The notes under the pieces are model-generated. The model did not search any database, was not told the DNA's origin, and worked only from the letters and a program-made list of their open reading frames with translations. 33,587 bases of DNA from an uncultured Jannaschia sp. (GTDB taxonomy: Bacteria > Pseudomonadota > Alphaproteobacteria > Rhodobacterales > Rhodobacteraceae): NCBI GenBank assembly GCA_947494145.1, contig CANLTZ010000026.1:1-33587 (forward strand). The letters run 5' to 3'. Both the position numbers and the translations under genes were made by a program. Positions 1 to 33,587 of the stretch are shown piece after piece. Each line of letters starts with the position of its first letter. Positions within the stretch are counted from its first letter, which is position 1.

Positions 1-411
1 CCGACGCGGATCTTCCTGCCCAACGAACGCGCCTTCGAGCCGCAGATCGCCGCCACATATAGCAGCTTCGGGCTGAACGACCGGCAGATTGAGATCATCG
101 CGCGAGCGACGCCGAAGCGCGACTACTATTGCCAGTCGCGGCGCGGCAACAGGCTCTTCGCCCTTGGGCTTGGCGAGGTCGCGCTTGCCTTCACCGCGGC
201 CTCGTCCAAATCCGATCACGCCGCCATCGATGCGATCCTCGACGAGCACGGGCGGGACGGCTTCGCCGCCGCCTGGCTCGCCGGGCGCGATCTCGGCTGG
301 GCGACCGAACTGCTCGGTCCCGCCGATGCCGTGATCGAGGCCACCCCATCCGCAACCCCAGAAGCCAACGACGACAAGGAGAAGACTGATGTTCAAGACC
401 AAGACACGTAA
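1..411 (+). CDS. trbE: TrbE conjugative transfer ATPase, C-terminal end only (partial)
   Basis: Frame 1 is open from the window edge to the TAA at 409-411 (136 visible codons), so the start and the Walker motifs lie upstream of the window. The visible residues (PTRIFLPNERAFEPQ near the edge, then SSFGLNDRQIEIIARATPKR and YYCQSRRGNRLFALGLGEVA) are typical of the C-terminus of the VirB4-class TrbE ATPase, which powers pilus assembly and substrate transfer at the inner membrane. The last 23 bases overlap trbJ in another frame, as expected in a compact trb operon. The position before trbJ-trbK-trbL-trbF-trbG-trbI supports the call. The identity rests on recognising the family; only about one sixth of the protein can be seen. 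Confidence 0.9.
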   Translation, partial: PTRIFLPNERAFEPQIAATYSSFGLNDRQIEIIARATPKRDYYCQSRRGNRLFALGLGEVALAFTAASSKSDHAAIDAILDEHGRDGFAAAWLAGRDLGWATELLGPADAVIEATPSATPEANDDKEKTDVQDQDT

Positions 412-1168
412 ACTCGCGGGCCGTGCCGCCGCGGCCTTACTGCTTTCAAGCGCGGTCGCAATGACCCCAGCCACGGCACCGCCCGCCCACGCATTCTTCG
501 GCGGCGGGTTTGGCGGGATTGTCTACGACCCAACCAACCACGCCGAAAACCTGCTGACCGCCGCGCGGACGCTGGAGCAGATCAACAACCAGATCGCCCA
601 GCTCCAGAACGAGGCGCAGATGCTGGTCAATCAGGCGCGCAATCTCGCGAGCCTGCCATATTCCTCACTCTCGCGCCTGCAATCTTCCGTGCATCAGACC
701 CAGCAGTTGCTTAACCAAGCGCAGCGGATTGCCCATGATGTCGCTACGATTGATGAGGCCTTCACTCAAGATTACGGGGCGGCCGCCGCGCGGGGCGATT
801 TCGACGAGATGATCGCGGGCGCGCAGGACCGCTGGGAGACATCCGTCGCCGGGTTCGAAGACGCCCTCAAGGTCCAGGCCGGTGTCGTCGGCAATATCGA
901 ACATGCTCGCACGGAGATGCAGGCGCTCGTCGGTCGAAGTCAGGCAGCGACCGGCGCCCTGCAGGCGACTCAGGCTGGCAATCAGTTGCTCGCGCTTCAG
1001 AGCCAGCAGATTGCCGATCTGACAGGCGCCATCGCTGCGCAGAACCGGGCGCAGTCGCTCGAAGCCGCACGGGTCGCGACAGCCGAGGCGCAGGCCCGCG
1101 AAAATCTCTCGCGCTTCCTTGACTACGGGTCCGACTACGAGCCGACCACCGTGCGGATGTTCCGGTAG
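389..1168 (+). CDS. trbJ: P-type conjugative transfer protein TrbJ
   Basis: This 259-aa protein has an N-terminal signal peptide (basic KTKTRK, hydrophobic AAAALLLSSAVAM, likely cleavage after AHA near residue 35). It then has FFGGGFGGIVYDPTNHAENL and a long Gln/Ala-rich helical stretch (residues about 55-230) with coiled-coil character, as in the TrbJ/VirB5 family of periplasmic, pilus-associated proteins. It begins inside the end of trbE, with AAGGAG about 10 bases upstream as the ribosome site, and is followed six bases later by trbK. Length and gene order match alphaproteobacterial trb clusters. Nothing suggests truncation. Confidence 0.93.
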   Translation: MFKTKTRKLAGRAAAALLLSSAVAMTPATAPPAHAFFGGGFGGIVYDPTNHAENLLTAARTLEQINNQIAQLQNEAQMLVNQARNLASLPYSSLSRLQSSVHQTQQLLNQAQRIAHDVATIDEAFTQDYGAAAARGDFDEMIAGAQDRWETSVAGFEDALKVQAGVVGNIEHARTEMQALVGRSQAATGALQATQAGNQLLALQSQQIADLTGAIAAQNRAQSLEAARVATAEAQARENLSRFLDYGSDYEPTTVRMFR

Positions 1169-1174
1169 ATCGCC

Positions 1175-1450
1175 ATGCGAACCGGTTCTGAACATGTCCT
1201 GCGTCTGATCGCTTTCGGGATGGGCGCGATCGTCATCGCCATGGGAGCGATCGAGCTGCGGCGCTCCCTGGATGAGGAGGCAGTCGATCGCCCTGTGCTG
1301 ACTTCGGACAATCCGCTGCGTACGACCCTTCAGCATTGCCGGACGCTGACGCCAGAGGCGCTTGAAGCAGACACCGAGTGTCAGGCCGCCTGGACCGAGA
1401 ACCGCCGTCGGTTTTTCGGGACCGATCCCGACAGTGAAGGGGTGAAGTAA
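1175..1450 (+). CDS. trbK: TrbK-like putative entry exclusion protein
   Basis: This 91-aa protein has one N-terminal membrane segment (about residues 9-25, LRLIAFGMGAIVIAMGAI). A short region exposed outside the cytoplasm follows, with two cysteines (CRTL and TECQAAW). That layout is the form of the alternative TrbK family found between trbJ and trbL in alphaproteobacterial integrative elements; TrbK proteins are thought to block redundant entry of the same element. It differs from the classical RP4 TrbK lipoprotein in that I see no lipobox. The assignment relies on position (trbJ-trbK-trbL) and on the CRTLTPEAL...CQAAWTENRRRFFG pattern. The exclusion role is inferred. Confidence 0.83.
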   Translation: MRTGSEHVLRLIAFGMGAIVIAMGAIELRRSLDEEAVDRPVLTSDNPLRTTLQHCRTLTPEALEADTECQAAWTENRRRFFGTDPDSEGVK

Positions 1451-1453
1451 CCC

Positions 1454-2749
1454 ATGGGCGATGTCGGCGTCATCGATCGGTTCCTGGAGGTCTTCACGAC
1501 CTATATCGACAGCGGGTTCGGCCTGCTTGGCGGTGATGTCGCCTTCCTCGCGACCACGCTGATCGTCATCGACGTGACGCTCGCTGCACTCTTCTGGGCC
1601 TGGGGCGCGGATGACGACATCATCGGGCGACTGGTCAAGAAGACGCTCTTCGTCGGGATCTTCGCGTACATCATCAGCAACTGGAACACGCTCGCGCGCA
1701 TCGTCTTCGAGAGCTTCGCCGGCCTCGGGCTTGTCGCGACCGGTGGCGCGATCGGCGCAGGCGAGCTCCTGCAGCCCGGCCGGATCGCCGCCGTCGGTCT
1801 CGAAGCTGGTCAACCCATTCTCGACTCCATCGGCGATCTGATGGGCTTCGTCGCCGTCTTCGAGAATCTAATCCAGATCATGATCCTGATGTTCGCCTGG
1901 ATCGTCGTGATCCTGTCTTTCTTCATCCTCGCCATCCAGCTCTTCGTCACCCTGATCGAGTTCAAGCTGGCGACGCTCGCCGGCTTCATTCTCGTGCCCT
2001 TCGGCCTGTTCAACAAGACGGCCTTCATGGCCGAGCGCGTGCTCGGTCTCGTCATCTCTTCGGGCGTCAAGGTACTGGTGCTCGCGGTCATCGTCGGCAT
2101 CGGCTCGACCATCTTCGGCGAGTTCACCGCCGGGTTCACGGGAGAACCGACGATCGGCGACGCCATGTCCGTCGTCCTCGGAGCACTCTCGCTGCTGGCG
2201 CTCGGTATCTTCGGCCCCGGCATCGCCAACGGGATCGTCTCGGGCGGTCCACAGCTTGGCGCAGGCGCAGCTGTCGGCGCTGGCATCGCAGCGGGTGGTG
2301 TCGTGGCCGGAGGACTCGCCGGTGCCAAGCTCGCGGGCGGCGCTGTGGCGTCAACAGCCAGAGGCGCGTCCGCCGTCGCCGGGGGCGCAACCACCGCCTT
2401 CCAGATCGGTGCCGCCTCCAGCACCTCAACCGCCGGAAAAGCGGCGAGCGGCATGGCCGCCGTCGGTCAGGCGGGCGCGTCCGCCGCCTTCAGCCCACTC
2501 AAGCGCGCCATCGGCGACAGCTATCGCTCCGGCTCGCGCGCCGCCTTCGAGGCCACGGGTGGCAAGTTCAGCAACACGCCTGCCGCTGCCGGAACCGCCG
2601 CCAATTCCAATGTCGGCCCGCCCGCCTGGGCGCGCCGGATGAAGCGCCAGCAATCCCTGCACCACGGCGCCGCCATGGCTGCCCACGCCATCCGCTCCGG
2701 CGATGGCGGCGGTGCGGGCAGCGCCATCAGCCTTTCGGAGAGATCATGA
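1454..2749 (+). CDS. trbL: P-type conjugative transfer protein TrbL
   Basis: TrbL (431 aa) is the polytopic inner-membrane channel component of the trb mating apparatus, comparable to VirB6. About six hydrophobic segments occupy residues 25-265 (for example ATTLIVIDVTLAALFWAW, LIQIMILMFAWIVVILSFF and VLVLAVIVGIGSTIF). A long Gly/Ala-rich, low-complexity stretch runs from about 265 to 345, and the tail is hydrophilic with basic residues (WARRMKRQQS). It starts three bases after trbK, and its stop overlaps the trbF start as ATGA at 2746-2749, suggesting translational coupling. The size and the alanine/glycine-rich C-terminal part are usual for the family. Confidence 0.93.
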   Translation: MGDVGVIDRFLEVFTTYIDSGFGLLGGDVAFLATTLIVIDVTLAALFWAWGADDDIIGRLVKKTLFVGIFAYIISNWNTLARIVFESFAGLGLVATGGAIGAGELLQPGRIAAVGLEAGQPILDSIGDLMGFVAVFENLIQIMILMFAWIVVILSFFILAIQLFVTLIEFKLATLAGFILVPFGLFNKTAFMAERVLGLVISSGVKVLVLAVIVGIGSTIFGEFTAGFTGEPTIGDAMSVVLGALSLLALGIFGPGIANGIVSGGPQLGAGAAVGAGIAAGGVVAGGLAGAKLAGGAVASTARGASAVAGGATTAFQIGAASSTSTAGKAASGMAAVGQAGASAAFSPLKRAIGDSYRSGSRAAFEATGGKFSNTPAAAGTAANSNVGPPAWARRMKRQQSLHHGAAMAAHAIRSGDGGGAGSAISLSERS

Positions 2750-3432
2750 GATTCAAGCGACCGAGCGTGCGATACGCCAAAACCCCCGAACCCGTCACAC
2801 CTTACCAGAAAGCCGCCCAGGTCTGGGACGAACGCATGGGCTCCGCGCGCGTCCAAGCGCGTAATTGGCGGCTCATGGCGCTTGGTTGCCTCGCCACAAC
2901 CGCCACCTTCGGCCTGGCGCTCGTCTGGCAATCGACCCAGGGGACCATCGTGCCTTACGTGGTCGAGGTCGACCGATTAGGAGCCGCGCAGGCCGTCGCG
3001 CCCGCAACGGCGAACTATCGCCCGACCGATCCCCAGATCGCTTTCCACCTCGCGCGCTTCATCGAGAATGTCCGTCAGGTCCCGGCCGATCCCATCGTCC
3101 TGCGCGAGAACTGGCTGCGCGCCTATGACTTCGCCACCGATCGCGGCGCCGTAGCGCTCAACGACTTTGCCCGCGAGAACGACCCTTTCGCCCGCGTTGG
3201 AGAGGTCCAGATCGCGGCCGAGATCTCCAGCGTCATCCGCGCGTCGGACTCGAGCTTCCGCGTCGCCTGGACCGAGCGCCGCTACGTCAACGGCCAACTT
3301 GCCGGCACCGAACGCTGGACCGGCATCCTCTCCGTCGTCGTCCAGCCACCCCGCGATGCCGACCGCCTCCGCAAGAACCCCCTCGGCGTCTTCGTCCACG
3401 CCATCAACTGGTCACGGGAGAACGCCCAATGA
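2746..3432 (+). CDS. trbF: Conjugal transfer protein TrbF
   Basis: This 228-aa VirB8-like protein has a cytoplasmic N-terminus (FKRPSVRYAKTPEPVTPYQKAAQVWDERMG region), one membrane span at about residues 43-62 (LMALGCLATTATFGLALVW) and a periplasmic NTF2-fold domain. The domain includes GTIVPYVVEVDRLG and, near the end, VAWTERRYVNGQ and TGILSVVVQPP. The AxxWDERMGSARVQARNWR pattern before the membrane span is characteristic of TrbF. It links the inner-membrane and core parts of the secretion machine. Start and stop are both four-base ATGA overlaps with trbL and trbG. The length is normal. Confidence 0.95.
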   Translation: MRFKRPSVRYAKTPEPVTPYQKAAQVWDERMGSARVQARNWRLMALGCLATTATFGLALVWQSTQGTIVPYVVEVDRLGAAQAVAPATANYRPTDPQIAFHLARFIENVRQVPADPIVLRENWLRAYDFATDRGAVALNDFARENDPFARVGEVQIAAEISSVIRASDSSFRVAWTERRYVNGQLAGTERWTGILSVVVQPPRDADRLRKNPLGVFVHAINWSRENAQ

Positions 3433-4460
3433 GACATTGCATGTCAGCCAGACTTTCCATCGCGACACTTCTCTCGGGCTCAATGCTCGCGGGCTGCGCC
3501 ACCTTCAAACCGCCGGAGATCAGCTATGACGATCCGGTCGAAGCGACGCTGATCGCGGACCCGCCGGGACCTGTCCGGATCGTCGAGCGGCCCGAGCCGC
3601 TCCCACTTCCTGGCCAGCTGATGCGGGTCGATGCCGATGACCGCCCGGCCGAGGCCGCTGAGCCGACCGAGCGCATCACCAACGCCAACGCGGCTGCCCG
3701 GATCGAACCCGTGCGTGACGGCTTCATCAACGCCGTCCAGCTCTATCCCTACAGCTCTGGCGCACTCTATCAGGTCTATACCTCGACGGGACAGGTGACA
3801 GACATCGCGCTACAACCCGGAGAGAGCCTCGTCGGCTCCGGTCCCATCGCAGCAGGCGACACGGCCCGCTGGATCATCGGCGATACAGAAAGCGGCTCGG
3901 GAGGCAGCCGCCGCATCCACGTGTTGGTGAAGCCGACACGTCCGGATCTGGTGACCAATCTCGTCATCAATACGGATCGCAGAACCTATCACCTCGAACT
4001 GCGCGCGACGCCGCAGGCCTATATGGCCTCGGTCTCGTGGCAGTATCCCGAAGACGAACTGATCGCGCTGCGGCGTCAGAACGACCGCGCCGAGGCTGCA
4101 CTTCCCATTGGGCAGAACGTGGATCTCGACGATCTCAACTTCCGCTACCGCATCACGGGCGACCGCGCACCGTGGCGGCCACGCCGTGCCTTCGACGACG
4201 GTCGCCAGGTCTTCATCGAGTTCCCGCGCGGCATTGGCCAGGGCGAGATGCCCCCACTCTTCGTCATCGGACCGGAGGGCGACGGCCAACTCGTGAATTA
4301 CCGCATCCGGCGCAACTACATGGTCGTCGACCGTCTCTTCGCGGCTGCCGAACTGCGTCTGGGTGATCGCCAGCGCGTGGTCCGGATCGTCCGAACGGAT
4401 GGGCGTAGCCGAACTGCCGAGCGCGCAACGGCGGCGAACAATCGCGAGACGGATCGATGA
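3429..4460 (+). CDS. trbG: P-type conjugative transfer protein TrbG (outer-membrane core lipoprotein)
   Basis: This 343-aa VirB9-family protein forms part of the outer-membrane core complex with TrbI. The N-terminus carries a lipoprotein signal ending in LAGC (Cys near residue 23). A linker follows, and then the VirB9/CagX fold with recognisable blocks: YPYSSGALYQVYTSTGQVTD, LVTNLVINTDRRTYHLELRA, MASVSWQYPEDE, NFRYRITGDRAPWRPRRAFDDG and NYMVVDRLFAAAELRLG. The ATGA overlap with trbF fixes the first start; Met at residue 6 is a second candidate and would still give a complete signal. The length is typical. Confidence 0.95.
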   Translation: MRHCMSARLSIATLLSGSMLAGCATFKPPEISYDDPVEATLIADPPGPVRIVERPEPLPLPGQLMRVDADDRPAEAAEPTERITNANAAARIEPVRDGFINAVQLYPYSSGALYQVYTSTGQVTDIALQPGESLVGSGPIAAGDTARWIIGDTESGSGGSRRIHVLVKPTRPDLVTNLVINTDRRTYHLELRATPQAYMASVSWQYPEDELIALRRQNDRAEAALPIGQNVDLDDLNFRYRITGDRAPWRPRRAFDDGRQVFIEFPRGIGQGEMPPLFVIGPEGDGQLVNYRIRRNYMVVDRLFAAAELRLGDRQRVVRIVRTDGRSRTAERATAANNRETDR

Positions 4461-5671
4461 ACGACGTCCGGAACGAGGAAGAGCCCGGGAAGCCGCCGCA
4501 CTCCGAAAGCGAGATCGCCAAGGAATTGCGTCTGCGTCCGGACCCGCCGCGGGTCATGCGGCTGTCGCGCAAGGCCATCACCGTGCTCACCGTGGCGGGC
4601 GGCCTCGGCATCGGGGCGATCCTGATCGTCGCGCTACAAAGTCCGAGCGGGCGCGATGGACCCGCGGAACTCTTCTCAACCGAACGTGTCCAGGAAGCGG
4701 AAGGTCTATCGCGGTTGCCGCGTGACTACGGATCGATCCCACAACTCGGGCCACCGCTCCCCGGTGAGTTGGGACGTCCGGTCCTCTCAGCCCAACGACG
4801 TGGTGAACCGGTGCCGGTCGTGCCCGCTACTGGACCAGCCGTGGATCCCGCCGAACAGTTGCGCCTCCAAGAGGCCGAGGCCGCTCGTTTGGCGACCCTC
4901 TTTGCCGATGCGCAAACCAGCGTTGCGACGGCCAGTTCACAACCGGCACAGTCTGCGCCACAGCCATCATCGGGGCTGCAGGGGCTGTTTCCCGCAACTG
5001 CCGGAACGTCGCCGCGACCGGATACCACGGAACGGCAAGAAGCATTTCTCGACCGCGAGGTGGATCGCCGAACCACCGCCGCGGATCGTCTGCAATCGCC
5101 ACCAAGTCCCTATGTGCTGCAGGCGGGCTCCGTCATCGAAGCCGCACTTCTCACGGGTCTGCGCTCCGATCTCCCAGGACAAATCATGGCGCAGGTGACT
5201 GCCAACGTCTACGACAGTCCCACCGGGCAGTTTCTCCTGGTGCCGCAAGGGTCACGCCTGCTCGGCGAGTATGACAGCCGCGTTGCCTCGGGTCAGCGGC
5301 GTTTGCTGCTCGCCTGGACCCGTCTGATCCTGCCGGACGGCCGGTCCATCGTCCTCGAGCGTGAGCCGGGCACTGACCAGGCGGGATATGCTGGCCTTGA
5401 AGATGGCGTCGACAACCATTGGGACCGCCTGCTCCTTGCCGCAGGCCTCGCGACGATCCTGAACATCGGTCTCGAAGCGGGCGAGGATAATGGCGACGAG
5501 ATCGCCGAAGCGATCCGCGATGGCACTCAAGACACGATCGGCCGCGCCGGTGAAGCCATCGTGCAGCGTCAACTCAACATCCCGCCGACGCTGACGATCC
5601 GCCCAGGGTTCCCCGTGCGCGTGATGGTCACACGAGACCTCGTTCTCGAACCAGAAAGAGCAGCTCGATGA
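4457..5671 (+). CDS. trbI: TrbI/VirB10 family conjugal transfer protein
   Basis: This 404-aa protein has a cytoplasmic N-terminal tail (to about residue 37), one membrane span (AITVLTVAGGLGIGAILIVAL, about 36-56), a long Pro/Gln/Ala-rich periplasmic linker and the conserved C-terminal VirB10/TrbI beta-barrel domain. The C-terminal domain shows VLQAGSVIEAALLTGLRSDLPG, VYDSPTGQFLLVPQGSRLLG, AWTRLILPDGRSIVLE and NIPPTLTIRPGFPVRVMVTRDL. VirB10 proteins span the envelope and transmit ATPase energy to the outer-membrane pore. ATGA overlaps join it to trbG and to the DUF2274 gene. Confidence 0.95.
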   Translation: MNDVRNEEEPGKPPHSESEIAKELRLRPDPPRVMRLSRKAITVLTVAGGLGIGAILIVALQSPSGRDGPAELFSTERVQEAEGLSRLPRDYGSIPQLGPPLPGELGRPVLSAQRRGEPVPVVPATGPAVDPAEQLRLQEAEAARLATLFADAQTSVATASSQPAQSAPQPSSGLQGLFPATAGTSPRPDTTERQEAFLDREVDRRTTAADRLQSPPSPYVLQAGSVIEAALLTGLRSDLPGQIMAQVTANVYDSPTGQFLLVPQGSRLLGEYDSRVASGQRRLLLAWTRLILPDGRSIVLEREPGTDQAGYAGLEDGVDNHWDRLLLAAGLATILNIGLEAGEDNGDEIAEAIRDGTQDTIGRAGEAIVQRQLNIPPTLTIRPGFPVRVMVTRDLVLEPERAAR

Positions 5672-5925
5672 CCAAACTGAAGCTCTCGGATATTCGCGAT
5701 GACAAGCCGGTGAAGCTGTCTATCGACCTGCCAGCGCAGACCCATCGCGACCTCGCAGCCTATGCAGAAATACTCGGCCGGGAGAACGGACAGACGCTCG
5801 AACCCGCGAAACTCGTCGCGCCCATGCTGGAACGCTTCATGAAAACTGATCGCGGGTTTGCGAAGCTGAGGAAAGATCGTGGTTCCGCTTCGCCTCGGCC
5901 CACGCCAAACTCAGAAACTACCTGA
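5668..5925 (+). CDS. DUF2274 domain-containing protein
   Basis: This 85-aa soluble protein (MTKLKLSDIRDDKPVKLSI, then HRDLAAYAEILGRENG and PAKLVAPMLERFMKTDRGFAK) is of the DUF2274 type, commonly the last gene of alphaproteobacterial trb operons. Its ATGA overlap with trbI shows it is co-translated. Its function is unknown. The small size and the helical segment after LPAQTHRDL could fit a ribbon-helix-helix-like DNA binder, but that is a guess. The final 10-15 residues (GSASPRPTPNSETT) are antisense to the decayed tail of the neighbouring LysR pseudogene, so the C-terminus may not be ancestral. Confidence 0.85.
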   Translation: MTKLKLSDIRDDKPVKLSIDLPAQTHRDLAAYAEILGRENGQTLEPAKLVAPMLERFMKTDRGFAKLRKDRGSASPRPTPNSETT

Positions 5926-6800
5926 GGGCGGGATTGTCGTTCTCTGGGCGCCAGTCAGAGAGAACGTAACGGTTTCGTTCTCCGCCAAGGGCACAAATTT
6001 GACATTCGGATACCTTGTGCCTCCCGCATGGTCCCAGGCGATGGTCTTACTACGCCCGAATCCGACCAGCCCTGAAATACCTTCCCGAAACAATTGATGG
6101 CGTGCGACAGTAACGCTGCGACCAAACGCGGTCGTTTTTCGGACAACAAGTTCATGAATGTCTGGATAGCTTCCCGGGCGCTGATCAGAAGCTGCAAATT
6201 ACCAATCTCAGACCAGCTAACACTCTCCCTTTTCGCGAGAGAGCTGTCACTCGCGACGGTCAAACAGATTGCCTTGTCCGACAAATGAAAACTGTCTCCA
6301 TGCGTTCCGGTTTGATCGCTTACGGAGATGACGGCATCGAGAGTGCGAAGGGCTAACATAGTCATCACCTGACGACGTTCGGTTTCCACGAAGCAGAGCC
6401 GTACAGACGGATTCCTCCGGACGAAGGTTTTGAGCAACGCCCGATGAGGACCGTTCGAGAAGGAACTCGTTGTCCCGATGCGCAGTATCCCGTCATCTGC
6501 AGAGCCGAGGGATTGCGCACGACCGATTGCCGATTTCAGATTTTCGAAGATCGAACTCGAACAAGCTACAAACTCCGATTCTGCATAGGTCAGTCGCGCA
6601 CCCGTAGAAGTCCGTTCGAACAACGATACACCGAGAAGCTCACCCATCTTCTGAATGTGTCGAGAAACAGCCGACTGTCCTAGTCGTAGTTTTGGCCCGC
6701 CCTGCAAAAAACTTCCCGTCTCGATGACTGTTCGTGAAACTTCGAAATCGCGAGAAGCGATCTGCACAAGAAGACCTTCGATCTGAATGGCCGCCGTCAC
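5896..6800 (-). pseudogene. LysR-type regulator next to the trb operon, broken by two frameshifts and a stop
   Basis: Read on the - strand from the GTG at 6800, a LysR winged-helix domain (GQSAVSRHIQKMGELLGVSL, then FERTSTGARLTYAE) and part of the effector domain (LRIGTTSSFSNGPHRALL, VRLCFVETERRQ) are intact. The family then continues in other frames. Adding one base in the T5 run at 6135-6139 (A5 on the coding strand) joins the effector domain to FGRSVTVARHQLFREGISG, then LVGFG and GTRYPNVKFVPLAENETVTF. A second shift in the AGAGAGAA run at 5957-5964 leads to SDWRPENDNPALR, then a TAG at 5918-5920, then FLSLAWA, matching the usual END(N)PALRRFLSLA ending of these regulators. The unshifted frame would give a 281-aa protein with a non-homologous tail. 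The region 6801-6956 before it shows no convincing gene. Confidence 0.82.
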
Positions 6801-6956
6801 TCTATTGCGTTGTAAGTGTGGCTCGGGCCTGCGGTGTAATCATAGCCACTTCCGGAAGCGCAAGGTCGCACACGTGGTCGAATGCGATTTGCTGAGCGGC
6901 CTTGAGCCGAATTTAGAGTCTCTTGCCGATCACGACATCACCTTTAGCCAAATTCG

Positions 6957-7880
6957 TCATGTCGTCTTCCCCTGAGCAATTCTGGGGAACTGCAGGTGCC
7001 GCCGCGTTGCAAGGGCAAAGCCCGCGAAGATGATTGTCGCGCCAAGGACTTCGGAGGGGTCAGGCCGTATGCCAAGGGCCATCCATGCGATCACCAGGGC
7101 GACGGCGGGCGTGAACGTCGGCAGCATGGCGGCGGTCTGGGTCGACATCCTTTGCAGTGCCGCGATAAGCGCGACCACACTGATGACACCGCCAACCAGG
7201 CCTTGCATGACGATCTGGATCATCACCATTTGAGCCTCTGCGACGCGGAGCGAATCCCAGGCAAACGGCCCGACAGCGATCGCCGCAAAGACAGCGCCAA
7301 GCGAGGCGACTGCAGCAGTGCCCTCGAAAGTGGGAATCCGCCAGTGGCGCAGCAGGACCGTATAGCCACCCCACATGGTGCCTGCCGTCACGAAGAGCGC
7401 GATACCAATAGGCCATTGCGCCCCCAGACCACCTGTCTCGACGCCGACCAACAGAGCAAGACCGGCGAACATGACGATGGCGCCGAAGATGCGTGGTCCG
7501 GCGATCTTCTCTTTCAGTAGAACTGCACCCAAGATCGTCCCGGATACGAAGACCGCGACCGGCGCGAAGAGCAAGCCATGCGACAGCGGCGCGAATTGAT
7601 ATCCCGCCACCGCCACGAAACCGAAGATCGGCCCGCCGAGGAACGCCAATACAAGGAGGCGGGTGAACGGCAAGCCGGCACTTTGCGACCTGCCGCGCAG
7701 CCAGACCCAAAGTGGCACGGCGAGAAAAGCAGGCGTCAAATAGCGCAGAAAGCTGAGCGCCGCCGGACTAAGTCCCGCATCAATTCCGGCCTTTGCCGCC
7801 ACGTTGAAACCGGCCCATGAAAGCACGGTGAGTGCACCGAGAAGTGCACCTGGAAACGGAGAGGCGTTGCGGCTGAGCAT
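6957..7880 (-). CDS. EamA/DMT-family transporter
   Basis: This 307-aa membrane protein is composed almost entirely of about ten hydrophobic helices arranged as two EamA repeats, the layout of drug/metabolite exporters (RhaT/YdcZ-like superfamily). Landmarks are LGALTVLSWAGFNVAAKAGI with ALSFLRYLTPAFLAVPLW in repeat 1, the repeat-1 end LLKEKIAGPRIFGAIVMFAG, and repeat 2 beginning near GIALFVTAGTMWGGYTVLLR and ending with IIFAGFALATRR. The substrate cannot be told from sequence. The ATG at 7880 has AGGA about ten bases upstream. It is transcribed divergently from the LysR gene at 7985 across a 104-bp gap, so that LysR protein is its likely regulator. Confidence 0.9.
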   Translation of the reverse strand: MLSRNASPFPGALLGALTVLSWAGFNVAAKAGIDAGLSPAALSFLRYLTPAFLAVPLWVWLRGRSQSAGLPFTRLLVLAFLGGPIFGFVAVAGYQFAPLSHGLLFAPVAVFVSGTILGAVLLKEKIAGPRIFGAIVMFAGLALLVGVETGGLGAQWPIGIALFVTAGTMWGGYTVLLRHWRIPTFEGTAAVASLGAVFAAIAVGPFAWDSLRVAEAQMVMIQIVMQGLVGGVISVVALIAALQRMSTQTAAMLPTFTPAVALVIAWMALGIRPDPSEVLGATIIFAGFALATRRHLQFPRIAQGKTT

Positions 7881-7907
7881 GAGATCGGTCCTGTGTGTGG
7901 CTGGTGT

Positions 7908-7922
7908 TCCATCAATGATGGA
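7908..7922. promoter_or_regulatory. Palindrome in the EamA-LysR divergent promoter region
   Basis: TCCATC-AAT-GATGGA is a perfect 6-bp inverted repeat with a 3-bp centre, placed between the divergent starts at 7880 and 7985. LysR proteins commonly bind dyad sequences in such divergent intergenic regions, so this is a candidate operator. It is shorter than the classical T-N11-A arrangement. I infer function only from position and symmetry. Confidence 0.35.
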
Positions 7923-7984
7923 GCTTCATTCTCATGCCTTCCAATGCTATGATCTTCTACTTTCAATATCCAAGAGGCATATAA

Positions 7985-8881
7985 ATGGAGCTTCGTCATC
8001 TGCGCTACTTCGTGGCCGTGGCCGAGCATGGCGGGATCAGCCATGCGGCGGAACGCCTGAATATCGCCCAGCCCGCTGTGTCACGGCAGATCAGAGACCT
8101 CGAGCTCGAACTCGGCTTTGACCTGCTCTCCCGCGAAGGCCGCCGGGTCGTTCTGACGGATGCCGGGCGTGACTTTGCCGTGCGGGCGCGATCAATCCTG
8201 GAAGAGACGCAGGCAGCGGCGGAGGCCGCCCGTCGCATCGCCAGCGGCGAAGCTGGCACCATCCGGGTGGGCTTGCTCGAAAGCGCATCCTGGGCTGATC
8301 ACGTTCCGCTCACACTCAACCAGTTCAAGCGGCAACACGATCGCATCCGGCTCGATATCCGGCCCATGAGTTCGGTCGACCAGATCGATGCACTTCTCGC
8401 GGGCGAACTCGACGCCGCCTTCGCCTACCGCCAAGACAACATCGTCGAAGACATGTTGGCTATCCATCCTCTGCGGTGCGACGATGTCGTGCTCGCGGCG
8501 TCCGTCGATCTGGCGTTCGACCGCGACGGGCCGCTTTCGTTTGAAGACATTGACGGCCTGCCGATCGTGGCGTTCCCCCGCGCATCGGCACCCGCCTATC
8601 ATGACCAGCTCTTCGCAGCGCTCGCTGGTATCGGCTTTGAGCCGCAGATCGTTCAGGAGGCGGTGGATGAGACGACGATGCTAAGCCTCGTCTCCGCAGG
8701 GGTGGGTTGTGCTTTCGTGAACTCCGCAAACATGCAGCGTCCGCCTCGGCGTGTGCAATTCCGCGAGGTCGAAGGCCTTTCGGTGCCCGTTGAACTCCTG
8801 TTCCTGACGCAGCGCACTCCGGGAAGCCTGACGCAGTTACTCGTCGATACCGTGGTCGGATTATGCAACAAAAAGGTATAA
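7985..8881 (+). CDS. LysR family transcriptional regulator
   Basis: This 298-aa regulator has a canonical N-terminal winged helix-turn-helix (MELRHLRYFVAVAEHGGISH, AAERLNIAQPAVSRQIRDLE, then ELGFDLLSREGRRVVLTDAG). A two-lobed effector-binding domain from about residue 90 follows (IRVGLLESASWADHVPLTL, GELDAAFAYR, VSAGVGCAFV). It starts at ATG 7985 with AAGAGG eight bases upstream. It is divergent from the EamA exporter and is followed on the same strand by the SnoaL-like and aldo/keto reductase genes, so either side could be its target. The ligand is unknown. Confidence 0.93.
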   Translation: MELRHLRYFVAVAEHGGISHAAERLNIAQPAVSRQIRDLELELGFDLLSREGRRVVLTDAGRDFAVRARSILEETQAAAEAARRIASGEAGTIRVGLLESASWADHVPLTLNQFKRQHDRIRLDIRPMSSVDQIDALLAGELDAAFAYRQDNIVEDMLAIHPLRCDDVVLAASVDLAFDRDGPLSFEDIDGLPIVAFPRASAPAYHDQLFAALAGIGFEPQIVQEAVDETTMLSLVSAGVGCAFVNSANMQRPPRRVQFREVEGLSVPVELLFLTQRTPGSLTQLLVDTVVGLCNKKV

Positions 8882-8965
8882 GTAGGATACTTAAACAGAC
8901 TTTTTCACTATCATCTTAAGGCGCCATATTTGCTCCATCAACGCGTCCGAAGATGGAGAAAAGAT

Positions 8966-9532
8966 ATGACACTCAAATTGACGACTATGATCGCCACCGC
9001 GGCTGTTGCCCTTGCAGTCACGGCGCCGGTGAATGCCGAAACCACGGCGGGCACGCCCATCACAGCTGAGACGCTGGTCGATCATGCTGAGATGATCCGC
9101 ATCGCCGACGCGATCGATGCCGCCGTGGACGCCAAGGACTGGCCGCTGGCACGCAGCCTGTTCACTGACGAGATCCGGGTTGACTTCACCTCGCTCACGG
9201 GCGGCGAACCGGCAACGATCCCGGCCGACGGTCTGATCTCCGGCTGGTCGTCCAATCTGACCGCCGAAAAAACCTCATTCCACCTGCGCGGCAATCACCG
9301 CATCACCTTCGAAGGTGACGACGAAGCCATGATGGTCAGCCACGGCTATGCCTGGAACCGCTTGGACCGCGGCGCTCTTCCAGAGAATGGCGGCGAGGCG
9401 CTCTGGGAAGTCTGGGGAACCTATGAGCACAGCTTCGTCCGCACCGAGGAGGGATGGCGCGTGGACGGTATGAGCTTCTTCGCCACCGCCGAGCGCGGCA
9501 ACACATTCGTCCGCAACACGCCAGGCAGCTAA
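8966..9532 (+). CDS. Secreted SnoaL-like/NTF2-fold protein
   Basis: This 188-aa protein begins at ATG 8966, preceded by GGAGAAAAG. The frame is open further upstream but has no ribosome site there. A Sec-type signal peptide (LTTMIATAAVALAVTAPVNA, cleavage near residue 24) leads into an NTF2/SnoaL-like cone fold. That fold shows IADAIDAAVDAKDWPLARSL, FTDEIRVDFTSLTGG, FHLRGNHRITFEGDDEAM and a C-terminal strand WRVDGMSFFATAERGN. Such domains serve as small-molecule cyclases, isomerases or binding modules; no catalytic function can be assigned. It lies 53 bases before the Tat-exported aldo/keto reductase, suggesting a shared periplasmic role. Confidence 0.82.
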   Translation: MTLKLTTMIATAAVALAVTAPVNAETTAGTPITAETLVDHAEMIRIADAIDAAVDAKDWPLARSLFTDEIRVDFTSLTGGEPATIPADGLISGWSSNLTAEKTSFHLRGNHRITFEGDDEAMMVSHGYAWNRLDRGALPENGGEALWEVWGTYEHSFVRTEEGWRVDGMSFFATAERGNTFVRNTPGS

Positions 9533-9585
9533 GTCATCGCGACACCGCCTGGCACGTTCCGCTAGACAGACAAAGGAATTTTCCC

Positions 9586-10731
<1,146 letters not shown>

Positions 10732-11088
10732 TCCTAGTGACAGGTTCCCGCCGGAACTAGGTCCGCCCTAGAAACTTACTCCGTGAACGCGGATCATAGG
10801 TCGGATTGCCTTTTTGCGGTCGACAGCTTCGAGCTCGTCGGAGACGTCTACGAAGCGAAACGCAGCACATGAAACACGGAATAGACCTGACCCTAGCCCA
10901 GAAGGCCAAGGGAGCAGGTCATCCGAATGCTCTTTTAGTCGGAATTCATGTAGAATGAGGATATTGAAGGTGGATTTCTTTGTGCTCTTGATCGATTAGG
11001 AAGATATATCGAATTTGGCTGGGCTTTGTCATTCCGTCGACCGCTCCACGCTATATCTTCGTAGATCAGAACATCGCATGTACATGAC
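10732..11088. other. Gene-poor stretch with possible coding remnants
   Basis: This is 357 bases between the + strand aldo/keto reductase and the - strand DUF2490 gene, which converge here. Apart from the hairpins at its left end I see no gene with a start, ribosome site and family match. On the - strand one frame reads FRFVDVSDELEAVDRKKAI then RPMIRVHGVSF before a stop at about 10770. This has the composition of a real protein C-terminus but matches no family I know. The right half (10920-11060) is more AT-rich than its surroundings. Convergent gene ends beside a possible fragment suggest a recombination junction. Confidence 0.35.
10733..10771 (+). terminator. Hairpin cluster after the aldo/keto reductase gene
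   Basis: Just after the TAA at 10729-10731 there are three nested or alternative inverted repeats. They are CCTAGT (10733-10738) with ACTAGG (10756-10761), GTTCC-CGCC-GGAAC (10744-10757), and CTAGG (10757-10761) with CCTAG (10767-10771). The position fits a transcription end for the + strand unit. There is no run of T after it, so it is at best a weak intrinsic terminator. Confidence 0.3.
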
Positions 11089-11796
11089 CTAGAAACTGAA
11101 GCTCATCGTGGCCAAACCGATATTCAGATCGGGCGCATCACTATTGAAGCCGCGCGCATACGAAACTCGAAGCCCCATTTTTTCGGTCAGATCGACCTGC
11201 GAACCAACTTGAGTGAGGACAGTGGCAAGGTCGGTGTCTTGCAAAACATAGAACGGTTCAACGGAAACGAAGGGTTCGATGGATTGGGTCGCACGCACGG
11301 ATAACGCGAGCTCGGGCCGGTAACGCGTCTGTTGCCCGAATTCGAGAAACCGATGCTCCAGCCGTGAACGGTGCGAAATGCGAAAGTCCCCAAACGTATG
11401 ACTCCAATGCAGTTCCAGCCGAGCGCGTTGGTCTCGCGGGCTGGGCCGTTCCACAGTTTCATCAAAAAAGGCACCAAAGTAACCAGCACGGATGAATGTA
11501 TTGGGCGCGATGTTTCGTCCGATTCCGAACGAGACAGCTGCTCCGTCAATGTCGCCGACAAGGCCCACAGCGAAGCCATAGAGATGAAAATCATCACTTA
11601 TGTCGGTGCGACCGGAGAACCCGACAATCGCGTAATTGGTCGCGGCATCATCGATGATGCCCGGATCAACGATTTCCTGTGCAGCGGCGGTGCTGGCGCT
11701 TGAGCCAACGATTATGGCGCTCAACCAACCCATGAGGAAATGCGACCGGTCCCGGACCGGTCGCATACAGGTTATGGCAGCGGAGCTGTCTTTCAT
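11089..11796 (-). CDS. DUF2490-type outer-membrane beta-barrel protein
   Basis: With the ATG at 11796 this is 235 aa; ATG 11766 is an alternative, and both keep a signal peptide (RSHFLMGWLSAIIVG then SSASTAAAQE). The mature part alternates hydrophobic and polar residues in predicted strands and ends in aromatic Phe (LATMSFSF), the usual signature for outer-membrane barrel assembly. Blocks such as LELHWSHTFGDFRISHRSRL, EHRFLEFGQQTRYRPELALS and SIEPFVSVEPFYVLQDTD resemble DUF2490 proteins. It is the last gene of the - strand pao-containing series, 86 bases after the hydrolase. No good Shine-Dalgarno site precedes any start. The function is unknown; permeation of a substrate for the periplasmic enzymes is a guess. 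Confidence 0.72.
   Translation of the reverse strand: MKDSSAAITCMRPVRDRSHFLMGWLSAIIVGSSASTAAAQEIVDPGIIDDAATNYAIVGFSGRTDISDDFHLYGFAVGLVGDIDGAAVSFGIGRNIAPNTFIRAGYFGAFFDETVERPSPRDQRARLELHWSHTFGDFRISHRSRLEHRFLEFGQQTRYRPELALSVRATQSIEPFVSVEPFYVLQDTDLATVLTQVGSQVDLTEKMGLRVSYARGFNSDAPDLNIGLATMSFSF
11740..11766. repeat. 27-bp near-perfect palindrome inside the DUF2490 signal-peptide region
   Basis: The sequence reads ATGCGACCGGTCC, one central C, then the exact reverse complement GGACCGGTCGCAT: a 13-bp inverted repeat with a single-base centre. It includes the alternative ATG at 11766 and codes for MRPVRDR. It may be an operator or an mRNA hairpin affecting initiation, or coincidence. It is longer than the other short dyads I saw in coding sequence here. 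Confidence 0.6.
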
Positions 11797-11882
11797 GAGA
11801 TTGTCGCCAGAAAGGCTCAGCGTGTAGCGGGATCGAGGATCTCGTTGGAAGTCCTTATTCCGATACGGGCCAAGCTCGAGGT

Positions 11883-12842
11883 TCAAGACAGATGTTTCTT
11901 GAAATGCTCAGCAATCAAGTCAGCGGACTCGTTCACCTTGTCGGCATGGTCGTAGAAGTCGAAATGCGCGCCCTCAGCCCAGTGTAACGTCTTCTCGCCA
12001 GGAATGAGTTCATGAACTTTTCGAGCCTGATCCGGAAACGCGCTATCGTCCGAATGAATGATCAGTGTGGGAACATTGACGCCGCGCGCGCGGCTGACCG
12101 GATCGAAATCGAGCCAGGGGCCCCACGACATGACCGCGAATTCGTTCCGATAGGCCTCGACGCCGCCGCCACGATCTTCGTCCATGTAGTATTCCATCGG
12201 CCCTAGATGCGATGCGGTCTGGTCGGTGTCGTGATAGGCAAGAATGGTATCGACCGAACCTGTCTCTTCGAACTTTTGCTTCGCCGCTTCACCGGTCTCG
12301 CGCCGTTTGTCGACCTCATCTTCGCCCCCATAAAGGGTCGGCGTGATCGAGGGCTCCGCAAACCAGCCGGCCACCGTGGCTATCGCGCCTACAGCCCCTT
12401 TTTCCGCACCGAGATAAATGGCGTTTCCGCCGCTTGTGCAGACGCCGAGCATGCCGGCATTGCTGACATCGCTGCGGCCGCGCAAATACTCAGCCGCACC
12501 GATAAGATCACCGAGTTTCTTGTCCGGATCCTCGAATTGACGTGGTTCGCCGCCGCTCTCGCCGTAATCGGCATAATCAATAGAAAGCGCGATCACGCCG
12601 CGCTCGGCCAATGCCCGCGCGTAGATACCGCCCATCATCTCTTTCACGGCGGTGAGTGACCCGGCAACAATCGCAGCCGGCGCCTTGCCTGATTGGATTG
12701 ACTTCGGGATGTAGAGATTGCCGGAAACCTCGCGGTCGCCCGCTGAAAACCGAACGGTTTCCACATTGACGGTGTCTGTTGACCCGCCATTCTGCTTCAA
12801 GACGAGGTCTTCTCGCAGGACATTCTCGATTACTTCAGACAT
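11883..12842 (-). CDS. Alpha/beta hydrolase (dienelactone hydrolase/YcjY-like)
   Basis: This 319-aa protein has a modified alpha/beta-hydrolase layout. After an N-terminal beta region (VRFSAGDREVSGNLYIPKS) come the oxyanion region AAIVAGSLTAVKEMMGG and then ALSIDYADYGESGGEPRQFE. The nucleophile elbow is GVCTSGGNA, with Ser137 the best candidate (the sm-x-Ser-x-sm pattern is CTSGG). A late acidic residue lies in LIIHSDDSAFPD (about 264-275) and the His in WAEGAHFDFYD (about 295). Such proteins hydrolyse esters or lactones; the true substrate is unknown. It lies 62 bases downstream of an aldo/keto reductase gene on the same strand, in the pao-containing series. Confidence 0.85.
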   Translation of the reverse strand: MSEVIENVLREDLVLKQNGGSTDTVNVETVRFSAGDREVSGNLYIPKSIQSGKAPAAIVAGSLTAVKEMMGGIYARALAERGVIALSIDYADYGESGGEPRQFEDPDKKLGDLIGAAEYLRGRSDVSNAGMLGVCTSGGNAIYLGAEKGAVGAIATVAGWFAEPSITPTLYGGEDEVDKRRETGEAAKQKFEETGSVDTILAYHDTDQTASHLGPMEYYMDEDRGGGVEAYRNEFAVMSWGPWLDFDPVSRARGVNVPTLIIHSDDSAFPDQARKVHELIPGEKTLHWAEGAHFDFYDHADKVNESADLIAEHFKKHLS

Positions 12843-12904
12843 AATAAATTTCCTTTCTGATCTAAACGCCCGCAGGTATCGACGAGCGTCCTGGTTTGGC
12901 TGCG

Positions 12905-13897
12905 TTACGAGCCCGTCGTGCGCACTTGCCCGTAACGCTCACCCGCCGCTGCATCTTGGGTGAATACCGCTTCCAAGCGATCGCGATCCGAGGTCGACAA
13001 GAAGACATCCAGAGCGCCGACATTCTCTTCGACCCGTTCAGGACGGGTTGTGCCGGGAATGGGGACAACGTCCGGGCCCTTCGATAACAACCAGGCGAGT
13101 GCAATCTGGGCTGGCGTCGCATCTTTTTCGCTGGCGATCTCCTCAACAGCGTCGACGAGTTCAAGGTTCTTTTTGAGATTGGCCTCGCTGAAGCGCGCAT
13201 TTGTGCGCCGCCAGTCATCTTGCGGAAGGTCGTCGAGCGTTTTGATTTTTCCCGAGAGAAACCCGCGCCCCATGGGGCTGTAACACACGAAGCCGATCCC
13301 CAACTCTTGCAGGGTCGGTCGGACGCTCTCTTCGACATCACGCGTCCAGAGTGACCATTCGCTTTGGACAGCCGTGAGCGGATGAACGTTGTGTGCGCGG
13401 CGAATTGTTTCGGGATCGACTTCGGAAAGGCCGATGTAGCGAATTTTGCCAGCCTTCACGAGGTCGGAGAGCGCACCAATCGTCTCCTCGACGGGGACAT
13501 CAGGGTCGGGACGGTGCTGATAGTATAGATCGATCCAGTCGGTCTGAAGCCGCTTCAAGGACGCCTCGCAGGAAGCGATGACCGTTTCGGGGCGGCCATC
13601 AAAGGAGCGCTGATCGTTCGACGTCGCATTGTCATTGATACGAACGCCGAATTTCGTCGCGATGACGATATCATTGCGGACCGACTTCAAGGTCTCGCCC
13701 ACGAGGCGTTCGTTTTCATAAGGACCATACATTTCCGCCGTATCAAACAGCGTCACGCCAAGATCGACCGCGCGTTGAAGTGTTTGAATAGACCGTGATT
13801 GATCGGCGGGCCGGCTGTAGATACCGGTCATGCCCATGCAGCCGAGCCCCACAGCTGATACCTTTAGTCCTTGTGATCCAAGGGCGCGAAACTGCAT
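12905..13897 (-). CDS. Aldo/keto reductase, cytoplasmic
   Basis: This is 330 aa from the ATG at 13897, which has a strong AGGAGG eight bases upstream. Extending the frame further upstream runs into antisense of paoC and is rejected. The barrel shows FRALGSQGLKVSAVGLGCMG, the catalytic Asp/Tyr in LFDTAEMYGPYENERLVGE, Lys in VIATKFGV and His in LYYQHRPDPDVP. The C-terminal cofactor motif is PIPGTTRPERVEENVGA. It resembles the AKR11/AKR13 group of NADPH-dependent reductases. There is no signal peptide, unlike the related gene at 9586. It follows paoC by 22 bases, so it is probably co-transcribed with the aldehyde oxidoreductase. Confidence 0.93.
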   Translation of the reverse strand: MQFRALGSQGLKVSAVGLGCMGMTGIYSRPADQSRSIQTLQRAVDLGVTLFDTAEMYGPYENERLVGETLKSVRNDIVIATKFGVRINDNATSNDQRSFDGRPETVIASCEASLKRLQTDWIDLYYQHRPDPDVPVEETIGALSDLVKAGKIRYIGLSEVDPETIRRAHNVHPLTAVQSEWSLWTRDVEESVRPTLQELGIGFVCYSPMGRGFLSGKIKTLDDLPQDDWRRTNARFSEANLKKNLELVDAVEEIASEKDATPAQIALAWLLSKGPDVVPIPGTTRPERVEENVGALDVFLSTSDRDRLEAVFTQDAAAGERYGQVRTTGS

Positions 13898-13919
13898 GGT
13901 CTGCCTCCTATTTTGTTCC

Positions 13920-16148
13920 TCAGGCAATGAGGTGCTCGAAATGGACGGGCAGGTCGCGCACCCGTTTCCCGGTGGCGTTGTAGATCGCATTCGTGATCGC
14001 GGCGGCGACGCCGACCTCGCCAAGCTCGCCGATGCCGCGCACCCCAATGGCCGAGGCATGCGGATCATGTTCCTCGATGAAACACACGTCGATGTTCCGG
14101 GGGATATCTGCATTGACCGGCAACTGAACACCGGACAGGTTCTTGGAAAGGTAGCGGCCATAGCGCGGGTCCATGGGACTCGCTTCGAGCATGGCTCGGC
14201 CATAACCAAAGATAATGCCGCCGATCATCTGGCTTCTGGCAGTCACCGGGTTGAGGATGCGGCCCGCTGAATAGGCCGCCACGGCCCGGCGCATGCGCGC
14301 GATCCCGGTAATCTCGTCGACTTCCATCTCGACAAAGACAGCGCCCCAGGTGTGCATGGAGTAGTCCGTCTGACCTCCATGCGCATCGAACGAAACATCT
14401 CCCGGTAAGGTGAACGCACCTTCGGCCTGAACCCTGTCCACACCGAGCCGCGCGAGAAGGTCTGGCCATTCATCGGGGCGTGTTTCGCGGCCCGCCATGT
14501 CGTCGAGGCGCGTCTTGAGGTTGTCGGTTGCTGTTGCAACGGCCGAACCAATGCTGATCGTGGAGGCGGACCCGAGCGTTGCACTGGCGGGCGGAAGGTC
14601 CGTCGACCCCAGAACCACCGTGACGCGCTCGCTTGGAATACCTAGTCGTTCGGCGACCACCTGCGCGAAGATTGTCCGCGTGCCGGTGCCGATTTCCTGA
14701 CTGCCGACTTCCACAGTGAACCGTCCGTCCGGCGTCATTGCCACGCGCGCCTGGCTGGCGTTGCGGAACGTCGTCATGATCGCCCCCGCCATACCAAGCC
14801 CGAGCAGCTTGTCGCCATCCCGGCGAGAACGCGGCTCATGGACGCGATCGGACCAGCCGATGCGCCGCGCGCCTTCAGCATAGGCCTCACGCAATTTGTT
14901 CGATGAGAAGGGTTTGCCGGAATGTGGATCGCTGTCGGTGTAATTGGCGAGCCGCAGCTCCAGCGGGTCCATGCCGATCTCGTAGGCAAGCTCGTCCATA
15001 GCGGATTCGAGCGCGAACATGCCCGGACCTTCATGCGGCGCACGCATGGCCGTGGGGGTGCCAACATTGGCGCGCCGTACGCGCGTGGTCATGCGGTACG
15101 CGGGCATCGCGTACATACCCCGCGTTCCCATATTGGCGAACTCGATATAGTCATCCGATACCGATGTAACGTTCTCTGTATGGTGCTCGACAGCGGTCAG
15201 GTGGCCCTGGGCGTCAGAAGCGAGCCGCAGCCGAGATTGGGTGCCTGACTGGTATCCACACCCTGTGTAGCAGCCTGTCCGCGTCAGGTTCAGCTTGACC
15301 GGTCGGCCCACAATCCGTGCCGCGATGGGCGCCAAGATCTGATGCGGCCAGACATAGCCCTTCGCCCCGAACCCACCGCCCGTATAGGGGCATCTGATGT
15401 GGATGCGGCTCGGCTCCATGTCGAAGATGCCGGCGAGCGAAAGCTGAAGCCCCCAGCTCCATTGGGTGGCGTCATTCAGATGAAGATCACCGCCGCGCCA
15501 TTCCGCGAGAGTCGCAGACGGTTCCATCATATTGTGGTGCCGGGTGGGCGTCGTATACGTCGCTTCGATGCGATGGGCTGCATTGGCAAATCCCGCATCG
15601 ACATCGCCGTGGGCGGGATCGAGTTCGCCCAGCACATAGCCATTGCCTTCCGTCGGGGGGACTTCGACCTCAGCCGTGTCGAACACGGCGGGTTTCGCGC
15701 GCTCTATCCCGATACGAACAAGGCCTGCACCCGCCTCGGCCTGTTCGAGCGTTTCGGCGAGCACGATCGCGATCGGCTGGCCCTCATAGTCGATATCAAG
15801 GCTCGACATCGGTAGCTTTGATTGCGCCGTCGGCGGCACCGAGGGTGATCCGAGGGTCGGCATGTCGGCCGGCGTCAACACGCGCACGACGCCGGGCGCG
15901 GCACGTGCCTGACCTGTATCAACGGCGGCGATACGCCCTTTTGCAACAGGGCTTGTCACGAGGACGGCGTGAAGCGTGCCGTTTGGCATATCCTCGCCAG
16001 CGTAAGTCGCCTGTCCGGTCACCTTGTCCGGACCGTCCATACGGCGCTGCGGGCTGCCGATACCGTTCTCAGGCAGTGCGAGCGGCGCGCCGTCGTCCGC
16101 GACGATGATGCCGGTCAGGGCAGTCTCTATCTTGTGCATATCGGTCAT
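13920..16148 (-). CDS. paoC: Periplasmic aldehyde oxidoreductase, molybdenum-binding subunit (PaoC/YagR-like)
   Basis: This 742-aa protein belongs to the xanthine dehydrogenase family large subunit, which carries the molybdenum cofactor and oxidises aldehydes to carboxylic acids. Visible landmarks are the N-terminal hammerhead domain (DGPDKVTGQATYAGEDMPNG), CPYTGGGFGAKGYVWPHQI at the cofactor-binding region, MRAPHEGPGMFALESAMDEL and QEIGTGTRTIFAQVVAERLG. The catalytic Glu is in GVRGIGELGEVGVAAAITNA (about residue 708). Length is close to E. coli PaoC (about 730). It overlaps paoB by four bases (ATGA, 16145-16148). It has no signal of its own, consistent with export in complex with the Tat-tagged PaoA. 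The exact aldehyde substrate is not known. Confidence 0.93.
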   Translation of the reverse strand: MTDMHKIETALTGIIVADDGAPLALPENGIGSPQRRMDGPDKVTGQATYAGEDMPNGTLHAVLVTSPVAKGRIAAVDTGQARAAPGVVRVLTPADMPTLGSPSVPPTAQSKLPMSSLDIDYEGQPIAIVLAETLEQAEAGAGLVRIGIERAKPAVFDTAEVEVPPTEGNGYVLGELDPAHGDVDAGFANAAHRIEATYTTPTRHHNMMEPSATLAEWRGGDLHLNDATQWSWGLQLSLAGIFDMEPSRIHIRCPYTGGGFGAKGYVWPHQILAPIAARIVGRPVKLNLTRTGCYTGCGYQSGTQSRLRLASDAQGHLTAVEHHTENVTSVSDDYIEFANMGTRGMYAMPAYRMTTRVRRANVGTPTAMRAPHEGPGMFALESAMDELAYEIGMDPLELRLANYTDSDPHSGKPFSSNKLREAYAEGARRIGWSDRVHEPRSRRDGDKLLGLGMAGAIMTTFRNASQARVAMTPDGRFTVEVGSQEIGTGTRTIFAQVVAERLGIPSERVTVVLGSTDLPPASATLGSASTISIGSAVATATDNLKTRLDDMAGRETRPDEWPDLLARLGVDRVQAEGAFTLPGDVSFDAHGGQTDYSMHTWGAVFVEMEVDEITGIARMRRAVAAYSAGRILNPVTARSQMIGGIIFGYGRAMLEASPMDPRYGRYLSKNLSGVQLPVNADIPRNIDVCFIEEHDPHASAIGVRGIGELGEVGVAAAITNAIYNATGKRVRDLPVHFEHLIA

Positions 16149-17215
16149 TGGATAGAGCCTCCAGCCTTTGTCAGTGCACGGCGAACAGCCCCTTGGGCAA
16201 CCTTCACCTTGTAGTCTTGATGGGGGAGGGGTTCGGCATCGGAAAACGCCGTCGCCAAGACGGATGTGAGCCTTGCCTCATCGAGCGTCTGGCCGCTCAG
16301 TGCCGCCTCGGCCCCGGACAATCGCCAGGGTTTCTGGGCGATCGATCCAAGCGCCACACGTGCTTGGCGGACTTGCCCCGCCGACTGATCCAGACAGACC
16401 GCCGCCGATGCCATGGCGTACTCGTAGCTCTCCCGCTCTCTCAGCTTCACATAAGCTGAATTGCGAGAGGCCGTGTCGACGCTGAAGCGGTAGGCGACGA
16501 TGATTTCACCGGGCATGAGCCGGTTTTCGATCAAGGCGTCGGGCGTTTCAGGCGCATCGCCGCCGAGCAACCGCCGGCCCTCGCGCGTCCGCGCCAGATC
16601 GGCGGCTTCCGATTGCGTGACATGGAAGCGCGTGATCGGGATGCTGCGCGAACCCGACGGGCCGACAAGATCCACTTCGGCGTCGAGCGCGACCAGCGCC
16701 ACAGCAGGATCGGAAGGCTGTGTCGCAACACAGGCCTCGGTTGCCCCAAACAAAGCTGCGCGGCTGAAATCTCCCTCGCGCGCGGAACATCCGGAACCGG
16801 GAACTCGTTTGTTACAGGGCCAAGGCATCCGATCACCGGTGGCGGCTTCGGCGCGGAAATAGGGGCAGCGCGTTTTCTGCAGAACGTTCCCGCCAATGGT
16901 CGCGCGGTTGCGCAGCTGCGCGGAAGCCGCCAGCAGACAGGCCTGGCTGAGAACCGGCGCATCCTGACGGACGATATCGCTGCCTTCGATCTGGTTCAGC
17001 GTGGCAAGCGCGCCGATCCGGATCTCGTCGCCTTGGCGGTCTATGCTCGACAATTCCGGCAAGCGGGTGATGTCGATCACGCGGTCTGCCGAAACGATGC
17101 CGAGCCGCATCCAGTTGAGGATTTCAGTGCCCCCGGCGACAAGCTGAGCACCTTGCACGGCGGCTTCACTGGCGGATGAGATATCGGGCGCGATGGCGTA
17201 GGCGAAGTTCTTCAT
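16145..17215 (-). CDS. paoB: Periplasmic aldehyde oxidoreductase, FAD subunit with 4Fe-4S site (PaoB/YagS-like)
   Basis: This 356-aa protein is an FAD-binding subunit of the molybdenum hydroxylase family. FAD-contact motifs are LVAGGTEILNWMR (about 25-37) and LRNRATIGGNVLQKTRCPYF (about 101-120). A distinctive insert with Cys117, Cys134, Cys143 and Cys162 (CPYF, PCNKR, GSGC, EACVA) matches the extra 4Fe-4S cluster that sets PaoB-type subunits apart from xanthine dehydrogenase. The C-terminal domain covers about 190-350 (LRERESYEYAMASAAVCLD). It begins three bases after the paoA stop and overlaps paoC. It is somewhat longer than E. coli PaoB. Confidence 0.93.
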   Translation of the reverse strand: MKNFAYAIAPDISSASEAAVQGAQLVAGGTEILNWMRLGIVSADRVIDITRLPELSSIDRQGDEIRIGALATLNQIEGSDIVRQDAPVLSQACLLAASAQLRNRATIGGNVLQKTRCPYFRAEAATGDRMPWPCNKRVPGSGCSAREGDFSRAALFGATEACVATQPSDPAVALVALDAEVDLVGPSGSRSIPITRFHVTQSEAADLARTREGRRLLGGDAPETPDALIENRLMPGEIIVAYRFSVDTASRNSAYVKLRERESYEYAMASAAVCLDQSAGQVRQARVALGSIAQKPWRLSGAEAALSGQTLDEARLTSVLATAFSDAEPLPHQDYKVKVAQGAVRRALTKAGGSIQ

Positions 17216-17218
17216 CGA

Positions 17219-17818
17219 TCAGCCCTCCATCTCGGTCGCCGCCTGCTGAACGGCGGCGATGATCTGCGGGTAGGAGGCGCAGCGGCAGATATTGCCGCTC
17301 ATCCACTCGGCGATCTCTTCCTCGGATCCGGCATGACCCTCGTTGATGCACGCAACAGCCGAGACGACCTGACCGGAGGTACAGTAACCGCACTGGAAGG
17401 CGTCCTGCTCGATGAAGGCGCGCTGGACCGGGTGCAGGGTTCCGTCCGCTGCGGCCAATCCTTCGACCGTGGTGACCGATCGCCCGTCGCAGGTGGCGGC
17501 CAGTGTCATGCACGCGTTGATCCGCTCGCCGTCAAGCAGGACGGTACAGGCCCCGCAGGCGCCTTCGTTGCAGCCTTTCTTGGTCCCGGGAAGCCCGGCT
17601 TGTTCGCGCAAAAGGTCCAACAACGTCACACGCGCTTCATGCGCAAAACTGCGCGACGTGGAATTGAGCGTGATGGATGTATTGACGTTCGGGGTGCCGC
17701 TTGGCGAGGCGACGTCCTGCGCCTGCGCGCTGGCAGATCCGAGCGCCGCCGCACCCGCAGCGCCCAAGGCAGCCGTCGAACCTTTGAGCATACTACGTCG
17801 ATCTATTCCGTCAGACAT
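17219..17818 (-). CDS. paoA: Periplasmic aldehyde oxidoreductase, 2Fe-2S subunit (PaoA/YagT-like)
   Basis: This 199-aa protein has a Tat signal (DRRSMLKGSTAALGAAGAAA, cleavage near AQA at 33) that carries the folded heterotrimer to the periplasm. The plant-type 2Fe-2S site is Cys83, Cys88, Cys91 and Cys103 (KGCNEGACGACTVLLDGER, NAC). The second 2Fe-2S site is Cys143, Cys146, Cys178 and Cys180 (FQCGYCTSGQVV and NICRCASYPQI). All eight ligands are present. A strong GGGAGGTAA lies just before the ATG. The gene leads the A-B-C order of the pao operon. No XdhC/PaoD-type maturation chaperone gene is found after paoC, where E. coli has paoD. Confidence 0.94.
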   Translation of the reverse strand: MSDGIDRRSMLKGSTAALGAAGAAALGSASAQAQDVASPSGTPNVNTSITLNSTSRSFAHEARVTLLDLLREQAGLPGTKKGCNEGACGACTVLLDGERINACMTLAATCDGRSVTTVEGLAAADGTLHPVQRAFIEQDAFQCGYCTSGQVVSAVACINEGHAGSEEEIAEWMSGNICRCASYPQIIAAVQQAATEMEG

Positions 17819-18056
17819 GGGTTACCTCCCGCGGCAAAAGTCGTTTCATTTTCTGGTTTGTGAGTTGCGACTGCGCCTTGCTGAACGCGGCAAGCGTCAT
17901 CGGATGGGCATGAACGCGAGATCTTTCCGCGGTTCCGTCTGCAGTGACTGGCAGCGGGCGGCTGTGTCTCAGTGAGGCCAGCAACACTTCCTTGGGCTCA
18001 ATCTTGCCGGTTATCGCCTTGAGCATTCTTTTTTGATTGATTTCCGTTTTCACCAT
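17811..18056 (-). CDS. Possible small protein between the SDR gene and paoA
   Basis: An 81-aa frame (MVKTEINQKRMLKAITGKIE, then PKEVLLASLRHSRPL) starts with an ATG inside the stop region of the SDR gene (ATGGTGA) and ends eight bases into paoA. It is therefore overlapped at both ends, as expected for a coupled gene. It is basic, has no signal or membrane segment, and matches no family I know. The alternative is that these 232 bases are simply the leader of paoA. Coupling geometry is the only support. Confidence 0.4.
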   Translation of the reverse strand: MVKTEINQKRMLKAITGKIEPKEVLLASLRHSRPLPVTADGTAERSRVHAHPMTLAAFSKAQSQLTNQKMKRLLPREVTHV

Positions 18057-18751
18057 GGGATCGGCTTCCGGTCGCGGAAGAAGCCGCCGTTCGGGCCATC
18101 CGCGCCCAGGGAGGCCAGCCACAGAGCGGTATCAGCGCCTTCCTCCGGGCTTCGGGGCGCGCCACTGCCACCCATCCTCGTGCGAACCCAGCCCGGGCAC
18201 ATCGCGTTTGCCTTGACACCTCCTGTCGCCGCATTGGCAGCAAGGAGCGTGATCGCATTCAAGGTCGCTTTGGAAATCGCATAGGCTGCGTGTCCGGGCG
18301 CAAGGCCTTCACCCATGGAGCCACCGCCAGAAGAAACCGATACGATCCGTCCCCAGCCCCTCCGGTTCATGCCGGGCAGGACAGCCTGGATCGTGGCCAG
18401 CGCCGCCAGCGCGTTGATTTCGATGTCACGCCGTACCGTTTCAAGGTCGGTCGAGAGGATGTCGCCGGCTGTGTAAACACCGGCGTTGTTCACGAGGATG
18501 TCGATCTCGGCGATGGTCGCGATCTCGTCCGCAATCCCTTCGGCTTCGTTCGCAAGGTCTCCAAGCACCATGTGCGTTTGCGCACCGTCACGCTCGAGTT
18601 CGGATGCCAAGGTTGCAACTTCCAGGCGATCTCGACCGTGGAGCACCAGTGTAACGCTCTCAGCTGCCGCCGCATGCAGTAGTGCGTTTGCAATCCCGCC
18701 GGTCGCTCCAGTAATGGCGATGGTCTTGCCCGTGAAATCAAAAGTCTCCAT
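18050..18751 (-). CDS. Short-chain dehydrogenase/reductase (SDR)
   Basis: This 233-aa classical SDR has the dinucleotide-binding TGATGGIA (residues 14-21), NNAG (88-91), an active-site Ser in VSVSSGGGS (about 140-145), and Tyr157 and Lys161 in YAISK. The sequence AMCPGWVRTRMGGSGAPRSP follows, as in short-chain alcohol/carbonyl reductases. NADPH preference is suggested by LHGRDR after strand 2. It is the first enzyme gene of the - strand series leading to paoABC and lies downstream of the AraC gene at 18923, with 171 bases between them that could hold the promoter. The substrate is unknown; interconverting alcohols with aldehydes handled by Pao is a reasonable inference. Confidence 0.92.
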   Translation of the reverse strand: METFDFTGKTIAITGATGGIANALLHAAAAESVTLVLHGRDRLEVATLASELERDGAQTHMVLGDLANEAEGIADEIATIAEIDILVNNAGVYTAGDILSTDLETVRRDIEINALAALATIQAVLPGMNRRGWGRIVSVSSGGGSMGEGLAPGHAAYAISKATLNAITLLAANAATGGVKANAMCPGWVRTRMGGSGAPRSPEEGADTALWLASLGADGPNGGFFRDRKPIPW

Positions 18752-18922
18752 CGCACCTCGCTCTCAGTCGCCAGCTCTGCAATGCAGACGGCACCGACGG
18801 TCTTAAGACACTAACTCGGGCGACGGTTCCGGTTCTTGGATGGATCTCTTATAGTTTTGACTGATCTGATCATTGCTTCTGCCGCCCCCGGCACGCCTCG
18901 ATCACAGATGGAGGCTCACTGA

Positions 18923-19801
18923 TTAGGCATTCCTTCGGAACATCGCAGGAGTCGTGCCAGTGAACTCCTTGAATACGCGCGTGAGATGCGACTGCCCGGA
19001 AAAGCCGCTGGCATGAGCGACCTGCGCAACCGACATATTGGAGTCGGTAAGCAGGAGTTTCGCCCGGGTCACACGACGGTACATTACATAGCGCAGCGGG
19101 CTGGAGCCGATCGCCAGCTTGAAAGATCTGCTGAAATGCGAGACGGACATGTTCGCGACAGAAGCGAGATCGATCAACGATATCGAACTGTTCAGACGAT
19201 CTTCGATATATTCAAGAACCGCCTTTTGGCGTTGGCGGGCCAGCGCACTCGCCATCGGTTTTTCGGTGGAGACACTTCTATCCTCCTGGAAACGTCGCGC
19301 GATCCTAGAGATCAGCCCCATCCCGATCGATTCAAGCGCCAAGGAGTCAGCGCGCTCGCCACTCCAGTGTTCTTCTGTGAGCAGCCGTATGCCAGCCCGA
19401 CCGAGTTCCGCTGCCACGGGATCGCGCTCATAAGAGAGGAATTCTATATCGGCTTGATCGATACCGAATTCAGCCTCGAAGACGTCGGTCCAAACATCAG
19501 GCAGGATCTCCACGATCAATCCCGGCAGGAAATTCTTGACCATCACGCGGAAGTCGATGCCTGCCGGCACAAACCCAACGCTGTCAGCGGGGACTTGCAT
19601 CGTTTCAAGCACGTCAGAGGCGATAGCCATTCTGTGCTCGATAGGATTCAGATTCACATCAATGAAGCTGCGTTTTGCGACCGAGAAGTATTCAGTTTCA
19701 CCGGGAGGCAACAAAATAAAGCGCATCGATCCACTGTCGACTTCGCGCTCCATGCTTGGAAAGCTTTCAGCGGGCGGACCATCTACGGGTACATTTAGCA
19801 C
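18923..19801 (-). CDS. AraC family transcriptional regulator (upstream of SDR-pao genes)
   Basis: This 292-aa regulator starts at a GTG (19801). The N-terminal part (about 1-180) is an effector or dimerisation domain that I cannot assign to a ligand. The C-terminal 100 residues hold the two helix-turn-helix units: ISLIDLASVANMSVSHFSRS then FKLAIGSSPLRYVMYRR, and MSVAQVAHASGFSGQSHLTR then VFKEFTGTTPAMFRR. It is transcribed in the same direction as, and directly before, the SDR/pao genes, so it is their likely regulator. Its start lies 79 bases from the left end of an IS5-family insertion, which may have changed its own promoter. Confidence 0.9.
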   Translation of the reverse strand: MLNVPVDGPPAESFPSMEREVDSGSMRFILLPPGETEYFSVAKRSFIDVNLNPIEHRMAIASDVLETMQVPADSVGFVPAGIDFRVMVKNFLPGLIVEILPDVWTDVFEAEFGIDQADIEFLSYERDPVAAELGRAGIRLLTEEHWSGERADSLALESIGMGLISRIARRFQEDRSVSTEKPMASALARQRQKAVLEYIEDRLNSSISLIDLASVANMSVSHFSRSFKLAIGSSPLRYVMYRRVTRAKLLLTDSNMSVAQVAHASGFSGQSHLTRVFKEFTGTTPAMFRRNA

Positions 19802-19880
19802 TTTCTTTGTCAGACTGATCTCTCCGAGCTCGCAACTGTTTGAACATGTTGAATATATAACTACACTCTATGGTGTGTTA

Positions 19881-20812
19881 GAGCCCAACCGAAAATTAAG
19901 GTGAGTGATTTCAGCGATTTGTGATTCCCTGTGGTTGCGAAGCTACGGAGAAACACGATGCCTTGGACTGAAATCACTCGCCGCCAGCATGACAGACGTT
20001 CGCTACGCTATGCAAGTGACTGTACGAACGGAGAATGGGCTCTTGTCGCGCCTTTCATGCCCGCGCGTTCAAATGTCGGCCGCCCGCGGCGCACGCGGAT
20101 GCGTGCGGTGTGGAACGCGGTCCAGTATATCGCTGCGACGGGTTGCCAGTGGGCGCAGCTGCCAAAGGATTTTCCGCCTTTCACGACGGTTCAATATTAC
20201 TTCTACAAGCTGCGTGACAGCGGCGTTCTCGACCTGATCAACGAGGCGCTGGCTTGCGCATCCCGGTTGCTATCAGGTCGCACGCCAGAGCCCACGGCAG
20301 GCGTGATCGACAGCCAATCGGTGAAGACAACCGAGAGCGGCGGCCCGCGCGGCTTCGATGCCGGAAAGAAAGTGAAGGGCCGAAAGCGCCATATCATCAC
20401 TGATACCGAAGGCAATTTGCTGGCGGCGCGTGTGCACACAGCCGACATTCAGGACCGCGATGGGGCGGCAGGCGTGATTGGCGATGCGAAAGACAGCTTC
20501 CCGACATTGTCGCTCCTCTATGCCGATGGCGGCTATGCAGGTGATAGGCTGGAGGTGGAAATGATCGCGACAGACGGCCCGGCCATCAAGATCGTTCGCA
20601 GGCCCGGCCATGCAAAAGGCTTCGTCGTCATCGCCCGGCGCTGGGTCGTCGAGCGCACTCTCGCCTGGATCGGACGATGCCGACGTCTCGCAAAGGACTG
20701 GGAAACCAGCATCGCCTCATCCGAAGCCTGGACCCTCATCGCCTCCATCCGACGACTCTCAAGACGCGTCGCAAGGCTAGCAGAAAAGGCCCGGAAATTT
20801 TGAGTCAGACTC
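19881..20812 (+). mobile_element. Complete IS5-family insertion sequence, 932 bp
   Basis: The element is bounded by GAG at 19881 and CTC at 20812, with imperfect terminal repeats: left GAGCCCAACCGAAAATT against the reverse complement of the right end GAGTCTGACTCAAAATT, 12 of 17 matching. Both flanks carry the trinucleotide TTA (19878-19880 and 20813-20815). That fits a TNA target duplication as known for the IS1031/IS427 subgroups of IS5. It encodes one intact DDE transposase. Removing it and one TTA rejoins a short intergenic region between two divergent AraC genes. Confidence 0.88.
19958..20803 (+). CDS. IS5-family transposase
   Basis: This protein has 281 residues from the ATG at 19958 with ACGGAG eight bases upstream; a TTG/ATG a few codons earlier is possible. 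The N-terminal domain has LRYASDCTNGEWALVAPFMP, and WNAVQYIAATGCQWAQLPKD with PPFTTVQYYFYKLRDSG follow. The DDE catalytic residues are Asp118 (VIDSQSVK), Asp190 (LLYADGGYAG) and Glu232 (RRWVVERTLAWIGR), all present and uninterrupted, so the enzyme should be active. The reading frame fills the element and stops nine bases before its right end. Confidence 0.93.
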   Translation: MPWTEITRRQHDRRSLRYASDCTNGEWALVAPFMPARSNVGRPRRTRMRAVWNAVQYIAATGCQWAQLPKDFPPFTTVQYYFYKLRDSGVLDLINEALACASRLLSGRTPEPTAGVIDSQSVKTTESGGPRGFDAGKKVKGRKRHIITDTEGNLLAARVHTADIQDRDGAAGVIGDAKDSFPTLSLLYADGGYAGDRLEVEMIATDGPAIKIVRRPGHAKGFVVIARRWVVERTLAWIGRCRRLAKDWETSIASSEAWTLIASIRRLSRRVARLAEKARKF

Positions 20813-20847
20813 TTAATCTTCTCGAATCAACAGTTGAAGGGAAGATT

Positions 20848-21699
20848 TTGTCTGGCACCACAACTCCGCAATTTTCGAGCAAGCCGGAACGGATCTGGGT
20901 TTCGGAAGCGCTCGAGGTCGGCCAGATTTCCTATCTCTCGATGCCGCCGAGCCAGGAAAGTGACCGTGTGTCGAAATCCACGCCGTTCTCCATGGACTTC
21001 ACTTTCACGCAGCATGATCAAGCCGTGATTGAAAAGTCGAGCAGTGCCCTCGTCGACCGCGACCTGCCAGCGGGTACCGGCGGGATGGTAGGCGGTGAAG
21101 GATACGCTTGGATTCAGGTGCGAGAACCGTTTGAGTGCGTGGAGATAACACCGAGTTCTCCGATCCGTCGCGAAGTCGCCCACGATCTCCGGGCTGACGC
21201 GGCCTTCGACATGGCCGAAATCTGGGATCAGAACGATGCGGCCCTGTGGGCGTCGGCGACAAGGATCAGGTCGCATGCGCGCGGTGGAACGCCGCTGTCC
21301 GAATTAGAGGCAGACGAACTCATTCGCGGTCTGCTCGGTCATATGATTTGCGAGCACCTCGGCGGTCGCCCGGCTCGTACAAATAGCCGCCCAATGGATA
21401 GGAAGCGACTCAATCGCATCGGAGAATTCGTCGATGCGCACCTTATGGAACGGCTAACAGTGTCCAGGCTCGCCGATGTGGCCGCAATGAGTCCCTTCCA
21501 GTTCATCCGGACCTTCAAGACGGCCACCGGTCTGGCGCCACACGCCTTCGTAACGGCCAAGAAGATGGAAAAGGCCAGAACGCTGATGCTTACTGACGGG
21601 ACAGACCTGGCCGCAGCAGCGAAGAGAGTCGGATTTTCGAACGTGCACCATTTCAAACGCCTGTTCATCTCACACTTCGGCGCGGCGCCGCGTGGTTGA
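20848..21699 (+). CDS. AraC family transcriptional regulator beside the IS5-family element
   Basis: This is 283 aa if it starts at the TTG at 20848, which has GAAGGGAAG just upstream. Codons before it in the same frame belong to the IS, and the pre-insertion sequence offers no in-frame ATG before a stop; Met near 20941 is a shorter option. The C-terminal half has the AraC double helix-turn-helix (LTVSRLADVAAMSPFQFIRT then FKTATGLAPHAFV, and DLAAAAKRVGFSNVHHFKRL then FISHFGAAP). The N-terminal domain (VSEALEVGQISYLSMPPSQE) resembles other AraC sensors of unknown ligand. The IS lies 35 bases upstream of the proposed start, so the native promoter is probably displaced. No obvious target operon follows. 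Confidence 0.82.
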   Translation: MSGTTTPQFSSKPERIWVSEALEVGQISYLSMPPSQESDRVSKSTPFSMDFTFTQHDQAVIEKSSSALVDRDLPAGTGGMVGGEGYAWIQVREPFECVEITPSSPIRREVAHDLRADAAFDMAEIWDQNDAALWASATRIRSHARGGTPLSELEADELIRGLLGHMICEHLGGRPARTNSRPMDRKRLNRIGEFVDAHLMERLTVSRLADVAAMSPFQFIRTFKTATGLAPHAFVTAKKMEKARTLMLTDGTDLAAAAKRVGFSNVHHFKRLFISHFGAAPRG

Positions 21700-21789
21700 A
21701 TCTGGCTTTTTCGGTTCCATGGAGGAGGGAGACGTACCGTCAGCATCGTCTACCAAAGCTCCAAGCGCTACGTTCGTCTTATCGGTCTT

Positions 21790-21952
21790 GGAAAGTTGTG
21801 TAGTGCACCACCGGAGACCCCATGCCGCCCTCGACGGACAACAGCCGGACGTGGTCTACCGCACCTGCAAGACGATCACGCAACCCGACCAAGAGACCCG
21901 GAGATTAGCTTAGAAACCGCCAGATCCCGCCCAATTTCCGGGGAGCACCTCA
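21790..21952 (+). pseudogene. 3' remnant of an IS3-family insertion sequence
   Basis: The frame ending at 21913 reads VVHHRRPHAALDGQQPDVVY, the C-terminal signature (HRRPHAALDG.TP..Y) of the IS3-family OrfB integrase. Only about 40 residues of the transposase survive; the catalytic domain and left end are missing. After the stop the sequence runs to GGGGAGCACCTCA ending at 21952, which has the TCA-3' form of an IS3 right terminus and coincides with the point where the MFS gene is interrupted. Residues encoded upstream of about 21795 have no clear IS homology. Confidence 0.72.
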
Positions 21953-22350
21953 ACCGTCATCGTCACCGCAACGGCCATGCCGAGAAAAGCGCGGCTCGCA
22001 AGCAGGGCGATGAGGTCGTCGAGCCAGAGCCCCGCCGTGCCCGCCGCGCCATAGAGCATGGCAGCGGCGACCAGCATGGGTCTGCCTCCGACCCGGTCGA
22101 TCAGCAAACCGCCCAAGGGCGCCAGAAGCGCAATCGTCAGGCCGTGCGTCGTCAGGAGGACGCAGGAGAGCACCTCCGCATTGGGGACGTACGCGAAGTG
22201 CGCCTGCAGCCCGGGCAGCCCGGGCGCAATGGTGGCGCCGGCCATGACGGTCAGGGACGCCGCCGCCAGGATCGTCCAGTTGCGCAATGCGTCCGGTCCC
22301 GTAAGTAGCTGGCGCGTTCCCTTTGCCGATCTTTGGACTTCGATTGTCAT
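21953..22350 (-). pseudogene. MFS transporter, truncated by the IS3-family remnant
   Basis: From the ATG at 22350 (GAGGTT just upstream) the frame gives about 133 residues of a major facilitator N-terminal half. It shows NWTILAAASLTVMAGATIAP, then GLPGLQAHFA, and the A-motif region GLTIALLAPLGGLLIDRVGG then RPMLVAA. RAFLGMAVAVTMT begins the fourth membrane helix. At 21953 homology stops and the frame continues into IS sequence until 21910. A full MFS protein has about 400 residues and twelve helices, so this gene is non-functional. The N-terminal pattern resembles CynX/NimT or Bcr-like exporters, but the substrate cannot be assigned. Confidence 0.82.
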
Positions 22351-22445
22351 AACCTCATCTGCTCGAATGGTGCTCGACGCGCGCCTCCCCGAATGGCTCG
22401 CTGGATGCCAACCCGCCAGACGGCAAGTTGGCGATCGTTTATGGT

Positions 22446-22730
22446 CTACTGGTTTGCGACGGCCTCGATCCGCCCTCGCTTCTCGCTCTCGGAGTCCTCG
22501 CTGGCGAGGATGTGCTCTATGGCCGCGAGTTGACCAAGCGTCAGACTCTGTGGGTCGACCTCTAAGTCGTAGAGACGGAAGGCGCTTTGGGCGTGGACCT
22601 CGAGCTGAGAAAGATGCTCGCCGACCCGTTCGGCATGCGCCGTATCGCCCAGGACGGGTGACGCGGCGAGGCCAAGCATGGCCATCGCGAGACCAAAACC
22701 CAACTTTGCTCTTGGTTTACCGATCATCAT
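22446..22730 (-). CDS. Small secreted protein of unknown function
   Basis: This 94-aa protein begins at the ATG at 22730 (an adjacent ATG at 22733 is not in use or equally possible), with GGAGAGGAG upstream. A signal peptide (RAKLGFGLAMAMLGLAASPV then LGDTAHA) precedes a short mature region (LSQLEVHAQSAFRLYDLEVD then PQSLTLGQLAAIEHILASED), mostly helical and acidic. I recognise no family. An operator-like repeat at 22831-22863, shared with the neighbouring dehydrogenase operon and the Dps/isochorismatase units, lies 101 bases upstream in the same orientation. It is therefore probably co-regulated with them. Confidence 0.65.
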   Translation of the reverse strand: MMIGKPRAKLGFGLAMAMLGLAASPVLGDTAHAERVGEHLSQLEVHAQSAFRLYDLEVDPQSLTLGQLAAIEHILASEDSESEKRGRIEAVANQ

Positions 22731-22830
22731 GGGAAGCTCCTCTCCTGTGCCAGTTCATGGAACGAGGCCGGTGCGACGATCGCCGCGCACTCGGACCCGC
22801 ACCTCACCCTGTCATTTGTTGCTCTTTGGG

Positions 22831-22863
22831 TATTCTGGACCCAAGGATGGGATTCCGTATTTC
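22831..22863 (-). promoter_or_regulatory. Operator-like repeat, copy A
   Basis: On the - strand (sense for the gene at 22730) it reads GAAATACGGAATC, 11 bases, TCCAGAATA. It contains two direct half-sites (TACGGAATC and TCCAGAATA) with a 20-bp period, as AraC-type proteins often bind. Identical spacing is seen in copies B and E. It ends about 100 bases before the ATG of the secreted-protein gene. Confidence 0.62.
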
Positions 22864-23127
22864 TCAGTGTGTTTGACCGCGCGCAGACGATATTTCATGT
22901 CGACTGGCGCGCCCAAACTGCGCGGACTTTCATTTGAAGCTTCAATGGGTAGGCCGACAGACCACGCGTTAGATTACGGCGCGGTCCCAAGACCGGAGAA
23001 GTCGCGTCAGGCAAATAGCGACGCTGAAACGGCATCGGGCTATGGAACTCAGCCAGGTCTTTTCGCGCGGACAGTTTCAGCCGGATGGCGGCCCCATCTG
23101 GCGCCGCAGGGCGTCTTTTGGCGTGAC

Positions 23128-23152
23128 CGGCCCTCCCCGAAGGTGAGGGCCG
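23128..23152 (-). terminator. Hairpin after the quinone-oxidoreductase-like gene
   Basis: CGGCCCTC and GAGGGCCG form an 8-bp stem around a short inner CC/GG pairing with GAA at the tip, 28 bases after the stop of the - strand gene at 23180. There is no T-run on either side, so an intrinsic terminator is likely only in the broad sense; it could also stabilise the 3' end of the mRNA. Confidence 0.4.
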
Positions 23153-23179
23153 AGTGGACAGCAGATACTCTTCGAGAGG

Positions 23180-24097
23180 TCAGGTCATGAGAACGAGCTT
23201 CGCGTTTGCGCCTGCCTCTCCGGCAGCGTGGGCCTGGGCAGCTGCCGCCAGCGGAAATGTGTCGACGAGCGGGCGCGGAAGATCGCCAGAAGCAATCCCC
23301 GCCTCAAGGCGCTCGAGAGCAGATCTGTCGGGCTGGACCTGCAGCATCGAGACGGTCACGTCCCGACCCGCAGGATCTGGCGGCTGCGCGCTAGAGACGA
23401 GACGTGCCCCAGGCGACACAGCGGCCAGCGCAGCTGCCTGCAAGGGGCCACCGACGAGGTCGATGACCAGATCGGCTTCGGCGATCGATGCCGTCCAATC
23501 GCCGTCGTCGCTCGCGATCTTTCGGGTTTGTTCGGAGAACCCTGCAGTTTCGAGTTCGGCGCGCCGGCCGATCGCCATGACCTCCACACCGTCGATCTGA
23601 CCTGCAAGTGCGATACTGAGGCGCCCGACCTGACCGGCCGCGCCGATCACGGCCACCCGCTCACCCGGCGCAAGCGCGCCGACCTCATGGATGAGTTGCC
23701 AGGCCGCAAGACCGACGACGGGAATGGCCGCCAGAACTTCTGCCGGCAGATCGGTCTGGGCCTTTGCCATGGCGTTTGCGGGCGCCGTCGCATAGTCCGC
23801 ATAGGCGCCGGGCGCTCCGATGGGGATCATGCCGAAGACTTTGTCGCCCATTTCTAAATCGCTGACATCCGAACCCGTGGCGAGGACCGTTCCCGCCACA
23901 TCCCATCCGAGCGTGAACGGCAGCGGAAGGGGCATCATCCGCGCAAGGGTGCCGGACCGAATCTTCCAGTCCAGCGGATTGATCCCGGCCGCATGCACGT
24001 CGAGCAGCACCTCATCTGGGCCGGGGCTTGGGTCCGGCACGTCCTCAAACTGTAGGACACTCGGATCGCCATAGGCATGGAAACGAACGGCTTTCAT
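23180..24097 (-). CDS. Zinc-free MDR-family NADPH:quinone/alkenal oxidoreductase-like protein
   Basis: This is 305 aa from the ATG at 24097 (GGGAGG upstream; ATGA overlap with the preceding gene). It is a medium-chain dehydrogenase/reductase with MKAVRFHAYGDPSVLQFEDV then PDPSPGPDEVLLDVHAAGIN, and PFTLGWDVAGTVLATGSDV. The Rossmann fold is AVIGAAGQVGRLSIALAGQ. No catalytic zinc-binding set (the GHE motif and the structural Cys cluster) is present, so it belongs with quinone reductases and alkenal reductases rather than alcohol dehydrogenases. Such enzymes reduce quinones or unsaturated carbonyls with NADPH. It is the last gene of the ALDH-ADH-OYE operon, consistent with electrophile removal. 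Confidence 0.87.
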   Translation of the reverse strand: MKAVRFHAYGDPSVLQFEDVPDPSPGPDEVLLDVHAAGINPLDWKIRSGTLARMMPLPLPFTLGWDVAGTVLATGSDVSDLEMGDKVFGMIPIGAPGAYADYATAPANAMAKAQTDLPAEVLAAIPVVGLAAWQLIHEVGALAPGERVAVIGAAGQVGRLSIALAGQIDGVEVMAIGRRAELETAGFSEQTRKIASDDGDWTASIAEADLVIDLVGGPLQAAALAAVSPGARLVSSAQPPDPAGRDVTVSMLQVQPDRSALERLEAGIASGDLPRPLVDTFPLAAAAQAHAAGEAGANAKLVLMT

Positions 24098-25194
24098 TGC
24101 GCCGCCTCCCGGGTAGGCGCCTCTCCATAGGTTGGGAAATCCGTGTAGCCGCCTGGGCCTTCGCCATACCACTGATCGTGGTGCGCCTCGGCGAGCGGCC
24201 AACCATGCGCAAGACGCGAGACGAGGTCGGGGTTGGCGATGTAGGGCACGCCGAAAGAGACGAGATCAGCCACGCCATCGTCCAGAAGCGCCTTGGCCGC
24301 GTCCAGATCGAGGCCACCGTTCGCGATGAGGCGGGTGCCGACAAACGGACGTAGGCTCCGGGCGACGTCGCGCATGGGCGCATCCGCTTCTGACCCCTTG
24401 GGCGGCTCCATCAGATGGATGTAGGCGATCCCGAGATCGCTGAGGCGCTCGCAGGCATAGGAGAAGACCGCTTCAGGGTCGCTGTCACCCATGCCGTAGA
24501 ACGTGTTGGCGGGCGACAGTTTCACGCCGACGCGCTCCGGCGCCCAGGCCCCGATCGCGGCCTGCACGGCCTCCAGAAGAAAACGGCAGCGCTTCGAGAT
24601 CGCGCCACCGAAGGCGTCGTCGCGATGGTTGCTCACGTCCTGCAAGAACTGGTCGATCAGATAGCCGAAAGCCCCGTGCAGTTCGACGCCGTCAAAGCCC
24701 GCTTCGCGCGCCCGGCGCGTCGCATGGCCGAACTCGGCTGCGATCGGGAGGATTTCCGAAGTTTCCAGCGCTCGCGGCGTCTCGAAGCCGACATAGCCCT
24801 CTGGCGTATAGATTTGCCCTGCCGCGGGAAGCGCAGAGGGCGCGACTGGGCGCGCACCATCGCGGAACGAGGCATGCGCCACGCGCCCGCAATGCCAGAT
24901 CTGCAAGAAGATCTTACCACCAGCGCGGTGCACGGCGTCGGTGACCTTGCGCCATCCCGCCACATGCGCCGCATTGGCGATCCCCGGTGAACGGATGATG
25001 CCGCGGCCCTGATCGCTGATCCATGTGCAATCGGTGAGGATCAGGCCCGCCGAGGCGCGTTGCGCGAAATAGTCGGCCATCAGAGCGGTCGGAACACCGT
25101 CCTCCTCGGCCCGGGTGCGCGTCATCGGCGCCATGACGATGCGGTTGGCGAGGCCGAGGTCTCCCAAATGATGAGGTGCGAAAATGTCCGTCAT
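24094..25194 (-). CDS. Old Yellow Enzyme family alkene reductase (NemA-like)
   Basis: This is 366 aa from the ATG at 25194, overlapping the ADH stop as ATGA. It is an FMN-dependent TIM barrel that reduces activated C=C bonds (enones, maleimides, nitroesters). Landmarks are NRIVMAPMTRTRA (17-29), FLQIWHCGRVAHASF (96-110), GVELHGAFGYLIDQFLQ (169-185) and SNHRDDAFGG. FMN phosphate contacts lie in LIANGGLDLDAAKALLDDG, and ADLVSFGVPYIANPDLVSRL is near the end. The substrate-activating pair of this family is normally His plus His/Asn (H-x-A-N/H); here His173 is kept but residue 176 is Phe. Tyr178 is kept. It is probably co-transcribed with the dehydrogenases around it. Confidence 0.93.
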   Translation of the reverse strand: MTDIFAPHHLGDLGLANRIVMAPMTRTRAEEDGVPTALMADYFAQRASAGLILTDCTWISDQGRGIIRSPGIANAAHVAGWRKVTDAVHRAGGKIFLQIWHCGRVAHASFRDGARPVAPSALPAAGQIYTPEGYVGFETPRALETSEILPIAAEFGHATRRAREAGFDGVELHGAFGYLIDQFLQDVSNHRDDAFGGAISKRCRFLLEAVQAAIGAWAPERVGVKLSPANTFYGMGDSDPEAVFSYACERLSDLGIAYIHLMEPPKGSEADAPMRDVARSLRPFVGTRLIANGGLDLDAAKALLDDGVADLVSFGVPYIANPDLVSRLAHGWPLAEAHHDQWYGEGPGGYTDFPTYGEAPTREAAQ

Positions 25195-26381
25195 GCCGCC
25201 GCACTCTGTCCGGCGATGCCATTCCCGGTGAGCGCACGCCGAAAGAGCGCCTGCATTTCGTCCACCGTCGCGGGCCTTGGATTGGTCGCGGCACAAGGAT
25301 CGGCGAGCGCGTAATCGGCCAGATGCGGCACGTCTTCGTCCTTGACCCCCATCTCCGCCAGATTGGCTGGAATGCCGAGCGCGTCGTTGTAGGTCAGGAT
25401 CTTCGCGATCAGCCCGGCGACGATATCGTCCGTAGAGCGTCCCGCCGTCTCCACGCCGAAATGCGCCGCGATCTCGGCATAGCGTTCGCCTGCGACCTCT
25501 GCATTCCAGGTGATCACATGCGGCATCAGCACCGAGTTGATCACCCCATGGGCGAGAGTGTGATACATGCCGCCGACTTGATGCGACATGGCGTGGACAA
25601 AGCCGAGGCTCGCATTGTTGAAAGCCATCCCCGCCAGAAACTCCGCATAGGTCATATCGGAGCGCGCGCTTCGATCATGGCCGTCCTCGAACGCGCCGAT
25701 CAGCGCCTTGTCGATCAACTCGACGGCTCGCAGCGCGCCAGGATCGGTCAGATGGCTGGCTGCCGTCGACACATAGGCTTCGAGCGCGTGGCTGAGGGCA
25801 TCCATCCCCGTCGCGGCGGTGAGACCCTTCGGCATGCCTTCCATCAGTTTCGGATCATCGACGGAAACGCTCGGCGTGCAGCGCCAGTCCACGACCGGGA
25901 ACTTGGACTTGTTCTCCTCGTCGGTGATGATGGCGAAGCGGGTGATCTCGCTCGCCGTGCCCGAGGTCGTGTTGACGGCGAACATCGGCGCCATCTTCTC
26001 CCGCATCTGATCGACTCCGGCATAGTCGCGGATCGACCCACCATTGGTGGCGACGATGCCGATGCCCTTGCAGCAATCATGGGGCGATCCGCCGCCGAAG
26101 GAGATGAGGAAGTCGCAGGCCTCGCGGGCATAGACCGCCGCGCCCTCGTCGCACTCCGCGACTGTGGGGTTGGGCGTCACTTTGTCATAGACGACGTAGT
26201 CGATCCCCTTGGCTTCTAGGCGGTCGATCAGGGGTTTGGTCGCGTGGACCTGTTTGTGCAGCGCCTCATCGGTGACGATCAGCGCCTTGGTAAGGCCTTG
26301 GGAGGCCATCTGATCGACGGCGGCATCGAGCGCGCCATCACCGGCGATGTTCATCGGGGGGAGAAAGAAGAAGTCGGGCAT
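25191..26381 (-). CDS. Iron-containing alcohol dehydrogenase (YiaY/FucO-like)
   Basis: This is 396 aa from the ATG at 26381 (AGGAGC upstream; an in-frame ATG at 26399 is less well placed). It is a group III metal-dependent dehydrogenase that interconverts alcohols and aldehydes with NAD(P)H. Visible are the cofactor motif FGGGSPHDCCKGIG (about 95-108), NTTSGTASEITRFAIITD (137-154) and the metal ligands Asp194 and His198 (TGMDALSHALEAY). A His-rich segment HAMSHQVGGMYHTLAHG supplies His263 and His278. The segment has one residue more than the usual FucO spacing. It lies between aldehyde dehydrogenase and Old Yellow Enzyme genes in one operon. Confidence 0.92.
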   Translation of the reverse strand: MPDFFFLPPMNIAGDGALDAAVDQMASQGLTKALIVTDEALHKQVHATKPLIDRLEAKGIDYVVYDKVTPNPTVAECDEGAAVYAREACDFLISFGGGSPHDCCKGIGIVATNGGSIRDYAGVDQMREKMAPMFAVNTTSGTASEITRFAIITDEENKSKFPVVDWRCTPSVSVDDPKLMEGMPKGLTAATGMDALSHALEAYVSTAASHLTDPGALRAVELIDKALIGAFEDGHDRSARSDMTYAEFLAGMAFNNASLGFVHAMSHQVGGMYHTLAHGVINSVLMPHVITWNAEVAGERYAEIAAHFGVETAGRSTDDIVAGLIAKILTYNDALGIPANLAEMGVKDEDVPHLADYALADPCAATNPRPATVDEMQALFRRALTGNGIAGQSAAA

Positions 26382-26425
26382 GGGAGCGCTCCTGTGCATC
26401 GGGTTGAAATCGATCCGAAAAAGGC

Positions 26426-26522
26426 GAGGCCGGGCGGACCGAGCCAGGGCCGGCCGGTCGCGGGTGGCTTGAACGGGGGCGCCATCCCGCCGGATAGGGA
26501 CAGAGAAGGTGCGCCCGGCCTC
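26426..26522 (-). repeat. Long-range inverted repeat in the ALDH-ADH intergenic region
   Basis: GAGGCCGGGCG (26426-26436) is the exact reverse complement of CGCCCGGCCTC (26512-26522). An 11-bp G/C-rich stem would close a loop that contains further G/C dyads. It occupies the 157-bp gap between the aldehyde dehydrogenase stop and the alcohol dehydrogenase start, the only sizeable gap in this operon. It may stabilise or attenuate the downstream mRNA. Confidence 0.5.
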
Positions 26523-26538
26523 AGTCGGGGAGGATCGA

Positions 26539-28053
26539 TCAGTTCAGCTTGACGTAGACGGCCTTGGTCTCGGTGAAGGCCTCGAAGGCCTGGCGTCCGC
26601 GGTTGCGACCCCAGCCGGACTGCTTGTAGCCCCCAAACGGCATCGCCGCGTCGAAGACGTTGTAGCAGTTGACGAAGACCGTTCCGGCGCGGATCGACCT
26701 GGCGACCTGATGGGTCTTGCGCACATCCGTCGTCCAGATGCCGGCGCCAAGGCCGTATTCCGTGTCGTTTGCGCGCCGCACGACGTCGTCGATGTTCGAA
26801 AACCGCTCGACCGTCGCGACGGGTCCGAAGATTTCCTCACGGACGATCGTCATGTCCGGGTCGACATCGGTGAAGAGCGTCGGCTGGACGAAGAAGCCCT
26901 TATCGCCCGCGCGCGCGCCACCGACGGCGACGGTCGCGCCGGCAGATTTGCCCGCGTCCACGTAGCCCATCACCGTGTCGAATTGGTTCTGGGACACGAG
27001 CGGTCCCATGTCGGTCTTATCGTCCTGCCCCGATCCGAGCCGGATCTTCTCCGCCTCCGCCACCATGCCGGCGACGACCTGGTCGTAGACCTTGTCCTCG
27101 ACATAGATCCGTGTGCCCGCGCAGCAGCATTCGCCCTGGTTGAAGAACACGCCCATCGCGACCCCGGCAATGGCCGCGTCGAGATCGGCATCGGCGAAGA
27201 TGATGTCCGGCGACTTGCCGCCAAGCTCCAGCGTGACCTTCTTGAGGTTGGAGTCGGCCACCGACTTCAGGAGGCCACGCCCCGTGCGGGTCGAGCCCGT
27301 AAACCCGATCTTGTCGACCAGCGGATGCTCGACCAGACGCGCGCCCGCACCCGCGCCGAAACCCTGGACGATGTTGATCACGCCCGGTGGCACACCGGCC
27401 TCCAGTGCAAGCTCGCCGAACCGGATGATCGACAGCGGCGTCACCTCGGAAGGCTTCAGCACGATCGTGTTGCCAGCCGCGAGCGCGCCCGCCATCTGCC
27501 AACCCGCCGCGATCAGGAGCGGATAGTTCCACGGTGTGATCAGGCCCACCACGCCCACAGGCTCTTCGACCGTATAGGCGTGGAAATCGGCGCCCGGGAT
27601 CGCGAAGTCCGAGGTTGGCACCACATGGCCCTCGCGGGTCCGCGCATGGGCGGCCATGTAGTGGAAGAGATCGGCCGTCAGCGGAACGTCGGCGACCTTG
27701 GCGACCGAGACCGGCTTGCCGTTGTCGAGGCTCTCGATCCAGGCGAGTTCTTCGCCATTCGCCTCGATCAGATCACCGAGCTTCTGGAGGATGCGCTGGC
27801 GCTCAGCGGGCAGCATGCGCGGCCACGGACCTTCGTCGAAGGCCTTGCGCGCAGCGGCGACTGCGGCGTCGATATCAGCCGCATCGCCGAGGGCGACAGA
27901 AGTCAAGACCTCTTCGGTCGCCGGGTTGAGCGTGTCGAAGGTCTTGCCGGATTTCGCATCGACCCAATCGCCATCGATCAGCAGGCGATGCGGTTGCTTG
28001 AGGAACCCTTCGGCCGGGCCGAACGAGGCTTTGATCGGGGTCAGAATGTTCAC
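26539..28053 (-). CDS. NAD(P)-dependent aldehyde dehydrogenase (phenylacetaldehyde dehydrogenase-like)
   Basis: This is 504 aa from the GTG at 28053 with AGGAGAC upstream. It is an ALDH-superfamily enzyme that oxidises aldehydes to acids. Motifs are PWNYP with Asn176, Lys200 in IVLKPSEVTP, the coenzyme loop GFTGSTRTGR (250-259), general base Glu276 in VTLELGGKSPD, nucleophile Cys310 in FFNQGECCCAG, and EEIFGPVATV. The usual GQxCxA is GECCCA here, so three consecutive Cys surround the active site. The C-terminal PFGGYKQSGWGRNRGRQAFE is typical of the phenylacetaldehyde/ALDH2 group. It is the first gene of the - strand operon; operator copy B lies 98 bases before the start. Confidence 0.94.
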   Translation of the reverse strand: MNILTPIKASFGPAEGFLKQPHRLLIDGDWVDAKSGKTFDTLNPATEEVLTSVALGDAADIDAAVAAARKAFDEGPWPRMLPAERQRILQKLGDLIEANGEELAWIESLDNGKPVSVAKVADVPLTADLFHYMAAHARTREGHVVPTSDFAIPGADFHAYTVEEPVGVVGLITPWNYPLLIAAGWQMAGALAAGNTIVLKPSEVTPLSIIRFGELALEAGVPPGVINIVQGFGAGAGARLVEHPLVDKIGFTGSTRTGRGLLKSVADSNLKKVTLELGGKSPDIIFADADLDAAIAGVAMGVFFNQGECCCAGTRIYVEDKVYDQVVAGMVAEAEKIRLGSGQDDKTDMGPLVSQNQFDTVMGYVDAGKSAGATVAVGGARAGDKGFFVQPTLFTDVDPDMTIVREEIFGPVATVERFSNIDDVVRRANDTEYGLGAGIWTTDVRKTHQVARSIRAGTVFVNCYNVFDAAMPFGGYKQSGWGRNRGRQAFEAFTETKAVYVKLN

Positions 28054-28150
28054 GGGGACGTCTCCTTTCGAAAAAGCGGGGCTGCAGAGGTCCGGCACCG
28101 GCTTCGGTGCGCGAGACTTGTTCGAAAGGTAAACAACGGTTTTGGTCGCG

Positions 28151-28183
28151 TATTCTGGACCGCAAATAGGGATTCAGGATTTC
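28151..28183 (-). promoter_or_regulatory. Operator-like repeat, copy B (aldehyde dehydrogenase operon)
   Basis: On the - strand it reads GAAATCCTGAATC, 11 bases, TCCAGAATA. It matches copy A at 20 of the 22 conserved positions and has the same 20-bp half-site period. It lies 98 bases before the GTG of the aldehyde dehydrogenase gene, in the sense orientation for it. Confidence 0.65.
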
Positions 28184-28230
28184 ATTTGACGTCTCGAAAT
28201 CGAGGCCTTTCTTGGTGAAGGCACCGAAGA

Positions 28231-28261
28231 GAAATCCGGAATCGATGGCAAATCCAGAAGA
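28231..28261 (+). promoter_or_regulatory. Operator-like repeat, copy C (Dps-like gene)
   Basis: On the + strand it reads GAAATCCGGAATC, 9 bases, TCCAGAAGA. It lies 61 bases before the ATG at 28322, back to back with copy B. The spacer is two bases shorter than in A, B and E. Confidence 0.6.
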
Positions 28262-28321
28262 CACCCATATCCTCTTTGCCGTCTCTCTGTGACGTTAGTC
28301 TCAAGACAAAAAAGGAACGGC

Positions 28322-28792
28322 ATGGCCCCGACAGTCGAAGAGATCACGTCCGGCGGATTGCTCCGCCTTCTCGCCGACAACTTCGTCCTTCTTTACAAGG
28401 CGCGGCATCTCTCGTGGCGCGTGAACGGCGATGTTGGAACCGGATTGCGGGCGATCATTCGGCAGGACCACCGTGATCTCGATGACGCCGCCGATGACCT
28501 CGCGCTCCGCATCATCTCCCTCGGCCGAGACCTCCCGCCAAGCTATCCGGACCTCGTGGGCAGTTCATCGATCAAGCAGGAGCTGGCCCAGCGAAAGGCG
28601 GCGGACATGATCGGTCAACTCATCGATGACCACGACCAGATCCTGCGGGATATCGACACGCTCGAAGTCACGATGCCGATTGGAGATGATGAAAAAACGA
28701 TCGGGCTTCTGGAGCAGCTCAAGCACTGCCACGACCGGTGCCGGGTGAGCCTACAGGGTCTCATTCGGCCGAAAGGCAGCGGCCTACAATAG
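28322..28792 (+). CDS. Dps-fold (ferritin-like) protein with degenerate metal site
   Basis: This is 156 aa from the ATG at 28322 (AAAGGAACGG upstream). It aligns without gaps with the canonical Dps encoded at 32203 across the ferroxidase region (SWRVNGDVGTGLRAIIRQDH then RDLDDAADDLALRIISLG). LIDDHDQILRDIDTLE follows, the usual fourth-helix region. Of the five ferroxidase ligands found in E. coli Dps (H51, H63, D67, D78, E82), the aligned residues here are Ser31, Arg43, Arg47, Asp58 and Leu62, so four are lost. It could be a DNA-binding or structural Dps relative without iron oxidation. Operator copy C precedes it. Confidence 0.82.
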   Translation: MAPTVEEITSGGLLRLLADNFVLLYKARHLSWRVNGDVGTGLRAIIRQDHRDLDDAADDLALRIISLGRDLPPSYPDLVGSSSIKQELAQRKAADMIGQLIDDHDQILRDIDTLEVTMPIGDDEKTIGLLEQLKHCHDRCRVSLQGLIRPKGSGLQ

Positions 28793-28803
28793 GGCGCGTC
28801 ACC

Positions 28804-29691
28804 TTAACTCCGCACTTCTTTCCGGTACCGCCCCGGCGTCACACCCAGCTTCTCGCGGAAGACGTCCGTCATGTGGCTCTGCGAGGCGAAGCCGCAGGTA
28901 TAGGCGATTTCGGCCAGCGGCATCTCGCCCGCGGCCAACAGCTCCTGCGCCCGCGCGATGCGGCGGGAGAGGACGTATTGGTGGGGGGTCTGGCCGGTCG
29001 CTGTCTTGAAGGCAGCGGCCAGGTGGACCTGCGCGCAACCTATTGCATTGCTGAGATCATGTAACCGTAGCGGTGTCTCCAAGCGGTCTTCGATGAAGTC
29101 GTAGCACTTATTCAATTCAGCAGAGGAGAGCGGAACGACGTCGTCACCCGAGCGGGAACCGCCAATGGCTCTGTCCAATAGCGCGCAGACGAGCGTAACG
29201 AGACCATGATCGACTGCAAGGGACGCGAATGCACCTTCCCGTTCAGCGCTCAGCCACAACCGCTTCGTCCAGTCGGCGAGCAGCGGATCCACCACGAGGC
29301 GGTCGTGCAAAGGCCGAGTAGCTTGGGTAAGCGCTTCCTTGGTGACGGCGAGGCTGTTCGCCAAAGACGCCAAATCGGCGCTGACAATAAGAAGCTCGGC
29401 AGATTGGGTCTGGCGAAACCAGTAGTCGCCGCCGATCGGATTGACATAGAAGCCACCCTTTTGATTGAGGTGCTTCTTGCCCTCGCCGAAATCGACAACC
29501 GTCTCCCCCTTCGCGTCCCAAGCCAGGACGACGGCAATATCTCCCCGCTCTTCGAAACTTGCCTCGATCTCCGGCTGATGCATTCGGATGAACTCGACAG
29601 GAAGCTCGCCGTCGGTCTTGTAGTGCCGTTCTATGCTTTCGTAGGCGACGTTTTGATCGTAAGCCTGCAGCAAATGTTGCGTCTCGCTCAC
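28804..29691 (-). CDS. AraC family regulator, second of a tandem pair
   Basis: This 295-aa protein has an N-terminal cupin-like sensor region (AVVLAWDAKGETVVDFGEGK, GGFYVNPIGGDYWFRQTQSA) and a C-terminal double helix-turn-helix. HTH1 is LRLHDLSNAIGCAQVHLAAA then FKTATGQTPHQY; HTH2 is MPLAEIAYTCGFASQSHMTD then VFREKLGVTPGRYRKE. Its start overlaps the stop of the upstream AraC gene (ATGA, 29688-29691), so the two are co-translated. The last 61 residues match the partner at 58 positions, while the N-terminal halves differ. It converges on the Dps-like gene with 11 bases between the stops. Confidence 0.9.
   Translation of the reverse strand: MSETQHLLQAYDQNVAYESIERHYKTDGELPVEFIRMHQPEIEASFEERGDIAVVLAWDAKGETVVDFGEGKKHLNQKGGFYVNPIGGDYWFRQTQSAELLIVSADLASLANSLAVTKEALTQATRPLHDRLVVDPLLADWTKRLWLSAEREGAFASLAVDHGLVTLVCALLDRAIGGSRSGDDVVPLSSAELNKCYDFIEDRLETPLRLHDLSNAIGCAQVHLAAAFKTATGQTPHQYVLSRRIARAQELLAAGEMPLAEIAYTCGFASQSHMTDVFREKLGVTPGRYRKEVRS
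28810..29000 (-). repeat. Duplicated C-terminal helix-turn-helix segment, copy 1
   Basis: This aligns without gaps (offset 884 bases) with 29694-29884 in the neighbouring AraC gene. A 45-bp stretch (28942-28986 and 29826-29870) is identical at the DNA level, including third codon positions. Similarity falls sharply upstream of about 29000, inside the genes. Confidence 0.8.
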
Positions 29692-30578
29692 CCCCGCACC
29701 TCCTTTCGATACCGCCCGGGCGTCACGCCGAGTTTCTCGCGGAAGACGTCGGTCATATGGCTCTGCGAGGCGAAGCCGCAGGCATAGGCGATCTCGGCCA
29801 GCGGCATCGCACCCGCCGCCAGCAACTCCTGCGCCCGCGCGATGCGGCGGGAGAGGACGTATTGGTGGGGCGTCAGGCCCGCCGTTCTCCGGATGCTGAC
29901 CGAGAGGTGAGCCGGCTGCATTTGCAGGGCTTGAGCGAGATCATTTGTGTTGATGGGATCGTGCAGACGTTCCGTGAGGAATGCTTCGAGCTGTTCGATC
30001 TGCTTCGGTGTAAGGGATTGCCCCTGCACATCTACCTCGACCGACGCGCGCGATAGGAACCGCGCAACGATCACTTGCCATAGACCGTCGATCATCATCG
30101 CCGACGCATCGCCGTTGCGTTCGGATTGCCGCCACATGGTCAGGATAGCCGACGAGACATCGCCGTCGTGAACGACAGTCTGGCTGTGAAGAGGTGCCAA
30201 GACCTCCAAAGTATGCTGGCCATATTCGTCAAGCAAACCCTCAAGCTTGCGTCGCGGGCAAGCCACCAAGAGAACGTCATGATCACCGCCGCAGTCGTAC
30301 TCGATGCTCGTCGCGACGGGGCAGACATTCATGCTTCCCGTCGCAAACCGATGCTCGTCGGACCAGCCATCGCCGATTTGCCATCGGAATGGCATGTTGG
30401 ACCGAAGCGACAGCGTAACAACAAGCTCATCGACTTCGGGGTCCGTAAAATCGTGGGCCGTCTGCTTCGAACGGATGAAGGTCAAGCCATAACCGCCGCC
30501 ACCGCGATGCTCCTGTTCGAAGCGGGAATAGCCGGGATGGCGTCGATAATGGTCGGCTACTGTAAGAGTTTCGCTCAT
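29688..30578 (-). CDS. AraC family regulator, first of a tandem pair
   Basis: This is 296 aa from the ATG at 30578 with GAGGTG eight bases upstream. The N-terminal sensor domain (about 1-185) includes LVVTLSLRSNMPFRWQIGDG and YDCGGDHDVLLVACPRRKLE, and it is unlike the sensor of the partner gene. The C-terminus has HTH1 (INTNDLAQALQMQPAHLSVS) and HTH2 (MPLAEIAYACGFASQSHMTD). It is divergent from the isochorismatase-GST-Dps-LtrA operon. Operator copy D lies 180 bases upstream of its start and copy E just beyond, so it may control itself and the divergent operon. The inducer is unknown. Confidence 0.9.
   Translation of the reverse strand: MSETLTVADHYRRHPGYSRFEQEHRGGGGYGLTFIRSKQTAHDFTDPEVDELVVTLSLRSNMPFRWQIGDGWSDEHRFATGSMNVCPVATSIEYDCGGDHDVLLVACPRRKLEGLLDEYGQHTLEVLAPLHSQTVVHDGDVSSAILTMWRQSERNGDASAMMIDGLWQVIVARFLSRASVEVDVQGQSLTPKQIEQLEAFLTERLHDPINTNDLAQALQMQPAHLSVSIRRTAGLTPHQYVLSRRIARAQELLAAGAMPLAEIAYACGFASQSHMTDVFREKLGVTPGRYRKEVRG
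29694..29884 (-). repeat. Duplicated C-terminal helix-turn-helix segment, copy 2
   Basis: This is the partner of the repeat at 28810-29000. It encodes the same HTH2 and C-terminal tail; of 61 aligned residues only three differ (Glu/Ala, Thr/Ala, Ser/Gly). DNA identity across silent positions points to recent duplication or gene conversion rather than protein-level constraint alone. Confidence 0.8.
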
Positions 30579-30757
30579 CCTCGCACCTCTTGCGGGAGGT
30601 CCGCATACCCCGACCTTCGATAGAAGTCGGTCAGATTTGTCGCTCCTGCGCCCAACGTCATGTCTCCGTCATCTCTCGCTCGGATCGGGTTGTCCGAACG
30701 CGCTCAATGCATCCCCTCTAAATGATCACTATCTTCTAACATCCGTTCTGAGCCCGC

Positions 30758-30789
30758 TCTTCTGGAAGAATTTCCGGATTCCGAATTCC
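30758..30789 (-). promoter_or_regulatory. Operator-like repeat, copy D (upstream of the AraC pair)
   Basis: On the - strand it reads GGAATTCGGAATC, 10 bases, TCCAGAAGA. It is 180 bases before the ATG of the AraC gene at 30578, sense for it, and 11 bases from copy E. The first half-site is less conserved than in B and C. Confidence 0.52.
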
Positions 30790-30800
30790 TATGCAAATAA

Positions 30801-30833
30801 GAAATTCAGAATCCGACCGGCAGTCATAGAAAA
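30801..30833 (+). promoter_or_regulatory. Operator-like repeat, copy E (isochorismatase operon)
   Basis: On the + strand it reads GAAATTCAGAATC, 11 bases, CATAGAAAA. The first half matches well and the second is the weakest of the set, but the 20-bp period is kept. It ends 69 bases before the ATG at 30902. Confidence 0.5.
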
Positions 30834-30901
30834 CAGCGTCCGTCGGGTCGACTATAGTCGAAAATCAGTTGGATTTCATCTTTGAAATGGGGATCGCCGC
30901 C

Positions 30902-31534
30902 ATGTCCGAACCGTTCACGCCCGAAAACAGCGCCTTGCTGCTCATCGACCATCAGGTGGGCACCATGCAACTCATCAAGAACATCCCCATGGCGGACGCC
31001 AGGCGCAACGCCATCGCGCTGGCGAAGATGGCCGGGATTTTCGACATGCCCGTGGTGATGACCTCCAGCCAGGAGGACCATGTGCAGGGACCGTTGATCC
31101 GGGAGCTGGAAGAGCTGCACCCGGCAGCCTTCGCGGGCCGCATCAAGCGGCCGGGTGTCGTCAATGCATGGGCTTATGATCCCTTCAGGCAGGCCGTCGA
31201 GGCGACAGGCCGGACAAACCTGATCATGGCGGGCGTGACGACCGATGTGTGCCTCGTCTTCCCGGCCATAGACGCTGTGAAAGCCGGTTACGGCGTGCAG
31301 GCGGTCATGGACGCCTCCGGCTCGCCCTTCGATCTGTCCGAGGACATGTCGCGCCGCCGGATGGAGGATGCGGGCGTGGTGCTCACCGCCACCAATACGC
31401 TGATCGCTGAACTGGCGCAGGACTGGTCAACCGAGGAGGGACAGCAACTGATCCAGCTTCTGTTCACCGACGTGATCCCGCCGATTTCACAGGCTCAGGA
31501 CGCCAGCGGAGGTGATCAGCGTGCCGCCGGATAA
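30902..31534 (+). CDS. Isochorismatase-family hydrolase (YcaC-like)
   Basis: This is 210 aa from the ATG at 30902. It has the cysteine-hydrolase fold with the catalytic triad Asp16 (ALLLIDHQVG), Lys82 (GRIKRPGVVNAW) and Cys117 (AGVTTDVCLVFPAIDA). The sequence around NAWAYDPFRQAVEATGRTNL then IMAGVTTDVC closely resembles the E. coli YcaC group, whose natural substrate is unknown. It leads a + strand operon and overlaps the GST gene by 14 bases. Operator copy E precedes it. Hydrolysis of an amide or other adduct is a family-based expectation only. Confidence 0.88.
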   Translation: MSEPFTPENSALLLIDHQVGTMQLIKNIPMADARRNAIALAKMAGIFDMPVVMTSSQEDHVQGPLIRELEELHPAAFAGRIKRPGVVNAWAYDPFRQAVEATGRTNLIMAGVTTDVCLVFPAIDAVKAGYGVQAVMDASGSPFDLSEDMSRRRMEDAGVVLTATNTLIAELAQDWSTEEGQQLIQLLFTDVIPPISQAQDASGGDQRAAG

Positions 31535-32186
31535 CGATTCAGAGCCGCTCACGACCCTCCATTACATGCCGGGCACATGCGCGCTCGGCGTCCACATCGC
31601 GCTCGAATGGGCGGGTGCGCCCTATGAGGCGCGTCGCCTGTCGCAAGAGGATCTGCACAGCCCGGACTATCTGGCCCTTAACCCTGCCGGCGTCGTGCCG
31701 ACCCTGATCCAGGACGGCGCCGTCATGACCGAGGCGTCGGCCATTCTGCTCGCGCTGGCGCGGCAGGTGCCAGGGCTTGGTCCCGGTCCAGATGCGGGCG
31801 AGCACGACCGCTTCCGGTTCGAACGGTTGATCATCTATCTCGGCGGCACACTGCACCCGCATTTCTGGCCGTGGTTCGTGCCGCAGCGCTATGGCGCGGC
31901 ACATGAGCCTGATCAGGCGAACGTCAAGCAGGCGGCAGAAGCCCTGATCGGGAGGGCGCTCACCTGGCTCGATGGCGAGCTTGGCGACGGGCCGTTCTTC
32001 CTCGGCGCGCGCCCGAGCGCCGTCGATGCCTATTTCTTCCCCATGGGGCGGTGGGGATATGGGCTGAAAACCCCGACATCCGAATATCCGAACCTTCACG
32101 GCCTGATGCAGCGGCTGGCGCAAGATCCGGGCGTCGCCGCGGCCATGACCGCCCAAGGCCTGCCGCCCCTCAGCGCCGACACCTGA
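31521..32186 (+). CDS. Glutathione S-transferase (beta-class-like)
   Basis: This is 221 aa from the GTG at 31521, chosen because GGAGGTGAT sits about eight bases upstream; a GTG at 31512 is in frame but has no such site. The N-terminal thioredoxin-fold domain has LHYMPGTCALGVHIALEWAG, where the Cys (about residue 20) sits as in beta-class GSTs. The glutathione-binding strand/turn NPAGVVPTLIQDGAVMTEAS follows. The all-helical C-terminal domain has WLDGELGDGPFFLGARPSAV then DAYFF. GSTs conjugate electrophiles to glutathione, consistent with the neighbouring oxidoreductases. It overlaps the isochorismatase stop and is followed by dps. Confidence 0.9.
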   Translation: MPPDNDSEPLTTLHYMPGTCALGVHIALEWAGAPYEARRLSQEDLHSPDYLALNPAGVVPTLIQDGAVMTEASAILLALARQVPGLGPGPDAGEHDRFRFERLIIYLGGTLHPHFWPWFVPQRYGAAHEPDQANVKQAAEALIGRALTWLDGELGDGPFFLGARPSAVDAYFFPMGRWGYGLKTPTSEYPNLHGLMQRLAQDPGVAAAMTAQGLPPLSADT

Positions 32187-32202
32187 TAGAAAGGACGCCG
32201 CA

Positions 32203-32682
32203 ATGACCCTTCATACCACCAAGAATACGCTGCCCTCGAACAGCCGGCAGGCCGCCATCGACCTTCTGCAGGCGCGCCTGGCCACTGCGATCGACCTCAA
32301 GCAGAGCGTCAAGCAGGCCCATTGGACCGTCAAAGGCGCCAATTTCATCGCGCTGCACGAGCTCTTCGACCGCGTGCATACCGATATGGACGGCCATGTG
32401 GACGACATCGCCGAGCGTCTGGTCGCGCTGGGCGGGCAGGCGCGAGGAACCGTACAAACGGCCGCCCAGGCCTCGACACTGCCGCCTTATCCTGAGGACA
32501 TCTCAGACGCGCAGGATCATGTCGGCACGCTGTCCTCCGCGCTCGCAACCTTCGGCGAGGAGGTCCGGAGCGCCATCGGATCGGCAAGCGAGATCGGCGA
32601 TGAGGGGACCGCCGATCTGTTCACCGGCATGTCGCGGGACCTCGACAAAGTGCTATGGATGGTCGAGGCCCATAGGACCTGA
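32203..32682 (+). CDS. dps: Dps family DNA-protecting ferritin, canonical
   Basis: This 159-aa protein has AAAGGACG before the ATG. All five ferroxidase ligands are present: His40 (KQAHWTVKG), His52 and Asp56 (IALHELFD), and Asp67 and Glu71 (VDDIAERLVALGG). Dps dodecamers oxidise and store iron using peroxide and coat DNA in stress. Position in the operon with GST and the isochorismatase-like hydrolase supports an oxidative-stress role. The contrast with the degenerate Dps-like protein at 28322 in the same regulon is notable. The LtrA gene follows within seven bases in the same frame. Confidence 0.95.
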   Translation: MTLHTTKNTLPSNSRQAAIDLLQARLATAIDLKQSVKQAHWTVKGANFIALHELFDRVHTDMDGHVDDIAERLVALGGQARGTVQTAAQASTLPPYPEDISDAQDHVGTLSSALATFGEEVRSAIGSASEIGDEGTADLFTGMSRDLDKVLWMVEAHRT

Positions 32683-32688
32683 CTGTAT

Positions 32689-33587
32689 GTGACTGTTCGG
32701 CCTGACACTCAATCTGACACGGGAAGCGAGCCGCGCAAGGCGACCTGGTTCGAGCTCTACTTCGATCTCGCCTTCGTCCTCGCGGTCGCCGCGCTCACCC
32801 ACCGCCACGTTTCGGACTACACGATCTCAGGTGCTGCGGCTTTCGCTCTCCAGTTTCTCGTCATCTGGAGCCTCTGGGTGGGCCATACCTTCTGGGCCAG
32901 TCGCTACGATGAGGATAGGCCGGACCAGCACATCTTCGGCTTTGCAAAGATCCTCGCCATCATTGCGATCGCCTATGGCTCCACGGGCGCCGAATACGGC
33001 GATCTGTGGTTTGCCTGCGGCGTCGGCGCCTTCAAGTTGCTTTTGGCAGCCGCCTATCTGCGCTATGCTTTCCATCAACGACAGCTGCGGGGCGCGCGCC
33101 TCCCTGCACTCGTCTTCTGCCTCCAAGGGATGGCGTGGATCGCGACGGCCTTCCTCCCAGACACGCTTCGCGCAACAGCATGGGTCGTCTTGCTTTTGGC
33201 AGAACTCCTAAGCCCGCTTCTGCTGACCCGCGCAGGCGACGACACTCTTCCCCATCCGGAGCACATGCCGGAGCGGTTCGGCCTCTTCACCATCATCCTT
33301 CTCGGCGAGGCCGTCGCCTCAGCATTGCATGGCCTGTCTCACGACGAAGCCATCACCCGCGAGGCGCTGATCGTCTCGCTCAACGGCGCAGCGCTCAGCT
33401 TCCTGTTTTGGGTTGGGTATTTTCACCGTGCGCGTAGCGCGGCCGCACGACGCGCCGAACAGGTCTGGACGATGCAATCCGTCCGAAGATGGGTCTACGC
33501 GCATATGCCCCTCTATCTGGGCATCGCCGGCTTCAGTGCGGGCACAGTCGCGCTCGCTGGCCATGGTCATCTTGGCCTTGAGATCGC
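32689..33587 (+). CDS. Low temperature requirement protein A (LtrA) family membrane protein, partial
   Basis: The frame opens right after the Dps stop; the first likely start is the GTG at 32689. It runs off the window, so 299 codons are visible and the 3' end is missing. The beginning RKATWFELYFDLAFVLAVAA is the LtrA hallmark. Repeated membrane helices follow (ISGAAAFALQFLVIWSLWVG, ILAIIAIAYGSTG, RFGLFTIILLGEAVASALHG, GAALSFLFWVGYFH). The GERFGLF/LLGEAV-type region is typical of the family, whose molecular activity is not known. It is the last visible gene of the isochorismatase-GST-dps unit. Confidence 0.88.
   Translation, partial: MTVRPDTQSDTGSEPRKATWFELYFDLAFVLAVAALTHRHVSDYTISGAAAFALQFLVIWSLWVGHTFWASRYDEDRPDQHIFGFAKILAIIAIAYGSTGAEYGDLWFACGVGAFKLLLAAAYLRYAFHQRQLRGARLPALVFCLQGMAWIATAFLPDTLRATAWVVLLLAELLSPLLLTRAGDDTLPHPEHMPERFGLFTIILLGEAVASALHGLSHDEAITREALIVSLNGAALSFLFWVGYFHRARSAAARRAEQVWTMQSVRRWVYAHMPLYLGIAGFSAGTVALAGHGHLGLEI

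Follow-up and report, generated by a model that had tools for sequence, protein, structure and literature searches.

The five-copy motif in this stretch of DNA probably marks the operators of AraC-type regulators encoded beside it: we give a probability of about 0.73 to the reading that sites A-E serve the island's own AraC regulators and drive a local regulon for detoxification of electrophiles and oxidants. The window, by which we mean the whole stretch analysed, comprises 33,587 nt from an uncultured Jannaschia sp. (GCA_947494145.1, contig CANLTZ010000026.1, forward strand, positions 1-33,587). In each site, a TCCnGAA-like box would occur twice in direct orientation with a period of 18-20 bp; two regulator subunits would each insert their conserved second HTH into one box, ahead of the promoter, and activate the unit that the site faces. 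The controlled set would comprise an operon of aldehyde/alcohol/enone/quinone oxidoreductases, a small protein that may be exported, a GST, a YcaC-like hydrolase, two ferritin/Dps-type proteins, LtrA and the AraC genes themselves; judging by this gene set, reactive electrophiles or oxidants are the probable signals. Since the neighbouring AraC proteins differ in their sensor halves and share the second HTH, several signals could feed the same operators. This would provide a hitherto uncharacterised detoxification island with a defined candidate operator and regulator set.

Candidate operator sites and the units they face

All five sites of the original prediction are present where it had placed them:

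22831..22863, minus strand: candidate operator site A, GAAATACGGAATC-N11-TCCAGAATA (pattern and alignment)
28151..28183, minus strand: candidate operator site B, towards the aldehyde dehydrogenase (ALDH) operon (pattern and alignment)
28231..28261, plus strand: candidate operator site C, towards the ferritin-like gene (pattern and alignment)
30758..30789, minus strand: candidate operator site D, towards the AraC pair (pattern and alignment)
30801..30833, plus strand: candidate operator site E, towards isochorismatase-GST-Dps-LtrA; weak second half

As claimed, each site lies upstream of its transcription unit and points to it, and copy E is indeed the weakest. Measured to start codons of our choosing, the distances are 100 bp from site A to the small ORF, ~95 bp from B to ALDH, ~60 bp from C to the ferritin-like gene, ~180 bp from D to the AraC pair, for which autoregulation is possible, and ~70 bp from E to the isochorismatase gene. 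The proposed half-site period of 20 bp holds for A, B and E and fails as a fixed value, being 19 in D and 18 in C; the alignment also gives 19 for the counterpart of site A on contig C24. The gap between the boxes is 9-11 bases across copies, and in the best copies both boxes read TCCnGAA, i.e. form a direct repeat. Direct-repeat boxes upstream of genes, which we looked for because AraC/XylS regulators bind operators of this type beside the -35 region, are present, and binding by the island proteins is predicted; counting against the operator reading, a 2-bp variation in spacing is unusual for a rigid dimer site.

The remaining island genes are as follows:

22446..22730, minus strand: small ORF, 94 aa, with a signal-peptide-like start (by eye); no Pfam family; 98% identical copy on C24
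23180..24097, minus strand: quinone-reductase-like oxidoreductase (PF08240/PF13602; NCBIfam quinone_pig3 below cut-off)
24094..25194, minus strand: old yellow enzyme family, N-ethylmaleimide-reductase-like (PF00724; NCBIfam PRK10605 below cut-off)
25191..26381, minus strand: iron-containing alcohol dehydrogenase (PF00465)
26539..28056, minus strand: aldehyde dehydrogenase (PF00171)
28322..28792, plus strand: ferritin-like (Dps-like) protein of a rare subfamily (PF00210, just above cut-off)
30902..31534, plus strand: isochorismatase-type (YcaC-like) hydrolase (PF00857; NCBIfam YcaC below cut-off)
31512..32186, plus strand: glutathione S-transferase (GST_N/GST_C families, scanned from 31518)
32203..32682, plus strand: Dps (PF00210; NCBIfam PRK09448 above cut-off)
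32689..33587, plus strand: LtrA-family membrane protein, running off the contig end (PF06772; 73% identical to the C3 copy)

The product of gene 28322-28792 matches the ferritin-like domain PF00210 at 1e-5 (25.9 bits vs. a cut-off of 24.5) and has 12 related proteins at E<=1e-3. The predicted stress/detoxification regulon is upheld insofar as the motif marks units that belong mostly to detoxification and stress families (Pfam, NCBIfam), and is narrower in extent, being local to three related islands.

Specificity of the motif

Taken alone, the first half-site (GAAATNCNGAATC, up to two mismatches) is nothing special in the window, with 15 matches vs. 10.2 expected, a count reached by 9 of 100 shuffles. 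A loose two-half pattern admitting all five sites (TTCTN{10,15}GATTCNGDATT) gave 10 matches across the 4.91-Mb genome, five in the window and five on contig C24, while its reversed control gave 0, so that the motif does not occur at background frequency. The claim that the window holds no further copy is correct for the loose pattern, which matches only the five sites there; the motif itself recurs on C24 (all five copies) and, in diverged form, on contig C3. Targets were not found scattered genome-wide, as in mar/sox/rob-type regulons: all 10 strong matches lie in two close islands, and weaker ones in C3.

We also built a scoring matrix from the five window sites alone; they score 32.0-37.5, values which are not independent, as the matrix was made from these very sites. 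The runner-up in the window, at 19472 on the minus strand and within an AraC reading frame, scores 20.0, and the maximum over 300 window shuffles was 26.0. Elsewhere, chance-type places outside the sites reached 19.3 in locus L007, again in an AraC reading frame, and 19.7 in a Roseobacter plasmid stretch. Apart from the window, the matrix scan covered ~130 kb of this genome, and 94 kb of its other stretches yielded 0 sites >=17.

Related islands in the same genome

The paralogous island on contig C24 (locus L007) carries five motif copies at the same positions as the window. The counterpart of site A (L007:12614-12645) has a spacer shorter by one base, that of B (L007:7293-7325) is identical, those of C and D lie at L007:7215-7245 and from L007:2925, respectively, and that of E (L007:2881-2913) has a better second half than the window copy. 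Since the DNA of the two islands is 88-93% identical and the sequence flanking the sites is conserved to much the same degree as the sites themselves, the ten sites do not represent ten independent observations; a site-vs.-flank comparison between the two islands was uninformative.

Conservation of the motif in relatives, which the original prediction had called for, could be followed in the one diverged relative available, the island on contig C3 (locus L116), which keeps weaker sites at the equivalent ferritin-like promoter and ahead of its own AraC gene. The window-only matrix finds three. The divergent ferritin-like/HbpS-like promoter (L116:3284(-)/3292(+)), which is equivalent to that of window site C, has two, scoring 24.3 and 20.7 bits, and one of 22.4 bits lies upstream of the AraC gene (L116:8852(-)). 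Two of the three outscore everything else scanned outside the islands, and the weakest (20.7) is near background, as chance places reach 20.0, 19.7 and 19.3. Shuffles of the 16-kb C3 locus predict 0.02 sites >=19, and in shuffles of the two intergenic stretches the observed maximum was reached in 0/2000 and 1/2000 cases. The tail of the C3 AraC protein is the next most similar in this genome (78% over 58 residues), so that site and tail co-occur in three of three islands, and in each of them AraC genes are preceded by a site.

An AraC array with a shared second HTH

The AraC array, which the original prediction did not describe, is a more unusual feature than the motif. In the window it consists of two overlapping genes:

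29688..30578, minus strand: AraC-family regulator wA, 296 aa; counterpart c2, L007:4014-4904
28804..29691, minus strand: AraC-family regulator wB, 295 aa, with a 4-base overlap with the wA end; counterpart c4, L007:5785-6672
29691..29873, minus strand: wA tail, second HTH, 61 aa (alignment)
28807..28989, minus strand: wB tail, second HTH, 61 aa, 95% identical to the wA tail

Both proteins carry an AraC/XylS C-terminal domain of ~100 residues with two HTH motifs (PF12833 at 3e-23 and 8e-23; PF00165 at 4e-15 and 1e-15), and a profile of their relatives matches the solved DNA-binding domains of MarA, SoxS, Rob and AraC; the N-terminal (sensor) halves have no Pfam match. Between wA and wB the sensor halves are 22%, the first HTH 26% and the tails 95% identical. 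C24 has four AraC genes, and among the six proteins of window and C24 the last 61 residues, which hold the second HTH, are 92-98% identical in 15/15 pairs, while 12/15 pairs show identities of 20-24% in the sensor halves and 18-32% in the first HTH (14-24% for this HTH between neighbouring genes in a separate alignment). Codon evidence points to gene conversion of the tail within this genome, with no significant signal for wB vs. c4 alone (p 0.18). We infer that the second HTH is the part reading the box and, judging from the sequences, it looks as though several sensors feed one set of operators.

Alternative explanations

The boxes might instead be promoter elements whose reader, an alternative sigma factor or another regulator, is encoded elsewhere; we regard this as quite unlikely. 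Their gap varies over 9-11 bases, in the manner of promoter spacers, and the stretch with sites B-E showed no conspicuous ordinary promoter: a scan of 28000-31000 gave nothing above chance (1 found, 1.2 expected). However, the boxes repeat each other, both reading TCCnGAA in the best copies, the usual -35/-10 pair is spaced wider, and absence of the motif from the rest of the genome would be odd for a sigma factor; moreover, among the genes annotated, from a scan of part of the ORFs, the AraC genes are the regulators common to all three islands. It is very improbable that the motif is an inherited repeat spread by island duplication and devoid of a regulatory role. Two of the three islands are indeed close copies with flanks about as conserved as the sites, yet the window self-comparison, in which the two AraC tails were the sole repeat found, places the five sites outside longer repeats, even though both boxes recur in all five and every site faces a gene start, and the diverged C3 island retains recognisable sites at corresponding places.

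A further explanation, which we consider rather unlikely, leaves the operators as such and disconnects them from the near-identical tail, which would be a conversion tract or recombination hot spot, retained because the ribosome-binding site of the following gene lies in the same bases. By eye, the 3' end of the tail sequence, AAGGAGGTGCGG followed by TGA or ATGA, resembles a Shine-Dalgarno sequence serving the overlapping gene that follows; in the final gene of each array, AAAGAAGTGCGG stands in its place. In addition, wA combines a c2-type sensor with a tail closest to c1, and other tandem AraC genes show conversion-like similarity over the whole DNA-binding domain. Outside this genome, with window and C24 proteins removed, the gene-conversion signal is weak, as 274/5000 label shuffles reach the observed value. 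The tail is, however, also conserved as protein between genomes, with a mean of 83.7% over 207 pairs with unlike sensors, and conversion within one genome therefore cannot explain it. This comparison and the shuffles used 25 proteins chosen by contig, with C3 labelled apart from window/C24; left out were three proteins on one 334,433-base contig and three two-AraC contigs (26,446, 80,523 and 16,904 bases), in which the tails are 72, 72 and 89% and the sensors 33, 39 and 84% identical.

Returning to the shared tail as the reader of shared operators, we tentatively suggest, at somewhat less than even odds, an expandable sensor array. A fixed 3' cassette, made up of the second HTH and the ribosome-binding site of the next gene, would be kept uniform by conversion, while sensor and first HTH would be replaceable, the first HTH being dispensable for site choice; sensors could be acquired or lost, C24 having four genes and the window two, and every one of them would report to the same operators. 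In the usual view of AraC regulators, a single sensor is coupled to a single set of sites. If true, the array would be a natural case in which modular protein evolution makes many inputs converge on one output, and two questions would become testable: whether a single AraC HTH suffices to select the site, and whether a regulator family and its operators are kept in step by gene conversion.

Comparison with known systems

According to PMC10268841, the enteric AraC-family proteins MarA, SoxS, Rob and RamA have overlapping stress promoters as targets and binding motifs that can hardly be told apart, and MarA and SoxS, having no domain for sensing, rely on MarR and SoxR; unlike MarA and SoxS as described there, the island AraC proteins each have their own N-terminal half. 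With several AraC paralogues that share a second HTH, and with one island motif, the islands would resemble the MarA/SoxS/Rob/RamA group in that these paralogues are predicted to use a common binding motif; they differ from it in having a single array of overlapping AraC genes, in sharing the second HTH alone, and in the local extent of the predicted regulon. RhaR and RhaS are likewise encoded by adjacent, co-oriented AraC genes in one operon, but they have distinct sites and sequential roles, while the island proteins all have almost the same DNA-reading tail. As in the NemR/NemA electrophile response of E. coli, a regulator adjoins an N-ethylmaleimide-reductase-type enzyme; NemR, however, is a TetR-family repressor, and the island regulators belong to the AraC family. 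Other tandem AraC genes of this genome and of genomes G475 and G016 (L007:16914/17912, L114:14833/15711, L119:7660/8556, L122:4400/5284 and L123) also have DNA-binding domains more alike than their sensor halves, but share the first HTH as well (90-98%, compared with 18-32% in 12 of 15 island pairs).

Distribution beyond this genome

Among 394 genomes of the family, with up to 16 candidates scored per genome, the regulator tail was found at E<=1e-22 in this genome only. An exact-pattern search of genome contigs returned 45 stretches, mostly from distant bacteria (Clostridia, Acinetobacter, Cyanobacteria). We treated these and one match in genome G414 (together L008-L053) as chance, because tblastn found there neither a close relative of the AraC tail (39% at best, in Kiloniella, L043) nor, at E 1e-8, any relatives of nine island proteins; better tail matches (L084, L129) came from protein searches. 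The ferritin-like gene is missing at E 1e-5 from the genomes behind L008, L043 and L046 and from G014, G006 and G016, and G475 has a 31% match with an internal stop. A 1,137-base contig considered as a joint carrier of two proteins was dropped, as both together do not fit. A literature search found no AraC arrays with shared tails among the matches listed, which is no proof of absence. The viral contigs searched contained no island relative, and the plasmid sequences searched no close one; Roseobacter and Sulfitobacter plasmids have more distant AraC genes adjoining other detoxification or efflux genes. On five other contigs, AraC proteins with unlike sensors and this tail occur together, and three of these five also have the rare ferritin-like gene.

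Candidate operator sites in three islands of one genome

All five candidate operators of the original prediction were present as described when the window sequence was re-inspected:

22831-22863, site A
28151-28183, site B
28231-28261, site C
30758-30789, site D
30801-30833, site E

The proposed half-site period of 20 bp holds in A, B and E; it is 19 bp in D and 18 bp in C. A strict pattern matched six places in the 4.91-Mb genome, three in the window and three on another contig, C24 (control, 0), and a looser pattern admitting D and E gave ten genome matches, confined to the five window sites and five on C24, so that the motif indeed stands above background across the genome. The first half-site alone showed no excess over background frequency. 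Elsewhere, the strict pattern was found in 1/60 relatives, namely the source genome itself, and in 2/394 family genomes, the source genome and G414, the latter with one match.

C24 carries a close paralogous island with the same gene content in the same order as the window (DNA identity 93% over 7.9 kb and 88% over 3.0 kb) and two additional AraC genes. Similarity between the two begins at window position 21953, which places one island edge near an insertion sequence; an IS4/5-type transposase lies near a short MFS reading frame at 19931-22350 (146 aa; 416 aa in the C24 copy). The C24 stretch (L007) also holds, at 15325-15609, a remnant in which a piece of AraC tail adjoins a piece matching the ferritin-like gene, with internal stops. 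Since window and C24 are too alike, comparing sites (32/33, 62/64 and 57/65 identical) with their surroundings (210/228, 195/201 and 230/258) is uninformative.

A diverged third island, on a 16-kb stretch (L116) of contig C3, contains an MFS reading frame, HbpS-like, ferritin-like (50% protein identity to the window), isochorismatase (85%), GST (68%) and LtrA (73%) genes, another MFS gene and one AraC gene; ALDH, ADH, OYE and quinone-reductase have no match in this stretch. In place of the ALDH operon, an HbpS-like gene of the haem-degrading family (L116:2337-3182) lies opposite the ferritin-like gene. A matrix trained solely on the five window sites found three places here, scoring 24.3, 22.4 and 20.7 bits, as compared with a mean of 0.02 places at 19 or above in 300 shuffles of the stretch and none at 17 or above in six other stretches of the same genome (94 kb). 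The divergent promoter between the ferritin-like and HbpS-like genes holds two of them (24.3 and 20.7) back to back, and the one scoring 22.4 precedes the AraC gene, about 170 bp ahead of its first possible start. Chance-like places come close to the weakest of these: 20.0 (window 19472) and 19.3 (L007:17187), both within AraC reading frames, and 19.7 on a Roseobacter plasmid stretch (L135:16460). Alignment of 13 sites, five from the window, five from C24 and three from C3, gives the consensus GAAATCCnGAATCC, about ten bases, then TCCAGAAnAC, with 10 invariant columns.

AraC arrays with a shared tail and unlike sensors

The window encodes two AraC-family regulators, whose genes overlap by four bases:

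29688..30578, minus strand, wA
28804..29691, minus strand, wB

Their counterparts among the four C24 regulators (c1-c4) are c2 and c4, respectively. The tail, i.e. the last 61 residues with the second HTH, is 92-98% identical in all 15 pairs, and in 12 of them identity is 20-24% in the N-terminal sensor halves and 18-32% in the first HTH; the remaining three comprise the two counterpart pairs, with sensors at 95-96%, and c1-c3 (58 and 49%). DVFREKLG occurs in all six tails and in 0/19 other compared proteins. The 3′ ends of c1, c2, c3 and wA read AAGGAGGTGCGG immediately at the start codon of the next gene, and the last array genes, c4 and wB, have AAAGAAGTGCGG at the corresponding end; judged by eye, the ribosome-binding site for the following gene thus seems to lie within the tail. 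Other tandem AraC genes of the source genome, G475 and G016 (L007:16914-18895; L114:14833-16592; L119; L122; L123) differ from these arrays in that their most alike neighbours share 90-98% of the first HTH and 43-68% of the sensor halves, the sensor values being rough as some frames begin too early.

Most genes downstream of the sites fit, by family assignment, turnover of aldehydes, enones and quinones, glutathione conjugation, and protection against iron and oxidants. On the simplest interpretation, every AraC protein of the islands would recognize the same boxes via its conserved second HTH; a single conserved HTH, one box repeated twice, and divergent first HTH and spacers fit this reading, short of proving it. 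The proposed common boxes resemble the case of MarA, SoxS and Rob, whose motifs are nearly indistinguishable from each other according to PMC10268841. Judging from family and genes, the regulators would activate rather than repress, and the nature of their signals would be suggested on the same grounds.

Signs of gene conversion in the tail

When only fourfold sites whose first two bases match are counted, agreement over the seven within-array pairs is 58/163 in the sensor and 171/244 in the tail, indicating that the tail, besides being constrained, is younger or converted. In the clearest case, wA and c2 agree at 97/115 sites outside the tail and 22/36 inside it (Fisher p 0.005); between the tails of wA and c1, 31/36 sites agree. 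The difference is not significant for wB and c4 (p 0.18); pooling both pairs gives p 0.002. Among 25 chosen proteins, mean tail identity is 90.5% for 23 unlike-sensor pairs on one foreign contig or within the window plus C24, 85.9% for 62 like-sensor pairs from different sources, and 83.7% for the 207 pairs that differ in both source and sensor. Shuffling of source labels reached 90.5% in 0/5000 trials, and without the window and C24 proteins the observed 85.5% was reached in 274/5000, a signal that supports conversion in the source genome and only suggests it in others.

Distribution in other genomes

Protein searches with wB (best 120 of 308 matches) and P0052 (best 120 of 287) yielded AraC proteins with this tail and about five kinds of sensor among the matches listed, a count made by eye with the tree as a guide. 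Proteins of unlike kinds occur together on single contigs among the matches listed: four on one of 5,391,870 bases, three each on those of 99,286 and 27,005, and two each on those of 820,481 and 8,365 (the last a Methyloceanibacter MAG), assignment to one contig being based on identical size in bases, which says nothing on adjacency; tails there are 77-97% and sensors 9-17% identical. For the ferritin-like protein, a search of 5.8 billion proteins that finds only matches with shared five-residue words gave 12 matches with E no higher than 1e-3, one being the source genome's own. Five of the 11 foreign proteins lie on contigs longer than 3 kb, and all five contig sizes (5,391,870; 99,286; 57,041; 8,365; 13,446) recur among the listed AraC relatives.

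Among the 60 relatives, 7 have some ferritin-like match at E 1e-10, and copies of at least 50% identity are limited to the source genome, one per island (100, 97 and 51%). With at most 16 candidates scored per genome, the tail was found only in the source genome among 394 family genomes (E 1e-22) and in two others, at 65-67%, among 385 class genomes (E 1e-20). This confinement among relatives suggests that the islands may have been acquired from elsewhere. The window also has conjugative transfer genes (TrbL, CagX-type and TrbI, 389-5671), so that it probably comes from a plasmid or integrative element.

More distant AraC genes on two plasmids have surroundings with a similar detoxification theme: VOC or ring-cleaving-dioxygenase and alpha/beta-hydrolase genes, with a hydrolase and dps in Roseobacter denitrificans (L135) and an efflux system in Sulfitobacter (L136). 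The window additionally contains three molybdenum-hydroxylase type genes at 13920-17818, for MoCo-binding, FAD-binding and 2Fe-2S subunits.
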